From Lactobacillus sp. ESL0791 (lineage in GTDB: Bacteria; Bacillota; Bacilli; Lactobacillales; Lactobacillaceae): DNA of 64,000 bases. Below are positions 1-64,000 of the stretch, in pieces (position 1 is the first letter of the stretch; each line of letters begins with the position of its first letter). A program made the translations under genes and the position numbers. The notes below the pieces were generated by a model. The model did no database searches and was not told the origin of the DNA. It worked only from the letters and a program-made list of their open reading frames with translations. Location: the NCBI RefSeq assembly GCF_029433255.1, contig NZ_JAQTHU010000001.1, positions 1,984,001 through 2,048,000 of the forward strand, read 5' to 3'.

Positions 1-105
1 ATAAGGATTTCTATCAACCTGCAAACAGATCCCCGCAGGCCTACTTTTGCCTGTTTCCCAAGATTCAACAATTTCAGAAAAAATCTCTAATTTGGTAAGA
101 CTATT
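1..105 (-). pseudogene. Fragment resembling an XRE-family antitoxin / helix-turn-helix protein (cut by window edge)
   Basis: The minus strand is open from about 105 to the left edge. It reads ESWETGKSRPAG and, a few residues on, DRNP. This pattern (SWE-x-G-x-x-x-P-x-G followed by x-DRNP) is typical of the last helix and tail of HigA-type XRE antitoxins. No start codon with a ribosome site is visible, and a stop lies directly upstream in frame, so the piece looks like a decayed remnant. It could be part of a real gene if a frameshift is present. Only the C-terminal part can be judged, so the assignment is tentative. Confidence 0.3.
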
Positions 106-133
106 TCATTAAAATGAAATAAATGTCTTTGGC

Positions 134-357
134 TTATACTTCTTTCAAAGTGTGATCTGTAAGCGAGTGATGGTTTAAGTGGTAATATTTCATTTCAATT
201 TTATCATAATGGTACACAACAGCAATTACTATACACTATAGTCCGTGAACGATCTCCCTAATTTTACTTTAGTCGTCATCTTTGAATCTAAAGTCAAAAT
301 TGCTTCATCAAGCAGAATGATTTTTATGATACGTTTACTAGCTGAAATACGACTTCC
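134..357 (-). pseudogene. Decayed 3' fragment of an ABC transporter gene, duplicate of the tail of the gene at 9022
   Basis: This stretch aligns over its whole length with the last ~220 bases of the ABC transporter gene ending at 9022, including the stop-codon end (tail residues TLKEV) and the Walker B segment. Read on the minus strand it gives IILLDEAILTLDSKMTTK and then goes out of frame and hits stops. It is therefore a broken copy of an ATP-binding-domain C-terminus. It lies at the far side of the AT-rich LevR/PTS block from its intact relative, so it may mark an insertion boundary or the remains of a third tandem ABC paralogue. Confidence 0.75.
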
Positions 358-372
358 ATATTTTAAGTATAT

Positions 373-3126
373 CTAAAGAGTATCAAAGATTTCAATGATA
401 TATCCTAATTCAGAATCAGGAATTTTAATATTAAAATATTTTTCAATAATTTTGGTACCAGATTTAACAGAAATATATAGTTCTTGATGCGCCTGAATAT
501 ATCTACCAATTTCTGGATAAGAAAAAGCCTGTTTTTTAGCAATCCTTTCTATCATAGTCGCAGCATGTAGCGTATATGCAATCATATAATGACTTTCATT
601 TTTCATTGAAAGTGAGTTACTAATCTCAAAAAACGATTTTAAAACGCAACTTAGTGTTTTCTGGGGATTTAAAAAAGTAAGCGATTCATTTAAGATTCCC
701 TCTAAGCCAATTAATATTTCATTATTACTTAATTTTATATTTTTATGCAGAGATTGATTATTATTTAAAAGAAGTTTTTTAATAATTTCTGTTAATTTTG
801 GCAAACCATCAGTAAGCAACACTCGTTCAGCAGAAATAAAAGGGACATCTTTTACATGTAAATCATACGAGCCAACTATTGCCAATAAATTTTTTTTACC
901 AAAATCTATTTTAAAAAAATCTTTTCTGTTCACAGGAATTATTTCAATATTATATTGAGCAATTAATGGCAAAGAATTTTTTAAGAAATTAGCCAAAGTT
1001 ACTGCTGCACCTTTACCAGTTATACAAGTTGTAACGATCACGTTATCATGGTATTTTCTACCTGTGCGTATATTAGAATTAATTTCATTTTTTTCGAATA
1101 ATGACTCTGCTATTTCGCTTTTTAAGTCTCTGTAAATTTCTTCTAAACTATACCCTGAAATCATAGTTTTTCGAAGCGCTTCTAAAACAAAAGGCGTAGA
1201 AATTAGTGTAATAGTTTTAGTAAGAATTCCCGTTTTTTCTGTAAGCATTTCTCCAAAGGAATTTAGAGATCCCATGTCAGTCATTAACAAAATACCGTGG
1301 CCTTCATCTATGTTAACTGCAACAGACTCAAAAGACTTGTAAAATTCATTAACATTCTGTTCAAGATTCATATCTAACGCATACGCCCTTTTACAATCAA
1401 GTAAAGTATTTACCACATAGGCAATATTCTTAGCAATTCCATTACCATGTGCCAATATTATTAAGCCGACATGTTTTTTTTCTTTGGAATTTTCATCCAT
1501 CATCAAAAATAAAGCAAATATATATGTTTCTTTAGCTGAAAAAGTAACGTTTAATTCTTTTTCAATATCGTTTTTAACTAATTTTGCAATGTTCAAAATA
1601 TCCATGTGCTTTTTTTCAAGCTCTAGAAAATTAAGTTCATTTAACGTGCTTTTCCCTCCATTGCCATTAATCAATGAGTTAATATGCATAGCAAAAGCAA
1701 TGATAGTTTGCTTGGAAAATTTTTTATTCAATTCATTTTCAGCTAATTTTAAAGCTTCAATAGTTGCATAATAAACGCTGGGTTCAATCACTTTAAATAT
1801 TTCTGCATTTTCAATTCTACTTCCCTTAGATGAAGGATACGTTTCCAAAATATTAGTTTCAAGGCGTTTTTTTATTTCAGTTAAAGAATTAGCTGAAAGT
1901 AAAGATGGATATATATCATTCGTAATAATATCATGTTGAATATTTTCGCCGTTAAAGACAATATCGGTATTCGATTCCGCTAAAAATGCACTAATACCCT
2001 CTTTTTTAGAAGCAGTTAGCATACCATCCAAAACATAATTAGGTAAAAACTTTTTTCTAATTGTCAAATTTGGTGAATTTTCTACGATTGAATCAAGATA
2101 CGCGCGAGCACAGATCAAATTAATATCTGCTTTTAGTTGTCCAATATTGCCTAAACATTGATACCCTAATAAAGACTTAACGACACTGCGTTGAACCACT
2201 ATCTCCTTATTTATTTTCTTATATTCTTCATTAAAAAATGTACAAATCAATTCAAATCTTTCATTAATCGTACGATCTTGCAATCTTGGAATATTAATTG
2301 TCATCGGAATTCGACGCAAAAACGTATCAAGCAACACCGATTCTATTGATTCAGTTGTGGCAGCAATAATAAGAACTTGAGCCGAATGATAATTTTCACT
2401 ATCTCCCAAACGACGATATTGACCAAAATCAATTAAATGAAAGAGCATTTCTTGTCCTTGGGCTGGTAAACGATGAATTTCATCAAGAAATAAAATCCCC
2501 TTGTTTGCTTTATCTACAAGACCTTCATGAGATTGATCTGCCCCTGTATACGCTCCTTTAGTATAACCAAAAAGTGTTGACACTAATAGCTGAGGGTTAT
2601 CAGCATATTCGGAACAATTAAATGTTACAAAAGGAGCATCAGTATCCAGAACACCGTTGCTTTTAGCAAACTTATACATCAATTGGGCAAACATTGTTTT
2701 ACCCACACCCGTTTCACCTGACAATATTGTATTCAACCCATGTTTAGGATATATCATAGCAGCTTTAGCTTTATCAACCGCAAGTTTTAGACTTTCGTTA
2801 TTTCCTATGAGTGTATCAAAGCTATCCTCTTTTTTTTGTTTAAGAAATTCACCTAATTCGGCAACTTCAAAATTTTTAACAGTAATATTTAAAAGTGACT
2901 CTATTTTTTTTACTGGAAAATATCTAATTGGTCGCCCATCAACTTTTATTATTAATTTTTCCTTAAATAATTCATTCAATTCTTTACTACAATTTGCCCT
3001 ATCCATATGCAATAAATCTGCTAAATCAGCTGTACTCATGGCACTTTTTGTATTAGTTAAGCTCAGATTATCTACATTAGATGTATACTCAGTTAAAGCT
3101 TGATAAATTTTTTCCTTTCTATACAT
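373..3126 (-). CDS. levR: LevR-type sigma-54-dependent PTS regulator (HTH, AAA+, PRD, EIIA, EIIB-like, PRD)
   Basis: A 917-residue activator of RNA polymerase carrying sigma-54. An N-terminal winged helix (about 1-80) is followed by an AAA+ domain with Walker A GETGVGKT (137-144), the sigma-54-contact loop GAYTGA (191-196) and Walker B ILFLDE (211-216). Then come a PRD domain, an EIIA-Man-like domain with the AHGNG histidine near 565, an EIIB-like stretch (TTCITGKGAA) and a C-terminal PRD. In this family the PTS phosphorylates the PRD and EIIA histidines, linking activity to sugar uptake. The expected target is the mannose-type PTS operon starting at 8673, which has a good -24/-12 promoter. 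LevR usually adjoins its operon; here a dead IS30 copy lies between them. Start ATG is preceded by AAGGGA. Confidence 0.88.
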   Translation of the reverse strand: MYRKEKIYQALTEYTSNVDNLSLTNTKSAMSTADLADLLHMDRANCSKELNELFKEKLIIKVDGRPIRYFPVKKIESLLNITVKNFEVAELGEFLKQKKEDSFDTLIGNNESLKLAVDKAKAAMIYPKHGLNTILSGETGVGKTMFAQLMYKFAKSNGVLDTDAPFVTFNCSEYADNPQLLVSTLFGYTKGAYTGADQSHEGLVDKANKGILFLDEIHRLPAQGQEMLFHLIDFGQYRRLGDSENYHSAQVLIIAATTESIESVLLDTFLRRIPMTINIPRLQDRTINERFELICTFFNEEYKKINKEIVVQRSVVKSLLGYQCLGNIGQLKADINLICARAYLDSIVENSPNLTIRKKFLPNYVLDGMLTASKKEGISAFLAESNTDIVFNGENIQHDIITNDIYPSLLSANSLTEIKKRLETNILETYPSSKGSRIENAEIFKVIEPSVYYATIEALKLAENELNKKFSKQTIIAFAMHINSLINGNGGKSTLNELNFLELEKKHMDILNIAKLVKNDIEKELNVTFSAKETYIFALFLMMDENSKEKKHVGLIILAHGNGIAKNIAYVVNTLLDCKRAYALDMNLEQNVNEFYKSFESVAVNIDEGHGILLMTDMGSLNSFGEMLTEKTGILTKTITLISTPFVLEALRKTMISGYSLEEIYRDLKSEIAESLFEKNEINSNIRTGRKYHDNVIVTTCITGKGAAVTLANFLKNSLPLIAQYNIEIIPVNRKDFFKIDFGKKNLLAIVGSYDLHVKDVPFISAERVLLTDGLPKLTEIIKKLLLNNNQSLHKNIKLSNNEILIGLEGILNESLTFLNPQKTLSCVLKSFFEISNSLSMKNESHYMIAYTLHAATMIERIAKKQAFSYPEIGRYIQAHQELYISVKSGTKIIEKYFNIKIPDSELGYIIEIFDTL

Positions 3127-3358
3127 ACGTTATCCCTTCCCATTATATAATACTAGATTAACAAATTTTAAATTCCATTTTCTTAATTTGATTATACTAT
3201 ACTTGACAATGTCTTTAAACAATTTATGTCTCATTACAATTCTACTTAAAGCAAACTAGTTATAAAATGATATAAGAGCTTATTTTAAAAATCTTACTTG
3301 ATTTAAATAAGTTTGACCACAGTCTTATTCTAAAAAATAAATTTTTTAGCCTAATTCA
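3127..3358. other. Intergenic region upstream of the LevR gene
   Basis: AT-rich sequence between the LevR start and the left direct repeat of the IS30 element. It must hold the LevR promoter, but no convincing -35/-10 pair stands out. The TATAAT nearest the gene overlaps the ribosome site region and is too close to be used. I see no coding or RNA feature. Confidence 0.4.
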
Positions 3359-3372
3359 GAATTATTTCAGTT
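3359..3372 (+). repeat. 14-bp direct repeat, left copy, flanking the IS30 element
   Basis: GAATTATTTCAGTT occurs immediately outside the left inverted repeat and again, identically, immediately outside the right one at 4507-4520. It sits where a target-site duplication would be, but 14 bp is longer than the 2-4 bp usual for IS30 elements. Confidence 0.7.
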
Positions 3373-3474
3373 GCCGAGTTTACAATCTAAGTGCAACAGT
3401 TGATAAAGCGCGACAAAAAAGCCATAAAGACTAAACTGTTAATTATTTACTCCAATAACAGAAAGGTGTCTTTT

Positions 3475-4392
3475 ATGACTTCAGTTAGTTCTAACACATA
3501 TATTCATTTATCTCTTGCTGAACGCGGTCAAATTTAAGCTTTATCTGAAGCTAGTTTATCTATGCGTAAAATTGCTCTTAAACTTGAGCGCAATGCCAGT
3601 ACTATTTCCCGTGAATTAAAGCGTAATCGCACGACTCAGCTAGATTATCAAGGTAAGTATTTCGGTGCTTACTTCGCTGATACAGCGTAAATGCATTATC
3701 ATAAGCGGCGACAAACTTGTCATTCTAAAGATTATTGCCTTAAGGCACAGGATTTTTTTAATCAGCAGACAATGATTATCAAGAATCCCTTTCGTGATGA
3801 TGGTATTGATGGTTTTATTGCTAATTACAAGCGAATGTATCCTAGTTGTCTCTGTCCCTCAACTCCAACGGTTTACCGCTTAATTGATCAAGACCAATTG
3901 GCAATTAAGAACTATGATCTTCCTCGTAAAGTTCGACTAAGGCACTTAGGACATCATCGTAAGCGTACCCGCCAACACAAGAAATGTCTTAGCAATTCTA
4001 TTGAGCAAAGACCTAAAGTAGCTGGCCGCTTTGAAATCGTGATTAAGATACCTGATTACAAAGCAGATACTTGTTTTAAAGCAGTCCAAAAGGCAGTTAA
4101 TGAGCATTCTAGCTGGTTTAAAACGATTACGTTTGATAATGGTTCAGAATTTGCCCGCATTGATGAAGTGAAGGGAGTAAATGCTTATTTTGCCCATCCT
4201 TACACACCAAGTGAGCGTGGCAGTAACGAGAATGCCAATGGCTTGCTGCAAGAATTTTTCCCTAAGGGCAAGACAATGTCAAAGGTGACTGATAAATATG
4301 TAAAACGGGCACAAAATGCCTTGAATAACAAACATCGGAGAATTCTCGGATATCAAACAGCAAGGGAAGTTTTTATGGCAGAGACAGCCTGA
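3475..4392 (+). pseudogene. IS30-family transposase with two in-frame TAA stops
   Basis: A single reading frame of 306 codons from ATG 3475 to TGA 4390-4392, interrupted by TAA at 3535-3537 and 3688-3690. The N-terminus has the IS30 helix-turn-helix pattern (ERGQI-stop-ALSEASLSMRKIA, STISRELKRN). The C-terminal part is the DDE integrase core, with TFDNGSEFA and later YTPSERGSNENANG, the latter ending in the region of the catalytic glutamate. Both stops stand where relatives would be expected to have glutamine, consistent with CAA-to-TAA transitions. The downstream part from ATG 3691 is an uninterrupted 233-residue frame, but lacks the DNA-binding domain. Ribosome site GAAAGG lies upstream of 3475. 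Confidence 0.85.
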
Positions 4393-4400
4393 CAGAAAAA

Positions 4401-4439
4401 AGTTGGTGCAGATTTCGCTACGCTCCATCTGCACCAACT
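4401..4439 (+). terminator. Strong hairpin at the 3' end of the IS30 transposase
   Basis: Perfect 12-bp stem AGTTGGTGCAGA (4401-4412) paired with TCTGCACCAACT (4428-4439), with a 15-base loop, starting 8 bases after the transposase stop. There is no clear T-run after it on the plus strand, so it may be an IS-specific structure as much as a terminator. Confidence 0.55.
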
Positions 4440-4506
4440 AGCAACAAAAACATATTATTCAGTTTAGTCTTTAATCCAGGTGCTGCACTTGATTTGACAA
4501 TTCAGC

Positions 4507-4520
4507 GAATTATTTCAGTT
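4507..4520 (+). repeat. 14-bp direct repeat, right copy, flanking the IS30 element
   Basis: Identical to 3359-3372; see that entry. Confidence 0.7.
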
Positions 4521-4625
4521 AAAAATATCAATTAAAATTTTTATAAGTTTAACTTTAAATGAAATAATTTTAAATTCCTCGCTAATATTGCTACTTTTAA
4601 AATTAAGCTTCTACATTTTATTCGA

Positions 4626-6137
4626 TTAAACTCTTAATCCAGGATTATTCGTTTCAGTACGTCTGGCTAATAACTGCTGCAATTTATCAGTAATAGCCTT
4701 TGACTGTAAAGGAACACATTCGCTAGGCTCATCGATATACATTACCATATCAGATTCACGGGTAAATTTGTTCCATTTGGGCATGTTCTTTTCACCAGGA
4801 ATATGATTTTTAGCAAACGTCGCCCAATATTTGGCAATAGTATCGCTAACTTTCTTATCAATGTTTCCATAATTAACATACTTGCTATCCAAATTTTGAA
4901 AATGATATGGATTCTCACTTGCATGATATGCACCAAAGTAGTATGGATTTTTACCCGGAGTGACATGCTTAAAAATATAAAAATATGTTGCTGATTTACG
5001 ACATTTGGTCAAACAAGTCGCGAAGTATCTCATATTAGCGATTGTATTATCAGAACGAAAACGTCCCAAAGCGTAGGCAGGCGATTGTTTTAAATATGGA
5101 CCATATTTATAATAAATATAATCTGAATCCTCAGGATACTTAGTATGTACCGTTTCGTCAAACCATTCTTTAGTGACTTTTTCTTCTGGCCCCAACAAAA
5201 TGAAAGCCTCATCTGAAGTACAGCCTACGATAACAGGTACATCATTAATATTTCCCTTTAAAAAAGATTGTTCCAATCTATCAGGAATTAAAGTTTTATC
5301 AACATAAGGACAAAATTGTGCTTCTTCATAGCCTTCTGGATTAGATAAAAATTTTTCGGTAGGCGCTGTTAAAAGCTCTTCTGGTGTAATATTTACACTT
5401 TTTAAATACCTTTCACACCTTGCCTGTTCTTGCTTTTCATCAACGTCCCACTCATCATGGTTGAAAGGTGATCCACTTTGAGTGATAACAGCATGATACA
5501 AGCCATTAGCAGCTGGGCAGGTCATTAAGACATTGATGGCAGATGATCCAGCAGATACCCCAAATAAAGTAACATTATTCGGATCACCTCCAAAATAGGA
5601 AATGTTTTTGTGTATCCATTTGAGAGCAGCGAGCATATCATAGACTCCCGCATTGGTAGCAGGTTTAGTACTATTTTTCAAAGATTGATGAGCCATAAAT
5701 CCGAAAATACCCAATCTATAATTAAAAGTAACAACTATAACATTCTGATTTTTGGAAAAATTACTTCCATCACAGCTGGAAGACATAGAAGTACCTTCAG
5801 TGTAATGGCCGCCATAAAACCAAACCATAACTGGTAAATTTTTTTCTGCTGTATTTTCAGGTGTATATACATTTAAATATAAGCAATCCTCGCTCATGGG
5901 CGTCATATCTTCAGGAGGGTACTCTTCGCTTTCATTAAGGCTTAATTGCATAGGGCTATTTTTAAACTCAGTAGCATCATATGTACCATTCCATGGATCA
6001 TTTTCTTCGGGAGGCATAAATCTTCTTTTCCCAATAGGCGGTTTGGCAAAAGGAATACCTAAGAATTTATTGACACCATTAGAATTAATGCCTTGTACTT
6101 TACCCTTTTCTGTTTTTCTAATTAAAGAGTCCAACAT
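4626..6137 (-). CDS. Type-B carboxylesterase (alpha/beta hydrolase)
   Basis: A 503-residue serine esterase of the carboxylesterase/cholinesterase family. Visible hallmarks are the signature EDCLYLNVYTP near residue 83, the oxyanion-hole segment WFYGGHYTEG, and the nucleophile elbow GVSAGSS around 195 preceded by FGGDPNNVTLFG. No signal peptide is seen, so it should act in the cytoplasm. It begins 27 bases after the EIID stop and is the last gene of the mannose-family PTS operon. This suggests it hydrolyses an ester bond in the imported, phosphorylated sugar conjugate, or in a compound taken up alongside. Substrate cannot be read from sequence. Start ATG has only a weak AGAG-type ribosome site, consistent with translational coupling. 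Confidence 0.9.
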   Translation of the reverse strand: MLDSLIRKTEKGKVQGINSNGVNKFLGIPFAKPPIGKRRFMPPEENDPWNGTYDATEFKNSPMQLSLNESEEYPPEDMTPMSEDCLYLNVYTPENTAEKNLPVMVWFYGGHYTEGTSMSSSCDGSNFSKNQNVIVVTFNYRLGIFGFMAHQSLKNSTKPATNAGVYDMLAALKWIHKNISYFGGDPNNVTLFGVSAGSSAINVLMTCPAANGLYHAVITQSGSPFNHDEWDVDEKQEQARCERYLKSVNITPEELLTAPTEKFLSNPEGYEEAQFCPYVDKTLIPDRLEQSFLKGNINDVPVIVGCTSDEAFILLGPEEKVTKEWFDETVHTKYPEDSDYIYYKYGPYLKQSPAYALGRFRSDNTIANMRYFATCLTKCRKSATYFYIFKHVTPGKNPYYFGAYHASENPYHFQNLDSKYVNYGNIDKKVSDTIAKYWATFAKNHIPGEKNMPKWNKFTRESDMVMYIDEPSECVPLQSKAITDKLQQLLARRTETNNPGLRV

Positions 6138-6164
6138 TAAAATCTCTTTTCTGTTTAAAACAAA

Positions 6165-6980
6165 TTACAATATTCCAAAATATGCACCAATTAAAGACAA
6201 AACTAATACTGCTAGTACAACAGCTATATAATTTTGTTTTTTCTTTAAATAAAAGTATATAGCAAATATTGTCAAAAGCGGTAATAATCCAGGAACGATA
6301 TCATCAAGAACCTTTTGTAAAACTATAGGATCAGAATGCGGCATTTTTATTTTGGTTATTAATTTAAATGTTACATATGATGAGGATAATGCACCCATCA
6401 TAAATAATCCCATTGCCGAAGAGGCATCTATTAATTGATTCAGTAACCCACCCTTCATAATATCTTTAATGGATTTTGTTCCTAAATTATATCCTGAAAA
6501 AAATAAATTATATGCAATTACATAGGTCACGATTGGAAAAAGCATTTCAATTAAAGAGCTAAGATAATTTCCCTGTAATGCCAATGTTACTGCGAGTGAA
6601 CCAATTATTGTTTTAAAAGTTCCCCATATAAGTGTATCACCTATACCTGCAACAGGTCCCATTAGCCCAGTTTTTAAGCCCGTTATTGTTTCACTTGGTA
6701 TTGGCATCCCATTTGCTTTTTGCTCTTCCATAGAAACAGTGGCACCCATAATCATTGATCCGAATGTACCTTCAGTATTAAAAAACTGAAGTTGTCTATG
6801 CATTGCATCAAGCCTGTCTTTTTTGGTTTTATACAATTTTTCAAGACAGTAACTTATGCTGGCAGCAAAAGGTACTGCCTGCATTCGTTCATAATTACTT
6901 CCAAGTTCACAAAAAGTGTAATATCTAAAAAAGGTTTTTCTTAAATCCTTTTTGGTTAATTTGGTTTCTGTGTTTTCCAT
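6165..6980 (-). CDS. Mannose/fructose/sorbose-family PTS, EIID component
   Basis: A 271-residue membrane subunit of the PTS permease. The N-terminus KLTKKDLRKTFFRYYTF and the stretch FNTEGTFGSMIMGATVSMEEQ are typical of EIID-Man. Several hydrophobic segments follow, with a short hydrophobic C-terminus. With EIIC it forms the sugar channel in the cytoplasmic membrane. It starts about 20 bases after the EIIC stop in the A-B-C-D order normal for this family. Confidence 0.93.
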   Translation of the reverse strand: MENTETKLTKKDLRKTFFRYYTFCELGSNYERMQAVPFAASISYCLEKLYKTKKDRLDAMHRQLQFFNTEGTFGSMIMGATVSMEEQKANGMPIPSETITGLKTGLMGPVAGIGDTLIWGTFKTIIGSLAVTLALQGNYLSSLIEMLFPIVTYVIAYNLFFSGYNLGTKSIKDIMKGGLLNQLIDASSAMGLFMMGALSSSYVTFKLITKIKMPHSDPIVLQKVLDDIVPGLLPLLTIFAIYFYLKKKQNYIAVVLAVLVLSLIGAYFGIL

Positions 6981-7002
6981 TATTTATGCTCCTTATAAAT
7001 AA

Positions 7003-7776
7003 TCAATTAGTTTGTTCTTCTTTTTTCCCTTTTTTACTAGATTTATTATTCATAAACAAATATACAGCAATACATGCGCCAAAAATTGAAGCTCCCATTG
7101 GAGTTATTTTGAAGTATTCTACTAAAAAGAAGCCTGCAAAAAATAATGGCATATATTTTCGTTTCATTATTACTGATACAGCAATTGCAAATCCTAACGC
7201 GGGTAAAATACCACCAGCAACTTCCATTCCATGCATTATCCATTGGGGTATATCACTAATTATTGCGCCGACTACTGATGGTCCAAAGTACACACTAAGA
7301 AAAACTAAAGGGAACGATAAAAGAAATGCTACCAAAACTGGAAAAACATCTTGATATTTTCTAATTGTTTTGGGATCTCCCGATTTATTTATCATGTCTT
7401 CTAGCTTATGAAGGCCAAATATATTTATTGTCTTTTTTAATTCATACAGCAATCCACCAATTATTCCAAAAGGAATACCCAGTGAAACTGCAGCCTTAGG
7501 ATCTAATCCGGTTTTTATTGCTATAGGAATTGCTACTACAGCTGCTAATCCCCCATCAGCTGGAACAATTCCTCCTGGATAGATCATTCCTATATAAAGC
7601 AACTCTATTTGAGCTCCAATTAGTAAGCCAGTCTTGGGATCCCCCATCATCAAACCAACAATAGTTCCTATCACAACAGCCGAAGTTATTTTTTCCGAAA
7701 AAGTATATCCAAATTCAGAAAAAGAAAGAAATTGTAATAAACCACAAACTGTGGCAACTAAAACAAGATTATTCAT
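7003..7776 (-). CDS. Mannose/fructose/sorbose-family PTS, EIIC component
   Basis: A 257-residue polytopic protein. The segment GLMMGDPKTGLLIGAQIELLYIG is the family signature of EIIC-Man, and PADGGLAA follows. Hydrophobic helices cover most of the length, with a lysine-rich C-terminal tail (NNKSSKKGKKEE). It forms the sugar translocation unit together with EIID and lies 4 bases from the EIIB stop, so the genes are translationally coupled. Confidence 0.93.
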   Translation of the reverse strand: MNNLVLVATVCGLLQFLSFSEFGYTFSEKITSAVVIGTIVGLMMGDPKTGLLIGAQIELLYIGMIYPGGIVPADGGLAAVVAIPIAIKTGLDPKAAVSLGIPFGIIGGLLYELKKTINIFGLHKLEDMINKSGDPKTIRKYQDVFPVLVAFLLSFPLVFLSVYFGPSVVGAIISDIPQWIMHGMEVAGGILPALGFAIAVSVIMKRKYMPLFFAGFFLVEYFKITPMGASIFGACIAVYLFMNNKSSKKGKKEEQTN

Positions 7777-7780
7777 ATTA

Positions 7781-8272
7781 TTACTTCCTATTCTTATTGT
7801 ATTTATTTATCACATCGTCTATTTCCATCACCGGTTCTGAAGGAAGAGTATTAAAATAAATTCGTTTACAACTATTTTTTATTTCTTCTAAAAGATTAAT
7901 ATCATTTTGACTTACAGAGATACCTGGCAAAATAGTAACTGAATCATTTTCTCCTCCAAGGCCACCAATTTGTAGTTCTTCAATATTAAAACCATTATTA
8001 ATTAGGTCATACGCTGTTTTAACATCTTTTAATATAATCAAGATATTCCCATCGCCCAAATCATCTTTATTAGCGATAGCTTGATCTACATGTAGAATGT
8101 CAACACTAACTTCAGAAGGTGCAGCCATTTCATAAATATCTGACATAAAACTGTCAGATGCCAACTCGTTATTAATAACTATAATATGATTAATATTTTT
8201 TTGCTTGACCCACTTTGTTACAACTTGACCATGTATCAAGCGATAATCAATCCGAATTAATTTTACATTCAT
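7781..8272 (-). CDS. Mannose/fructose/sorbose-family PTS, EIIB component
   Basis: A 163-residue cytoplasmic phosphotransfer protein. The N-terminal IRIDYRLIHGQVVTKW contains the phosphorylated histidine of EIIB-Man (His14 here) in the family-typical R-L-I-H-G-Q context. It takes phosphate from the separate EIIA encoded just upstream and passes it to the incoming sugar. Length is normal for a stand-alone EIIB. The sugar could be mannose, fructose, sorbose, N-acetyl-hexosamine or a modified sugar; sequence alone does not say. Confidence 0.93.
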   Translation of the reverse strand: MNVKLIRIDYRLIHGQVVTKWVKQKNINHIIVINNELASDSFMSDIYEMAAPSEVSVDILHVDQAIANKDDLGDGNILIILKDVKTAYDLINNGFNIEELQIGGLGGENDSVTILPGISVSQNDINLLEEIKNSCKRIYFNTLPSEPVMEIDDVINKYNKNRK

Positions 8273-8286
8273 TTTTATTCCTCCAA

Positions 8287-8673
8287 TTATTTAGTCAATA
8301 TGTGAAAGCTGTCGTCATAAATCTTTTTACAATTATTCAAAATTTCGTCGTTACTTTTTTCTTGAGATATACTCTCAACAATATAAATTAACATTGGCAT
8401 ACTCATTCCAGTAAATCCCAAAAACCCATACTTTTTTATTAAAGCAGTAGATACATTTGAAGGAGTGCCACCAAATATATCCGTTAAAAATATAATATTG
8501 CCTCCTATCTCGTTGATCTTTTTTTCAATCGTTCCCATGTAACTCTCCAACGAAACCTCCTTTTCTAATGGAAAGGTATAGATATTATCAATAACCCCAT
8601 AGATAAACTCTGCGCTATTTACTAGTTCTTGACAAAAATTTCCATGACTTAACACAAAAATGCTAGATTTCAT
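8287..8673 (-). CDS. Mannose/fructose/sorbose-family PTS, EIIA component
   Basis: A 128-residue EIIA of the Man superfamily, first gene of the operon. His10 in the N-terminal LSHGNFCQELV is the site phosphorylated by HPr. The central TDIFGGTPSNVS is the other family signature. Ribosome site AAGGAAG precedes the ATG. The leader carries the sigma-54 promoter at 8720-8736, so expression is expected to need the LevR activator. Confidence 0.93.
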   Translation of the reverse strand: MKSSIFVLSHGNFCQELVNSAEFIYGVIDNIYTFPLEKEVSLESYMGTIEKKINEIGGNIIFLTDIFGGTPSNVSTALIKKYGFLGFTGMSMPMLIYIVESISQEKSNDEILNNCKKIYDDSFHILTK

Positions 8674-8719
8674 TTTTTCACTTCCTTAATTTTTAAAATT
8701 TATTACCCACAAATTTAAT

Positions 8720-8736
8720 AGCAAGTTTCGTACCAA
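8720..8736 (-). promoter_or_regulatory. Sigma-54 (-24/-12) promoter of the PTS-carboxylesterase operon
   Basis: On the minus strand the sequence is TTGGTACGAAACTTGCT. It matches the sigma-54 consensus TTGGCAC-N5-TTGCT with one deviation (T for C), and keeps the invariant GG and GC exactly ten bases apart. It lies about 47 bases upstream of the EIIA start. A LevR-type protein with an intact GAYTGA loop is encoded nearby, which makes the assignment strong. The remainder of 8674-9021 is AT-rich and non-coding apart from the candidate activator site at 8813-8828. Confidence 0.85.
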
Positions 8737-8812
8737 CTGTTTTTTCCAAAAATAATCAACTAAAATACTGATATATCAAGAAATAATTACAATAATTCAA
8801 AAAACTAAATTA

Positions 8813-8828
8813 CTGTGTTAATCTGTGT
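8813..8828 (-). promoter_or_regulatory. Candidate upstream activator site for LevR
   Basis: Two CTGTGT hexamers (8813-8818 and 8823-8828, plus strand) are spaced exactly ten bases apart, so they lie on the same helix face. They are about 80-90 bases upstream of the -24 element, a typical distance for enhancer-binding proteins. The real LevR site is not known to me for this species, so this is a candidate only. Confidence 0.3.
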
Positions 8829-9021
8829 CAAAAAAGGTAAATTTCTATATATGCTTATTCGTGATATCAACATACATATTTAAACTTATTTTTTTAAATT
8901 GAAATTTAAAAGTTAGAAATTGAATACTTAAAAAACCAAATTCGACAAGGAATTTGGCTAGTTTTATTGCTTTTAAGTCTCACTTACAAAAACAAAAATA
9001 AATATAAATATAACTTTTAGT

Positions 9022-10629
9022 CTATACTTCTTTCAAAGTCTGATCCGCAAGCACATAATGGTTAAAGTTGTAATGTTTCATTTCCTGTTCATCATAATGG
9101 TGTGCCACCTCAATTACTGTACACTGAAGCTCATGAATGACTGCTCTAACTTTGGTCGTCATCTTTGGATCCAAAGCCGAAGTTGCTTCATCAAGCAGAA
9201 TAATTTTCTTATTGAACAAAAGTGCCCGCGCGATTTCCACTCGCTGTCTTTGACCGCCGGACAGATCCTTGCCCGCTTCACCATAGGACTTATTCAAGAT
9301 ATCCTGCCCTAACTCAGCAAGCAAACCAACTTTTTCTAAGACAGCAAGGCATTCTGCATCGGTAAAATCTTCACCTAACGTCAAGTTGAAACGCAGGGTA
9401 TCATTCAGTAGATATGGGCTCTGCTCAATATAGGCAATCATGCCGGATTTAAGAATATTGGTAATTTTAGTTTTGCTATCCTGCAGATAAAGCTGGCCGT
9501 TTGTCGGCTTAATAAAACCCTGAATCAAGTTAAGAATGGTCGACTTGCCGGCACCGGATGCCCCAGTAATTAAAACCTTCTTACCAAAGGGAATGGTTAA
9601 ATTTAGGTTGGCAATAATCGGTTTATCCGCATCGTAATTGAAAGCAACATGATCAAAACAAATTGCCGGTTCAGCAGCTGCTGGAATTTCTGGCTGCTGG
9701 GTAAATTGAATGACCTGTTCCTGTAAAGTATCACGCACATTTTTGGTTGTCTTCATCCGGTTCAGGTCTTCGGCAACATTTCTCAGCGGCCCCACCACGC
9801 GGTCACTTGCCATAAAAATCGCAATTAAAGCAGCTGGTGTTGTTTGCCCTTTGCCAATCAAAAAGGCGCCAAAGCCGATCGGTAAAATATAGCTAATCGT
9901 CGAAAAAATTGCCGTGACAAAAAGGGCCACGGCCTGCCAGTCATTCATCGTCTGGTAAGAAGTCTCCACTTGATCCAAGTAATGATCCGCATCATGAAAC
10001 AGCGACTTTTCCGCCAGATAGGTTTTAATCGTGTGCATCCCTTTGAACAAATCCGTCACTTTGCCTAAAAAGGTGCTGCTGTCTTTTTCCCATGTCGCTG
10101 ACGACTTAGTTAAAACTTTGCCAAAGATTTTGGGTACAAGCATCGGCAAGAGCGAACAAACAATAAATAAGAGACCCACCGGCACATTTAGCGCAAAAAT
10201 ATAAATTGCCGAAACCAGCGCCATTAATAAGTATGAAAGCAGTTCAAAAATCAGGCTAAAATAATTGGTTTCAACCAGCTTAAAATCATTAAAAATTTTC
10301 GAAACGTTAGCCGACGCATCATCATTAAAATTCGGCTGCATTAACTGCTGGTACAAAAAGTTGCTCTTTAAATTCACATTCATTCTTTTAACGGCATGAT
10401 TGAGTAGCCCTTGTTTTAGCGACATCGCCAAATAAACAATTGCTAGCGCGGCAAAACTTAATAATGCATACTTAATAACTTCACTTGCCATAGAATTACG
10501 GTTGAAGCTAGTGATTCCAGAAAGAATTTGTGCCAGCACCACGCCATCAAATGACGAAATAAAGGTGGTCAGCAAGATTGCAATAATCAGCCAATTTGGC
10601 AGCCACTTGATAATTGTTTTAAAATTCAT
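9022..10629 (-). CDS. ABC exporter, fused membrane and ATP-binding domains (partner of the next gene)
   Basis: A 535-residue half-transporter. About six membrane helices lie in the first 310 residues, followed by a nucleotide-binding domain with Walker A ITGASGAGKST, signature LSGGQRQRVEIARALL, Walker B IILLDEATSALD and the switch histidine in EVAHHYDEQ. It is likely an exporter of a peptide, lipid or drug; the cargo is unknown. A close paralogue lies 180 bases upstream on the same strand, so the two probably form a heterodimer. The GGGAG ribosome site supports this ATG. Its 3' end is duplicated as a decayed fragment at 134-357. Confidence 0.9.
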   Translation of the reverse strand: MNFKTIIKWLPNWLIIAILLTTFISSFDGVVLAQILSGITSFNRNSMASEVIKYALLSFAALAIVYLAMSLKQGLLNHAVKRMNVNLKSNFLYQQLMQPNFNDDASANVSKIFNDFKLVETNYFSLIFELLSYLLMALVSAIYIFALNVPVGLLFIVCSLLPMLVPKIFGKVLTKSSATWEKDSSTFLGKVTDLFKGMHTIKTYLAEKSLFHDADHYLDQVETSYQTMNDWQAVALFVTAIFSTISYILPIGFGAFLIGKGQTTPAALIAIFMASDRVVGPLRNVAEDLNRMKTTKNVRDTLQEQVIQFTQQPEIPAAAEPAICFDHVAFNYDADKPIIANLNLTIPFGKKVLITGASGAGKSTILNLIQGFIKPTNGQLYLQDSKTKITNILKSGMIAYIEQSPYLLNDTLRFNLTLGEDFTDAECLAVLEKVGLLAELGQDILNKSYGEAGKDLSGGQRQRVEIARALLFNKKIILLDEATSALDPKMTTKVRAVIHELQCTVIEVAHHYDEQEMKHYNFNHYVLADQTLKEV

Positions 10630-10809
10630 ATTTTCTCCCTCTCAGTTATCTAATCTTTGTTTTATTTAAAACTAATTTTTAAGAAAGCACAATAGAATTT
10701 TACCAAGTGGTCAATTTTGCTGGCTAAGTGGTAGCCAAAAGCTAGGTAAAAGAAAAAAGCCAACATCTACAATCAGAATAATTGAAAATGATCAGCTCAA
10801 TTACGTTTT

Positions 10810-12429
10810 TTACTTTTCTATTTCTGTCAGGTCACCATTATTTAACCGCCACTGCCGAAAACCAAATTTTTCTGCCTGCTCCGCACCCATGTGGTGCGAG
10901 ATCATCACCACCGTCTTATCAATCTTGGCCAGCAAATTTTCCACTTGAAAGGCATTCTTGGGATCCAAATTAGCATCAATTTCATCTGCTAAAATTACCT
11001 GCCTGTCAAAAGCAAGTGCCCGTGCGATTTCCAACCGCTCACGCTGTCCACCAGACAGATTGCTGCCGCCATCTTGACAAAAATAATTCAACGGATCACT
11101 GCCTAGTTCATGGTCAAGGCCAACTTCTTTCAGGCAAGTAAGCAGAACCTTATCAGGAAAATCGAGTCCTAATCCCAAATTAAAACGAATCGTTTCGTTA
11201 AAGACATACGGCGCCTGCTGAATCAGGGCAAACATATTCGGATCAGCCGTTTGTTCATCTTGACCATTTACTTGATAAATTATTTGCCCACTTGCGGGAC
11301 GGAATGCGCCCATTAACAAATTAAAAATGGTGCTCTTCCCCATCCCCGATGCCCCGGTCAGGAGAATTTTGTCGTTTTTATTGATCACAAATGACGCATC
11401 TCTAAGAATCTGTTTGCTCCCAAAGGCAAAGTTGACTTGTTTACCGAAAATTTGGTTTAAAACCAGTGTTTGATCTTCAGCACTATGAATCTCATTGTCT
11501 GTTTGAGCTCCTTTTTCAAATACACTTTCAATTTCTTCTCGTAAAGACTTAGTTGTTTTGACAGAGGCCACGCCATTAATTGCCTCCCTTAAAGGCTGCA
11601 TTATCTGGTTGCTCGCCAAATACATTGAAGAAATAATTGAAGCATTAACTTCTTTATAGGTTATCATCAAATAAAAACCTAAACTAATCGGGACAAAGGT
11701 GGCCACTAACGACCAGAGCCAAGAAATCAGCTGGACACTCATTCGTGAATTATTCATCGTGCGGTAAGAATCTTCTGTTGCAAACAACTGCCGTTTGATT
11801 TTTTCATATGCTGGCTTAAATGCATGATAACGGAGCAAGGTATCCCGGCCGCCCATTAAATCACGCAATTTTTCAACAAAACTGCTGTTATTTTGCGACC
11901 ACTTCTTAGAGCGTCTTGATAAGACAATTTGAAAAAGGTTGGGAACAAATAATTGCGGAATTACCAAAACAATAAAAACGATTCCCAGCAGCAAATTGAG
12001 TTTTAAAACAAACAACGTTGAAAAAAGTGCCATACAAAAATCTAAAATAATTTGGACAATTAAGGTAAAGTAGTTGGTTTCAATTAATTTGAAATCATTA
12101 ATCAGAGTTGAGATTTCCTTATTAGTATCAATTTTTTGAAAAGTTGCTTTGGCGATATATTCTGACTTTAAGTTGGTATTAAGCAGATAAACCACGCGAT
12201 TTTCAATTCGCGAAAACAGCCAAATTGACACGTAAACGATAACAAATGCCGTTAATGAAATAATTACAAAGCGAACAAATTGTGTCACAGTAGAGTTTTG
12301 CGAAAAATTCGGCAAATACCCGATGACGGCGGAGTTAACAACACCTTCAAATGAACTCAAGACTAAGGTAACCAACAGCAGAAGCAGCAGGCTCTTAGGC
12401 ACAAGTGAAACCAATTTTTTCAAATTCAT
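10810..12429 (-). CDS. ABC exporter, fused membrane and ATP-binding domains (first gene of the pair)
   Basis: A 539-residue paralogue of the following gene with the same order: six-helix membrane domain, then an ATPase with Walker A LTGASGMGKST, signature LSGGQRERLEIARALA and switch region MISHHMG. The Walker B/D-loop reads VILADEIDANLD rather than the usual DEATSALD. The catalytic glutamate is kept but the D-loop is altered, as is often seen when one site of a heterodimeric exporter is degenerate. The start has a GGAG ribosome site. The two genes are probably co-transcribed; the 180-base gap between them has only a short GGCTA/TAGCC hairpin. Confidence 0.9.
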   Translation of the reverse strand: MNLKKLVSLVPKSLLLLLLVTLVLSSFEGVVNSAVIGYLPNFSQNSTVTQFVRFVIISLTAFVIVYVSIWLFSRIENRVVYLLNTNLKSEYIAKATFQKIDTNKEISTLINDFKLIETNYFTLIVQIILDFCMALFSTLFVLKLNLLLGIVFIVLVIPQLFVPNLFQIVLSRRSKKWSQNNSSFVEKLRDLMGGRDTLLRYHAFKPAYEKIKRQLFATEDSYRTMNNSRMSVQLISWLWSLVATFVPISLGFYLMITYKEVNASIISSMYLASNQIMQPLREAINGVASVKTTKSLREEIESVFEKGAQTDNEIHSAEDQTLVLNQIFGKQVNFAFGSKQILRDASFVINKNDKILLTGASGMGKSTIFNLLMGAFRPASGQIIYQVNGQDEQTADPNMFALIQQAPYVFNETIRFNLGLGLDFPDKVLLTCLKEVGLDHELGSDPLNYFCQDGGSNLSGGQRERLEIARALAFDRQVILADEIDANLDPKNAFQVENLLAKIDKTVVMISHHMGAEQAEKFGFRQWRLNNGDLTEIEK

Positions 12430-12522
12430 ACTTTAAATCTCCATAGCAAGTTACGCTTAATCTTTTTACCAATACACTTTAATAATATCATTTACCAATA
12501 ATTTGTAAATAATTAAAAATTA

Positions 12523-12557
12523 GTTAAAAATAAAAAGTATTACTTATCAGTAATACT
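12523..12557 (-). terminator. Rho-independent terminator after the MFS gene and small ORF
   Basis: Perfect 8-bp stem AGTATTAC (12536-12543) with GTAATACT (12550-12557) around the loop TTATCA, followed on the minus strand by TTTTTATTTTTA. It separates the MFS transcript from the ABC pair. Confidence 0.75.
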
Positions 12558-12574
12558 CAAATTATTTCTTGAAC

Positions 12575-12691
12575 TTATTCATTTTTGTTCTCAAAAACTT
12601 CTTTCATCACTTGCTCACGCGATACGATTCCTGTCATGTGTTTAGTTTCTTTTACCTTTTTATCAACGATTTTTTCCAGTCTTGCTGCCAT
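12575..12691 (-). CDS. Small ORF (38 residues) overlapping the end of the MFS gene
   Basis: Starts at ATG 12691 inside the last codons of the MFS gene (29-base overlap, different frame), with GGAG nine bases upstream, and ends just before the terminator. The predicted peptide is highly charged (runs such as EKIVDKKVKETKH and SREQVMKEVFENKNE) and looks helical with no membrane segment. The spacing, ribosome site and terminator placement suggest a real coupled gene. I do not recognise a family. It could also be the out-of-frame tail of a formerly longer MFS protein. Confidence 0.4.
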   Translation of the reverse strand: MAARLEKIVDKKVKETKHMTGIVSREQVMKEVFENKNE

Positions 12692-14051
12692 ATCTTTCTG
12701 CTCCAACATTTACTAAGCAAAGAACAAAAGCAATTATTGCAATCACCATTAATAGCAGCATCACTGCACTAAAACCAGTCAGTGTTCCTGCTGCCAAATT
12801 TCCTGCCTGCTTCTGAGCAACACCCATGATCGAAGCAGCGACAGCTGTTCCCACCGCGCCCGAATACGGCTGAACCGTCATATAAATGGCGTTGCCATCA
12901 TTTGCCACCCATTTATCTAATTTGGACAAACTCAATGTCATAATATTGCCATAGCTCAGGCCAAGCCCCACCATAAAAATAATGTAGGTAAGAACTGCAC
13001 TAACAGATGACGGCCGCATAATTTTCGCCAGCACAAAGGCACCGATAATAATGCCGATACCAGCGATTATCGGCAAGCTCTGGCTCACTTTATCGTAAAT
13101 TATTCCCGCCACAATCGACATGACCGCATCAATCACCGCTGCTGGCAAGACCAGCAAGCCGGTAGCCGCAGAAGACTCGTTAAAGGCTAACTGTAAGGAA
13201 TTAGGAATTAGATATGACATGCTGAGGGACATTAGTTGCAATAGAAAAAATGCCAGCAAGAAAAAAACAAATTTCCGCTTTTTAAATAAATTAAGGTCAA
13301 GAACGGACTTGGTGCTTTTTTTCTCAGCAGCAATGAACATCAAACAGCTGCCTGCAACAAGAACGAGCAAGGCAACCAGTTCGCCTACCCCCGCACCGGA
13401 CGTTAGGCCAATAACCAATAATAATGAAGAAACTAGAAAAATTGCCAGCATTATGCCGCCCGTTAAATCAAAAGGAACTCTTTCCAGCGGCTTTTCCTGC
13501 CTAATGCTTATTTCACCCAGCAGCCAAGCAAAAATAATTACGGGAACGATCAAAGCAAACAAATAATTCCAAGCAAAATACTTTAAAATTATTCCGCCGT
13601 AGACCGGTCCAACTGCAGGAGCAAATGCAATTACCAAATTTCCTAATCCCATAAAAGTGCCAAGCTTGGATTTAGGCGCCTGTTCCAAAATCAGCGAAAA
13701 CATCAATGGCAGGCAAATACCATCAGCAACTCCCTGCAAAAGCCGGCCGCAGAGCAAAATACTAAAATTGCGCGTAAAAGCAGCACAAAGCGTACCAAGC
13801 AAAAAAGTTACAGCGGCAACACGAAACAGACTAATTGCCCGGAATCTTTTTCGTAAAAAGGAACCAAAAGGAATAATTATTGTTGAAACCAGCATATAAC
13901 CCGTGGTCAGCCATTGCACCGTACCGGCAGAAATTTTGAATTGCTGCATCAGCTGCGGAAAGGCGATGTTGAGGGAAGTTTCAATGACGATTCCTAAGAA
14001 GCTAAGCAAGCCAATCGCCAAAATCGAAGCGACTAATTTATTGTTTTTCAA
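12663..14051 (-). CDS. DHA2-family MFS drug exporter
   Basis: A 462-residue protein, hydrophobic along nearly its whole length, consistent with 14 membrane helices. The N-terminal helix ends in ETSLNIAFPQLMQQF, a DHA2-type motif. AFAPAVGPVYGG is the antiporter motif C of proton-coupled drug exporters, and R-x-L-Q-G-V occurs in helix 4. It probably exports drugs or toxic metabolites using the proton gradient. It is monocistronic apart from the small overlapping ORF. Its promoter is the extended -10 at 14081-14089, and the ribosome site AAGGAG precedes the ATG. Confidence 0.9.
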   Translation of the reverse strand: MKNNKLVASILAIGLLSFLGIVIETSLNIAFPQLMQQFKISAGTVQWLTTGYMLVSTIIIPFGSFLRKRFRAISLFRVAAVTFLLGTLCAAFTRNFSILLCGRLLQGVADGICLPLMFSLILEQAPKSKLGTFMGLGNLVIAFAPAVGPVYGGIILKYFAWNYLFALIVPVIIFAWLLGEISIRQEKPLERVPFDLTGGIMLAIFLVSSLLLVIGLTSGAGVGELVALLVLVAGSCLMFIAAEKKSTKSVLDLNLFKKRKFVFFLLAFFLLQLMSLSMSYLIPNSLQLAFNESSAATGLLVLPAAVIDAVMSIVAGIIYDKVSQSLPIIAGIGIIIGAFVLAKIMRPSSVSAVLTYIIFMVGLGLSYGNIMTLSLSKLDKWVANDGNAIYMTVQPYSGAVGTAVAASIMGVAQKQAGNLAAGTLTGFSAVMLLLMVIAIIAFVLCLVNVGAERYGSKTGKNR

Positions 14052-14080
14052 AAGAAGGCTCCTTTCCTTTGCTAGTAAAA

Positions 14081-14089
14081 ATTATAGCA
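14081..14089 (-). promoter_or_regulatory. Extended -10 promoter of the MFS exporter
   Basis: The minus strand reads TGCTATAAT, a perfect TATAAT with the extended TG element, about 30 bases before the start codon. A TTGACG lies 20 bases upstream, longer than ideal, so the extended -10 is the main evidence. Confidence 0.6.
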
Positions 14090-14175
14090 TAGCATCTTCA
14101 GCAGCTCGTCAAATTCATAATAGTAGCCTATAATATTTTTATCAATAAAGCTTTATATCATAATTTACCAAAATT

Positions 14176-15342
14176 TTGAAAGAAGTCCGCATGAAGCACT
14201 ATAAATCACCCCTACCAAAATTGAAGAAATTAATTTTAATCACTATTTTGCTCTTTATTTTGTTCTTTCTGGTTATTCCGTTTTTCACGTTTTCTAATCA
14301 CAATAAGAACCGCGATTTATCATATAAAGATAACGCAATTACAGAATTAAAAAAACCAGCCGGAAAGCAGGCGGTTCTCAAAAAGCTGCGCAGATATCAT
14401 TGGTTAAAAAAGAATTACGCTAAATCTGTTACCCTTAACTACTCTACCGCTAGGGTATACAGTGATTGGTATCACGCCATTGGCCCTAATTTCAGCATTC
14501 AGGGTTACATAAACAACGACCCCGGCCTAAAAATTGAGATCGTCAAAGGCGATAATAGTGATCACAAAACCGATAGCAGAGACTTAACTAGTGGCAGCTT
14601 TAAGATTAACCATCATCAATTTTGGCTACATATTACGTCCGAAAAATTGTACTTGCAGAGATTTTATTATAAAATTACAAATTCACAACGGCTTGAAGCC
14701 TACGCTTACCATAATAAGCAGAGTTTACAAAAAATAATTAGTCAGTTTGCTTGGAAAAAAACTGATTTTGTCAAAAAAATCAATTTTGATTACGATACTG
14801 CCATGGATGACATTAATTATGGAAATATTATTAACGGCTATATAAATGGTGATAAGGAGCTAGCTTTTTCAGTCGGACTAAGTAAAAGTCCAAAGGTTTA
14901 CATTTTGAATAAAAACGGCAATCTTTGGTCAAAAAATGTCCAAAAAACATACAAGTGGAAAAAGAATGATTTTGTAGTAGCAACTTAAATCAAAGCAAAA
15001 CTTAAAGATTACCCACATTATCATGCAAACGAAAATAGTGACGATAGCGTTGGTAATCTTGAACATGATCGCATTGACGTTTACCTAGAAAATAGCGATG
15101 ACGTTTATCGAAAAATCTTTGCTAAATATCATTGGAAAAAACCTAACTTTGTTGAAAGTTTTGACGTTTACAGCAGCCCTGTTGATAAAAAGGCTCACAG
15201 GGCCATTGGCTCTATTAACCAAGATGATTCACTGAAATTTTACAGTCGTTTACGTAAGATCAAAACTTCCTACGGTTATGACTACATCGTGGATCCCAAC
15301 GGTGTCACTTTGTCCAAGAAATTAAAAAAAGAGCTTAAATAA
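14176..15342 (+). pseudogene. Secreted/membrane-anchored three-repeat protein interrupted by TAA (open part 14176-14988)
   Basis: The first of two tandem paralogues. From 14176 the frame gives 270 residues and stops at TAA 14986-14988. The same frame then continues with clear homology to the C-terminal third of the next gene up to TAA 15340-15342. At the stop the paralogue has CAA (APQIKAELKD against AT-stop-IKAKLKD), so this is a CAA-to-TAA nonsense change. The N-terminus is a hydrophobic segment (LILITILLFILFFLVIPFF) without a lipobox cysteine. The body consists of about three related ~110-residue units, each with a tryptophan-lysine core (YHWLKKNY, FAWKKTDF, YHWKKPNF) and a later GYIN-x-D/G-x-x-L segment. 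Function unknown; the truncated 270-residue form could still be made and anchored. Confidence 0.75.
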
Positions 15343-15414
15343 TTAATCACAACGCCTATTTGATTACAGCAAAGCGCTGCCTAACAATTTGCAAAAATTT
15401 TGAAAGAAGTCTAA

Positions 15415-16533
15415 ATGAAGCACTTTAAATTATCCGCGCAAAAATTAATTTTAATCACCATTTTGTTCTGCCTAGTTATGCCGCTTTCTGCTTGTGATAA
15501 TAGCCGCGATTGGGCTTATAAAAATAAAGCAGTTACAGAATTGAAAAATCAGACTGGCCAGCGGGCGATTCTCAAAAAATTGCGCAGTTATCACTGGTTA
15601 AAAAAGAATTACGTTAAATCCGTTACCCTTAACTACGCCACAGCTGAAGTTTTTAGTGACTGGTATCATGATATTGGCCCCAGTTTTAGCGTCACGGGTT
15701 ATATCAACAATGATCCCAACTTAAAGATCGAAATTGACAAAGACAAAAGCGATCCTTATACCGGAATTAATGATTCGACAAGCGGAAACTTTAAGGTCAA
15801 GCAGCAGCAATTTTGTCTGCATATCATATCCGAAAAATTGCACTTGCAAAAGTATTATCGCAGAATCACCAACTCACAGCGGCTTGAAGCCTATGCTTAT
15901 CATAATAAGCAAAGTTTACAAAAAATCATTAACAATTTTGCCTGGAAAAAACCTAATTTTGTCAAAAAAATTAATTTCCGCTATGAAACCGCCGCCGATA
16001 GTGGTGCTTATGGCAACGTCATTCAAGGCTACCTAAACGGCGATGAGCACTTGGCTTTTTCAGTCGGGCTAAGGAAAAGCCACCAGTATTATTTTCTAAA
16101 CAAAAATGGCAACTTATGGTCGGAAAATGTCCAAAAAATATACAAATGGGATAAAGATGATTTTGTGGTTGCACCACAAATCAAGGCGGAATTAAAGGAT
16201 TATCCAGACTATCATGTGGATGAATATAATAAGTATTCAATTGGGTATCTGTCTCATGATCGTGTAGAAGTTTGCTTGGAAGATAGTGATGATGTTTATC
16301 AAAAGATTTTTGCCAAATATCATTGGAAAAAAGCCAATTTTATTAAAAGAATTGATCTCGACAGCTACTATCTTGATAAAAAGACCCATCAGGCCACCGG
16401 CTACATTAATCAGGATAATTCACTAAGGTTTTCCAGCCGTTTACGTAAAATCAAAACTTCTTATGGCTATGACTACATTGTCGATCCCAACGGTATTACT
16501 ATGTCCAAAAAACTGAAAAAAGAACGCAAATAA
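15415..16533 (+). CDS. Predicted lipoprotein of three related ~110-residue units, unknown function
   Basis: A 372-residue protein starting with a lipoprotein signal peptide: KLILITILFCLVMPLSAC with lipobox LSAC and the lipidated Cys27. The mature part repeats one fold three times. Each unit has an aromatic-lysine core (YHWLKKNYVK, FAWKKPNFVK, YHWKKANFIK), a GYINND/GYLNGD/GYINQD segment and a final L-x-K/R. The pattern vaguely recalls small DUF1310-type lipoproteins, but I cannot confirm this. It is an intact tandem duplicate of the gene at 14176; even the ribosome region (GAAAGAAGTC) is duplicated. It is probably exported, and anchored on the outer face of the membrane. Confidence 0.8.
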   Translation: MKHFKLSAQKLILITILFCLVMPLSACDNSRDWAYKNKAVTELKNQTGQRAILKKLRSYHWLKKNYVKSVTLNYATAEVFSDWYHDIGPSFSVTGYINNDPNLKIEIDKDKSDPYTGINDSTSGNFKVKQQQFCLHIISEKLHLQKYYRRITNSQRLEAYAYHNKQSLQKIINNFAWKKPNFVKKINFRYETAADSGAYGNVIQGYLNGDEHLAFSVGLRKSHQYYFLNKNGNLWSENVQKIYKWDKDDFVVAPQIKAELKDYPDYHVDEYNKYSIGYLSHDRVEVCLEDSDDVYQKIFAKYHWKKANFIKRIDLDSYYLDKKTHQATGYINQDNSLRFSSRLRKIKTSYGYDYIVDPNGITMSKKLKKERK

Positions 16534-16607
16534 TTAACGAGTTAAATTTACAATCAAAAAGACTAATCAAGCTAATAACCAGCCTTTAAATGATTTTCAG
16601 CTATCAA

Positions 16608-16643
16608 AAAATCCCGTAACCAGTTAAGTTACAGGATATTTTT
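16608..16643. terminator. Bidirectional terminator between the lipoprotein and flavoprotein operons
   Basis: Stem AATCCCGTAAC with GTTACAGGAT around the loop CAGTTAA, with T-runs on both sides (TTTTT on the plus strand, GATTTTTTG on the minus strand). It serves the convergent genes ending at 16533 and 16671. Confidence 0.8.
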
Positions 16644-16670
16644 ATATTATTTCCTAACATCAAAAATTAA

Positions 16671-18113
16671 TCAACCTTTGACAATCGCCTGAACAGCATT
16701 CCTGCCGGAAAAGATACAATAACCAGCATGCGTTCCGGGAACATTGACGCCGTAAGTGTCACCGTAAAGAACAGCGGAGCCGTCACTGCCAATTGCATAG
16801 AGACCGGGGATTGGCCGCCCTTTCGCGTCCAGAACCTGATTATCAATATTGACGCGCAGGCCGTCACCAGTTGTATAGGCCCCAACACCTAATTCAACCG
16901 CATAAAACGGACCATCCCCAGCAACCGGGAGCATGTACTTAGCAGGCTTATGAAAATCTGTATCCTCACCCTTAGCCGCCATTTCATTGTAATGCTTAAC
17001 GTATTGCGGCAGGTTCGGTGTGTCAATTTCTTTAGCCAGTTCCTCAATCGTTGCCGCCTTGTGCAGAAACTTGCGGCCGTCCTTTTCCGCTTGCTCGATA
17101 TCCGCACGCAGGGTTGGGTAGCGATCTTCCGGCACCATCGGTTTCATCGAACGCGGATAAGCTTTATCGGTAAAATCATCCAGAATTTTTTGACTGAAAA
17201 TACAGAAAACTCGGTCCTGACGGTTCATGGCGTTGCCTTCGTTGGCCCAGTTAACAACACAGGCTGCCTCATTAACAAAGCGTTCACCAAGTTCATTCAC
17301 CCACATTTGCGGCTGATCACAAACCGAGCTCCACAGTGCCGTGCCCCAGAGCTTAAAGGCCGGAACCGTTTTATCCTTTAGCTGACCACCAAACATCATT
17401 GACATTCCGGTAAAGTATTTTTTGGCACCTAAATCCCAGGCTAAACGCAAACCGTCACCGGTACTTTTGCCGGAATTAACCGGAATCACGTTGTCCGGAT
17501 TTTGGTGCGGCGTCTTGCCGAATAATTCCGTGTCATTTAGGTAACCGCCGGCTGCCAAAACCACGTTTTTGGCATTAACTATTTCAGATGTACCATCTTC
17601 AACCTGGGTTAAAGTCACATCATAAGTATGATCATCTTTAGGTGTAAGTTTAGTGACCCGCGTCAAGGTTTTAACTGCCAAGCCCTTTTTAACTGCATAC
17701 GGTTCTAAGCCCTGATGAATCGCATCGTGGCCCTTACCCTTAAAGAGGTGCCAGGTACGGGCGCTGGTCCCCATATTGACCACCATCCAAAATTTAACGC
17801 CGTGCTCCTCGAGCCAAGAAACATTTTTACCGGCTTCGGCAATATATTTTTGCCACATTCTGCCGTCACCCTTGTAGTGCGAGTAATTCAGCTCTTCTTC
17901 CAGTAATTCCTGCTTATCAATCACCGCATTGTCTTTTTTCTGCATTTCGGAATCAGCAGCAAAAACACCTTCGACATAATTACCGGTGCCGCCGGTGGTG
18001 TGACCCTTTTCAACCAGCAAAGTTTTTAGATTGTTGTCCACGGCCTCGGTTGCCGCCGCAAATCCGGCAAGACCGGCACCGACAATCACAACATCATATC
18101 TTTCTTCTGTCAT
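16671..18113 (-). CDS. FAD-dependent fumarate-reductase/succinate-dehydrogenase-like flavoprotein (480 aa)
   Basis: FAD-binding_2 family. The N-terminus VVIVGAGLAGFAAATEAVDN is the dinucleotide-binding fold and LLVEKG ends its beta sheet. TTGGTGNYVEG, the AAGGYL segment and the C-terminal YGVNVPGTHAGYCIFSGRNA complete the FAD site. There is no FMN or heme domain, so it must get electrons from a partner or be free-standing. In this family such enzymes reduce or oxidise C=C bonds next to carboxylates or ketones. It is the last gene of an operon 22815-to-16671 with two other flavoproteins and an MFS carrier. Ribosome site AAGAAGG. The exact substrate is unknown. Confidence 0.88.
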   Translation of the reverse strand: MTEERYDVVIVGAGLAGFAAATEAVDNNLKTLLVEKGHTTGGTGNYVEGVFAADSEMQKKDNAVIDKQELLEEELNYSHYKGDGRMWQKYIAEAGKNVSWLEEHGVKFWMVVNMGTSARTWHLFKGKGHDAIHQGLEPYAVKKGLAVKTLTRVTKLTPKDDHTYDVTLTQVEDGTSEIVNAKNVVLAAGGYLNDTELFGKTPHQNPDNVIPVNSGKSTGDGLRLAWDLGAKKYFTGMSMMFGGQLKDKTVPAFKLWGTALWSSVCDQPQMWVNELGERFVNEAACVVNWANEGNAMNRQDRVFCIFSQKILDDFTDKAYPRSMKPMVPEDRYPTLRADIEQAEKDGRKFLHKAATIEELAKEIDTPNLPQYVKHYNEMAAKGEDTDFHKPAKYMLPVAGDGPFYAVELGVGAYTTGDGLRVNIDNQVLDAKGRPIPGLYAIGSDGSAVLYGDTYGVNVPGTHAGYCIFSGRNAVQAIVKG

Positions 18114-18186
18114 AATTTACCTTCTTTCTAGTAAAAAACACGTACAAATCACAATTTTGTTAATCCGTACATGTTTTTTAATCTAA

Positions 18187-20055
18187 TTACTTATCCTTAA
18201 CAGTTTCCGCTGCGTCAATTCCGGCTAAACGTCCTGAAATGTAAGCAAAACCTAGGGTCCCGCCTTCAAAATCAACGTAGGCCTTGCCATACATCCCCGA
18301 GGCATCGGCACCGGTTACGTATAAATTAGGAACCGGCTCGCCCTCTGGCGTTAAGGCATGCATTTTTTCATCAATCGTGGCACCGCCAAGCGTGCCCAAA
18401 TTGCGGGCAATATATTTAACAGCATAAAACGGACCTTGTTCAACCGGAATCATCCGTTTGGTATCGGAAAAGAAGAGGTCGTCTTCACCGCTCTTTTTCG
18501 CACCGTTGTATTGCACAACCGAATTTTGCAGATTATCCTTGTCAACACCCATCTTGTCTGCCAATTCGGCAATTGAATCAGCAATGAAAACAACATTGGT
18601 TGGTTCAAGTTTATTCAGCAAAGCTGTAAAATCGGTCTTTTCGTGTTCCCGCTTAATGTTTTCTTCGGTATCGGTCGGGTAATTGAACTCCATGTAAAAT
18701 TCACGGTGGTTCTTCCACTTATCATAGTGGGCCTCAATTGCCGCCGTGCCGCCCTCTTTGATTTTATCAAGCATTGCCTGATCAAAAATAACGTACTCAG
18801 TCTGCTTAGGCTGCTCCGACAATTCGGCACCGTGAACAGCAAAGTCCAAAGCGTGGGTTTCACTTGCATAACGCTGACCGCGATTATTGACCCGCAGGTT
18901 CGGGAAATCACCCAGGGCATTCATCGGCATCCAGCCTGGTCCAACCAGCTTGACCATGTCACCAATATCTTCATTGCTGAAGGTCTGCCAGAAGTAGTGG
19001 GTCGAGCCGTTAAGGTGGTGGGCCGTTCCGGCATTCCAGGCCATGTTCAAGCCGTCACCGGTATTTTGCAGAACCTGTCCCTGGGTGCTGACATCACCCA
19101 AATATTCCTTGCGCATCGCTGGATTACCGCCAAAGCCGCCGGTTGCAATGATGACTTTTTTAGCATGAACTTCCAGTTCACTGTCATCGCCCTGTGCAAG
19201 AAGGCCGGTAACTGCACCAGCAGCGTCCTGCAACAACTTTTTCGCAGCAAAACCAAAGTACATCTTGCCGCCGATTGACTTAAATTTTTCAATCAGCTTC
19301 GTAATTGCCTTGGTGCCGCCTTCTTGATAGCCGTGCAGGGTTGCAGGCATGCCAATGTGGTCATAACTGCCGCCGGTTCCGGCATCAACGAGCTTCATGA
19401 TACAGCCGTTTTCGTTCAGCCAGTCAACCGTTTTGCCGGCTTCATCAATAATGCGGCGAACCAAAATGGAATTCATGTAGCCTTGCGAAGCATCCATGTA
19501 TTCGTGATAGAGCCACTTCTTGGAAACAACCTTATGCAGGTCTTTCTGCTGCTGGCTGTCAGCTGCAAACATTCCGCCAGCAAAAGTCCCGGCGCCAAGC
19601 GGTGAGATGGTCTTTTCCAGCAAGGCAACACTTGCGCCGTGCTGCTGGGCAGCAAGGGCTGCAGCCGCACCGGCAGAACCGGCACCGACAACCGCAACAT
19701 CAACAGTGATGACTTCTTTAGCAGAAGCAGCACCCTGGGCGCTGTTTTCCTTTAAGGCAGCAAAGTCAACATCTGCCTTGGTCAAGGCATCCTTAACTCC
19801 CGCAATAATTCCGCGCGAGGTCTCCGAAGCTCCCGAAACTACATCGACGTCCACTGATTGCTGGTTAACAATTTTCTGCGCCATCTTTTTAAACGTATTA
19901 TCGGCCAAACTGTCTGGGGCAAAATTATTCAGCGCCTTAACGCTATTAATTTTGTCCTTGTTCAGATCAACTTCAACGTTAATCTGGTGTTCCTTGCCTT
20001 GGCCTGAGCCGGTGTATTTACCCGGTTTTGACGTGATTTTCTTTAACATACTCAT
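18187..20055 (-). CDS. Flavoprotein reductase with covalent-FMN domain plus FAD domain (UrdA/cytoplasmic fumarate-reductase type)
   Basis: 622 residues. Residues 1-95 are an FMN_bind domain ending in DVVSGASETS (71-80), which fits the D-x-x-S-G-A-S/T-x-T signal for ApbE-catalysed FMN attachment, with Thr79 as the likely acceptor. An FAD-binding_2 domain starts at about 118 (VAVVGAGSAGAAAALAAQQHG) and carries ATGGFGGNP and a C-terminal GGATIDEKMHAL region. Architecture and length match cytoplasmic fumarate, urocanate or hydroxycinnamate reductases that use NADH-derived electrons through the bound FMN. There is no signal peptide, so a soluble anaerobic electron-disposal enzyme is likely. No ApbE gene is in the window, so flavinylation would depend on one elsewhere. 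Confidence 0.9.
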   Translation of the reverse strand: MSMLKKITSKPGKYTGSGQGKEHQINVEVDLNKDKINSVKALNNFAPDSLADNTFKKMAQKIVNQQSVDVDVVSGASETSRGIIAGVKDALTKADVDFAALKENSAQGAASAKEVITVDVAVVGAGSAGAAAALAAQQHGASVALLEKTISPLGAGTFAGGMFAADSQQQKDLHKVVSKKWLYHEYMDASQGYMNSILVRRIIDEAGKTVDWLNENGCIMKLVDAGTGGSYDHIGMPATLHGYQEGGTKAITKLIEKFKSIGGKMYFGFAAKKLLQDAAGAVTGLLAQGDDSELEVHAKKVIIATGGFGGNPAMRKEYLGDVSTQGQVLQNTGDGLNMAWNAGTAHHLNGSTHYFWQTFSNEDIGDMVKLVGPGWMPMNALGDFPNLRVNNRGQRYASETHALDFAVHGAELSEQPKQTEYVIFDQAMLDKIKEGGTAAIEAHYDKWKNHREFYMEFNYPTDTEENIKREHEKTDFTALLNKLEPTNVVFIADSIAELADKMGVDKDNLQNSVVQYNGAKKSGEDDLFFSDTKRMIPVEQGPFYAVKYIARNLGTLGGATIDEKMHALTPEGEPVPNLYVTGADASGMYGKAYVDFEGGTLGFAYISGRLAGIDAAETVKDK

Positions 20056-20089
20056 AAATTCCTTTTTAGTAAAAAATCGACAACCATAA

Positions 20090-21301
20090 CTATTTTCTAT
20101 TTCTGTTCGGATCCGGCAACATGATCATGAAGATCGAGGTTAAAGCAAAGACCACACCTTGAATGATAAAGATCAGCAGGTAATTTCTTCCGGAAATAGC
20201 AGAAATAATTACTGGAACACAATATGAAAGAAGTAGTGAAACAGTACCAACTAACCCACCAGCAGAACCAGCATACTTAGGCCCAATTTCTGGGAAAGTA
20301 ATCGGCATCGCCTGCATAATTGGGCCGGTCATGGCGCCAAGAAGGCCACCAATCACCAAGTTAACAGTCAAAACTGAACCGGTCAGGTACCAAGTAATTG
20401 CCATGGAAAGTCCGCCTAAAACAGTGATGAGCACCATTAATGGCTTAGCCCGCTTAGGTTTATTAATCACTGCCGGGCCAAAGGCACTACCGAACATACT
20501 GCCGACAGTCGCAACCGCAGCAACAAAGCCCGCTTGTCCCAGCGTCATTCCTTTGGCAACAAAGGCTTGCGGTAAAACACTTGAGAAGGCTTCACTAGCA
20601 CCCATGCCACAGCCAACACAAAGAGCAACAATCCACGTATTCTTACTCTTAGCGGCATTCTTGAAGAAACTGAATGATGATGCAGACTTATCAGCCTGAA
20701 CTTCCTGCTTGGGAATCTCTTCACCTTTAGGTGTGTCCCTAACAAATAATATCCAGCAGACAGCTAAGATAAGTAACACGACTGACGAAAAGATATAAGC
20801 TGATTGCACACTCGGAAACATCGGCCCTGTAATTTGGGAAAGCATAATCCCGACACTCGCTGAGGCAAAGAAAATGCCCATAGCAAAATTAGTATCTTGC
20901 TTAAACCAAGTACCAAAAATCTTCAGCGTATTGGCATTCAATAATGCCATATACACACCAAACATCAGCAGCATGATCATCATTGTACCGAAGTTCTTGG
21001 CCCACAGACGGCCAAACGCACCGATAACAGAGATTATCAAGCCAACTGTCACAATTTTCTTAGCCCCGAATTTATCAGCCAGCGTTCCCGCAGGAATACT
21101 GAGGAAAACCGCAATCAGCATGGGCGCCATTGTCAAACTGGAAAATTGCGCCATCGAAATATGCAATTCTGGCATAATCTGCGTTGCTAGCGCGGAAATC
21201 TGAAATTGAACGTAACTGCTGATGACATCAAGCAGTGCTGCAATCGCCAAAATCACCCAGCGATAATTCGAAAGCTTCGGTAATTGTTTTTGTTGATCCA
21301 T
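20090..21301 (-). CDS. MFS transporter, probably of organic anions (flavoprotein operon)
   Basis: A 403-residue, 12-helix carrier with motif A GTLADKFGAKKIVTVG between helices 2 and 3 and a second copy-like PKRAKPLMV loop mid-protein. It is closely similar along its length to the carrier at 29470 (shared stretches YVQFQISALATQIMP, FSTWFKQDTN-like and KYAGSAGGLVGTVSLLLSY). Placed between two flavoprotein reductases, it most likely imports their substrate or exchanges it for the reduced product. Ribosome site AAGGAG precedes the ATG at about 12 bases. Confidence 0.88.
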   Translation of the reverse strand: MDQQKQLPKLSNYRWVILAIAALLDVISSYVQFQISALATQIMPELHISMAQFSSLTMAPMLIAVFLSIPAGTLADKFGAKKIVTVGLIISVIGAFGRLWAKNFGTMMIMLLMFGVYMALLNANTLKIFGTWFKQDTNFAMGIFFASASVGIMLSQITGPMFPSVQSAYIFSSVVLLILAVCWILFVRDTPKGEEIPKQEVQADKSASSFSFFKNAAKSKNTWIVALCVGCGMGASEAFSSVLPQAFVAKGMTLGQAGFVAAVATVGSMFGSAFGPAVINKPKRAKPLMVLITVLGGLSMAITWYLTGSVLTVNLVIGGLLGAMTGPIMQAMPITFPEIGPKYAGSAGGLVGTVSLLLSYCVPVIISAISGRNYLLIFIIQGVVFALTSIFMIMLPDPNRNRK

Positions 21302-21330
21302 CTTTTTTTAAAACTCCTTTTTATTTATCA

Positions 21331-22815
21331 TTAATTTTCTGCAGCAGATTGACCAGCCAAGCGCCCAAAAGTCTGAGCGTGGCTGCAGGTAAGACCCGGA
21401 ACCCGGTCTGGGTAGCTGCCCCAGAAGAAGCCGCCGCTGGCATTACCAGCTGCATACAGATGCGGAATGGCGTGGCCCTTCTTGTCAATTACTTCCATCT
21501 TGGTGTTGATCCGTAAACCGTCTAACGTTGCTAGCAAACGCCCGCCAAAAATCACGCCGTAATACGGACCGTTTTCAACTGGAAACAGCCGGAATTTTTC
21601 TTTACCCAGGTCAGTATCTTGGCCCTGACTGCACATCTTGTTAAATTCCTTGACAGTCGCAGACAGTTGGTCTTTGGGCAAGTTCAGCTTTTCAGCTAAT
21701 TCTTCAATTGTGTCGGCCTTCTGCACCATACCGTCATCAATCCGGCGCTGAATTTCTGCCTTATTTTCTTCAGTATTATAAATGCCGGGGAAGCCTAAAC
21801 GCGAGCAACCCTGGGTTCTGAATTGTGCCAAATGATCCATGGTTTCTTCCGACCAAATTGCGGCCTCAAGGTAGCCCGGCTGCTTAGCAGCGGCGTTGGT
21901 GTCAAATTGGTAAGGAACACTCTCATTCTCGAACCGTTCACCATTCAAATTAACCTTAAGCAGCGGGTAGGCACCCATCCAGAAATAGCCATTGTCCTTG
22001 AAGTCAATCACGTAATGGTCTTCTGCATCAGTGCCAACAGGAACTGCCCCGCGATCGAAGATGATTTCGGCTGGTTCCTCATCACGAGCCGCGCCCACTT
22101 TTAAACCGGCTAAAATACCGGAACCGTCGTCACGCGGGCCATCTGAATAAACGTTTTTCTTGTAGCCAAGCGGATCCCACTTCTTCATCAGTTCCACGTT
22201 GGCGCCGTAACCGCCGGTACAAATAATAACACCTTTACTTGCCTGGTATTCAGTTTTTGCTCCGGAGTTCCGGTCACTGGCAATGATCCCCGTCACTTTG
22301 CCGCCAGCATCAGTTACCAGCTCTTCCAGCTTGGTATTGTACTTAAGGGTTACGCCCAATTCCTTGACCTTGGCAATCATCCAGGCACCGTAATGTGCCC
22401 AATCGTCTTCCGGTGTGGCCAGTGCCAATTCGGTATTGAAAGCCGTGTTGACAATTGTTTCGTAGTGTGAATCGGGCTGCGTTTTAAGAACTGCCCCATG
22501 CGGCTTCATAATGTTGTCTTCCAGCCAGTTCGCCGTTTCATCGGTATGGTTGGCCCACGTCCAGAGCAGACGCTCATCAACATTTCCTTGATAAAACAAT
22601 GTTAAAAAGTTCATTAACTTAGCTTTGTCAACCTTAATTCCGGCTCTTCTTTGCGCATTGCTGTCTAATGCAGCAAAGAATGAACGAAATAGGTACTCTG
22701 AACTGCCCATTTTATCAATCAACAAGACCTTGGCGCCCTTTTCTGCGGCTGCCATTGCTGCCATCGCACCGGCATTGCTGGCACCGGCAACAACTACATC
22801 ATAAGTTTTTTCCAT
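21331..22815 (-). CDS. FAD-dependent oxidoreductase, fumarate-reductase-like (first gene of the operon)
   Basis: 494 residues of the FAD-binding_2 family. The N-terminal fold is VVVAGASNAGAMAAMAAAEKG, an unusual G-A-S-N-A-G in place of G-x-G-x-x-G. CTGGYGAN and a C-terminal NASGGFFWGSYPDRVPGLTCS segment follow. It differs clearly from the other two flavoproteins of the operon, so three reactions or three subunits are possible. Start ATG follows GAGG. In the intact ancestral order a LysR gene probably stood just upstream, as judged by its tail at 23007. Confidence 0.86.
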   Translation of the reverse strand: MEKTYDVVVAGASNAGAMAAMAAAEKGAKVLLIDKMGSSEYLFRSFFAALDSNAQRRAGIKVDKAKLMNFLTLFYQGNVDERLLWTWANHTDETANWLEDNIMKPHGAVLKTQPDSHYETIVNTAFNTELALATPEDDWAHYGAWMIAKVKELGVTLKYNTKLEELVTDAGGKVTGIIASDRNSGAKTEYQASKGVIICTGGYGANVELMKKWDPLGYKKNVYSDGPRDDGSGILAGLKVGAARDEEPAEIIFDRGAVPVGTDAEDHYVIDFKDNGYFWMGAYPLLKVNLNGERFENESVPYQFDTNAAAKQPGYLEAAIWSEETMDHLAQFRTQGCSRLGFPGIYNTEENKAEIQRRIDDGMVQKADTIEELAEKLNLPKDQLSATVKEFNKMCSQGQDTDLGKEKFRLFPVENGPYYGVIFGGRLLATLDGLRINTKMEVIDKKGHAIPHLYAAGNASGGFFWGSYPDRVPGLTCSHAQTFGRLAGQSAAEN

Positions 22816-22934
22816 TTTGCTTCCTCACTTCATTTACAAAGGTTGCATTTTTCATCCGCATTTAAGATAACATAATTAAAGTGAATCTTTGCACTAAATC
22901 CAGAATCAAGCATTACTAAATGGAATGCTGCAAT

Positions 22935-22979
22935 AAAAAAGCACATCACGCTTACATTTATCAGTAAACAGCAATGTGC
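22935..22979 (-). terminator. Hairpin terminator upstream of the flavoprotein operon
   Basis: Outer stem GCACAT (22941-22946) with ATGTGC (22974-22979), extended by an imperfect inner stem. On the minus strand it is followed by TTTTTTATTG. It lies just downstream of the duplicated LysR tail and may be that gene's original terminator. Confidence 0.55.
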
Positions 22980-23006
22980 AAATTAAAAAACATTTTTAAA
23001 ATTTTA

Positions 23007-23052
23007 TTAACAGTCCTTATTTCCTGTAAAACTTGTAACGGTTTTTATGATT
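23007..23052 (-). pseudogene. Duplicated 3' tail of the LysR gene at 28407
   Basis: The ~45 bases from the stop codon TTA (plus strand) upward match the 3' end of the LysR gene at 28407-28451 with two or three differences, then lose similarity. Read on the minus strand they encode the same last residues (ending GNKDC). The intact gene lies 5.4 kb away across the RidA/MalY block, so this marks the left border of that block. Confidence 0.75.
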
Positions 23053-23213
23053 TATAATATAGTTTCTGTGATTAAAAAGCATTCTTTACTTTTATTAGCA
23101 TGATAATAATTGTCAGCATATAATTACTGTCCAATCATAAAGCTAGCAGTAAAACTATAATTAGGGTATCCTCACTTCTTAAAAATGATCTATTTTAAAT
23201 ATAGACTTTTTGT

Positions 23214-24398
23214 TTATTCAGCTACAGCCGAAACAATATTATCAACAGCAGCTTTAACATATCTTGGATCGGTTGCCATATTTAATCGTACAAAGCCCAA
23301 ATATTTCTCACCAAATTGTTCGCCATAATCTACTGCTAAATGACATTTTTTTACAACAAAATCATGAACTTCATCCAGAGCAACATATTTTCTTAAATCA
23401 ATCATTACCAAATAGGTTCCTTCTAAGTCACAAACTGTAATCTTAGGTGCTCTATTTCTCAATTCTTTCTTTAAATAATTATAATTGTCTTCAACGATTT
23501 CTAAAACATGTGCAAGCCATGATGATGCATATCTGTATGCCGCTTCAGTTGCAACAACTCCCATTTCATCTACTTCTGTTCTATTAATAGCATGAGCTAG
23601 TTGATCATATTGCTCCATTAATTTTTGGTTTGTAATAATAATATGTGAATGATTTAAAGCAGCTAAGTTAAAGCTCTTGGAGCCAGAATTTAAAGTAACA
23701 AGATTATCTCGATATTTACCATTTGCCACAGTTGCAGAAGGTATAAACTTGTGTCCTGATAACACTAAATCTTGATGAATTTCATCAGATACAACTAATA
23801 CATTATGCTTTTTACAAATTTCTAAAACTTTAGCTAACTCATCTTCAGTCCATACTCGTCCTGCAGGATTGTGTGGCGAGCACTGTAAAAACATCTTTAC
23901 ATCATTATCGACAATTGTTTTTTCAATATTATCATAATTCATTGAAAAATGACCCTTATTATCGTAATTCAAATCAACTTCTACTAGATTACGACGGTTC
24001 TTCTTAATAACATCTGCAAATGGATAATAAACTGGACTTAAAATCATAATGGATTCACCAACTTGTGTAAAGGCATTTACACAATATGCTATACCTGTAA
24101 CTACTCCAGTTGAAAATCTAATCCAATCTTTCTTTATTGGAAAATTATATCTTATCTCCATCCAATCTGAAAATGCTTTGTAGTAACTATCAGGCACTAT
24201 CGAATACCCCATTGGCCCATGGAGTACACGCTGAATCATAGCATCCGTAACACGTTGTGCTGGCTTAAACTCAGTATCGGCAATCCACATTGAAATTAAA
24301 TTTGAATCACCATATGTATCTTTTAATGTATCCCATTTCATCGAGTTTGTATTATGTCTATCAACTAAATATTCATCTAAAAATTCTTGTTTATTCAT
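23214..24398 (-). CDS. MalY/PatB-family PLP-dependent C-S lyase or aminotransferase (copy 1)
   Basis: 394 residues of the class I/II aminotransferase fold. QCSPHNPAGRVWTEDEL and VVSDEIHQDLV bind the cofactor ring. NSGSKSFNLAALNHSHIII carries the PLP lysine in the S-x-S-K-S-F-N context typical of MalY/PatB cystathionine beta-lyases. Such enzymes cleave C-S bonds of cystathionine, cysteine or cysteine conjugates, releasing ammonia, pyruvate and a thiol. Last gene of a RidA-MalY-NhaC-MalY operon. Divergent enough from copy 2 (25784) to suggest different substrates. Ribosome site AAAGGAAA. Confidence 0.88.
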   Translation of the reverse strand: MNKQEFLDEYLVDRHNTNSMKWDTLKDTYGDSNLISMWIADTEFKPAQRVTDAMIQRVLHGPMGYSIVPDSYYKAFSDWMEIRYNFPIKKDWIRFSTGVVTGIAYCVNAFTQVGESIMILSPVYYPFADVIKKNRRNLVEVDLNYDNKGHFSMNYDNIEKTIVDNDVKMFLQCSPHNPAGRVWTEDELAKVLEICKKHNVLVVSDEIHQDLVLSGHKFIPSATVANGKYRDNLVTLNSGSKSFNLAALNHSHIIITNQKLMEQYDQLAHAINRTEVDEMGVVATEAAYRYASSWLAHVLEIVEDNYNYLKKELRNRAPKITVCDLEGTYLVMIDLRKYVALDEVHDFVVKKCHLAVDYGEQFGEKYLGFVRLNMATDPRYVKAAVDNIVSAVAE

Positions 24399-24432
24399 TA
24401 TATTTTCCTTTTTTTAATTTACTTAATACTAT

Positions 24433-25761
24433 TCATTTGCTATCAGATTTTTTATTTCCTATTCCAAATTGGATCATCACAATAACTACTACTATAACAA
24501 GTACAGGATAATATGAATATTTCATTAAATCTAAATATGAAACATTTCCATATTGTCCTGCTAACAATACACTGCTATCATATGGAATTAACGATAATAT
24601 TGCACTTGCCAACACAGTTAACAAACTGGCTACTCTTGTAGAAGAGATATAATAAATTTTACGTAATCGATCTGCAATTGGAGCAGTAATAATAACAGCT
24701 ACTGTATTGTTTAATGTAGAACCTGAAATAAAAGCAGTCAAAAAAGTTATCAGATACTCACAACCTTTAGAGGTTTTAACTTTACTTTGCATTGTATTCA
24801 CAAGCCAATCAATACCGCCATAATATTCAATCAATTGAATTAAGCCAGAAATAAGGCAAGAGAATACTACTAAAAAATACATTTTTTCCATACCAGAACC
24901 TACAGATTTAGTTAATTCAAAAAATGAAATATTTCCGTTTATGATTCCAATTACTCCAGTCGAAATAATTCCCAGCATTAACGTATAAACTACACTTAAT
25001 CCAATTATTGAAGCTACAATAATTATCGCATATGGTAAAATGTTGAGTAAATTATATCCTCTATGTATAGTTTCAATAGTAGAACCATTCCCACTAACTA
25101 ATGCATATAAAATTATCGTTAGAATAAAAGCTGGCATTACCGTTAAAATATCATATTTTACAACATTTTTAATTTTTGCATTTACTTCACTAACTGCGCA
25201 AATTAAAGTACTTGAAATGAAAGAAGTAGAGTCACCAAAATATGCTCCTGCAATTGCTGCAGCACCAGCCATTGCAACATTTAAATGTGCACTATTTGCT
25301 AATGCAACTGCAACTGGAATAACAGTTACTTGAGTTCCTAAAGATGTACCAGTACATGTAGAAATAATTACAGCTATAATAAAAATACCCGGTACTAAAA
25401 AATGTTGTGGAATATAATTTATTCCCATATTTACAATAGCTGATTGGGCACCAATTTTTTCAGCAGCAGCCTGAAAACCACCTGCTAATAAAACAATCAG
25501 AGCTAAGGTCATTACACCTTCTCTACCGGCTCCTTTGGTATAAATAGTTATTTTTTTATCTGTTGCCGTTTTGCGGTCATAACAAAGCAATGCAAATCCA
25601 ATTGCAGCGGCGGCAGCCACACATCGAGGCATCATATCGAACGGATTTTCAGCGCCCTTAATTGTAAAAAAAATTCCAATTCCAACATATAAAATTAAAA
25701 ATATAAGTAACGGAATAAAAGCCCAACCTTTATAATTCTTCTCCGATCTTGATTCATTCAT
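24433..25761 (-). CDS. nhaC: NhaC-family Na+/H+ antiporter or related organic-ion exchanger
   Basis: 442 residues, about 11-12 membrane helices. GTSLGTQVTVIPVA and AGAYFGDSTSFISSTLICAVSEVN are the conserved transport-core segments of the NhaC family. Family members include Na+/H+ antiporters and malate/lactate exchangers. Located between two PLP lyases, it more likely moves the amino-acid substrate or acid product than serves salt balance, but that is inference. Ribosome site AGGAG. Confidence 0.85.
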   Translation of the reverse strand: MNESRSEKNYKGWAFIPLLIFLILYVGIGIFFTIKGAENPFDMMPRCVAAAAAIGFALLCYDRKTATDKKITIYTKGAGREGVMTLALIVLLAGGFQAAAEKIGAQSAIVNMGINYIPQHFLVPGIFIIAVIISTCTGTSLGTQVTVIPVAVALANSAHLNVAMAGAAAIAGAYFGDSTSFISSTLICAVSEVNAKIKNVVKYDILTVMPAFILTIILYALVSGNGSTIETIHRGYNLLNILPYAIIIVASIIGLSVVYTLMLGIISTGVIGIINGNISFFELTKSVGSGMEKMYFLVVFSCLISGLIQLIEYYGGIDWLVNTMQSKVKTSKGCEYLITFLTAFISGSTLNNTVAVIITAPIADRLRKIYYISSTRVASLLTVLASAILSLIPYDSSVLLAGQYGNVSYLDLMKYSYYPVLVIVVVIVMIQFGIGNKKSDSK

Positions 25762-25783
25762 CGCCTTTTCTCCTGATATAACT

Positions 25784-26983
25784 CTAGTTTCTCAATTTTT
25801 TAACTGCTTTTGTCAATCGTTCCATAGCTTTTTGTAACGTAGCTTGCGGACATGCGATATTAATTCGCTCAAATTGTGAACCTGCTTCACCAAACATGTA
25901 ACCATCATCAAAAAAGAGAAATGCTTTTTGCTTCATAAATTTATTTAGTGTTTGATAATCACTAAAGCCTAGGCCTGTACAATCCCACCATTGTAAATAT
26001 GTTCCTTCCATTGGTAAAACTTTAATTTCAGGTATATTATTTCCAATATAGTCTTCTAAGTATTGTCTATTACTATCTATCACTTTAAGCATTTCATGAT
26101 ACCAAGGTTCACCTTTAGAATAAGCAAGCTGTACAGTTTGTAATCCCATCAAATTTACTGGCATACCACTATCGCCCTTTCGGCGTTGTTGATCTTCGAA
26201 CAGATTTCGTAAATATGGATTTTTTATAATAATATTAGCAGCCTGCATGCCTGCTGTATTGAATGTTTTACTTGGTGCTGTACATATAACCGAGTTATCC
26301 GCAGCATTTTCAGAAATAGTAGCATACGGTGTATGTATACTTCCAGGCATTAACAAATCACTATGAATTTCATCAGACAAAACTAAAACTTTATTTGTTA
26401 AACAAATATTAGCTATTTTTTTGAGTTCTTCCTTAGTCCATACTCTTCCTACAGGATTGTGTGGGCTACATAAAATTAACATTTTAACATTAATATCAGA
26501 TGCTTTTGCCGCAAGATCAGTAAAATCTATTGTATATTTTTCGCCGTTAAATTTTAATGGGCTAGTAATAATCTTCCTATGCGTATAATTAATTACATCA
26601 TAGAAAGGATAGTAAACAGGCGTCATTATTAGAATACTGTCTTCAGGCTTTGTAAAAGCTTTGATTGATGTAACAAGAGCCGGAACTACAGAACCATTCG
26701 GAACTATCCACTCTTTTTTTATTTGCCAATTATGAATTTTTTTCATCCATCCTATTACTGCATCATAATAATCATTAGTTGGAACTTCATAACCTAAAAT
26801 TGGATTATCTTCCAATCTTTGTTTTAATCCATCGAGTATTTCTGGTGCTACACTAAATTCCATATCCGCTACTGATAAAGGTGAAACGTCATCAGGTAAA
26901 TTCGGATTTTGCTGACTCATCTCATCCCATTTATATGAGCCCTTTCCCTTACGCGAAATACAAGTTTCAAAATTATATTTCAT
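25784..26983 (-). CDS. MalY/PatB-family PLP-dependent C-S lyase or aminotransferase (copy 2)
   Basis: 399 residues. CSPHNPVGRVWTKEEL, VLSDEIHSDLL and the lysine motif TAPSKTFNTAGMQAANIII define a fold-type-I PLP enzyme of the MalY/PatB group. The N-terminus (RKGKGSYKWDEM, VADMEF) is also typical. The reaction is likely beta-elimination from a sulfur amino acid, or transamination. It lies 12 bases after the RidA stop. Its product type, an unstable enamine, would suit the neighbouring RidA. Confidence 0.88.
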   Translation of the reverse strand: MKYNFETCISRKGKGSYKWDEMSQQNPNLPDDVSPLSVADMEFSVAPEILDGLKQRLEDNPILGYEVPTNDYYDAVIGWMKKIHNWQIKKEWIVPNGSVVPALVTSIKAFTKPEDSILIMTPVYYPFYDVINYTHRKIITSPLKFNGEKYTIDFTDLAAKASDINVKMLILCSPHNPVGRVWTKEELKKIANICLTNKVLVLSDEIHSDLLMPGSIHTPYATISENAADNSVICTAPSKTFNTAGMQAANIIIKNPYLRNLFEDQQRRKGDSGMPVNLMGLQTVQLAYSKGEPWYHEMLKVIDSNRQYLEDYIGNNIPEIKVLPMEGTYLQWWDCTGLGFSDYQTLNKFMKQKAFLFFDDGYMFGEAGSQFERINIACPQATLQKAMERLTKAVKKLRN

Positions 26984-26995
26984 TTAATTAGTACC

Positions 26996-27337
26996 TCAAT
27001 CTTTCTTTAATATTGCATCAATTTCTACACTGACTCCTTGTGCCAATGCAACAACCTGTAAAGCACTACGAGCCGGTTTTCTTTCATCAAAAAATTCATT
27101 GTATGCATCATTAACTTCAGATAACTTGTTTATATCAGTTAAAAATAAGGTGGTTTTTACTATATTGTTTTTATTAAGTCCCTCTTTTAAAGCTACTTTT
27201 TCAATTTCTCTTAAAGATTCTAAAGCTTGATTATGGTATGAACCTGCTTTATCAGTCTTTCCTTGTTCATCGATAGGAAGTTGGCCTGAGACAATAATCA
27301 GGTTATCCACACTTCGAACATTTTCAAATGCTGCCAT
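26996..27337 (-). CDS. ridA: RidA-family reactive imine/enamine deaminase
   Basis: 113 residues from ATG 27337, chosen because AAGAAGGG stands just upstream; a longer upstream frame adds only unlike residues. IVSGQLPID, NNIVKTTLFLTDI and the C-terminal EIDAILKK match RidA, with the conserved arginine in ARSALQVVAL. The usual N-terminal APAAIGPYSQ stretch is missing; the protein begins MAAFENVRSVDNLI. RidA hydrolyses 2-aminoacrylate-type intermediates released by PLP enzymes. As first gene of this operon it should protect against products of the two MalY-like enzymes. Confidence 0.85.
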   Translation of the reverse strand: MAAFENVRSVDNLIIVSGQLPIDEQGKTDKAGSYHNQALESLREIEKVALKEGLNKNNIVKTTLFLTDINKLSEVNDAYNEFFDERKPARSALQVVALAQGVSVEIDAILKKD

Positions 27338-27385
27338 AAAATTCCCTTCTTTTTTAATATGCATGCTTTTGTTGTAAGCGCTATA

Positions 27386-27429
27386 TTGCAATTGCAAATA
27401 TAATTTATCACGATAATAATTTATTGTCA
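27386..27429 (-). promoter_or_regulatory. Promoter of the RidA operon with a palindromic operator candidate
   Basis: On the minus strand TTGACA (27424-27429) and TAAATT are separated by 17 bases. Just downstream, around the expected transcription start, is the perfect 12-bp palindrome TTGCAATTGCAA (27386-27397). A repressor or ligand-responsive regulator bound there would block transcription. The divergently encoded YheO-like protein is the natural candidate. Confidence 0.6.
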
Positions 27430-27505
27430 ATATGATTAATAATATTCTTAACGTAATTGTTTTTTATCAAGTCAACGCGTAAAATAAATATAAGGAGCTA
27501 TTGTA

Positions 27506-28150
27506 ATGGACCAATATAAGAAAATATTTTTAAAAGATTTAGCTGAATTTCTTGGCGCAGCTTTAGGAAAAGACTATGAAATAATTATTCATGCAGTTGA
27601 TAAAAATGGAGAGAACGCACATGTTATCGCTTTAGTAAACAGTAATATTAGTGGACGAAATTTTGATTCACCTTTAACGAATTTGGCCTTAAAAATGATT
27701 AAAAATAAAGAGTATGAGAAATATAATTATAAGGTTAAATATTTAACAACTACTAAAACTAATAATGATATCGTTGGTGCAACTTTCTTTATAAAAGATA
27801 AATTAGGAAATTTAGAAGGACTATTATGTATTAATCATAGTATCTCCAACATAAAACGTGCCATAGTAGATTTGTTAAATTCTTTAGATATACCTAATTT
27901 ATTAAATAATAAAGATGATAAACCTTCTTCAGAATCTTTATCCAATTCAATTGAAGATATTATTTACTCTGTAATCAATCCTAATTTAATCAATTCTGAC
28001 ATAATCATTAGTCCTGAGAAAAAGCAAGAAATTATCGGTAAACTTTATCAAAATGGTGTTTTTTCTATGAAAGGAGCTGTTTCAACGGTAGCAAAAATTT
28101 TAGGTATTTCAGAGCCAACAATTTATCGCTATCTTAAAAATTTCAAATAA
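27506..28150 (+). CDS. YheO-like transcriptional regulator (PAS-like domain plus HTH)
   Basis: 214 residues. The N-terminal ~115 residues (DLAEFLGAALGKDYEIIIHAV ... GATFFIKDKLGNLEGLLCINH) match the YheO-type PAS-like ligand domain. The C-terminus (KGAVSTVAKILGISEPTIYRYLKNF) is a helix-turn-helix of the HTH_22 kind. Divergent from the RidA operon with a 168-base gap that holds the palindrome, it is the likely local regulator sensing an amino acid or its breakdown product. Ribosome site AAGGAG. Strongly AT-rich like the rest of the block. Confidence 0.85.
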   Translation: MDQYKKIFLKDLAEFLGAALGKDYEIIIHAVDKNGENAHVIALVNSNISGRNFDSPLTNLALKMIKNKEYEKYNYKVKYLTTTKTNNDIVGATFFIKDKLGNLEGLLCINHSISNIKRAIVDLLNSLDIPNLLNNKDDKPSSESLSNSIEDIIYSVINPNLINSDIIISPEKKQEIIGKLYQNGVFSMKGAVSTVAKILGISEPTIYRYLKNFK

Positions 28151-28350
28151 ACAAAATTACTTTTTAAAAAAACTAATCTGAACCTTGAAAGTAAAGTAAT
28201 TAGCTTCGAAGTTTTATCATGACTAAATTATCTTAATAGGACAAAATTAAAATTTATAATCTATAGAAAACTGTGGCTGTGATTTAAAAGAATTAAGTTA
28301 CAAATATGATATTAGGGCGAATAGTAAGTTATATTTTATTTTTATAGAAT

Positions 28351-28393
28351 AAAAAGGCAGCAGATCATAAAAATTGATCTACTGCGCTTTTTA
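28351..28393. terminator. Bidirectional terminator between the YheO-like and LysR genes
   Basis: Stem GCAGCAGATCA with TGATCTACTGC (one mismatch) around an A-rich loop, flanked by AAAAAGG on one side and GCTTTTT on the other. It serves both convergent genes. The remainder of 28151-28350 shows nothing recognisable. Confidence 0.75.
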
Positions 28394-28406
28394 CTTTTTA
28401 TCGTTA

Positions 28407-29315
28407 TTAACAGTCCTTATTTCCCGTAAAACTTGTAACGGCTTTTTTATAAGCACTAATAATCGGTGCAATCTCAATTTGACTGTCGGTCAAGGCCATG
28501 TGGGCAATGCCATACGGGGGAATCTCCCCATAATCAAAGGGCACGTGGATAATTCCCGGTGTTTGGTAATCAGCAATGAAATTCGGCAATAAGCCAACAC
28601 CCCAGCCTGCCTTCACATAAATACCCATGGCAAAGAAATCCTGAACAAATTTGATTTTTTCAATGCCTAGTTCCGGAATCAAAAAGTTTTGGAACTTGGC
28701 CTGAAAACTTAACGAACCGTTGGGATCAATCATAAATAGGTCCTGTCCCTTTAAATCATTCATGCTAATCATTGTTTTTTGCGCTAATGGTGACCCTTGG
28801 GGACAGGCAATCACAAAGCGGCCGGGAATTATCGGCTCAAATTCAATATCGGCAACGGAATCAACACTATCACGGGCAATGAAGCACAGATCAATATGGT
28901 GGTTCAGCAGTTCGGAAATGGAATTATTCAAGGCAAAAACGAGCTGCACGTCTAATCTGCTGTCCGCCTTCTTCAGATTATCAAGAAAAAGCGGCATGAT
29001 TTTTTGTTCTAATGGCGTGTTACAAAAGCCGATTTTTACCAAATTATCGGTTTTACCTTTTTTACTCTGCAAATAGGCAATCGTGTAATCCATATCATCA
29101 ACAACATTGCGTGCAACTTTATAAAAATATCTGCCGGCATTGGTCAGTGAGATGCGGTGGTGCGCGCGGTTAATCAACGGCACACCAATCGTGTTTTCTA
29201 GGTCCTTAATATTTTTAGAAACGGCCGACTGCGAAAAATTCAGCCGCTCAGCAGCAATCGTAAAACTTGAATTATCAATTGCACTAATAAAACAACGTAG
29301 TTGCGTAAAGTTCAT
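28407..29315 (-). CDS. LysR-family transcriptional regulator (1)
   Basis: 302 residues. The N-terminal winged HTH reads NFTQLRCFISAIDNSSFTIAAERLNFSQSAVSKNIKDLE, followed by the long linker helix and a type-2 periplasmic-binding-like effector domain. Its duplicated tail at 23007 shows that it, or a copy of it, once ended right next to the flavoprotein operon. A role in controlling those reductases is therefore plausible, as LysR proteins commonly control fumarate-, urocanate- and hydroxycinnamate-reductase genes. Confidence 0.9.
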   Translation of the reverse strand: MNFTQLRCFISAIDNSSFTIAAERLNFSQSAVSKNIKDLENTIGVPLINRAHHRISLTNAGRYFYKVARNVVDDMDYTIAYLQSKKGKTDNLVKIGFCNTPLEQKIMPLFLDNLKKADSRLDVQLVFALNNSISELLNHHIDLCFIARDSVDSVADIEFEPIIPGRFVIACPQGSPLAQKTMISMNDLKGQDLFMIDPNGSLSFQAKFQNFLIPELGIEKIKFVQDFFAMGIYVKAGWGVGLLPNFIADYQTPGIIHVPFDYGEIPPYGIAHMALTDSQIEIAPIISAYKKAVTSFTGNKDC

Positions 29316-29410
29316 TTTCAGCCACTTCCCTTAATTACTAGTTTATCATTATCATACTTACTAGAAAACCACTTATATATAACTTGCTAGATTATTTAGC
29401 TCCAACTTCA

Positions 29411-29444
29411 AAAAAAGCGTTCTAAAATAATAGACCGCTTTATA
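29411..29444 (-). terminator. Hairpin terminator downstream of the MFS gene
   Basis: Arms AAAGCGTTCTA and TAGACCGCTTT pair with mismatches around a short A/T loop. T-rich sequence (TTTTTTTGAAG) follows on the minus strand. Confidence 0.5.
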
Positions 29445-29469
29445 CATATTTATTTTTCAATTGCTAAGA

Positions 29470-30690
29470 TCACTGTACATGATTAGCATCCGGTAAAAGC
29501 AGAATAAAGACCATCGTGCTAGCCGTTAGTATTGCCTGAATGGCAAAAGTAATAAGGTAATTTTGTCCCGCAATCGCTGAAATAGCAACTGTAACTACAT
29601 ATGACAATAATAATTGAACTGTGCCGACTAAGCCGCCAGCACTGCCAGCATATTTAGAACCAATTTCTGGAAACTCCGCAACCATACCCTGCATCAACGG
29701 CCCATTAGCAGCACCAAATAAGCCGCCGATTACTAGGTTAGTCACCATCAAACCGCCCGCTGGCATAAACCAAGTAATGAAGATAGAAATGGCAGCAACA
29801 ATTCTCGTCAACACCATAAACGGTTTTGCTCTATTTAACTTATGGGTAACAGCGGGTGCAACTAGTGAGCCAATCAAACTTCCTATTGTTGCAACAGAAG
29901 CAATCGCTCCTGCCGACGCAACGGCAATTGCCTTACCATTAATCAAGGCTTGCGGCAAAATACCGGTAAATGACATCGTTGCCGCCGAACCAATTCCTCC
30001 AGAGATACCAACAAGCCAAGTTTTTTTGCTTTTGACAACAATTTTCAAATATTTAGTAACAGGTTCGCCTTTAGGAACAACTTCACCTTTCGGTGTATCT
30101 TTAACAAAAATAATCCACAAAACCGTTAGAACTAACAAGACAGTTGAAGAAAAAAGATAAGCGGCATTAACACTGGCAAACAACGAACTCGTCAACTGAG
30201 ACAACGTAATTCCTACACTAGCTGAAGCAAAAAAGATGCCCATTGCAATATTGGTATCCTGTTTAAACCATGTACTAAAAATTTTAATTGTATTGGCGTT
30301 AAGAAGTGCCATATAAATGCCAAACAGCATCAGCATTAACATCATACTGATAAAATTGTGGGCAACCAGCCGGCCATAAGCACCAATTACTGAAACGATG
30401 CAGCCGACGGTCACAACGCGTTTAGCACCAAATTTATCTGCCAACATCCCACTAGGAATGCTTAAAAATACAGCAACCAGCATTGGTGCCATTAATAAAC
30501 TAGAAAATTGCGCCTGTGAAATATGTAGTGCTGGCATAATTTGGGTAGCTAAGGCAGATATTTGAAATTGGACATAATTGCTGATCATGTCCATCAACGC
30601 AATAATACCAAGAATTACCCAGCGGTAACTTGATAGCGGCGGACGTTTCCCTTCGTTCATAAGTTTAACCTCTCTTTTTTGTTCGTTCAT
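29470..30690 (-). CDS. MFS transporter, paralogue of the one at 20090
   Basis: About 406 residues, 12 helices, with motif A GMLADKFGAKRVVTVG. Similarity to the carrier at 20090 is high throughout (SSYRWVILGIIALMD, FQISALATQIMPALHIS, KYAGSAGGLVGTVQLLLSY), so the two arose by duplication and probably carry related organic anions. Two starts are credible: ATG 30690 with GAGGAAGG, used here, and ATG 30660 with AGAGG, which gives an N-terminus matching the paralogue. It lies beside the arylsulfotransferase cluster and may move aryl sulfates, phenols or carboxylates. Confidence 0.88.
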   Translation of the reverse strand: MNEQKREVKLMNEGKRPPLSSYRWVILGIIALMDMISNYVQFQISALATQIMPALHISQAQFSSLLMAPMLVAVFLSIPSGMLADKFGAKRVVTVGCIVSVIGAYGRLVAHNFISMMLMLMLFGIYMALLNANTIKIFSTWFKQDTNIAMGIFFASASVGITLSQLTSSLFASVNAAYLFSSTVLLVLTVLWIIFVKDTPKGEVVPKGEPVTKYLKIVVKSKKTWLVGISGGIGSAATMSFTGILPQALINGKAIAVASAGAIASVATIGSLIGSLVAPAVTHKLNRAKPFMVLTRIVAAISIFITWFMPAGGLMVTNLVIGGLFGAANGPLMQGMVAEFPEIGSKYAGSAGGLVGTVQLLLSYVVTVAISAIAGQNYLITFAIQAILTASTMVFILLLPDANHVQ

Positions 30691-30839
30691 AATTACCTTC
30701 CTCACTTAAAATGCTAAAATTAGAAAATTTTTTGTTTTTCAAAATAGTCAAAAGTTATGATTATATTAATTGTAAAACTGCAAAAAGAAGGATCTAACCC
30801 AATAAAACTTAGAATTAGATCCCCTCATCATATTGAATT

Positions 30840-31724
30840 TTAATAGCTATCAAGAATAGATTGTTCAATGACTGAACAAATTTTTTTATCTAAACTTGTG
30901 ACATTATTCTTAGCAGGATAGATCAGCTCAAGAGGAACAGTTTCTTCTTCTTTTAAAGGAATTATACAAATTTGACCAGAAACAAAATAATTATTCCCAA
31001 TTGATGCCATTTCCGGCATTACTGTATATCCGCGATTATGTGCAACCGCGTTAAAAATAATATCCCGACTTGATAACACATATTGTTGTTTATGCTCTGC
31101 CCAATTTTTATAGCCATTAAGAACAAAACAAGTTAAACCTTTGACATCTTCTTTACCAATAACTGCCTTGCTTGCTAGTGGACTATCCTTTGCCGCATAA
31201 ACCCGTAAAGGAATATCTAGCAGCTTCTTATGCTGCAGGTGCATTTCTGTAACAATCGTATCGAACAAAGCTGCATCATCTTTACGCTTGCTGCATAAAG
31301 CAATATCGACCTTGCCATCGCGTAAGCGTTCTAATAATTCCCGCGGCCGTAGCTCTTCTGGAGAAATTTCCAATTTTGGAAATTGTTGGTAAATCTTATT
31401 AATGATTTCCAGAAAAATTGTTCCTGAAACCATCGGGACAACTGCTAAATCAATTGCCCTGACATCTTCATTATTAATTGCGAACCGCTGCAACTCATCC
31501 ACATCACGTTGAACTTTCTGAACAATGCTGTAAACTTTTTTACCCTTTTCTGTCAGCTTTACGCCCTTACGTGTACGTTCAAAAATTTGCAAACCCATTT
31601 CAGTTTCAAATGCCTTAATTGATTCACTTAAGGCCGGCTGAGAAACAAACAATTCACAGCTGGCTTTAGAAATTGAGTGACATTCAGCAACTTTGAGAAA
31701 GTATTGTAATTGGACGAGCTTCAT
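30840..31724 (-). CDS. LysR-family transcriptional regulator (2)
   Basis: 294 residues. KLVQLQYFLKVAECHSISKASCELFVSQPALSESIKAFE is a standard LysR wHTH, with ERTRKGVKLTEKGKKV as its wing. The effector domain fills the remainder. It lies 21 bases downstream of the arylsulfotransferase gene on the same strand, hence in the ASST-thioredoxin operon. It is probably an autoregulator acting at the divergent 33.5-kb promoter region, where nested inverted repeats are present. Confidence 0.88.
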   Translation of the reverse strand: MKLVQLQYFLKVAECHSISKASCELFVSQPALSESIKAFETEMGLQIFERTRKGVKLTEKGKKVYSIVQKVQRDVDELQRFAINNEDVRAIDLAVVPMVSGTIFLEIINKIYQQFPKLEISPEELRPRELLERLRDGKVDIALCSKRKDDAALFDTIVTEMHLQHKKLLDIPLRVYAAKDSPLASKAVIGKEDVKGLTCFVLNGYKNWAEHKQQYVLSSRDIIFNAVAHNRGYTVMPEMASIGNNYFVSGQICIIPLKEEETVPLELIYPAKNNVTSLDKKICSVIEQSILDSY

Positions 31725-31745
31725 TGGCTTAACCCCTATTACTAA

Positions 31746-33170
31746 TTAAAGTTTATCAACACAAAAAGCTGAACCTTTACCATAACCAGCAGTACCCGGA
31801 ACCGAAACGGTCACATCATCCTTAAAGTTAGGATTTTCAGCGCCCGGTACTTGGAAATCGGCAATTGCCGGCGGCGTGATTGCTTTCGGTTCTTCTTTAG
31901 TAAGCTGCGGAACCCACTCGTAAGGAACACGATAAGCACGATAAACCAAGTAATCATCAACATGTGGATAAATATATTCCCAAACAACTTCTTTATCTTT
32001 CGTAACTTCCAAGAAACGTCCTTCGGTCCCTTCGTCGATTAAGGTATTACCATTTGGCAAACGTTGTGCATCACTAACCAGTGGTGAATAGAAGTGGTGC
32101 TCATGAAATGGCGTTTTACTGTCAAAATCAGCGGTACCAAATGACCAGACAACTTCTAACGTAATTGGATTAAATTCAATCACTTTTGAGGTATCGACTC
32201 TCGCGGTCTTCATTCCCGTCTTTGAAGTTTGGTCAGGCAAACCATAGCCGGCCCAGCCACCATTATTAAAGACCATGATATTGCCTGCACCCGGCAAGCC
32301 TTTAGGAATCATATGAGAATGGTGCATCCCAACCAGTGGTCCAAGCATTCGCAAGGCAAGGGTTGTTGTATAATCAGGCCCTATTTGCCAAACTATTTTA
32401 CCGCTTTCATGGTCAACAATCCACATAATATTTGCTTCACGCGAATCCATAATGATGTTATTCGGATTAAAGCGCTCATCGCCTTCATCATACCAATGAT
32501 TTGGTCCCAAGTAGCTGGCACAATTAACGTGGAAAATATCTCCTTCACCATCCTTACCGCTTTGCTGAGTATTTGGATCACGGAACATGGCATTTTTTGC
32601 AATATTGTCTAAATGAAATTCACGGAAATGATCCATGATGTGCCATGACCACAATTCTTTGCCCGAGCGGTCAACTTCAAGCAGAACGTCTTCCAGCAAC
32701 GACTGCGGTGAAATCTTCGCTTTTTTCACATTATTATGTGTTAATAGCAAAACCTTATTGAAATTATCTTTTGATTCTTGGCCTGGTACATAGTACCCCA
32801 CCGGATTACCCTCTATTTGGTAATCGTGGTGCTGGCGGGCAACCCAACCTTTGCCTACGTCTTCATCAGTAACTTCTTGATTATGATTAAAACTCCAAAT
32901 AGTTTTACCATCAAAATCTACTTCAGTTAGGTCGGCATAATCTTGGTACGCAGCATAACGATCGCGGCAACGCAATGAACCAAAAATTTTGCCGCCCGGA
33001 ACCATTTTATTCGGGAAACCCTGAAAATCTTTCCACTCATGGACAACCTTACCTGACATATCAATTAAAACTGCCCCAACGTCTGACGCATTGAACAATG
33101 TATAGCCGCTCCATGTTTTATCTGGATTGTACCTAACCGTTCCTGTTGGATAAACACTTATTCCCATCAT
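31746..33170 (-). CDS. Arylsulfate sulfotransferase (ASST family), no signal peptide
   Basis: 474 residues. Two adjacent ATGs begin it; the second (33167) has the better spacing to AGGAG. Repeating tryptophan-containing beta-propeller blades (GKVVHEWKDF, GKTIWSFNHN, GKELWSWHIMDH, GKIVWQIGPD, EVVWSFGTAD, KEVVWEYIYP) and histidine-rich active-site stretches (ARQHHDYQIEG, MHHSHMIPKG, HEHHFYSP) match the ASST family. These enzymes transfer sulfate from a phenolic sulfate ester to another phenol through a sulfo-histidine, without PAPS. Known enterobacterial ASSTs are periplasmic; this one has no signal peptide. It is followed by LysR and preceded by a thioredoxin gene. Which histidine is catalytic I cannot say. 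Confidence 0.85.
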   Translation of the reverse strand: MMGISVYPTGTVRYNPDKTWSGYTLFNASDVGAVLIDMSGKVVHEWKDFQGFPNKMVPGGKIFGSLRCRDRYAAYQDYADLTEVDFDGKTIWSFNHNQEVTDEDVGKGWVARQHHDYQIEGNPVGYYVPGQESKDNFNKVLLLTHNNVKKAKISPQSLLEDVLLEVDRSGKELWSWHIMDHFREFHLDNIAKNAMFRDPNTQQSGKDGEGDIFHVNCASYLGPNHWYDEGDERFNPNNIIMDSREANIMWIVDHESGKIVWQIGPDYTTTLALRMLGPLVGMHHSHMIPKGLPGAGNIMVFNNGGWAGYGLPDQTSKTGMKTARVDTSKVIEFNPITLEVVWSFGTADFDSKTPFHEHHFYSPLVSDAQRLPNGNTLIDEGTEGRFLEVTKDKEVVWEYIYPHVDDYLVYRAYRVPYEWVPQLTKEEPKAITPPAIADFQVPGAENPNFKDDVTVSVPGTAGYGKGSAFCVDKL

Positions 33171-33185
33171 TTTCTCCTTTACTAA

Positions 33186-33488
33186 TTAAGAAAGCATATC
33201 AGCATATTCATCTTCATCATGATTGCCGCTCAGTCGTTTAACCGGTTTACCGTCATCAAACAAAATGACATGGGGCACTCCCTTCAAACGCAGTTTAGCC
33301 TGCAGACCCGGACTCTCCTCGACATCAACGTTGTAAAACGGAATATTCGGGAACTCGTCATCTAGGTCTTCAATCTTAGGATGTACCTTTTGACACACCG
33401 GACAAGTCTTGCGTGAAAACAAAATCAAGCATTTTTGACCGTCGTCTTCAACGACTTCATCAAAATACTCAGCATTAATCGTCTTCAT
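33186..33488 (-). CDS. Thioredoxin-like protein with CPVC active site
   Basis: 100 residues of thioredoxin fold. SRKTCPVCQKVHPKIEDL holds Cys29 and Cys32 as C-P-V-C instead of the classical C-G-P-C. The cis-proline loop is KGVPHVILFDDG. First gene of the operon with ASST (15-base gap). Paired across the divergent promoter with a thioredoxin-reductase-like flavoprotein, so a dedicated redox couple is likely. The altered dipeptide would be expected to change its redox potential. Ribosome site AAAGGAAG. Confidence 0.9.
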   Translation of the reverse strand: MKTINAEYFDEVVEDDGQKCLILFSRKTCPVCQKVHPKIEDLDDEFPNIPFYNVDVEESPGLQAKLRLKGVPHVILFDDGKPVKRLSGNHDEDEYADMLS

Positions 33489-33540
33489 AATTTGATTCTT
33501 CCTTTCAATATTATTATTTTCTTCACAATTAAATTTTAAT

Positions 33541-33579
33541 ACATAAGTAAGAGATTTATCTCATATCAAAAACTTATGT
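33541..33579. promoter_or_regulatory. Nested inverted repeats in the divergent ASST/thioredoxin-reductase promoter region
   Basis: Outer arms ACATAAG (33541-33547) and CTTATGT (33573-33579) enclose inner arms GAGAT (33551-33555) and ATCTC (33558-33562). Dyads of this size between divergent operons are typical LysR binding sites, and a LysR gene is in the left operon. Well-formed -35/-10 boxes are not obvious. Confidence 0.45.
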
Positions 33580-33687
33580 TATATAAAAAATACATATGGT
33601 ATAAGAATATTTCAAAAGTTATATCCTTAACGTAACAGTGAAATATTTTATTTTTTAGTATTTATTATTTATTAAGGAGAAAATATC

Positions 33688-34608
33688 ATGGAAGATTGTG
33701 ATGTAATTATTTTAGGTGCCGGCCCTGCTGGCTTATCAGCTGGACTGTTTAGCGCCCGCTACGGTCTTAAAACTATAATTCTAGAAAAAGATGAGGTTGG
33801 TGGTCGGGCTAACCAGATTACCAAGATCACCACTTACCCCGGAATTTTAGAATCTTCAGGTAAGGATTTGATTGCTAAGATGCGAGCACATGCTGAAAAA
33901 TTCGGTGCCATTATTAAAATGCAATCACCTAAATCAATTGAAATTCAAGGCAACTTAAAAATTGTGCATACACGAAAAGTTGATTACCGTGCTAAAACCC
34001 TAATCATTGCCACTGGAATGACACCACGTGTATTAGGAATCCCGGGAGAAAAAGAATTTACTGGGATGGGTGTATCTTACTGTGCTACTTGTGACGCGGA
34101 CTTTTACCAAGATCAAAAAGTGGTAGTTGTTGGTGACAATAACGAAGCCATTAATGAGGGACTCTTAATTTGCAAGTTTGCAAGTGAAGTCGATGTTATT
34201 GTCAACAAACCTGAAGGCAGCCTGACCTGCAGCAAGGCCAATCAGGAACGCGCTGAAAAAGAGCCAAAAATGCATTTTATCTGGAATACTGCAATCGAAA
34301 GCATTTATGGCGAGATGAACGTTGAAGGAATAAAAATTAAGAATCTCACAAATAACCAAGTTGCTGATCTCCCTTGCGATGGTGTTTTCTTCTTCCTCGG
34401 TATGATGCCAGCAACTGCAATTGTTAAAGATCTTGTTGAACTTGACAGTCAAGGGTACATCCACACTAAGGAAGATATGAGTACTGGTGATGACGGAATC
34501 TTTGCAATCGGCGACACCCGCAAGCGTTATCTCAGCCAAGTATTAACTTCTGCCAGCGACGGTGCTATTGCGGCAGCAGCGGCACAAAAATACATCGCAA
34601 CACACTAA
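33688..34608 (+). CDS. Thioredoxin-reductase-like flavoprotein
   Basis: 306 residues. GAGPAGLSAGLFSARYG (10-26) binds FAD. YCATCDADFY holds the redox pair Cys132/Cys135 in the TrxR position. IFAIGDTRKRYLSQVLTSASDG is the C-terminal FAD contact. The NADPH-binding loop reads VVGDNNEAINEG where TrxR normally has V-G-G-G-(D/N)-S-A, so the cofactor or its affinity may differ. Divergent from the thioredoxin/ASST operon and followed 25 bases later by an MFS gene. Ribosome site AAGGAG. Confidence 0.88.
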   Translation: MEDCDVIILGAGPAGLSAGLFSARYGLKTIILEKDEVGGRANQITKITTYPGILESSGKDLIAKMRAHAEKFGAIIKMQSPKSIEIQGNLKIVHTRKVDYRAKTLIIATGMTPRVLGIPGEKEFTGMGVSYCATCDADFYQDQKVVVVGDNNEAINEGLLICKFASEVDVIVNKPEGSLTCSKANQERAEKEPKMHFIWNTAIESIYGEMNVEGIKIKNLTNNQVADLPCDGVFFFLGMMPATAIVKDLVELDSQGYIHTKEDMSTGDDGIFAIGDTRKRYLSQVLTSASDGAIAAAAAQKYIATH

Positions 34609-34632
34609 GAACACTAACTTCGGAGAACTATT

Positions 34633-35820
34633 ATGAAAAACATTTCACATAAAAGTATTATCTTTAAGATTTCTGTTTTATCAATTTCATTAGCAGTAAT
34701 GCTTGCACCCACAATTTCACCCGCGCTGCCACTAATGCACTTCCCGGGTGTCTCCAAGGCACAGATTGACACCCTGTCAACCATTCCCAATCTGGCAAAA
34801 ATTTTCGGCATTTTGTTTTGTCCTTTTTTAATTCGTGTTTTTGGCCAGAAGAAAATCATTTTGACAGGCCTCACCGGAATTATTGTTTTAGGAATCATTC
34901 CTTTCTTTAGTAATTCCTACAAAGTTATCCTGGCCGCCAGAATTTTAGTCGGATTAGCGTTCGGTATTTTCATGCCCCTATGTACCAGTTTAATCGTCCA
35001 ACTTTATCATACGGACAAAAACACGATGGCACACATGATGGGCTATCAAAATACAACACAGACTTTAGGCAGTGCTTTAGGTTCATTTACTGTCAGCAGC
35101 TTAGTGTCAATGGGCTGGCACCAGGCATTTCTTGTTTACTTAATTCCGATTGTCCCTATAATTTTATTCAGTGTCTTTGTTACCATTGACGAACCAGAAA
35201 AAGTTGAAAAAAAGCATTCACAGCAAAAAAACAAAACCAAGTTTAAATTTACCGGCGAAATGGCTCTGGTCTGCTTTTTCATGTTGGCCACACTAATTTT
35301 TTACATGCCGATCAATTTCACCCTGCCGCGGTTAATTATTCAAGAAAATCTGGGAACCGCGAGCACCGCGGGCATAGTTGCGGGCGTCATTCAGTTAGCT
35401 ACAATGGCAACAGCTTCCCTATTTGGTTACATGATGAAGCATGTTGGCCGGATTGTTTTTCCAATTGGTTTTACAATTATTACTATCGGTTACTTTTTAA
35501 CTTCACGAGCAACTAATATTCTGTTTCTGCTTTTTGCCCTGATCTGTATCGGTATCGGCAACAGCTTCTGCATGCCGTTTATCTATAACTGGATGGCGCT
35601 ACTAACCGATTCTGATACGGCAACTATGGGACAGTCGATCTTGATGATTGCCCTGAATATTGGAACTGTTCTCTCCCCTAAAATCGTTAATGGGATTAAT
35701 CAGCTTATGGGGTCAGCTTCGCCGCGTAACATCATGGTAATTTGTGCATGCGGGGACTTTTGCCTAGCAATCATTGCCGTAATCAATTACTTTTACAGTA
35801 AAAAGAGGGTTAAGGCATAA
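34633..35820 (+). CDS. MFS transporter in operon with the thioredoxin-reductase-like gene
   Basis: 395 residues, about 12 helices. LAVMLAPTISPALPLMHFPGVS forms the first helix region and RVFGQKKIILTG stands where motif A is expected. ARILVGLAFGIFMPL is the helix-4 region. It belongs to a different MFS branch from the carriers at 20090 and 29470. It probably imports or exports the aromatic or sulfated compound handled by the ASST cluster, an inference from position only. Ribosome site CGGAG. Confidence 0.85.
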   Translation: MKNISHKSIIFKISVLSISLAVMLAPTISPALPLMHFPGVSKAQIDTLSTIPNLAKIFGILFCPFLIRVFGQKKIILTGLTGIIVLGIIPFFSNSYKVILAARILVGLAFGIFMPLCTSLIVQLYHTDKNTMAHMMGYQNTTQTLGSALGSFTVSSLVSMGWHQAFLVYLIPIVPIILFSVFVTIDEPEKVEKKHSQQKNKTKFKFTGEMALVCFFMLATLIFYMPINFTLPRLIIQENLGTASTAGIVAGVIQLATMATASLFGYMMKHVGRIVFPIGFTIITIGYFLTSRATNILFLLFALICIGIGNSFCMPFIYNWMALLTDSDTATMGQSILMIALNIGTVLSPKIVNGINQLMGSASPRNIMVICACGDFCLAIIAVINYFYSKKRVKA

Positions 35821-36067
35821 GTAGCGACTGATTAGTATACATATCAAGAATTAATTAAAGCCATCAAAGACCCACCCTTCTATTATCAGGGTAAATAATT
35901 AGCAATTTGATCTTTATGACTTTTTTATTATCAAAAATTTAAAAGAAAAATCAAAAGAGTATAGTTGATTAACAGATATTAGGGAAGATAGTTTTAGCTG
36001 TCCTCTTTTTGCATTTCAAGCAAAATAATATCCTGTCAAACAAGATCCATAGGGTCTTTACTGAACA

Positions 36068-36101
36068 AAAACGGCTTCCCGTTTCTTTGGAAAGCCGTTT
36101 T
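36068..36101 (-). terminator. Terminator of the accessory Sec operon
   Basis: Stem AAAACGGCTT (36068-36077) with AAGCCGTTTT (36092-36101), followed by TTTTGTTC on the minus strand, 4 bases after the Asp2 stop. The region 35821-36067 before it shows no gene, only a short unconvincing peptide-like remnant on the plus strand. Confidence 0.8.
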
Positions 36102-36105
36102 AATT

Positions 36106-37662
36106 CTAAAATTTTTGCCCGTATTTTTTCTTCAGCACGCTGTATAACTGTCGCGTAAACCAACCGGCAATCGCTTCAGTGTCATCGTTATGCCTGCCGG
36201 AATAACCTTTTGAGACCACATGCTGGTGCGAATAGTTTTTTTGTAAAAAAGCCATCAGCTGCGAATATGCCAGCTGATCATAATCATCATTTTTCATGTA
36301 ACCAAGCATAAAGGAAGTATTGCTAAAATCGCCTTGGTTTAAGGTATCCCACAACATTTGGTCCAACTTTTGACAAGAAGCTAGCTTGTTGTCACCCATG
36401 AGCATCATGACCATATCACTAGCACAGTGAAAGTCATCTGGCCGGTTAATTCGAAGATTTTCAGCAATTGTGCCCAAATTCAGCAGGATTTTGGCAATCA
36501 CGATTGCCCCAGGATTGAGCTGGGCACCGTAAAACATTGCTGCATAGGTACCCATCGACATCCCCGACAATACCAAATCTTTCACCGTGAAGTGCAGCTT
36601 AGCCAGGCAATCCTTAATCAGCCCTTTTATCTTGTCTTCCAATTCCTGATCACCAAGATAGAAACAGCCGCCTTCAACCCGCAAATCGGAAAGCAGCAGG
36701 TAGGGTACACCCTTTTTATGCAATATTCCCGTACCTTCAATCGCTTCGGCTGTATGGTAACCGCCAAAGTAAACGGTCAAGGGTGGTTTCATATTGCCGG
36801 GATTAAACAGGTAAGCAATCTCACCGCCAAGATAATTTTGGTCAATCAGTGACTGGCCGCCCAGTTCAATCAAGCCATATTTGCCGCGCGAACTGCGCTG
36901 GTGCATTGTTCCCAAGTGCACATGACCAGTTCCTCTTACATAATAACGCACACTGTAATAATAGCCGTCTGCTAGTCCCGTGACCTCAATCTTGCCATGA
37001 CTTGCCCGCAAATCTGCACCACTCTTCGAATACTTGGCAAGCAGCTTGTGCGTGTCGTTAACAGAAAAGCAACAAACCTCAATCTTTAGCTCCGCTTGCT
37101 CAAATTCCTTAAACTCAAGTGCAATTTCTGTGACAAAATCGTGGGGCACAAAGACACTGTATGTCAGCCTGCCTAAATAATGCCAATTATCAAAGGAACA
37201 TGTCACATCAATATAATTATTGCCAAAATAGGAAATGTTATTTTGCATTTCTGAAGGAATTTCCAACGAAAGAATTTTACCGCGGAGACCACCATTGTTA
37301 ATCGGATAAAAATAATGGTTAATCTCCATCAACAAATTTCCCAGTTTGATCTTAACAGCACCGCGAAAATCCAAAATTTCCTGGATTTCGTCCGTCACCA
37401 CTGCATCATCGGTATACAAGATGCGGTGGGCAGGCAGCTGCCGCAGCAGCTGCGGCTGGGTCAGCCAAGGCGAAGTCTGGTCAAGAACAAAATATTCAAA
37501 ACTATAATCGAAATTAAAGACCTTGTCTTTAAAAACAGGCGCCAAGTGGTGGCTGGCAAGATTAGCCGGCTCAGCCCACAGGTAAGTGCAGTCAGTTAAT
37601 GCCTTATCGGATAGCTCCAATGCTTTTTTTCCGCTATGAAACAGGCACCGTTTTTTATTCAT
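36106..37662 (-). CDS. asp2: Accessory Sec system protein Asp2
   Basis: 518 residues. The C-terminal half is an alpha/beta-hydrolase with the nucleophile motif GMSMGTYAAMFYGA near residue 365 and a histidine in YSGRHNDDTEAIAGWF near the end, as in Asp2, which O-acetylates glycans on the serine-rich substrate and is needed for its export. The N-terminal half is the beta-rich Asp2 domain. Overlaps the asp1 end by 8 bases; last gene of the operon, followed by a terminator. Confidence 0.9.
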   Translation of the reverse strand: MNKKRCLFHSGKKALELSDKALTDCTYLWAEPANLASHHLAPVFKDKVFNFDYSFEYFVLDQTSPWLTQPQLLRQLPAHRILYTDDAVVTDEIQEILDFRGAVKIKLGNLLMEINHYFYPINNGGLRGKILSLEIPSEMQNNISYFGNNYIDVTCSFDNWHYLGRLTYSVFVPHDFVTEIALEFKEFEQAELKIEVCCFSVNDTHKLLAKYSKSGADLRASHGKIEVTGLADGYYYSVRYYVRGTGHVHLGTMHQRSSRGKYGLIELGGQSLIDQNYLGGEIAYLFNPGNMKPPLTVYFGGYHTAEAIEGTGILHKKGVPYLLLSDLRVEGGCFYLGDQELEDKIKGLIKDCLAKLHFTVKDLVLSGMSMGTYAAMFYGAQLNPGAIVIAKILLNLGTIAENLRINRPDDFHCASDMVMMLMGDNKLASCQKLDQMLWDTLNQGDFSNTSFMLGYMKNDDYDQLAYSQLMAFLQKNYSHQHVVSKGYSGRHNDDTEAIAGWFTRQLYSVLKKKYGQKF

Positions 37663-39121
37663 TGAGAACTACCGCCTTCCATTTATCTATAATCTTCCCT
37701 GGTGAAAGCTGTTCAATCAACCTAACATTTTCTACTACGGCCGAATTCCATTTGGACAAATCCGTCAAAAACGGCAGCAGCAATTTATCTAAATGGGCAT
37801 CTTTTTCAAGCAAAAAGCCATTCTCACCGACTTTAACCAGGCCATTGCCCTGCCGCACGATCTGAGGAATACCGGTCTTGACGGCTTCCAACTGCAAATT
37901 ATAATCAGAATAAACAGCAGTATCTAAGAAGAGGTAAGCTTTTTTGAGCAAAACAGCTTCTTGTTCATAATTTAGCTGCTCTTTACAAGAAAAACGCTTA
38001 ATCACGTCTACTTGCTGCTGGTCATCCTTATCCGGCTGTTCCAGTTTTTGCTGATATTTTCCCAGAAATTTACGCTTGCGTGTTTGCAGGTATTTTGCCT
38101 GCTCGCCAGCAGCATCGGCAAACAGATTATAATTGGGATTTTCTCCCAGCAGCTTCATCAACTGGCTAAAAATACTTTTTAGTGCGGCATCACTAACCTG
38201 ACCCACATGCCAGTAAATCGTTCTCTGTTCAAATTCCATGCTCGTACCCAAGGCAAATTCAGCGAAGTATGGCTTAATCACGTGACAAATCGGCATAAAT
38301 CTTATGCCGCATTCCCTGCTTTTTTCAAGAAAAAGATTTTTCTGCGTTTCATTTTGAAACAAATAATAATCCTGGCCCATGATTGAACTAAAATCATTAT
38401 TTAATAATTGCTGTTGCTCAGTAAAGTAATAATAAAATTGCGTCTGCAGCAAAAAATGCCGCAGCGCCAATGTCTCTGAGCTTGGTTCAGCAATCGCCTT
38501 GCCCTTGTCTGCTAAATGACGCAGGGCAAATTCACTGATCACCTCGGCTAAACTACCATACTTCTTTTGCTTAAAGCGAAAGCTCTGGCTTGAGGCAATC
38601 GTCACCCGATAATCTTTCAGCGTCATGACCAGGTCACCAGCAGGATTGAACCACTGCTTTTTAATCACAGCACCTTCTTGATTAAAAAAGCTGCGGCTCC
38701 TGCGAAAGCCCCGCAAATCATAATCATCAACAATCTTTCCTGCACTGCGAAAATAGCTGACATGGGTGACTTGTCCATTTGGATCCAGCAGCACGTCCAT
38801 CACATATTTTTCACCATCGTATATCTGCAAGCCAATCCCGTTAAAGTAGATAATTTCTTCAACAACATATTTATCAGGAATATGCAAATCGGCAACAGTT
38901 AGAGCAGAACCGCTTGAATTAACAGCTAAAATTTCGTCAAAAAGATAGACTGCCGTTTGCCCGCTGCGGGCAAGCTGATCATAGTATTTATCCGCCTCTT
39001 CCGTGGTAATCAGCAGCTGGGTAGCAACGCCTGCTTCGCGAAAATATTCTGCCAGATTCAACAGTGTATTTTGATGATAAAAATTATTGCTCAAGCGCAT
39101 GTCAGGAATTAGTGTCAACAT
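37655..39121 (-). CDS. asp1: Accessory Sec system protein Asp1
   Basis: 488 residues starting LTLIPDMRLSNNFYHQNTLLNLAEYFREAG. It has a glycosyltransferase-like GT-B fold without the usual catalytic motifs. The family-typical stretches DLRGFRRSRSFFNQEG, QKKYGSLAEVI and, near the end, TAVYSDYNLQLEAVKTGIPQIV are visible. Asp1 forms a complex with Asp2 and Asp3 that binds the glycosylated adhesin and brings it to SecA2. Located directly after SecY2, as in streptococcal loci. Confidence 0.9.
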   Translation of the reverse strand: MLTLIPDMRLSNNFYHQNTLLNLAEYFREAGVATQLLITTEEADKYYDQLARSGQTAVYLFDEILAVNSSGSALTVADLHIPDKYVVEEIIYFNGIGLQIYDGEKYVMDVLLDPNGQVTHVSYFRSAGKIVDDYDLRGFRRSRSFFNQEGAVIKKQWFNPAGDLVMTLKDYRVTIASSQSFRFKQKKYGSLAEVISEFALRHLADKGKAIAEPSSETLALRHFLLQTQFYYYFTEQQQLLNNDFSSIMGQDYYLFQNETQKNLFLEKSRECGIRFMPICHVIKPYFAEFALGTSMEFEQRTIYWHVGQVSDAALKSIFSQLMKLLGENPNYNLFADAAGEQAKYLQTRKRKFLGKYQQKLEQPDKDDQQQVDVIKRFSCKEQLNYEQEAVLLKKAYLFLDTAVYSDYNLQLEAVKTGIPQIVRQGNGLVKVGENGFLLEKDAHLDKLLLPFLTDLSKWNSAVVENVRLIEQLSPGKIIDKWKAVVLNE

Positions 39122-39156
39122 TTTATTATCGCTTCTACCTCAAATCAACTCAACGA

Positions 39157-40368
39157 TTACTTTAAATTAATCACGTATCTTTGTTCACTGTGCAGCGTAC
39201 GAAACTGCTGCACAATCATATAAACAATGGTCAATAAAATAAACAAATTACCAATAAAGGGGGTCAAGTTGGCTAGGTCTGGATGCCAGAGTCCTAACAA
39301 AAGCGGCCAAACACTCAGCAAAATCAGGAAAAAGCTGCTGAGCCAAGTCAGGCGCACAAATTTATTCATAATAAATTTTTCCGTGGCAGTTCCCGGAATG
39401 ATATTATAAAAATAACTGCCGTTTTCTTTTAGTTCCCTTGCCCGCACACTCGGCTGAAGCATAATCAGCCCAAAAACAAAGTTTAAAGAAATAATGGTAA
39501 TAATGTAGAGCAGGATGCCAATCGGCTGATTAATTGCCAACAACGGCAGAAGCTGTTTTTTCCAGCCAAACGAACTTTTCACCAGCAGCAGCGGCAAAAA
39601 GATAAAGAGCGAGGTTGAAAACATAAACGGCATCGCCCCCGCCATCAATAATTTCAAGGGAAAATATAATTTAGCATAAACATTGTCAAGCTGGGGATCA
39701 CTCATCGGAATCCGCTCTTCGGCCTGCACCAAGGCAAGCCCAGCCGTCAAGGTGACGATAACTGCCAACACCAGAAAAATAATATTAAGCCAAGTGAATT
39801 CAAATTTATTATTACCCCAGCCCCGAATCAACAGCGCCGGCAGCGAAATGATCAGCTGAGGCACCATCAAGACAGAGGAGCCGCCAACCCCGTATTCAGA
39901 AACTAAGTTGGCAATAAAAACTGAGGCCATGCCCCCACTCACCAGCAGCAGCAGTGTCAGCATAAAACTGATGTTAGCCCCTTTGAAATAGACGGGCAAA
40001 AGGGCACCACGAAAATTATAAGTGTAAAAAAATGCCTGTAAAATTGCAACAAGCAAACTGCAAAAATTGGTCACCACGCCCCAAAAATAACTTGATACTT
40101 GCCTTAGGCTTTTTAGATCCAGCGAATTGACCGCCTGCAAGACAATGTTAGCGGTCATATAGGGACCGATACCCAGCATGAACAGTGACGGCCGGCTAGT
40201 TTGCGCGCCCGTATACATTCCCAGCACACTAATCAACGGGTTGCCTTTCAGGTAGCCCATAGCGGCTTTGGGCCTAACAAATGGAATCAGCAGAAACTGC
40301 CCGAAAAGATAGACCATTAGGAGCAGCACTGTCCACAGCATTCGTTTTTGTAAAAAATTTGCCTTCAC
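39157..40368 (-). CDS. secY2: Accessory Sec translocase channel SecY2
   Basis: About 403 residues with ten hydrophobic helices. I chose GTG 40368 because AAAGGAA lies a suitable distance upstream; a TTG at 40377 sits right against that ribosome site. LLLMVYLFGQFLLIPFVRP, SLFMLGIGPYMTANIVLQ and FFYNIIPGTATEKFI are SecY2-type segments. SecY2 forms the membrane pore reserved for serine-rich repeat proteins. The channel lining is shorter than in SecY, as is normal for the family. Confidence 0.92.
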   Translation of the reverse strand: MKANFLQKRMLWTVLLLMVYLFGQFLLIPFVRPKAAMGYLKGNPLISVLGMYTGAQTSRPSLFMLGIGPYMTANIVLQAVNSLDLKSLRQVSSYFWGVVTNFCSLLVAILQAFFYTYNFRGALLPVYFKGANISFMLTLLLLVSGGMASVFIANLVSEYGVGGSSVLMVPQLIISLPALLIRGWGNNKFEFTWLNIIFLVLAVIVTLTAGLALVQAEERIPMSDPQLDNVYAKLYFPLKLLMAGAMPFMFSTSLFIFLPLLLVKSSFGWKKQLLPLLAINQPIGILLYIITIISLNFVFGLIMLQPSVRARELKENGSYFYNIIPGTATEKFIMNKFVRLTWLSSFFLILLSVWPLLLGLWHPDLANLTPFIGNLFILLTIVYMIVQQFRTLHSEQRYVINLK

Positions 40369-40386
40369 CGCAGCCAATTCCTTTCC

Positions 40387-42738
40387 CTAAACAAAATAGA
40401 TTTGCATTCCTTTAACATTATTGCCGGTCACTTCCGAACAGAGAACATTGCGCATGATTTGCCGAGAAATATCGGCCTTCATACGGTCAAAACTTGCCAG
40501 GGCCTCTTTTTGGTATTCAAATAATGGATTGCTCTGTCCCGTTGCACGCTGGGCGGTAACTATGCGCAATGTCTCCAGATTGTCAACCTGATCGACCCAA
40601 GCATCGTCAATTGCCTTCACAATCGTTAAGCGCTGGTAATACTGCCAGGCATCTTCATTAACAATTTGCCGTTTTTTCTCTTTGAATGCCTGCATGGCAA
40701 TTTTATTTAAGAAACGGATATTGGCCGCAGCCGACGATAACCTGGTCTTTTTATTCACATAATCAGGCGTAATATTATCGCAAATGTATTCATTCACCGT
40801 CGCAGCACTCATCCGGTTGTCAGAAACAAACGTGATAATTGCCTTCTTGATGCTGTGAAGCACAACCTGCTCCAGTTCCTGGTTCATCTGCATGACTTCA
40901 CCGCGCACACGGTAGACAGCCTCCCGCTGCAGGCGGGCAATCTCACCGTATTCCAACACCATGAAACGGGTGCTCTGTTCATGATACTTGATATTATTTT
41001 GCAGACGGGCAAAAAGCCGTTGGTAGCGCCGCCGGCCTCTGCCGATTTCCTGCCTGCGATCCTTGGCATGACGCGCAAGGGTGTGCTTGATCTTTCTTGA
41101 AGGAAACTGCCGCACCAGATTATCCTGCAAAGAGGTAAAAAAGACGGTTGAGCCCGGATCTCCCTGACGGCCGGCCCGGCCGCGCAGCTGGTCATCAATC
41201 CGCTTAAGCGACATTTTTTCTGTTCCAATGACCAGCAATCCGCCTGCTCTTCTGGCTCTATCCGACAAGATAATGTCGGCACCGCGGCCAGCAAGTGAAG
41301 TAGAAACGGTCACCATCCCCGACTGACCGGCAATCTTGATCATTTCCGCCTCCTGTGCTGTCGAGCGTGCGTTAAGCAGGTTATGGGGAATATGTTCCTG
41401 CAGCAGCATTTCCGAATACAGGTTTGACAAGGTAAGCGAGCCGGTTTCGATCAAAACTGGCCGCTTGCGGCGATAATTTTTCTTAACCACCTCAAGGGAG
41501 GCATATAATTTTGCCTTCGCCGTATAAAAAACCCGGTCAGGCTCATCGCGGCGGATATTCGGCCGGTTGGTCGGAACGGCAACTACATTTAGATTATAAA
41601 CCCGCATCAATTCGCGCTTGTCACCCATCGCGGTTCCGGTCATTCCTGCCAGTTGGGGAAAGAGACGGAACAAGTTTTGGTAAGTAATCGTGGCGATTAC
41701 CTGAACTTTTTGGCTTGTCTCCAGTCCCTCCTTGGTTTCGATGGCCTGGTGGATGCCGGCTGACATCTCCATTCCGAGCAGTTTACGCCCGCTATTGGTG
41801 TCAATAAGGACCAATTTATTTTTTTCAAGCAAATAATCGCGGTCCCGTTGATATAACTGGCTGGCCTGCAGTGCAAACACCAGGTGGCCGTATAAATCCG
41901 CATATTTTTTATCGAGAATATCGCGGACACCAAAAAATTCATTAGCGTGCAGAATGCCTTCATGCAGGAACCAAACTTTTTTGCGATTAGAATTCAGGGC
42001 AAAATCAACATCTTCTTGGCAAATTTTGACAAACTTATCAGCTAGGCCCGGATAATTGGATTTTCCCTCCGGCCGCCCAGAGATCACCAGCGGCGTTGTT
42101 GCTAAATCCAGCAGCACTGAATCCACCTCATCAATCAGAGCAAAGCGAAATGGCGGCATATACTGCTTATTGACTGAACTGACTAGATTATTGGTTAAAT
42201 AATCAAAGCCAAAAGTTCCCCCATCAGTATAAACAATGTCATTGGCATAGAGCCCTTTCTTCGTCTTACCGGCATTATCACGCTCTTCTTTACTTTCCTG
42301 TGAAAAATTATAACCGATCTTTAGGCCCAGCCAGCGATAAACACGTCCCACATTGAGTGCATCGCGTTTCGCCAAATACAGATTGGCGGTGATCAAAAAG
42401 TTGCCCTTGCCCGTGAGCCCGTGCAGATACATTGGCATGGTAGCAGTCAGGGTTTTGCCCTCGCCTGTTTTCATTTCAATTACATTATGATACTGCATCG
42501 CTACGGCCCCAAAAATTTGCACGGGATAGGGTGTGAGGCCAATAACCCGCGAATCCGCCACACACACAACGGCATAAGCTTCCACGAGTAAGGAATTAAG
42601 GGAAACGCCCTGCCGCAGACGCCGCCGAAATTCTGCAGTTTTAGCACGCAATTTATCATCGCTTAATTTTTTATATTTATCTGTTAATTTAATAATCTCA
42701 GCGGTTTTGCACCAATAAAGATGATTTTTGATGTGCAT
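40387..42738 (-). CDS. secA2: Accessory Sec ATPase SecA2
   Basis: 783 residues. Walker A TGEGKT (91-96), DEAD-type FALIDEVDSVLLD, TSLAGRGADIIL and RIDDQLRGRAGRQGDPGST define a SecA ATPase. The length and the lack of the C-terminal zinc-binding tail identify SecA2. It drives export of the glycosylated adhesin through SecY2. It starts 9 bases after the small membrane protein gene and precedes secY2 by 9-18 bases. Confidence 0.94.
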   Translation of the reverse strand: MHIKNHLYWCKTAEIIKLTDKYKKLSDDKLRAKTAEFRRRLRQGVSLNSLLVEAYAVVCVADSRVIGLTPYPVQIFGAVAMQYHNVIEMKTGEGKTLTATMPMYLHGLTGKGNFLITANLYLAKRDALNVGRVYRWLGLKIGYNFSQESKEERDNAGKTKKGLYANDIVYTDGGTFGFDYLTNNLVSSVNKQYMPPFRFALIDEVDSVLLDLATTPLVISGRPEGKSNYPGLADKFVKICQEDVDFALNSNRKKVWFLHEGILHANEFFGVRDILDKKYADLYGHLVFALQASQLYQRDRDYLLEKNKLVLIDTNSGRKLLGMEMSAGIHQAIETKEGLETSQKVQVIATITYQNLFRLFPQLAGMTGTAMGDKRELMRVYNLNVVAVPTNRPNIRRDEPDRVFYTAKAKLYASLEVVKKNYRRKRPVLIETGSLTLSNLYSEMLLQEHIPHNLLNARSTAQEAEMIKIAGQSGMVTVSTSLAGRGADIILSDRARRAGGLLVIGTEKMSLKRIDDQLRGRAGRQGDPGSTVFFTSLQDNLVRQFPSRKIKHTLARHAKDRRQEIGRGRRRYQRLFARLQNNIKYHEQSTRFMVLEYGEIARLQREAVYRVRGEVMQMNQELEQVVLHSIKKAIITFVSDNRMSAATVNEYICDNITPDYVNKKTRLSSAAANIRFLNKIAMQAFKEKKRQIVNEDAWQYYQRLTIVKAIDDAWVDQVDNLETLRIVTAQRATGQSNPLFEYQKEALASFDRMKADISRQIMRNVLCSEVTGNNVKGMQIYFV

Positions 42739-42747
42739 TTTACTTCA

Positions 42748-42945
42748 TCATTTTAACTTAAGAAACGGAAGAATCATTCCGATGATGATAATCAGAGTAA
42801 ACACTCCGCTCAGCGAAATTATCAGCCATTCCGTTTTACTCCTGTGATTTTCTTCGGCTGGCAGCAACTGTTCTTTTTCCCGCGCCAAATCTTCACAAAT
42901 TTTCTTTGTGAGCGAATCTGTCATCAATACTTTTTTAAAAGTCAT
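42748..42945 (-). CDS. Small single-span membrane protein, SecE-like (Asp4/Asp5 position)
   Basis: 65 residues: a charged cytoplasmic N-terminal half (DSLTKKICEDLAREKEQLL) and one C-terminal membrane helix (WLIISLSGVFTLIIIIGMILPFL). ATG overlaps the gtfB stop by 4 bases. Shape and place resemble Asp4, the SecE-like partner of SecY2 in streptococci. No other Asp4/Asp5 candidate is seen in the locus. Assignment is by topology and context, not by clear sequence match. Confidence 0.6.
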   Translation of the reverse strand: MTFKKVLMTDSLTKKICEDLAREKEQLLPAEENHRSKTEWLIISLSGVFTLIIIIGMILPFLKLK

Positions 42946-43796
42946 TCGCTGACCCTCACTTTATCCAAGGGTACATCAAAACCCTTTAATTTTTCGTAAG
43001 CCGGCTTAGTAACATGAACTTCCGCAACGTACGGAATCCGGTTTGCCAAAATACCGTCCAAATTGCCACGAAGCTTGCCCGTGTCATCAACGGGATCTTC
43101 TGCTAAATAATATTTATTGGTCGATTTAGCATCCCGCAGGGCGAACAAGTCAACCCCGAGATAATTAATACTGACGGTATCTTGCGGACGCATCATTTTA
43201 CTAATCTGATCAACGTAAAAATCAACCAAATTATTATATCTATTGGTTACTTCATGCGTTGCCGGGTTCTCAACCGTGACAAAATTAAGTGCGCCGTCAT
43301 AATAAAAATACCTAATGACCGGTTGGCCTTCCATGTTGACAAATTCGATCTCTTGCAGCTGACCGTCTGAATAATACAGATGACTGTAGACTTTGCCGTC
43401 AGAAACATACTCTTCAACATAGTCAAGGCTGCCATCGGGATTCAGATAGCGAATATCCTGCGTTGCTCGCCTAGTATTAGGGAAAAGATATTCACGGGCA
43501 ATGAAAATCCCCTGATCATCAACAAAAATGCTGCCGTCCTTTTGCATCTGCACATAATCCATCGCAGGAATATTGACTTCATTAAAGTAGCGGTAGCTTG
43601 CCGGGTCATAAGTCCGGCCCGTAATGTGGTCAATCAGTGTGGTACCCTCAATGTCGTTCGCCTGCAAAAAATTGCGCATGTTCGGCATCGACGTCAAACA
43701 AAGAAGCTGGCCATGGTTTTTCTGCAGCCGCGTTTTGACCGCCTTAAAAACATCCGGATTTAAATTAACAGTTTCATTAACTAGTTCGTAATCCAT
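42942..43796 (-). CDS. gtfB: GtfB-like chaperone subunit of the adhesin glycosyltransferase, short form
   Basis: 284 residues from ATG 43796, chosen because GGAGG precedes it and it overlaps the gtfA stop by 20 bases. The central beta-rich part (EYVSDGKVYSHLYYSDGQLQ, VNMEGQPVIRYFYYDGALNF) matches GtfB, the subunit that activates GtfA for O-GlcNAc addition. Streptococcal GtfB is about 440 residues; here the protein ends after a partial C-terminal domain (GILANRIPYVAEVHV ... KVRVSE), so most of the second Rossmann half is missing. The neighbouring frame overlaps its stop by 4 bases, arguing for a stable short form and not a fresh break. Confidence 0.75.
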   Translation of the reverse strand: MDYELVNETVNLNPDVFKAVKTRLQKNHGQLLCLTSMPNMRNFLQANDIEGTTLIDHITGRTYDPASYRYFNEVNIPAMDYVQMQKDGSIFVDDQGIFIAREYLFPNTRRATQDIRYLNPDGSLDYVEEYVSDGKVYSHLYYSDGQLQEIEFVNMEGQPVIRYFYYDGALNFVTVENPATHEVTNRYNNLVDFYVDQISKMMRPQDTVSINYLGVDLFALRDAKSTNKYYLAEDPVDDTGKLRGNLDGILANRIPYVAEVHVTKPAYEKLKGFDVPLDKVRVSE

Positions 43797-45231
43797 CAAC
43801 CAGTTTCCTCCACTTCTTGGCAATTGCGCTGTCACGATACTCATCAATGCCGACCTGTGTATTCCGCCGCATCTGAACGTAATCCGCATTAAACAGACGA
43901 ACAATTCCTTCTTTAATTTGGGCAACGTTGAAATCGTCATCCTCACGCTTTAATTCCTGCACAAAGCCATTTTCACCGTCACGAATCAATTGGGTTGCCC
44001 CAAAGCGGGCATTAAACGTCACCACCGGCAAAGCGGCATTTAGTGCCTCAATGTAAGTTAAACCGAAACCTTCAGAAAACGAAGTTGAGATAAAGGCATC
44101 ATATTTCGGATATACTTTTTCCAAATGCTGCGATAAGCCGCGCAAACGGATATAATCTTCAGCATGATAGTCCTTGATCATTTGCTCCAAATGCTTCTTT
44201 TCTTCGCCTTGACCATAAATATCAAAACTAATCTTATAACCCGCATCATGCAGCTGGGCCACAGCCCTAACCGCAACGTCAATATGCTTTTCCTTGGCCA
44301 GGCGCGAGGCCGTGATAAAGCGCAAGCCGTCCGGCTGCCGGTCCTTAATCACTTTGCTGCGGTCACTGATCCCGCCAACAGGAATAGCCCAGATCTTGTC
44401 TCCTTCTTTGGGGAAATCGATCAGCAAATCCTGACGCTGCTGCTCGGTGGAAACGACTACCCGATCAACCTTGTTCAAATGATCCAGCAGGTATTCATAA
44501 TAATTATTCCAAAACGGCTTTTTCGGGTCCACCCGGTCAGCCAAATGATCAGCATGGATCAGATAGATAATCTTCGCGTTCGGAATCTCGTCGTACATTA
44601 ACGCCTCATCGGCCCAATCGCCACGGTCAATGTAAAAATTGCTGTTGCTGCCAAAGAAACGATCCAGCTGGCAAAAAAAATAGTGGTATAACCGAACAAT
44701 ATTGGCAAAATACAGGTGCTCTCCGTGCTCCGAGTACAGATGGATATTTTGCATTCGCGCCTGTTCATGTGCATTGTCAAGCGTCTCGAAGGCAACCTTG
44801 AGCTCACCTGTTTGGCTGTTAAAAATCTGCGTACGGTATGCTCTAACCATTAAAAGTTTGCTTTCCGGCTTTTGCTTATTTTTGCCTTTAACAAAGTGAT
44901 TGACAATCCGCAAGCCGGAAGAGGCGTACTGCTCGTTCATCCGCACGGTATTGGTGCTGTCGACTAAAGAGCGCACTTTTTTCGCAGGGAAAGTTTTGGT
45001 CAAACCTTTTTTTAAATAATCATCGCCCCAGACAAAATATTCCCACATATTAATGACATTTTGGCTTTTCAAGCGCCACTTGGTCATTGCTTCATGCAAT
45101 TCCGGCACCATACCCAGAAAAACAAACCGATAGGGAATTTGGGCTCGCGCAAAACTTTTAGCACGATAAAATTCGGCATGTTCAATTCCAGAATTTCCCA
45201 TGCCCATCGCTTGATTAACAAAAAAATCCAT
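43777..45231 (-). CDS. gtfA: GtfA, O-GlcNAc transferase for the serine-rich adhesin
   Basis: 484 residues of family GT4. FITASRLAKEKHIDVAVRAV is the donor-site start and STSFSEGFGLTYIEALNAALPVV holds the E-x7-E catalytic pattern. NQAMGMGNSGIEHAEFYRA at the N-terminus is typical of GtfA. It adds the first GlcNAc to serine or threonine of the adhesin in the cytoplasm, working with GtfB. Ribosome site AGAGG. Confidence 0.9.
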   Translation of the reverse strand: MDFFVNQAMGMGNSGIEHAEFYRAKSFARAQIPYRFVFLGMVPELHEAMTKWRLKSQNVINMWEYFVWGDDYLKKGLTKTFPAKKVRSLVDSTNTVRMNEQYASSGLRIVNHFVKGKNKQKPESKLLMVRAYRTQIFNSQTGELKVAFETLDNAHEQARMQNIHLYSEHGEHLYFANIVRLYHYFFCQLDRFFGSNSNFYIDRGDWADEALMYDEIPNAKIIYLIHADHLADRVDPKKPFWNNYYEYLLDHLNKVDRVVVSTEQQRQDLLIDFPKEGDKIWAIPVGGISDRSKVIKDRQPDGLRFITASRLAKEKHIDVAVRAVAQLHDAGYKISFDIYGQGEEKKHLEQMIKDYHAEDYIRLRGLSQHLEKVYPKYDAFISTSFSEGFGLTYIEALNAALPVVTFNARFGATQLIRDGENGFVQELKREDDDFNVAQIKEGIVRLFNADYVQMRRNTQVGIDEYRDSAIAKKWRKLVDGLRTS

Positions 45232-45242
45232 TTTATCCTCTA

Positions 45243-46025
45243 TTACTTATTTTTACCAATATCATGCCGTAATGCTCCAAGCAATTCGGTTGCTATATAA
45301 CTATTATCAATCTGCAAAATAATTCCATTTCTGCGAAAAGAATTCAAATATCTTGCCAGCGCCGTTAATTGTTCAGTACTAAATTTACCTTCACCGGTAT
45401 ATTGGACCGGAATGAAAATAAACAAATGATCTTCTTGTGCGGTAAAACTAACTGTTTGAATCGTTGACGTATAATTTTGAAGATGAACATTCAGACGGTT
45501 ACTTTTCCGTGCAGCAAAGCAAACCTTAATAATGCGAATTCCGGCAATATTTTCGACCACAAAAGTGTAATGGTCGAGAATCGGCGCTTCGGCCAGTAAG
45601 CAAACTTTAAAGCGCATTTTCTGATTATTTAAACTAACTAAGTCAAACTGATAACTAGCAGTCTGCCGCGGAAGATGAAAAGTACCATCTTTTGCCGGAA
45701 AGATTTTGTAACCCAATTGTTGGTGCCTGTCATCATACGTTGTCAAAGCTAAGGCAAGAGAGCCTTTAGGCTCTTCCTCACTCTCAAGCTTAAACTGGTA
45801 ATCAACTGTAAACAACAATTTAGGTAAGGATAGACTTGAAATATGCTCACCGCTCACAACCGGATAGTACAGCCAGGAAACAAGTGCTTTCCCCGGCGAA
45901 ACAATTGCATTTTTATACAAAAGATCTTCACCAGCGAAGCTGACCTGAGCACCATATAAATAAACATAGCTCATATTCTGTGGCCGGAAAAAAAAGTGCG
46001 CCGTCAGTTTTTTATCGTCTGCCAT
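45243..46025 (-). CDS. asp3: Accessory Sec system protein Asp3, with a long C-terminal extension
   Basis: About 260 residues from ATG 46025. The N-terminal ~150 residues (YLYGAQVSFAGEDLLYKNAIVSPGKALVSWLYYP ... LLFTVDYQFKLES) match Asp3, which joins Asp1 and Asp2 in the export complex. The last ~100 residues, with a further beta-rich stretch and NSFRRNGIILQIDNSYIATELL, extend it. It stands apart from asp1/asp2, on the other side of gtfA. Its start overlaps the previous ORF by 14 bases. Confidence 0.7.
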   Translation of the reverse strand: MADDKKLTAHFFFRPQNMSYVYLYGAQVSFAGEDLLYKNAIVSPGKALVSWLYYPVVSGEHISSLSLPKLLFTVDYQFKLESEEEPKGSLALALTTYDDRHQQLGYKIFPAKDGTFHLPRQTASYQFDLVSLNNQKMRFKVCLLAEAPILDHYTFVVENIAGIRIIKVCFAARKSNRLNVHLQNYTSTIQTVSFTAQEDHLFIFIPVQYTGEGKFSTEQLTALARYLNSFRRNGIILQIDNSYIATELLGALRHDIGKNK

Positions 46026-46797
46026 CAACGTAAATGTCCTGAATCAGTTTGGCAGGCGGCAGGCACTCTTCAACCGATAAAATTTCCCGGTTATGTTCGA
46101 TTAGCAGCTGCGACAAAACCGAAAGAACATTCCGACGCGGACCAGCAATTAATTGAAGACCAGTTTCATCACCAAATTCTAACTTTAATTTGGCTGGGAA
46201 AACGTCTTCCGTTATACTGGGCAGACCATGCAGAACAACGCATGTTCGTTGCAGTTCACTATCCTGTACAATTTTCTGCCAGGCAGCATTGATTAGCTGC
46301 CAATCGGTTTGGGCTTCAAGCCAGACAACTTCGGCCTGTTTATAAATCACATAAGCATCTACCTGGACCTGCTCATCATCCGTGTGCATGCCGCTCGCCA
46401 TCAGGATCGACTGCTTGCTCAAATTTGCCCGAACCTGAACCTGATTTTCCATGTTGAATGCCATGTAGCTGACATACCAGGTATCGGCTTTGGTCAAATT
46501 CCGCAAAACCAAATATTTTCCTTCCTCAACCACAGGAGCGGCATATTTGGCCACAATATTCTTATCTGTTGCATCGGTAAAAAGCAGATTCTGATTTTTT
46601 TCATCCCAGTGCCAGCACCGCTCTTCCGGATAAAAACCGATATTTGACGGAAAACCCAAGGTATGATCACGGTTAAGCCTGATGATTAAAATAGCGTCGC
46701 TATTGTCTCCCATGCAAATCATCATTTTTTCTTTACCGGTTTTATAAATAAAATCATGGTCAGCGCAAAGCGCCAACATCTCTTCCTCAGTCATCAT
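46012..46797 (-). CDS. Uncharacterised protein of the accessory Sec locus
   Basis: About 261 residues from ATG 46797 (AGAGG upstream; a GTG at 46803 is an alternative). I recognise no enzyme motif. The segment RCWHWDEKNQNLLFTDATDKNIVAKY looks like the beta-rich accessory domain seen in some surface-polysaccharide glycosyltransferases. The second half (VDAYVIYKQAEVVWLEAQTDWQLINAAW) is mixed alpha/beta. No signal peptide or membrane span. Tight coupling to asp3 and the glycosyltransferase upstream suggests a role in glycosylation or export of the adhesin. Confidence 0.6.
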   Translation of the reverse strand: MMTEEEMLALCADHDFIYKTGKEKMMICMGDNSDAILIIRLNRDHTLGFPSNIGFYPEERCWHWDEKNQNLLFTDATDKNIVAKYAAPVVEEGKYLVLRNLTKADTWYVSYMAFNMENQVQVRANLSKQSILMASGMHTDDEQVQVDAYVIYKQAEVVWLEAQTDWQLINAAWQKIVQDSELQRTCVVLHGLPSITEDVFPAKLKLEFGDETGLQLIAGPRRNVLSVLSQLLIEHNREILSVEECLPPAKLIQDIYVDGRR

Positions 46798-46809
46798 TCT
46801 CACCTCTGC

Positions 46810-47535
46810 TTATTTAAATTTAAACCAGGATTTTACGGCCGTATCATTATACATAAATTTGGTTGTTACTTTGCGCCCATGACACAAGCGGTTATTAAAG
46901 TAGTTATAGGCGATGTAATTAACCAGTGCCACTTCAAAGCCCGCAAAGCGAATATTTCCCTGATCCAAATACTTTTGAACAGTGTCATCGGTATACAGCT
47001 TGATAAAAATACCTAAGAATTCCAGCAGTGTTTCCCGCGTGCCGGCAAGCACGCCCGAATTCAACAGCTGCAAGTATTTATTGCGATTATTAAAATCAAT
47101 CAGGTAATCCGGCTGATCCTGCTTGCTAGTGATAACTGAATTATTGAGATCATTAAATTCGTCGCCAATATACAAAATATTGTCCTCAATATCTGCAAAG
47201 GGATAATTCAGCATCTCTACATTATCCAGATCAACCAGCGCCACTTTATCGATATCACTATTTTTGAGCAGATACTCGTAAACAATCTCCCACTTGCCAA
47301 ACATCAATTTGGCCTGGGGATAACGAGCAAAGCGCGGACAATAAACGGCCTTAACCAGCGGCGGCAGCTTCTGCTCATTTTGGAAATTAATCAGGATATC
47401 AGTTTCAACATTGAAACGTCTTACTGAATCTATTACCTTTTGCGCAATTTCCGCAATATTAATTTCTTTATGCACAATGGTATATTGTGAATCAACCATA
47501 TTAGTAAGATATTCGGCAATAACTACATTCTTCAT
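46810..47535 (-). CDS. Glycosyltransferase of GT-A type, probably extends the adhesin glycan
   Basis: 241 residues. The metal/nucleotide-sugar motif D-L-D (102-104) sits in DKVALVDLDNVEML, typical of small GT-A transferases. LLNSGVLAGTRETLLEFL and GFEVALVNYIAYNYF are consistent with acceptor-site segments. First gene after the adhesin, separated from it by a strong hairpin. It most likely adds a second sugar to the GlcNAc laid down by GtfA. The sugar donor is unknown. Confidence 0.72.
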   Translation of the reverse strand: MKNVVIAEYLTNMVDSQYTIVHKEINIAEIAQKVIDSVRRFNVETDILINFQNEQKLPPLVKAVYCPRFARYPQAKLMFGKWEIVYEYLLKNSDIDKVALVDLDNVEMLNYPFADIEDNILYIGDEFNDLNNSVITSKQDQPDYLIDFNNRNKYLQLLNSGVLAGTRETLLEFLGIFIKLYTDDTVQKYLDQGNIRFAGFEVALVNYIAYNYFNNRLCHGRKVTTKFMYNDTAVKSWFKFK

Positions 47536-47567
47536 AATATTCTCTACTTCTTAAATTATTTGTGTAT

Positions 47568-47598
47568 GACATTCTCAAATGTACTTATTGAGAATGTC
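47568..47598 (-). terminator. Intercistronic hairpin between the serine-rich adhesin and its glycosylation/export genes
   Basis: Perfect 11-bp stem GACATTCTCAA (47568-47578) with TTGAGAATGTC (47588-47598), loop of 9 bases. No T-run follows on the minus strand, so partial termination, RNA processing or 3'-end protection is more likely than full termination. It would let the structural protein be made in excess of its export machinery. Confidence 0.6.
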
Positions 47599-47658
47599 TT
47601 TGCAAATCCATCAGCTCTAACAAACACTTATGCTTATTTTATCATTAAATAAACTAAT

Positions 47659-50600
47659 TTACTTTTTCTCAAAATTAGCAGCCAAGATATAACGACCGTG
47701 TCCAGCATGATAGTACTTTTCGCCGTTAATTAATCTTGTACTGTAAATCTTAATCTTTCTGCCTTTCTCCAGCACTTCAGTTCCGATGCGCACGCCCCGT
47801 TCACTGTAAACATAAGCATTATGCGCTAGCTCAAGCTCGGAACCAACAAAGTTGCCAGTGGCCAAATACCTGCCAAAATGAATACTGTAAAATTCACGGC
47901 CAGCGATCTTAACCGTTTCGTAGGTCTTAATCTTCTCGCCTTTCTTAAGTACTTCTCTTTCTATTCGGTTACCATCCGCATCGTAAACGTAGGCATCATG
48001 CTTCAGTATTAGTTCAGACCCCACAAAGTTGCTGGCAATTACATATTGGCTATTACCAATGTAGTAAAAATACTTGTCATTAATTAATACTTTCTCGCCA
48101 TAGGTCTTAACAAGTGAATTCCTTGCCAAAATTAACGTCCCAATCCTTTTCCCCAGCTGATCATAGAAACCTGCATTGTGATGCAACTTTCTAATGGTGC
48201 CCTTAGCAGCAGCCGTATTGGAACTTGTGACAGTACTGCAATTATTATTGCACCCATAATCAGTCGCCGAATATGCGCTGCTATTATCTGTAGCACTGCT
48301 TAGACTGAAGCTCCTACTGGCACTGGTTGATGTCGCTTTGCTCAAGGATGCAGCCAGGCTCAGCACCGCTGAACTGGAAACCGAACTTGATAGAAAAGAA
48401 CTCAATGAACTTGAGAACAGTTTTGAATATGACAGACGTAATAACTGGGAACTAGCACTAGAACTGGCCGCTAAACTGAGCTGGAAACTGGCTGGGTTCT
48501 TTGATTCACGGGCCAAATTGCTAGATGAGGCAGTTAAAATACTCTTTGACGAAGATAAGCCGCTTAATGCAGATGACAGATTAACTTTTGACTGCGTACT
48601 CAGCGAGCTGGAAGCGGTTGACGAACTGGACAAGCTGGAACTCAAACTTGAAGAACTGGTCAGTTTCGACAACTGGGAATTAGCACTAGCACTGGGTTTT
48701 GAACTTAACTGGGAACTGGCTGGGTTCTTTGAACCGTTAGTCAAACTGCTAGATGACGCAGATGAATCAGTTTGTGATAATAAGCCGCTCAAGGCAGATG
48801 ACAGATTGACTTTTGACTGTGCACTCAGCAAACTGGAAGTGGTTGACGAACTGGACAAGCTGGAACTTAAATTTGAAGAACTGGTCAGTTTCGGCAACTG
48901 GGAATTATCGCTAGCACTGGTATTTGAACTTAACTGGGAACTGGCTGGATTCTTTGAGCCGCTAGTCAAACTGCTAGATGACGCAGATGAATCAGTTTGT
49001 GATAATAAGTCACTCAAGGCAGATGACAGATTGACTTTTGACTGTGCACTTAGCGAACTGGAAACGGTTGAAGAACTGGTCAAGCTGGAACTCAAATTGG
49101 AAGAACTGATCATTTTCGACAACTGGGAACCAGCACTGGTCTCTAAACTAAGCTGAGAACTGGCTAAGTTTTTTGATTCACGGGCCAAATTGCTAGATGA
49201 AGCAGTTAAGATACTATTTTCCAGGGATAAGCTGCTTAACACAGATGACAGATCAACTGTTGTTTTTGCACTGGACAAACTGGAACTCAAGTTTGAAGAA
49301 CTAGACAATTCCGCTAGCTGGGAACCATTAGAACTAGTCTTTAGACGGAGTTGGGAATTGGCTGAATTCTTTGAATCGCTGACCAAACTGTTAGATGATG
49401 CAGCTATGGCACTTTGCGCTAATAAACTGCTTAAGGCAGATGACAGATCAGCTTGCGGCTGGACACTTTGCAAGCTGGAAGCGGCCGATGAACTAAATAA
49501 TCTCGACAATTGTAAACTAGCACCAGCACCTGTCTTAGAATTGAGCTGGGAACTGGTTGGATTCTTTGAGCCGCTGGTCAAACTATCAGATGATGCCGCT
49601 GCGGCACTCTGCGATAATAGGCTGCTGACCAGAGAGGACAATAACAAACTTAGTGAACTGGAATTAGCTATACTTGAAAGGCTAGAAGATAAAGCCGCCG
49701 AAGATTGACTTGATAAAAGTGAGCGTAAACTAGAGCTTTGCTTTGAACTCAATGAGCTAAATGAACTGGAGAGGCTGGAGGAAAGACTCAAAGACACAAT
49801 TACTGAAGTTGATGAACTAGCCGACAATGATGCAGTCAGACTGGATGATATGCTTGAGAGACTCGAACTCAATAAACTAGAGCTGACTGCACTTGACAGG
49901 CTTGATGACATAGCAGAAGATGATAAATACGACTTCAATGAACTTAAAGCTGCTGAAGACAAACGGGAAGATGCTAAAAAACTGTCTGAAATTGAACTAG
50001 ACAAAAACGAACTTAAACTAGACGAAGCAGTTAAGGAATCAATTTGCGACGATAAGCTGCTTAGCGCAATCGATAATTCAGTGCTTGCTTGCAAGCTGGA
50101 TCGACGGGAAGATGCTAATGAACTGCTCAAAGCCAGGCTAGATAATGAGGATCTCAAACTAGATAACGCAGCTGCGGACTTCGAACTTAACAAACTTAAA
50201 CTCAAACTAGACGATAAACTCATTAAGCTAAAACTGGACAAACTTGAGGATAACACTGAAGATGACAGACTAGACAGCAACGAGTTCAAACTTAAACTTG
50301 ATGCCAAACTTAAGGAATCAGCCGCACTTGACAAAGCTGAGCTTCGGCTAGTGCTTAATGAATAGTCAGATAAAGAAGACCGTGAATTATCTCCAGGTAA
50401 ACTTCCAATACCTGCATTCATTGTTGAGTCAGACGACAAAGAACTAGCATTAAGATTTGATATAGCTGCACGCAGCGAAGAGTTGGATTGGCTTAATTCG
50501 ATGCCGCGTGAAGTCATCTCAGAATAATTTTTACTTGCAAAACTAGATGCACTCATACTTGCAATTGCAGAAGTGGCGACAGAAGAATGATTAGTATTAC

Positions 50601-51060
50601 CCAAAGGATTTTTAGTTTCTGAATTTGGAACAAAATCATTAAAAGATGTGTGGCTGACGCTCACATTATTACCCGTAATCGAAGACAAATTAGAGGATGC
50701 TGCCGACTGCGTTGCAGCGGACGAAGCAGACATATTCATTGATTGATTGTCATCAACAGTCGTGTCAACTTCTTCTACAAATGATTCAGTAACAAACATT
50801 GGCTGGGTATTTTCAGATGTAGGAATAGTTGCTGCTTGTCCATTATCTAGCAAGTGCTCACCATACGGCGGTTGTACCTTTGGCGTGCCCATCGCAACAT
50901 ATGTAGGTTTCAGGGGATGACTAATAAGACCGTCCGATAGGCTGTCAAGATCGGCGATGTTAGCGGTTAATACGTCCTGTCCAGACGCATTTGCTTTTTC
51001 AGCTTTATTTTTTTCAATTAGCTGTTCTTCTGACTTTCTTTCTTGATCTGAACTCTTCAT
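47659..51060 (-). CDS. Serine-rich repeat surface protein with three C-terminal SLAP modules, no recognisable signal peptide
   Basis: About 1133 residues from ATG 51060 (a TTG at 51075 is in frame); the ribosome site is poor. Residues 1-110 are charged and then mixed, with no hydrophobic stretch and no K-x-Y-K-x-G-K-x-W signal. From about 115 to 950 the protein is a Ser/Leu/Ala-rich repeat region (SSSLSS-type), including about six longer imperfect repeats. The last ~184 residues are three SLAP modules of about 60 residues (each H-x-A-x-V/F-Y-D, then KTYGE or KIKTYE, then G-x-x-x-Y-x-x-x-x-NF), which bind cell-wall polymer in lactobacilli. No LPXTG is present. Flanked by a full SecA2/SecY2/Asp/Gtf set, so it is the expected export and glycosylation substrate. 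Confidence 0.85.
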   Translation of the reverse strand: MKSSDQERKSEEQLIEKNKAEKANASGQDVLTANIADLDSLSDGLISHPLKPTYVAMGTPKVQPPYGEHLLDNGQAATIPTSENTQPMFVTESFVEEVDTTVDDNQSMNMSASSAATQSAASSNLSSITGNNVSVSHTSFNDFVPNSETKNPLGNTNHSSVATSAIASMSASSFASKNYSEMTSRGIELSQSNSSLRAAISNLNASSLSSDSTMNAGIGSLPGDNSRSSLSDYSLSTSRSSALSSAADSLSLASSLSLNSLLSSLSSSVLSSSLSSFSLMSLSSSLSLSLLSSKSAAALSSLRSSLSSLALSSSLASSRRSSLQASTELSIALSSLSSQIDSLTASSSLSSFLSSSISDSFLASSRLSSAALSSLKSYLSSSAMSSSLSSAVSSSLLSSSLSSISSSLTASLSASSSTSVIVSLSLSSSLSSSFSSLSSKQSSSLRSLLSSQSSAALSSSLSSIANSSSLSLLLSSLVSSLLSQSAAAASSDSLTSGSKNPTSSQLNSKTGAGASLQLSRLFSSSAASSLQSVQPQADLSSALSSLLAQSAIAASSNSLVSDSKNSANSQLRLKTSSNGSQLAELSSSSNLSSSLSSAKTTVDLSSVLSSLSLENSILTASSSNLARESKNLASSQLSLETSAGSQLSKMISSSNLSSSLTSSSTVSSSLSAQSKVNLSSALSDLLSQTDSSASSSSLTSGSKNPASSQLSSNTSASDNSQLPKLTSSSNLSSSLSSSSTTSSLLSAQSKVNLSSALSGLLSQTDSSASSSSLTNGSKNPASSQLSSKPSASANSQLSKLTSSSSLSSSLSSSSTASSSLSTQSKVNLSSALSGLSSSKSILTASSSNLARESKNPASFQLSLAASSSASSQLLRLSYSKLFSSSLSSFLSSSVSSSAVLSLAASLSKATSTSASRSFSLSSATDNSSAYSATDYGCNNNCSTVTSSNTAAAKGTIRKLHHNAGFYDQLGKRIGTLILARNSLVKTYGEKVLINDKYFYYIGNSQYVIASNFVGSELILKHDAYVYDADGNRIEREVLKKGEKIKTYETVKIAGREFYSIHFGRYLATGNFVGSELELAHNAYVYSERGVRIGTEVLEKGRKIKIYSTRLINGEKYYHAGHGRYILAANFEKK
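48400..49680 (-). repeat. Imperfect tandem repeats inside the serine-rich protein
   Basis: A unit of roughly 65-76 codons recurs about six times. Landmarks are the near-identical plus-strand stretches around 48487, 48715, 48943, 49158, 49358 and 49551. Each encodes a block like SKNPASSQLS followed by SSNLSSSLSS and VNLSSALS. Spacing shrinks from about 228 to 193 bases toward the N-terminal side, pointing to unequal-crossover growth. Confidence 0.7.
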
Positions 51061-51075
51061 GTTTTCTACCCACAA

Positions 51076-51483
51076 CCCGAAACAACGACCGTTAGCTGCT
51101 GCCTATTACTTATTAGCAGTTAAAACTAAACTGCTATTTATATATAGTTCACTTAATAAATATCTTAAATATTTAAATTACGTAACTAACTGTACTTGTC
51201 TAATCTATTATAACGCTATGAAGCATAGATGCAACAATCGTTCATGTCGTGCGTTGTAAATAAAAGAATAACAAGCTATTAAGTTTTTTTAATTACTAAT
51301 AATTTTATAAAAGCAAATTCGCTATATTTATTTGAATTAATTTTATTATAATACCTCAATTAAGTTGGCACAAACTTACAGCCGCCGACCTAAAAATACT
51401 GGCAGTTATTGTTGAAAATTTGCTGATTTTCCATCTAAACTACAAAATTTAAAGCAAAACTACGTTTCTCTCTAGCTTACCTT
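51076..51483. other. Upstream region of the serine-rich protein gene
   Basis: Contains the promoter at 51207-51234 and a 7-bp stem hairpin (AGCAGTT 51115-51121 with AACTGCT 51129-51135) in the ~140-base leader. All three minus-strand frames between promoter and start are closed by stops, and none encodes a signal peptide. The 51240-51480 part is AT-rich with nothing else recognisable. Confidence 0.6.
51207..51234 (-). promoter_or_regulatory. Promoter of the serine-rich protein / accessory Sec operon
   Basis: On the minus strand TTGCAT (51229-51234) and a perfect TATAAT (51207-51212) stand 16 bases apart. The predicted start near 51200 gives a leader of about 140 bases, long enough for control by the hairpin described in the region entry. 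Confidence 0.6.
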
Positions 51484-51792
51484 TTATTTAAATTCCAGCC
51501 AAATGACAAGCACTACTAGCAGCAGTTTTATCAGAAAATGACTCCAGTTAATCTTGCCCAGCACCAGTTTGCCATTCAGAACGCCTGCAAGCAGCATTAA
51601 AACCAGGCCAGCAACCAACGAGTAAACATTAACCTGCTGCAGAAGCATTAGGACACCAGCAAGTAAGTTCAAAACCAAGAGCCAGGCCGGTGTTTTGCCC
51701 TTATTTACTTTAAAATAGGAATAACAGTTGCTGCCCAAAAACAGCACGGCATACAGGTAAACTATGACCTCAGTGATAATTTTTAACATCAT
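51484..51792 (-). CDS. Small membrane protein coupled to the MFS exporter
   Basis: About 101-102 residues, three or four hydrophobic segments (TEVIVYLYAVLFLGSNCY, WLLVLNLLAGVLMLL, SLVAGLVLMLLAGVL, FLIKLLLVVLVIWL). Two consecutive ATGs overlap the TGA of the MFS gene, with AAGGAG upstream. Family not recognised. Co-expression with the MarR-regulated exporter suggests an accessory role. Confidence 0.75.
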   Translation of the reverse strand: MMLKIITEVIVYLYAVLFLGSNCYSYFKVNKGKTPAWLLVLNLLAGVLMLLQQVNVYSLVAGLVLMLLAGVLNGKLVLGKINWSHFLIKLLLVVLVIWLEFK

Positions 51793-53219
51793 TTCTCCTT
51801 TTTAATCAGCCGCCAACCGCTCAAAATTACGGTAACTAAGCATATTATAACCGAAATGATGAAAACCACATGCATTCCGTAAATAAAAATTTCTGGCTGC
51901 TTAGGCAAATATCCAGTTACCCACGCGCCCTTGGCATGACTCATGGCTGAAAACAGGATTGTTGTGGCCGTCGAAATGCCGATTACCATCCCCAAATTCC
52001 GTGACAAGGAATTGATGCTGCCGGCAATTCCCAGGTCCTTTTGTTCCACCGATCCCATAATCAGCGAATTGTTGGGTGAGCTGAAAATCCCGCTGCCCAG
52101 ACCCATGATCGCAATGCTGACACCAAACAGCCAGATTGGCGAATACAAATTGCAAAGCAGGTAGCCGACTTGGCTGACTAATAGCAAGAGCAGGCCGATA
52201 AACGTAATCAGTTTCGGGCCAATTTTATCCGAAGCCGTCCCGGCAAGCGGAGCCGCAACCAGCTGGACCACCGGCAGGATCATCAACAGGTAGCCTGTCT
52301 GGCTAGGCGGCAGGTGCCGTGCATTTTCCAAATAAAAGGGGGTCACAACGTTAAAGAAAAAGTTGGTGATAAAAATGAGCAGTGCACACAGCAGGCTGAC
52401 CGAAAAGTCTGGATTCTTGAACAATTTAAACTGCAGGAGCGGTGCTTGCTCGTGCTCTTCCGTGTAACCAAACCAGACAAAACTCAGAATGCCGAGTACC
52501 AGCAAAACTAGGACAAGCGGCGCGGTGAAACCGACCTGCTGTCCCAGGAAAATACCGCCAAACAGAGTGAGCATCCCCAGTGCAAAACTAAATGCCCCTT
52601 TTTTATCAAGCGAGCTTTTACTAAAGGTAATGTCTTTCGGAAGCACCAGGCCGCCGATGACTGCCGCCACAATTCCCACCGGGACGTTCAACCAGAAAAT
52701 ATAGCTCCAGGATAAATGGGTCAGGATAACTCCGCCAAGCCCCGGTCCAGCAATCGAACCCAGGGCAACGAATGATCCGATCATTCCCAATGCCTTGCCC
52801 CGTTCGGAATTGGGAAAAATTTCCGTAATAATCCCGTTATTGGTGGCCATTGTCATCGCCGCCCCGACGGCCTGAAGTGTCCGTGCGGCCAACAGAAATG
52901 CCAGGTTAACCTTGATCCCGGACAAGAGCGAACCGGCAATAAAGAAGATTGCTCCCAGGCGGAAGATTTTGATTTTACCAAAAATATCGCCTAACTTCCC
53001 AAAAAAGAGGATAAAGGTGCAGACAATAATCAAATATAGGGAAACCACCCATTCCGCTTGACTCATTGGGATCCGCAGATCCTTGCTGATGACCGGCAGG
53101 GCAATATTGACGATTGTCCCGTCTAGCGTTGACATAAAGGTAAATAAGCCCACGGCAACTAAAATCCACCAGCGGGTCTTTTGCACATGCTTATCAGTTT
53201 GATAACTTGCTTGTGTCAT
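51789..53219 (-). CDS. DHA2-family MFS drug exporter under MarR control
   Basis: About 476 residues from ATG 53219, chosen for GGGAG upstream. Fourteen predicted helices. LFTFMSTLDGTIVNIALPVISKDL is the DHA2 motif D1 and GKLGDIFGKIKIFRLG is motif A. AARTLQAVGAAMTMATNNGI and SIAGPGLGGVI complete motifs B and C. This is the EmrB/QacA-like branch, exporting lipophilic drugs by proton antiport. It follows the MarR gene by 18 bases and precedes the small membrane protein. Confidence 0.92.
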   Translation of the reverse strand: MTQASYQTDKHVQKTRWWILVAVGLFTFMSTLDGTIVNIALPVISKDLRIPMSQAEWVVSLYLIIVCTFILFFGKLGDIFGKIKIFRLGAIFFIAGSLLSGIKVNLAFLLAARTLQAVGAAMTMATNNGIITEIFPNSERGKALGMIGSFVALGSIAGPGLGGVILTHLSWSYIFWLNVPVGIVAAVIGGLVLPKDITFSKSSLDKKGAFSFALGMLTLFGGIFLGQQVGFTAPLVLVLLVLGILSFVWFGYTEEHEQAPLLQFKLFKNPDFSVSLLCALLIFITNFFFNVVTPFYLENARHLPPSQTGYLLMILPVVQLVAAPLAGTASDKIGPKLITFIGLLLLLVSQVGYLLCNLYSPIWLFGVSIAIMGLGSGIFSSPNNSLIMGSVEQKDLGIAGSINSLSRNLGMVIGISTATTILFSAMSHAKGAWVTGYLPKQPEIFIYGMHVVFIISVIICLVTVILSGWRLIKKEK

Positions 53220-53237
53220 TTGCAATGCTCCCAATAA

Positions 53238-53840
53238 CTATTTCCCACACCAAGAATCACCGTAGTGACAATTGCCATGAAAATGATGCCGGCCGTATTT
53301 TTTCCGCCACTCTTTGATTTCTTCTTCCGAAAAGTCATGGTGGCGCCATTTTCCACGGTACTTGCGCATCAGCTCCATCCGGTCAAATGGCTCAACGAAC
53401 TTGTCGGTCTTGGTCTTAAACTCTTCATCCCAGCCGGATGGGATTTTCACCAAAAGTTCGCTTAGGCGCTCCTGCTCATCGGCGGTCAAGCCGGCAAAAA
53501 AGTCCGCGCCGCTATTTTCCTTCATCGCCGCCGCTTGCTGATCAGCCAACTTGCGTCCGACTTCTGTCAGGTAAATCTTCTTGCTGCGGCGGTCGTTTTT
53601 GGCAACCTCGCGCCGGATCTCTCCCTTATCTTCAAGCTTCTTCAATAATTCAGCAAGTGATCCCGGGCTTAGTGCCAAAATTTTGGCCAGATAATTCTGG
53701 GTTAGCCCATCTTCAAGCTTGAGCACCGCTAAAACACGTTTCTGCCCGTTGAAGCCCTGCTGATGCTGATACATAAAATAATTACTTGCGCGGCTGATGA
53801 AGCGTAATTGCCCCAACAATTGTTGATTCATTTCTTCCAT
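53238..53840 (-). CDS. MarR-family regulator with a His/Cys-rich C-terminal tail
   Basis: 200 residues, longer than the usual ~150. The winged helix is LTQNYLAKILALSPGSLAELLKKLEDKGEIRREVAKNDRRSKKIYLTEVG. After a typical dimer helix the tail continues into KYGRHHFHGNCHYGDSWCGK, rich in His and Cys and able in principle to bind a metal or act as a thiol sensor. First gene of the exporter operon; the promoter carries two GGTACC boxes, so it likely represses itself and the exporter. GGAG nine bases upstream fixes the ATG. Confidence 0.9.
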   Translation of the reverse strand: MEEMNQQLLGQLRFISRASNYFMYQHQQGFNGQKRVLAVLKLEDGLTQNYLAKILALSPGSLAELLKKLEDKGEIRREVAKNDRRSKKIYLTEVGRKLADQQAAAMKENSGADFFAGLTADEQERLSELLVKIPSGWDEEFKTKTDKFVEPFDRMELMRKYRGKWRHHDFSEEEIKEWRKKYGRHHFHGNCHYGDSWCGK

Positions 53841-53856
53841 CTTGTACTCCTTTTTG

Positions 53857-53914
53857 TTAGGTACCTTATTATTTTTTGTTTTAGATTATAGTTCGGTACC
53901 TAACTAATTGTCAA
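53857..53914 (-). promoter_or_regulatory. MarR-operon promoter with twin inverted GGTACC operator boxes
   Basis: On the minus strand TTGACA (53909-53914) and TATAAT (53885-53890) are 18 bases apart. GTTAGGTACC (53857-53866) and GGTACCTAAC (53895-53904, plus-strand coordinates) form a 10-bp inverted repeat. One arm lies between -35 and -10, the other just downstream of the start point. This is the layout expected for autorepression. Confidence 0.8.
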
Positions 53915-54045
53915 GAAGAAAGAAAATTTATTGAAAACATTAAAAAAGGCGCTTTTTAGCAAATAGAAATTGCTTGATGACTTCTATTTACAAAAAACGT
54001 TGATTTTTACGAATTATTAGAATTAAGAAAAAGATTTAACGCTAA

Positions 54046-54621
54046 CTAGCTGCTTTTCAGCAATCCCCGCGCAAGCAGATCCGCCAGCAAGTTGTATCCT
54101 TCCGCCCCAAAATGCAGGCCATCATTTAGGCTACCACAGCATAAATTAGTCAAGTCACCATGAGTTAGCATTGCCTGAGCGAGATTAACAAAATGACAAT
54201 GGTAAACAGATGCAATTTGCTGAACCTGTCCGCTATAAGCCGCAACTAAGTTATTGGTGCGGCTTGTTTGCTTCTGCTCGTCAACCGCTGGCGGTGATAC
54301 CAAAAATATATGCTGCGGATAATATAAACAGATAATACTTGAAACAATTAATGCCATATTTTGCCCAAATTGCGTTAACGGCACTTGCTTGTGCCGTGCC
54401 AAGTCATTGGTTCCAAGCAGCAGCACAATATTATCACAACGCTCTTGCTGAAATACCAACTCATTCAGCCGCGCAAAAAAGGCTCCGGAATTAATTCCCG
54501 AAACCGCCGTATTAATTATTTCAAGAGCGGGCAGCCTTTTTCTTAAATCCACGTTAAGGTACAGTTCCTGCAGCCCTTCCTTGCGCGCGATAATACTGTC
54601 ACCGGTTAAAAGCAGCTTCAT
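54046..54621 (-). CDS. SGNH/GDSL-family hydrolase
   Basis: 191 residues. Block I is LLTGDSIIA with the nucleophile Ser9, block III LLLGTNDLARH supplies the Asn of the oxyanion hole, and block V NDGLHFGAEGYNLLA gives the catalytic Asp and His. No signal peptide, so a cytoplasmic esterase or acylhydrolase. It follows the M20 amidohydrolase by 7 bases and is probably co-transcribed with it. Substrate unknown; sugar esters or lysophospholipids are common in the family. Confidence 0.88.
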   Translation of the reverse strand: MKLLLTGDSIIARKEGLQELYLNVDLRKRLPALEIINTAVSGINSGAFFARLNELVFQQERCDNIVLLLGTNDLARHKQVPLTQFGQNMALIVSSIICLYYPQHIFLVSPPAVDEQKQTSRTNNLVAAYSGQVQQIASVYHCHFVNLAQAMLTHGDLTNLCCGSLNDGLHFGAEGYNLLADLLARGLLKSS

Positions 54622-54628
54622 AATTAGT

Positions 54629-55816
54629 TTAATCCCGCAATAAATATTGCAGGGCAGCCGTACCTGCTGCTTTAGCCGCGATTAACATGCAGCGCTCATC
54701 CAGCATAAAGTTAGGGCTATGGTGCGGATGAACCGCGCCATCGGCAACGTCACAGCCAACATACAAAAAGGTGGACGATTTTTTTAACGCATAATAGGAA
54801 AAATCTTCCGACGGATCCTGCGGACCAAAATCGGTCACCTGCGTGATTTCGGGAATTGTGACTGACTTCAAGCCCGTGACAACCTGCTTCGTGAATGCCG
54901 GATCGTTATAAAGAACCGGCACGTCCTTAACAATCTCGTATTCAGCCTTTACGCCAAACATTGCTTCTGTTCCCTTGATCAGCCGCTCAAGCTGGTCGTG
55001 AATCACAGTCCGCGTATCTTCATCCATGATCCGGATGTCGCCCTTAAGGGTAACCGCCTCTTTGATCGCATTGCTGGTCCCCAGGCCATCAAATGAACCG
55101 ACAGTAATGCTGGCATGCGCCGCTGGTTCAACTCTGCGGGAAACAATGGTCTGCAGGGCCGTCACAAAATAACAGCCGGCCACAATTGCATCGTTGGACA
55201 GCTGCGGCATTGAGCCGTGACCACCCTTACCGATAAATTTAACCGTAAAGTTGGAACGGCCGGTTTGGCTATCACCGCTGTGATAGCCAATCGCACCCAA
55301 AGGCATGGTCGACATTACGTGCATCCCGATGACATTATCTACCCCGTCTAATACGCCGCCGGCAATCATGCTGAGCGCTCCGCTAGGTGCCTTTTCTTCG
55401 GCAGGCTGATGAATAATCCTAATTGAGCCCCGCAGCTGATCTTTAAGCGCAATCAGATTTTTCGCCAGCACCAGCAGGTATGCCGTATGCGCGTCGTGAC
55501 CGCAGGCATGCATCACACCCTGATTCTGCGATTTAAACGGTAAATCATTCGTTTCTTGAATACCCAACGCATCAAAATCAGCCCGCAAGGCGAGCTTAGG
55601 ACCGGGTTTCCCGCTGTCAATATCGACTGTTATCCCGTAACTGTCCCCGCAGTCGCTAACCCGGCAGTCTAAACCTTGATAAAAGTTTTTAATGTAATCA
55701 TGCGTTGCCTTCTCCTGGTTTGACAGTTCCGGATGGGCATGCAAATGCCGCCGAATCTTAATCATTTCTTCTTCGTCATCTGCTAGCCGCTTCATTAATT
55801 CTTCTTGTATCTCCAT
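54629..55816 (-). CDS. M20-family amidohydrolase (hippurate/N-acyl-amino-acid hydrolase type)
   Basis: About 395 residues from ATG 55816, where GGAGG stands eight bases upstream. HLHAHPELSNQEKATHDYI, MHACGHDAHTAYLL (metal-binding Cys/His) and IHQPAEEKAPSGA are the hallmark motifs. SEDFSYY near the C-terminus carries the last ligands. It probably hydrolyses N-acylated amino acids or N-acetyl-diaminopimelate in the cytoplasm. The upstream boundary is the strong hairpin at 55875-55904. Confidence 0.9.
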   Translation of the reverse strand: MEIQEELMKRLADDEEEMIKIRRHLHAHPELSNQEKATHDYIKNFYQGLDCRVSDCGDSYGITVDIDSGKPGPKLALRADFDALGIQETNDLPFKSQNQGVMHACGHDAHTAYLLVLAKNLIALKDQLRGSIRIIHQPAEEKAPSGALSMIAGGVLDGVDNVIGMHVMSTMPLGAIGYHSGDSQTGRSNFTVKFIGKGGHGSMPQLSNDAIVAGCYFVTALQTIVSRRVEPAAHASITVGSFDGLGTSNAIKEAVTLKGDIRIMDEDTRTVIHDQLERLIKGTEAMFGVKAEYEIVKDVPVLYNDPAFTKQVVTGLKSVTIPEITQVTDFGPQDPSEDFSYYALKKSSTFLYVGCDVADGAVHPHHSPNFMLDERCMLIAAKAAGTAALQYLLRD

Positions 55817-55874
55817 TTTTTGATCCTCCAAAACACTTTTAGTTTATCACTGTATGTTCCCACTTGAAACGCAC

Positions 55875-55904
55875 AACCCCAGCTAGCCGAAACTAGCTGG
55901 GGTT
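55875..55904 (-). terminator. Terminator-like hairpin after the giant adhesin gene
   Basis: Perfect 12-bp stem AACCCCAGCTAG (55875-55886) with CTAGCTGGGGTT (55893-55904), loop CCGAAA. Very stable; the following minus-strand bases are only moderately T-rich. It separates the adhesin from the amidohydrolase operon. Confidence 0.75.
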
Positions 55905-55924
55905 GCTTGTAATTTACAAATTAT

Positions 55925-56702
55925 TTATTTTTTACGTCCAAAATTTCCTTTCCTTACATATTGCTTATTACCAACGATGTAATATTCCTTGTCATTGATC
56001 ATCACAGTGTCGCCGTAAGTCTTCACCTTTTTGCCCTTCTTCAGCTTCTTCTTTAGACGGTCACCGTCCTGGTCGTACACACAGGCATTGCGCTTAAGTT
56101 TACGCTTTTGCGCATCAATATTTTCTGCCGGTAAATAAACGTTGTCATCGACAACATAGTAAGATTCTTTATTAATCGTTGCTTTGCCGTAAGTTTTAAT
56201 CTGAGAGCCAGCCCGCAGCAGCACCTGATCAAGCTGACTGCCCGTACCGTCATACCGGTAGGAATCATGCATCAAGGTCTTTTCAACTGCCGGGATTGTC
56301 TCCGGCTCATTTTGTGCCGGCAGCGGTGTCTTCCATTCTCCTGTTGGCGGGAAATTATTCTTCTTAATGTATTGATTTTTCCCTACTTGGAAATATTGCT
56401 TGCCGCGAATTGTTACCGGTTCGCCGTAAACCGTGACCTCCATGCCTCTCGGAAGAACATGCTTATCTTTTAGTTTGCCATTGCGTTTATAAATATAAGC
56501 ATTATGGATCAGCTTCACCTTGGTGCCTGTGACGTTGCTTGACGGGATGTAATCATTGCTATGGCTGATATTAACAGTATTCTCACCATTAATTACCTTA
56601 CTGCCTTGAGTCGGAACAACTGAACCGCTAGCAATAATCGTACCGTCAGTCTTGCCGCTAGGATCATAAACAGGTGTATCGTGCCCAATCACTACATTAT
56701 TA
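55925..56702 (-). other. Four SLAP wall-binding modules of the giant adhesin
   Basis: Units of about 57-78 residues start near NNVVIGHDTPVYD, TKVKLIHNAYIYKRNG, EKTLMHDSYRYDGTG and RKLKRNACVYDQDG. Each continues with a short G-x-x-V-x-T/V-Y-G core and ends in Y-x-x-x-x-NF or a variant. They resemble the three modules of the serine-rich protein at 47662-48213, so both proteins likely share one wall ligand. Confidence 0.85.
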
Positions 56703-59700
56703 TTGATTGGCGCAACAATTGTCACCCCTACACCAACAGAAGCAGCTGACCCGTCTGGATAAGAAACATTAACAAAACCGTTAAACTTAGAACCAACAGG
56801 TGCCGAGGTATTCGGCAGACTGGAAGTATCCCAGCGATAAGTTGTTCCTGCCGGCAGCGAGCTGCTATTGCTAATGCCGCGGGCAGCATAACTCGTGTCT
56901 GAAGCTAAGTCCGTATACTGCGGAACTGAAATACTACCGCCGATTGCCGGATTCTTGTCCGCCATCGAACTGCTGCTTGGCTTGCTAGTAACATTAATTG
57001 ATACTGGGACATTCTTTTCTGAAGTGCCATCACCATAAGTAAGGCGAACAGTCTCTGAATGAATACCAGGCGTGCTTGTGTCTGGTGGATTGCCCCAAGT
57101 GCAGCCAATTACCTTAATTAATTCACTGTAATTGCTGATTGCACGCTGGGCATCGGCTGAACTTAAGCTAGCACCTTGATAAGTATTAATAGTGCCGCCT
57201 ACTGGGATTATTACTTGCAGCGGAACAGAGACAATCTGCGTTCCACCGTCACGGTAAGTAACAGCAATATTAACATACCCATCTGCATTAGTACTATTAG
57301 TCCCTGACCATTGATAAACAAACGGACCGTAGTTTTGCACTAATCCTAGATCAAGACAGCTTAAAACAGCGGGGTCAACGCTGCTGTCAATTACTGTATC
57401 AGGAGCAAGCGGCCGGCCCTGATTGACCTTCACACTGCTTCCCGACGGCTTGACACCGACAACATTAATCACCACCGGTCGAACTGTGCTGAGACCACCA
57501 ACCGTAATCTTAGCTTGCCCAAGCGCTTGTTTACGACCGTTAATTAAGCCCGTGCTGGACACATCCGGGGGCGTCAGCCACTGCGTAGTGAAATTACCAC
57601 CAGAACTCACCGTTACATTATCTTGCAGCAGCTCGTCCAGCATGCTTTCGGCACCAACGTGGGTCGTCATGTCATTAATCTGAATATCACCGGTACTGCC
57701 GCCCAATTTGTTAACGTGCAGTTTGACACGCACCGCCTGCATGGTTCCGTCATTGTAATGGACAACAACATAAGCGGGCCGGGTATCATTAGCATTTTCA
57801 TCCCCAACAGCTATGTTAGGTAAATCATTACTGCTGCCATCTTTAGACCAAGTTGTATCAACTACTTGCCCAGAAATAGCACTAGGAATCGTCACCGCAT
57901 CCGTAATTTTACCTTGGGTAAAACCTGCAGGATTACCTTGATCTACATTTGTAGTATTTCCTGTAGCTACGGCACCATATACCTTAAGCCGTACATTCGT
58001 ATAAGCTATTGAGCCGTCGGTATAGCTGATCTTGACTTGATAATCCTTTGCATTGAGACCTGTAGAATTCAGACCTGCTGCCGTTAAATCAGGCTGAGTA
58101 ACCCAACTAAGGGTATAATCAACACCATTGACCAAATATGCGCCGATAGAGCCGATAGTAACTGCATCTTTTAATTTGCGATCAAGATCAGTCGCTCTGG
58201 CACCAACGTGGGTCTCAATTGCACTAGACGTAACCTTCCCTTCATTTTCTTGCGCTTGGTTTTGGACATTCAAGTCCACTCTAATGACTTGTTTAGTTTG
58301 ATCACCATAATCAACTATTAAATAAGCTTCAGAATTTTCAGGAACAGCGAGTGTCGCTGACCCATTATCAGTCGCATTTGCTGCCCAGCGATAACTTACC
58401 GGATAACCATAGCTAACTAACCCGTTTAATTTGCTGTAACTGCCGTAAGTTAATACCTCACTAACTTTACTGCGATTCAATTGTCCACCACGCTTCACCC
58501 CAAGAGCTGTTCCCTTACTTTGGGCGCCGATTACTCTCACGTTAACATTTCTAGTCACAGTCAAGGCAGGACTAGTAAAGACAACATTAATATCGAAGTT
58601 ATTTGATTTTTCACCAGTGTCATCCAGACCATTCGCCGTTACGTTTGGGCCGGTGCCTGACCAGCTTGCACTATAACCTGTCATACCTGGAGCATGCACG
58701 GCCGCTGCCAGGGCAGCATTGATATCGGCATTAACGTGGGTAACGATCGGATCAACATATATTCGATCACTATTTTGCTCCGCTTCACCTTTAACGTGCA
58801 GCCTAAACCGGATAATCTGAACATCATTGTCATCTGTTCCATATTTTATTTTTAAATATATCGGGGTCGTGTCACCAATATTATCAGCATGATCTGTGTC
58901 CGGTACATTTCCCGTACCATCAGCATTCTTACACCAAGAATAGGTGGCAGTAGTGTAAGTAGAAAAGATGGCATTAGTACTTGCCGCCGTTAATTGATCA
59001 AACGCCAGAGGCAAGGCAGCATTTTGGTTAACGGTAATTAAATCCTGATTATCACCTTCTCCCTTCATGACACCGCCAACAAGGTTGACTTTGACAGGAA
59101 GCATGGTACTTTCAGAATCATCTTCATAAACCGCAACAATTTTACCGTCTAAGTAATTCCCTACCAAGCCATTGGTAATTTTGGGGGCAGAAGGTGGCGT
59201 ATCCCAGCGCAAACTTTTAATTTTATCACTTGGTTTAGCCACACCGGTAATCCTGACCATACGATCAATTCCCGCTTTATCGGTAAAATCAAATGTACTA
59301 ATGACCGTCCCCTGACCCTTGACATGCAGGGTGATCGGGCTTAGAGCTGAAATCTTCCCATTGTATTTATCGGCCATCCTTTCCGGCTGCAGGAGAACTG
59401 GAATCGCTTGGATCCCGGTATCACCATAGTCAATTACCACATATGCCGTGAACGCAGAAGTCGCTGTCAAATCCGGTGTGTCGCTCCCATCCGGATTTTT
59501 GGCCCAGCGATAACTGGCTGAACTATAAGCAGCAGCAATTGCATCACGACTGGCCGGGGTTAATGCCGCCTTGGCAGCAGACTCTGTTAGGGCAGGGCCA
59601 TCAATAGTGTAAGCAGTAGCATTGCCAGTAGCAACACCGCCGATAACATCAACCGCTACTTCAAGATCTTGATCAGCAGCTCCATCACTAAATTTTACAG

Positions 59701-62700
59701 TAATGGTCCCGCTCTGGGTCGTATTTGCCTGAGTCAAGAGTGGCCGGATTTTCCAAGTAGCTCCTCCGCTGATCTTTGTCACAGAACCCTCATAATCGGT
59801 TTCATCAGCTAAAAAACTGGCCGGATTCCCTAACTCGCCTTGATCGGCATATGTGCCAGTGACCGCATGCATCTTAATGTGAGCCTTCTGTTTCACTTTA
59901 TGAACGATCACCGGAGCGGAGGCGGGCTCAACTGTCAGGTCCACCGCGACTGCTTGCTTAGTTCCATCTTTATAGTTAACCATGACATAAATGGTCCTGG
60001 TGCCTAAAGTCGTGACATCTGGCGCGCCGCTCCCAGTCGGGGTTGCCGCCCAGGCATAATCAGTAACAGAAGCATTAATCACGTTATAACTAGGTAATGT
60101 CAACCCTGTTGTAGCTGCACCTAATGACATACCTGCAGTGGTTGTCACCCCGCCGCTAACACCTTGGCCGCCAATAACATTGATTGGAACATCTACATAA
60201 GCTACTGAATTATCAGAGAACTTAACTTGTGCCTGACCAGTTACCTGCTTTCTCCCAGCTTCTAAGCCGGTAGCAGATATATCCGGGCTAGTTTTCCAAC
60301 TAACTTCATATTTATTTGGCTCTAGGCCCGTAACCGTCACTTGCCCGGACAAAGCCCGATCAATATTGGCACCAACATGCGTATTAATAGTATTGGCCAC
60401 AATACTACCGCCATATTTATCGCTAAGGCCCGTAACCGTTAGCTTGACCGCAACTGTTTGGCTGGTACCGTCAGTATATTTCACCTTCACGTAAACAGAA
60501 CTATCAGTCGTAGCCGCACTAGTAGTTACCGTGCCGGAACCATCTTCATTTTTGCACCACGTATAATTATCAATTGCGCTGCTAACGAAAGAATTAATTG
60601 CCGTTAGGCTATCATCCAGCAAAGCCGTTTGTGCCTTATTAGCGGCATTTACGCTTGGCGCAGCCAGGTCGGTGCCGACTGTCACCGTTGCCCCCGAGCT
60701 ATTAGCCACAGCACCGACTACCTTCACGGTCACTTCTTTAGTTGCCGTCGTATGGTCGTTAAACATAAGTAAAACTGTCCCAGAAACGGTCTTGGTGCCT
60801 GTGCCTAAATCATTCTTGGAAAGGTCGGGCTTCGATTGCCAGCTTACCGTATATTTACTTGCATCCAGGTCGTCAACCGTCACCACGTCACCCAGCAGTA
60901 AACTATCAGCCTGCGCATTCACATGTGTCGTAATTGGCTTCACGTTGATCTTATTTGCGTACTGGTCACTCAAACCTTTAATTGTTAATACAACTTTAAC
61001 CGCTTGTTTAGTACCATCAGTATAACCAACTATCACGTACGCTGAGCCCCGGTCAACAGCAGTACCAGTATCCACAGTACCCGAGCCGTCACTATTCTTG
61101 GCCCAGGTATAGCTGTTAGCTAGTGCAGCAATGTTCTCCTTGCTGCCGTCAGTCAGAGCCTGCTTAGCCGTTTCCGCGGTTAAATTGTCATTGAGGTTAA
61201 TACTAGTGCCTTCCTGACTGGCCTTGGCCCCGACAACCTTTACCTCCACATTATCAGTTGTGATGCTAGAGCCATCACTAAAGCTAACTAAAACTTTGCC
61301 TACAGCCGTCTTTTTGCCATCAATTCCTAAATCAGTATCAGAAAGGTCTGGCCCCGTTTGCCAGCTTGCACTGTAAGTTGCTCCACTTTGCGGAAAATCA
61401 GCCACGGTTACCTTGCCCGTTAAGAGAGCGGCGGCATTGGCGTTGACATGCGTCGCAAGGGGGCCGGCGATATTAACCTTGCCCGCAAATTGATCGGCTA
61501 GGCTCCTAACATGCAGCTTAACTTTGACCGCTTGCTTGGTCTCATCATTATATTTAATTACCACATAGGCAGAGTCATTATCCCCAGGGTGACTGGTATC
61601 AATAGAACCCGTGCCATCGCTATTCTTGGCCCACGCATAACTAGTAACCAAATCTTTAATTTTATCTACACTTGTATTGGTTAAAGCCGCCTTTGCATCC
61701 CCTTCAGACAATGAAGCATTCAAGTCAACAGCAATACCTTCCGTGGCGGCATAACCACCAATCACATTGACATTAACCGTCTTGGTTGCAGTTGTTCCAT
61801 CATCTGTAAAAGTAATCAGGGCCGTACCGGTTACAGTCTTAAATCCCGACGTTGATAGGCCGGTTCCAGTTACATCCGGCAGAGTCTGCCAACTAACAGA
61901 ATATTTATCATCAGCAAGACCAGCGACTGTCACCTTACCTGTCAGCAGTCCATTGACGGCGACACCAACGTGCGTATTAATCGCAGCAGCCGTGATTGCA
62001 CTGCCGTATTGGTCACTCATGCCTCTAACGTGCAGTTTAACTTTAACCACTTGCTGAGTATGGTCTTTATATTTGATTACAACGTAAGCAGAGTCATTAT
62101 CACCCGGATGGCTGGTATCAACATTGCCCGTGCCGTCACTGTTCCTAACCCAAGAATAAGCTGTTACCTCTGAGCTGATTGTGACTAAACTCTCACCTGT
62201 CAAAGCCGCCTTTGCTTCATCTTCTCCTGGAGCTGAATTCAAACTAACGGTAGTTTTGGTGTCCCGTGCCTTACCACCGATCACATTGACATTAACCGTC
62301 TTAGTTGCGGTCGTATGGTCAGAAAAAGTGATTAAGACCGTACCAGTTACATCCTTTTTGCCCGCTAGCGATAAACCGGTATCATTTATATCCGGCGGAG
62401 TCTGCCAGCTGACAGTATATTTATTATCAGCAAGACCAGTAACTGTCACCTTATCCACAAGCAGGCCATTCATGTCGGCACCAACGTGCGTATTAATTGG
62501 CGCAACACTAATCTTATCCGTGTATTGCTCACTCATGCTCTTAATATATAAATTGACTTTAACTGCCTGTTTAATACCGTCAGTATATTCAATTAACACG
62601 TAAGCAGAGTTATTAGCACCTGGGGTGCTGGTATCAACGCTGCCTGTGCCGTTAGCAGCTGCACACCAGGAATAACTTGTCGCCTTTAAGCCGATCGCAG

Positions 62701-64000
62701 CCACACTTTCTGGTGTCAGAGCCGCTTTAGCATCATCTGATGTCAAAGCCGCATTCACGTCAACGGTAATTCCGGCTGGAAGCGGTTGACCACCTACGAC
62801 CGTTCCAGAGACCGTCTGCTCGGCACTGCTACTGCCATCATGATAATTAATTATTGCCGTGCCGCTGATTGACTTAGTACCATTAGCTAAATAATAAGCA
62901 CCAAAATCGGGTGTATCACTAGGTTTCCAAATAACGGTGTAATCACGATCAGTACCATAAGTCAAACCAGTGACGCTAATTGCATTTTTAAGCACTTGAG
63001 TAGGATTTACACCAACATGCGTATCAATTGGAGTAACCGTAACCTTATTTGCGTATTGCTCACTCATGCTCTTAACGTGCAGCTTAACCTTGACTGTCTG
63101 GATAGTTCCATCCAAATAATGAATTACCACGTAAGCAGAATTATTATCACCGAAGTGGTTGACATCCACCGGCCCTGAGCCATCGACATTTTTCGCCCAA
63201 GTATATGCATTTGGAGCAACTAACGTACTGATTTTGCTCTTGCTTTGATCCGTTAACGCCAGCGCCGCATCATCTGCAGTCGGCGCTTCACCCAAATTAA
63301 CCACGGTGCCTTCCATGTTGGCTTGACCACCAACAACATCAACCGTAAAACTTATCAGATCACTAGTAGTACCATCACTATAAGTGACTTTAGCTGTACA
63401 ATTAGCAGTAGGTTTAGCACCATTAATTAAACCTGTTTCTGTTATGTCCGGTGCGCTCTGCCAGCTAACCGTATAGCCTGTACCATACTCCAATCCGACA
63501 ACCCGTGTCGCATCTTTCAGCACCCTGTTAATATTGGCACCAACGTGCGTGCTAATATTAGAAATAGTTGTCTGGTCCTTGTACTGATCCTTCATTGTGG
63601 AAACGGTGACTGTCAGCTCAACATATTGCTTCGTTCCGTCGGAATACCCGACCCGCAGTGCAATATCGTGCACACCGGGAGTAAAATCGGCATCTTGCAA
63701 CAGATTATGACTAGTCTTATCAACCCAGCTATAGTCATTGTCAGTTACACCAAATTCCTGCAAATCATTCGGATTATCAACCATATCTTTGGCTTTCGGG
63801 ATTGCCCCCTTGAAAAATGTCCGATTTTCTTTTAATTTTGCACCCACAATGTCAACATTGACGGTAATAGCTTCACTCTCTGAATCATCCTGATAAACGA
63901 GCTTAATCTTCCCGCTTTGGGTCTGACCTGAATGCACACTGGTACTGATCGGGGTATTAGCGGGATTGGCCCAAATAATCTTTTTAACAACCTGACTGGA
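55925..64000 (-). CDS. Giant repetitive surface adhesin with four C-terminal SLAP modules (5' end beyond the window)
   Basis: The frame is open from the right edge to the stop at 55925, giving about 2690 visible residues; signal peptide and N-terminus lie outside. The body is a series of about twelve units of roughly 178 residues. Each has a THVG/THVN landmark, a Y-x-V-S-W-x-x-x-P-D segment, a tail like VTGTALITFSDGTT ... VNVIGG, and a Rib-like strand pattern (YVVIKYKDHTQQVVKVKLHV). The last ~258 residues hold four SLAP modules, the final ones strongly basic (RKLKRNACVYDQDGDRLKKK), for non-covalent wall attachment. No LPXTG is present. Likely a stalk that projects an N-terminal adhesive domain. 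Confidence 0.88.
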   Translation of the reverse strand, partial: SSQVVKKIIWANPANTPISTSVHSGQTQSGKIKLVYQDDSESEAITVNVDIVGAKLKENRTFFKGAIPKAKDMVDNPNDLQEFGVTDNDYSWVDKTSHNLLQDADFTPGVHDIALRVGYSDGTKQYVELTVTVSTMKDQYKDQTTISNISTHVGANINRVLKDATRVVGLEYGTGYTVSWQSAPDITETGLINGAKPTANCTAKVTYSDGTTSDLISFTVDVVGGQANMEGTVVNLGEAPTADDAALALTDQSKSKISTLVAPNAYTWAKNVDGSGPVDVNHFGDNNSAYVVIHYLDGTIQTVKVKLHVKSMSEQYANKVTVTPIDTHVGVNPTQVLKNAISVTGLTYGTDRDYTVIWKPSDTPDFGAYYLANGTKSISGTAIINYHDGSSSAEQTVSGTVVGGQPLPAGITVDVNAALTSDDAKAALTPESVAAIGLKATSYSWCAAANGTGSVDTSTPGANNSAYVLIEYTDGIKQAVKVNLYIKSMSEQYTDKISVAPINTHVGADMNGLLVDKVTVTGLADNKYTVSWQTPPDINDTGLSLAGKKDVTGTVLITFSDHTTATKTVNVNVIGGKARDTKTTVSLNSAPGEDEAKAALTGESLVTISSEVTAYSWVRNSDGTGNVDTSHPGDNDSAYVVIKYKDHTQQVVKVKLHVRGMSDQYGSAITAAAINTHVGVAVNGLLTGKVTVAGLADDKYSVSWQTLPDVTGTGLSTSGFKTVTGTALITFTDDGTTATKTVNVNVIGGYAATEGIAVDLNASLSEGDAKAALTNTSVDKIKDLVTSYAWAKNSDGTGSIDTSHPGDNDSAYVVIKYNDETKQAVKVKLHVRSLADQFAGKVNIAGPLATHVNANAAALLTGKVTVADFPQSGATYSASWQTGPDLSDTDLGIDGKKTAVGKVLVSFSDGSSITTDNVEVKVVGAKASQEGTSINLNDNLTAETAKQALTDGSKENIAALANSYTWAKNSDGSGTVDTGTAVDRGSAYVIVGYTDGTKQAVKVVLTIKGLSDQYANKINVKPITTHVNAQADSLLLGDVVTVDDLDASKYTVSWQSKPDLSKNDLGTGTKTVSGTVLLMFNDHTTATKEVTVKVVGAVANSSGATVTVGTDLAAPSVNAANKAQTALLDDSLTAINSFVSSAIDNYTWCKNEDGSGTVTTSAATTDSSVYVKVKYTDGTSQTVAVKLTVTGLSDKYGGSIVANTINTHVGANIDRALSGQVTVTGLEPNKYEVSWKTSPDISATGLEAGRKQVTGQAQVKFSDNSVAYVDVPINVIGGQGVSGGVTTTAGMSLGAATTGLTLPSYNVINASVTDYAWAATPTGSGAPDVTTLGTRTIYVMVNYKDGTKQAVAVDLTVEPASAPVIVHKVKQKAHIKMHAVTGTYADQGELGNPASFLADETDYEGSVTKISGGATWKIRPLLTQANTTQSGTITVKFSDGAADQDLEVAVDVIGGVATGNATAYTIDGPALTESAAKAALTPASRDAIAAAYSSASYRWAKNPDGSDTPDLTATSAFTAYVVIDYGDTGIQAIPVLLQPERMADKYNGKISALSPITLHVKGQGTVISTFDFTDKAGIDRMVRITGVAKPSDKIKSLRWDTPPSAPKITNGLVGNYLDGKIVAVYEDDSESTMLPVKVNLVGGVMKGEGDNQDLITVNQNAALPLAFDQLTAASTNAIFSTYTTATYSWCKNADGTGNVPDTDHADNIGDTTPIYLKIKYGTDDNDVQIIRFRLHVKGEAEQNSDRIYVDPIVTHVNADINAALAAAVHAPGMTGYSASWSGTGPNVTANGLDDTGEKSNNFDINVVFTSPALTVTRNVNVRVIGAQSKGTALGVKRGGQLNRSKVSEVLTYGSYSKLNGLVSYGYPVSYRWAANATDNGSATLAVPENSEAYLIVDYGDQTKQVIRVDLNVQNQAQENEGKVTSSAIETHVGARATDLDRKLKDAVTIGSIGAYLVNGVDYTLSWVTQPDLTAAGLNSTGLNAKDYQVKISYTDGSIAYTNVRLKVYGAVATGNTTNVDQGNPAGFTQGKITDAVTIPSAISGQVVDTTWSKDGSSNDLPNIAVGDENANDTRPAYVVVHYNDGTMQAVRVKLHVNKLGGSTGDIQINDMTTHVGAESMLDELLQDNVTVSSGGNFTTQWLTPPDVSSTGLINGRKQALGQAKITVGGLSTVRPVVINVVGVKPSGSSVKVNQGRPLAPDTVIDSSVDPAVLSCLDLGLVQNYGPFVYQWSGTNSTNADGYVNIAVTYRDGGTQIVSVPLQVIIPVGGTINTYQGASLSSADAQRAISNYSELIKVIGCTWGNPPDTSTPGIHSETVRLTYGDGTSEKNVPVSINVTSKPSSSSMADKNPAIGGSISVPQYTDLASDTSYAARGISNSSSLPAGTTYRWDTSSLPNTSAPVGSKFNGFVNVSYPDGSAASVGVGVTIVAPINNNVVIGHDTPVYDPSGKTDGTIIASGSVVPTQGSKVINGENTVNISHSNDYIPSSNVTGTKVKLIHNAYIYKRNGKLKDKHVLPRGMEVTVYGEPVTIRGKQYFQVGKNQYIKKNNFPPTGEWKTPLPAQNEPETIPAVEKTLMHDSYRYDGTGSQLDQVLLRAGSQIKTYGKATINKESYYVVDDNVYLPAENIDAQKRKLKRNACVYDQDGDRLKKKLKKGKKVKTYGDTVMINDKEYYIVGNKQYVRKGNFGRKK
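57400..63937 (-). repeat. About twelve tandem ~530-bp repeats in the giant adhesin
   Basis: The plus-strand motif ACCAACGTGCGT or a close variant (the THVG landmark) recurs near 57650, 58205, 58735, 60385, 61440, 61970, 62485, 63010 and 63540. Diverged forms occur near 59320, 59870 and 60925. The average period is about 535 bases. Units near 59.3-59.9 kb are the most diverged (MHAVTG and LHVKGQ instead of THVG). Confidence 0.8.

Follow-up and report, generated by a model that had tools for sequence, protein, structure and literature searches.

The window, a stretch of 64,000 nucleotides from Lactobacillus sp. ESL0791, carries on its minus strand a gene for a serine-rich repeat protein (SRRP1) together with the genes of an accessory Sec system:

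36106..37662, minus strand: Asp2 (PF16929, 357.3 bits; TIGR03712, 372.3 bits)
37655..39121, minus strand: Asp1 (PF16993, 56.4 bits)
39157..40377, minus strand: SecY2
40387..42738, minus strand: SecA2
42942..43796, minus strand: short GtfB-like protein, 284 aa
43777..45231, minus strand: GtfA-like glycosyltransferase
45243..46028, minus strand: Asp3 (PF15432, 51.7 bits)
46012..46803, minus strand: P8, conserved protein, function unassigned
46810..47535, minus strand: P9, predicted glycosyltransferase; the model matches GT6-type alpha-1,3-galactosyltransferases
47659..51060, minus strand: SRRP1, serine-rich repeat protein, 1,133 residues from ATG 51060
47662..48189, minus strand: C-terminal 176 residues of SRRP1, three SLAP (PF03217) modules
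48271..50760, minus strand: serine/leucine-rich region of SRRP1 (residues 101–930; 42% Ser, 16% Leu)
50884..50988, minus strand: SRRP1 residues 25–59, homologous to the signal peptide of relatives, hydrophilic here (ASGQDVLTANIADLDSLSDGLISHPLKPTYVAMGT)

The SecA2/SecY2 locus noted in the original prediction is confirmed: it encodes SecA2, SecY2, Asp1–3, a GtfA-like protein and a short GtfB-like protein, and SecA2 and SecY2 adjoin an SRRP gene, the arrangement by which an accessory Sec system is recognised. Asp1, Asp2 and Asp3 exceed their Pfam cut-offs and Asp2 its NCBIfam cut-off also, with the NCBIfam scores of Asp1 (127.5 of 136.1) and Asp3 (59.2 of 67.25) falling below. SecA2 lies above the cut-off of NF006630 (881.5 bits; cut-off 862) and below that of TIGR03714 (882.7 bits; cut-off 930), and SecY2 matches PF00344 (SecY) with 134 bits (cut-off 32.2) and scores 184.4 bits with TIGR02920, below the cut-off of 249.6. 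The GtfA and GtfB models give 240.7 bits (cut-off 574.6) and 34.7 bits (cut-off 338.3) respectively; the GtfB-like protein is equally short in all seven clade relatives (283–289 aa). An accessory Sec locus of this form is common to eight genomes of the genus, which we refer to as the clade.

Translation of SRRP1 from ATG 51060 gives a protein beginning MKSS, as does a relative in genome G015, and an alternative start at TTG 51075 (ORF 47659–51075, minus strand) would give 1,138 residues. The ribosome site had been described as poor, an assessment not borne out by the computed anti-SD pairing of -7.1 kcal/mol; values in 13 relatives run from -3.7 to -10.3 kcal/mol. The long serine-rich region is present, with a serine content (42% over 830 residues) comparable to that of ten relatives (32–43%), and includes a 225-bp tandem repeat of 3.1 copies at 48443–49137. 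We considered whether the leucines arose by C-to-T decay, and this is excluded because TTA and TTG codons number 96 and TTT and TTC codons only 12 (TCA+TCG, 106; TCT+TCC, 101). The three C-terminal SLAP modules are as predicted (PF03217, 138.2 bits in three stretches; cut-off 23); they run to the C-terminus, and LPXTG is absent. The hydrophobic signal typical of accessory Sec substrates is also absent, in agreement with the earlier reading: KD15 does not exceed 0.49 in the first ~125 residues, as against 1.28–1.69 in 17 relatives.

The upstream DNA does not supply the signal. As had been noted, the upstream frames are closed, no stretch between stops exceeding 27 codons up to 51483, SRRP1's own frame excepted, and the motif K-x-Y-K-x-G-K-x-W is absent from the first 120 residues of SRRP1 and from the three upstream frames. 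The most hydrophobic upstream piece, IIIKLIQINIANLLL (KD15 1.97), lies inside a 16-codon piece in a frame other than that of SRRP1. A signal peptide displaced into this DNA by a frameshift would have spoken against the original prediction, and we found none; likewise a lost upstream exon is rejected, as nothing signal-like is joined to SRRP1 in three frames to 51483. Direct or inverted repeats of at least 12 are absent at 51000–51480, ruling out an invertible or recombining 5' end, and a weak scan revealed no minus-strand sigma-70-like promoter in 51060–51500.

Comparison with relatives gives a different view of the N-terminus. Of the 18 SRRPs found in the eight clade genomes, 17 open with a signal peptide that is compact and rich in glycine (RNLLAAGTAGIGGILGGLL...AHA/A) and have a hydrophobic core, with KD15 of 1.28–1.69 compared with 0.49 in SRRP1. 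The siblings' signal comprises 47–57 residues up to an A-x-A junction (read by eye) and does not contain K-x-Y-K-x-G-K-x-W; this motif is rejected as a mark of the clade, PF19258 being absent from the eight genomes and from 13 other Asp2-positive genomes. A profile built from nine sibling N-termini, with SRRP1 left out, nevertheless matches SRRP1 with E = 1e-8 over positions 2–80 of 81, and matches a second SRRP of the same genome with 3.5e-17. Loss of the gene's head, as suggested earlier, is thus not upheld; the head is altered by substitutions rather than missing, because a homologous signal segment is present in frame and is substituted. Protein database searches with the N-terminal regions of SRRP1 and the G073 protein returned nothing, and say little because SRRP1's own gene was not returned either.

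The core is the part altered by these substitutions. Over its 34 codons, SRRP1 compared with six relatives has pN of 0.43–0.48 and 7–11 identical residues, whereas five relative–relative pairs have pN of 0.12–0.20 and 25–29 identical residues. At the five positions where every one of the six relatives has Gly, SRRP1 reads D, D, S, D and G. The core can still be aligned to the family with one inserted codon, and its residual identity exceeds that of shuffled residues (P = 5e-5 for best identity; P = 2e-4 for columns matching any relative). The segment before the core is as like five of the six relatives as these are like one another, and that after the core is somewhat less similar (pN 0.24–0.32, versus 0.10–0.27 among relatives).

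We then examined the remainder of the protein and the machinery, using pN/pS ratios that are rough because synonymous sites are near saturation. For the SLAP part of SRRP1 the ratio is 0.32 with its three nearest relatives, G010, G015 and G074, 0.37 with G073b, and 0.45 with the second SRRP. Ratios between this locus and relatives are close to those of the G010–G015 pair for SecA2 (0.22–0.25 versus 0.25), GtfA (0.15–0.17 versus 0.14), GtfB (0.22–0.26 versus 0.21), Asp2 (0.33–0.35 versus 0.37), Asp3 (0.37–0.45 versus 0.41) and SecY2 (0.31–0.36 versus 0.27), and constraint on the export machinery looks normal by this measure. In seven comparisons, the SLAP distance of SRRP1 ranks first (1.55, versus 1.04–1.52 for six machinery proteins); the SLAP tree is discordant with the machinery trees and served for distances only. 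There is no sign that the second SRRP has refreshed the SLAP part of SRRP1, for which pN is 0.33 to the second SRRP versus 0.25–0.26 to G010 and G074.

The second SRRP is encoded by a ~13.3-kb gene ~604 kb from SRRP1; its signal is intact, it has three SLAP modules, and it is a likely substrate of the accessory Sec machinery as predicted from its gene. As assembled, five in-frame stops interrupt a patch of its repeats, at codons 1180–1318 of 4,442; if these are real, the proposed substrate would be broken too. Homologues of P8 and P9 are also located ~4.6 kb past its end.

The LPXTG anchor (PF00746) was found in none of the eight clade genomes and sortase (PF04203) had no match in six of them, and predicted SLAP anchoring is a trait of the clade. 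The proposal of a variant system with an unusual export signal and a non-covalent anchor therefore holds in part: the SLAP anchor and the short glycine-rich signal are both traits of the eight genomes. The lack of a signal is not a property of the system, as it is confined to SRRP1, one of 18 proteins, and the second SRRP in the same genome is among the 17 that retain theirs.

We modelled neutral decay with an assumed GC of 0.38 and an assumed transition weight of 3. At 0.5–0.7 substitutions per site, which is an upper estimate because the relatives' own branches account for some of the divergence, identity of a sibling core falls from 34 to 14–10 of 34, the SRRP1 ORF gains a mean of 38–44 stops (minimum 21 in 200 runs at 0.5), and identity of the SLAP part to its start falls to 0.38–0.28; at 0.1 substitutions per site 11.6 stops (minimum 5) are expected. 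The SRRP1 ORF contains zero stops, and this together with the SLAP pN/pS of 0.32 contradicts the expectations, so the open frame and conserved SLAP part are difficult to reconcile with neutral decay of the whole gene. Directed change of the core to hydrophilicity is not supported: drift often produces a core of low hydrophobicity (0.13–0.23). A core that is this hydrophilic and also has four acidic residues, a criterion set after seeing the SRRP1 core, is rare under drift (0.02–0.06 at 0.5–0.7 substitutions per site).

Taken as a whole, the sequence comparisons indicate that SRRP1 is probably export-dead, one copy within an accessory Sec variant whose substrates are anchored by SLAP modules. 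The compact glycine-rich signal peptide would direct glycosylated serine-rich proteins through the clade's accessory Sec, and SLAP modules would retain them on the wall, presumably because the lineage gave up LPXTG anchoring; the genes, signals and anchors themselves are present across the eight genomes. A role for the core is consistent with the report that hydrophobic-core glycines steer GspB to accessory Sec (PMC5578698, including its reference 26, in the parts used here). In SRRP1, in-frame substitutions have removed the hydrophobicity of the core, and export of the encoded protein most probably fails. Ordinary selection on the machinery may persist because it would act in trans on other substrates, foremost the predicted product of the second SRRP gene.

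Could SRRP1 still work without a leader, being exported through the hydrophilic segment or through its serine-rich part with Asp1–3, acting inside the cell, or rebinding by SLAP after release by lysis? The open frame of 1,133 codons, the conserved SLAP part, the preserved segment before the core, leucine enrichment unexplained by C-to-T decay, and the rarity under drift of a hydrophilic core with four acidic residues all point that way. However, drift alone often yields low hydrophobicity, and no Sec substrate of the SRRP type is known to us that lacks a hydrophobic core. A hydrophilic export signal has no support here; in the relevant portion of PMC5578698, three GspB glycines were altered to L, A and C, changes that leave the core not hydrophilic. 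We regard a working leaderless protein as unlikely, and consider it a little less probable again that selection maintains SRRP1 as a serine-rich glycoprotein without a leader, handled by accessory Sec or another route despite its hydrophilic, acidic core; if true, substrate recognition would involve the N-terminal flanks, the glycosylated serine-rich part or Asp1–3 rather than a hydrophobic helix.

An altered core within an open frame would also be reconciled if SRRP1 were a very recent pseudogene whose core changed fast, by recombination or a substitution burst, with the remainder yet to decay, and the top-ranking SLAP distance hints at slight acceleration. This too seems improbable, as a core that aligns with one inserted codon is unlike replacement by foreign DNA, and no donor was found at E <= 10 among 446 candidates, a search that says little because it missed the query's own gene. 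Sequencing error, a frameshift or a wrong start concealing a true signal peptide is very unlikely. A hydrophobic stretch of 18 codons does occur in frame +1 across the core (KD15 1.35, versus 0.29–0.83 in six relatives), but it is bounded by stops on both sides and does not resemble the family. The homologous segment reads in frame 0 instead, differing by many substitutions and one whole codon rather than by frame-changing indels.

SRRP1 constitutes a natural altered-signal copy alongside intact siblings, and comparing them offers a clean test of whether the glycine-rich hydrophobic core is needed, as the GspB work suggests, or the rest suffices. The locus resembles those of GspB and the Lactobacillus reuteri SRRPs in its serine-rich region (42% Ser in SRRP1) and in having secA2, secY2, asp1–3 and gtfA-like and gtfB-like genes. 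Accessory Sec SRRPs are described, in the sections of PMC6973325 drawn on, as having signals of 55–101 aa and an LPXTG anchor; here, in an LPXTG-free lineage, the system lacks both substrate features, the siblings' signal being glycine-rich, of 47–57 residues and without K-x-Y-K-x-G-K-x-W, and the anchor being three SLAP modules. Further differences are the length of the GtfB-like protein (~284 aa) and, in SRRP1, the missing hydrophobic core. Exchange of LPXTG for SLAP would mean that wall-anchoring machinery is replaceable with the adhesin family retained.

Pseudo-SRRPs of gut bacteria (same sections of PMC6973325) also adjoin accessory Sec and have lost a functional part; in these, either the LPXTG anchor is missing or the gene is divided among ORFs, whereas SRRP1 is one frame with its anchor kept and its signal lost. 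Giant YSIRK-SLAP proteins of bee-gut 'Firm-5' lactobacilli (PMC4449606) are likewise large surface proteins with C-terminal SLAP anchoring, but have a YSIRK signal, DUF1542 and two SLAP modules, and the words 'serine' and 'SecA2' are absent from the text of that paper. Streptococcus suis SssP1 is an SRRP without LPXTG for which surface retention is thought to be by other means (PMC6973325, same sections). It differs in having extra N3 and SRR-3 domains in place of SLAP. SssP1 retains its signal.

The serine-rich repeat protein (SRRP) gene of the window is a real open reading frame (minus strand, 47659-51075), in which an ATG at 51060 gives a protein starting MKSSDQ; its relative in genome G015 likewise starts MKSS. 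The original prediction held that the protein lacks a signal peptide and ends in three SLAP modules, and both points are borne out: the best 15-residue Kyte-Doolittle mean of the N-terminus is 0.49, i.e. hydrophilic, and a Pfam search finds three SLAP stretches and no other domain. The upstream frames are indeed closed, and none examined supplies a signal. The proposed poor ribosome site does not stand, as its value (-7.1 kcal/mol) is within the range of 13 relatives (-3.7 to -10.3). The surrounding accessory Sec locus comprises Asp2, Asp1, SecY2, SecA2, a short GtfB-like protein, a GtfA-like protein and Asp3, together with two further genes, labelled P8 and P9. Features referred to below are as follows.

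Window 46012-46803, minus strand: P8, a conserved protein near SRRP genes
Window 46810-47535, minus strand: P9, studied with an AlphaFold model and Foldseek
Window genome (G000) 1427313 down to 1413988, minus strand: second SRRP, 604 kb from the window gene

Where the start of a sibling serine-rich protein was read, it carries a compact signal rich in glycine (e.g. FKRNLLTAGTAGIGGILGGLLSAPQTAHAA); in 13 proteins this spans 47-57 residues to an A-x-A junction, as judged by eye. A signal profile built from nine siblings, with the window excluded, yields 32 matches (E <= 0.001) spread over 9 of the 75 genomes, and we took as the family the 18 places scoring at least 36 bits, including the window (36.7 bits). 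One member, on contig C11 of G076, has its serine-rich part outside the data because the contig ends after 62 codons. A hydrophobic core is present in 17 of the 18 members (1.28-1.69), the window being the exception. Four of the 14 places left out (20.7-30.5 bits) were inspected, and correspond to two SLAP proteins in G000 (one with 16% serine), one start in G075, and one YSIRK-type start in G014. A third SLAP protein of G000 came from a further search.

Within the 34-codon core, the window shares 7-11 residues with six relatives, compared with 25-29 for five relative pairs, and pN is 0.43-0.48 against the six relatives but 0.12-0.20 among the relatives themselves. Before the core, pN is 0.31-0.35 with five of the six (G015, with a shifted alignment, gives 0.60) and 0.23-0.55 among relatives; after the core the values are 0.24-0.32 and 0.10-0.27 respectively. 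The change is thus concentrated in the core, where it consists of substitutions and the insertion of a single codon, and a lesser excess follows in the part after the core. Under drift a core of low hydrophobicity arises often (0.13-0.23), whereas one that also carries four acidic residues is rare (0.02-0.06), so that directed change of the core is no more than possible. An 18-codon hydrophobic stretch in frame +1, PLTSPILTAYRTVLLVIP (window 50913-50966, minus strand), overlaps the altered core and is bounded by stops at both ends; the +1 frames of six relatives over the same core reach only 0.29-0.83.

Loss of the signal core is what might be expected if the window gene were dead, and the SLAP part is somewhat longer-branched than six machinery proteins (relative distance 1.55 versus 1.04-1.52). 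However, there are no stops over 1,133 codons, where 0.5-0.7 neutral changes per site predict 38-44 and as few as 0.1 already predict 11.6, the serine content is still 42%, and pN/pS of the SLAP part with G010, G015 and G074 is 0.32, similar to the G010-G015 pair (0.31). Differences among the 225-bp repeat units (dN/dS ~0.5-0.6) weakly point the same way. Constraint on the machinery in the window is much like that of relatives, the largest difference being in SecY2 (0.31-0.36 versus 0.27), with synonymous sites near saturation. We regard the window gene as a real and informative altered-signal copy within a SLAP-anchored, LPXTG-less variant of accessory Sec, and the variant is the sounder finding of the two.

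Among the 75 genomes of the genus searched, including the window's own (G000, in which the window is contig C1, 1984001-2048000), 21 have an Asp2 match and eight of these (G000, G010, G015 and G072-G076, referred to here as the clade) have a window-type locus; Asp2 of the seven relatives is 41-60% identical to that of the window. Lactobacillus sp. ESL0677, ESL0684 and ESL0731, recovered as protein-database Asp2 matches, are presumably bee-gut isolates. LPXTG-type anchors (PF00746) occur in 64 of the 75 genomes, comprising none of the clade and 64 of the 67 outside it. Sortase (PF04203) matches occur in 68 genomes: in 66 of the 67 outside the clade, and in G072 and G010, where each has a single weaker hit (48.8 and 51.0 bits); six clade genomes have none. 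Since the eight genomes share ancestry, the anchor may have been lost once rather than eight times. The loss of LPXTG anchoring may be the reason why SLAP modules replaced it. K-x-Y-K-x-G-K-x-W signals (PF19258) are present in seven of the 75 genomes but in none of the clade, nor in the 13 other Asp2-positive genomes, and their absence is therefore no mark of the clade; the second SRRP scores 15.7 bits, below the cut-off.

The second SRRP has the signal ARNWLAAGIGGLLGGMLGTQNTVHAA and three SLAP modules at its C-terminal end. Its 4,442 codons are in a single frame apart from a ~1.3 kb patch of the repeat region. Five in-frame stops fall there, at codons 1180-1318, and the frame resumes beyond the patch, which may be a repeat assembly error or a true break. 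The G015 serine-rich gene is likewise broken within its repeats, as assembled. The repeat arrays are thus locally out of frame in two assemblies (loci L024/L022 in G015 and L097/L185 in G000), which may reflect slippage, real breaks or assembly error. In G072, G073 and G074, too, SRRPs are found away from the secA2 operon or further downstream of it, and export in trans would therefore be normal for the clade. G072 (L058, L099, L100, L101) encodes five SRRPs that share one signal type; four of these, at ~732 to 781 kb, are on the downstream side of the secA2 operon. In G073 and G076 (L049, L051) there are two distinct accessory Sec systems of this kind per genome; in the second, Asp2 is 49% identical, the SRRP has its own signal, NIVAAGTATIGGVLGG, and gtfA and gtfB are not listed between the SRRP and secA2.

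No Pfam or NCBIfam family matches P9 at E <= 0.001. Its AlphaFold model (pLDDT 70.4, pTM 0.77) does, however, resemble GT6-type alpha-1,3-galactosyltransferases and blood-group transferases (151 Foldseek matches at E <= 0.001, the best at 1.1e-6), and P9 may attach an outer sugar to the serine-rich protein. P8 is 29-50% identical to seven relatives, and a structural search with a low-confidence model (pTM 0.44) gave no match at E <= 0.001. Homologues of both are located ~4.6 kb past the end of the second SRRP, with three other genes in between.

According to the available part of a review (PMC6973325), the signals of gut SRRPs are 55-101 aa long and the anchor is LPXTG, whereas the 13 siblings measured here have signals of 47-57 residues, and the clade has SLAP modules; the same part reports pseudo-SRRPs that lack an anchor or are split. 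GspB is routed to accessory Sec by glycines in its signal core, according to the accessible portion of PMC5578698. We recognised no description of SLAP-anchored or leaderless SRRPs in the mainly open literature searched, judging by titles, the openings of abstracts and the excerpts consulted.

Giant YSIRK-SLAP proteins are described in bee-gut lactobacilli in the portion of PMC4449606 consulted. The minus strand from window 55925 to 64000 and beyond (L104 5426-17884) encodes a protein of 4,152 residues; its start, outside the window edge, is of YSIRK type, and its C-terminal modules are SLAP-like, as judged by eye. Its C-terminal part recurs at L104 18801-19838, which makes a tandem array likely. 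At L098 4372-15503 (G000 contig C1, ~886-898 kb) there are three SLAP proteins with a similar glycine-rich signal, as GRNLVVGAAAIGGLLGGVG. These adjoin two GT4 glycosyltransferases with Asp1-like parts, and are possible further accessory Sec substrates.
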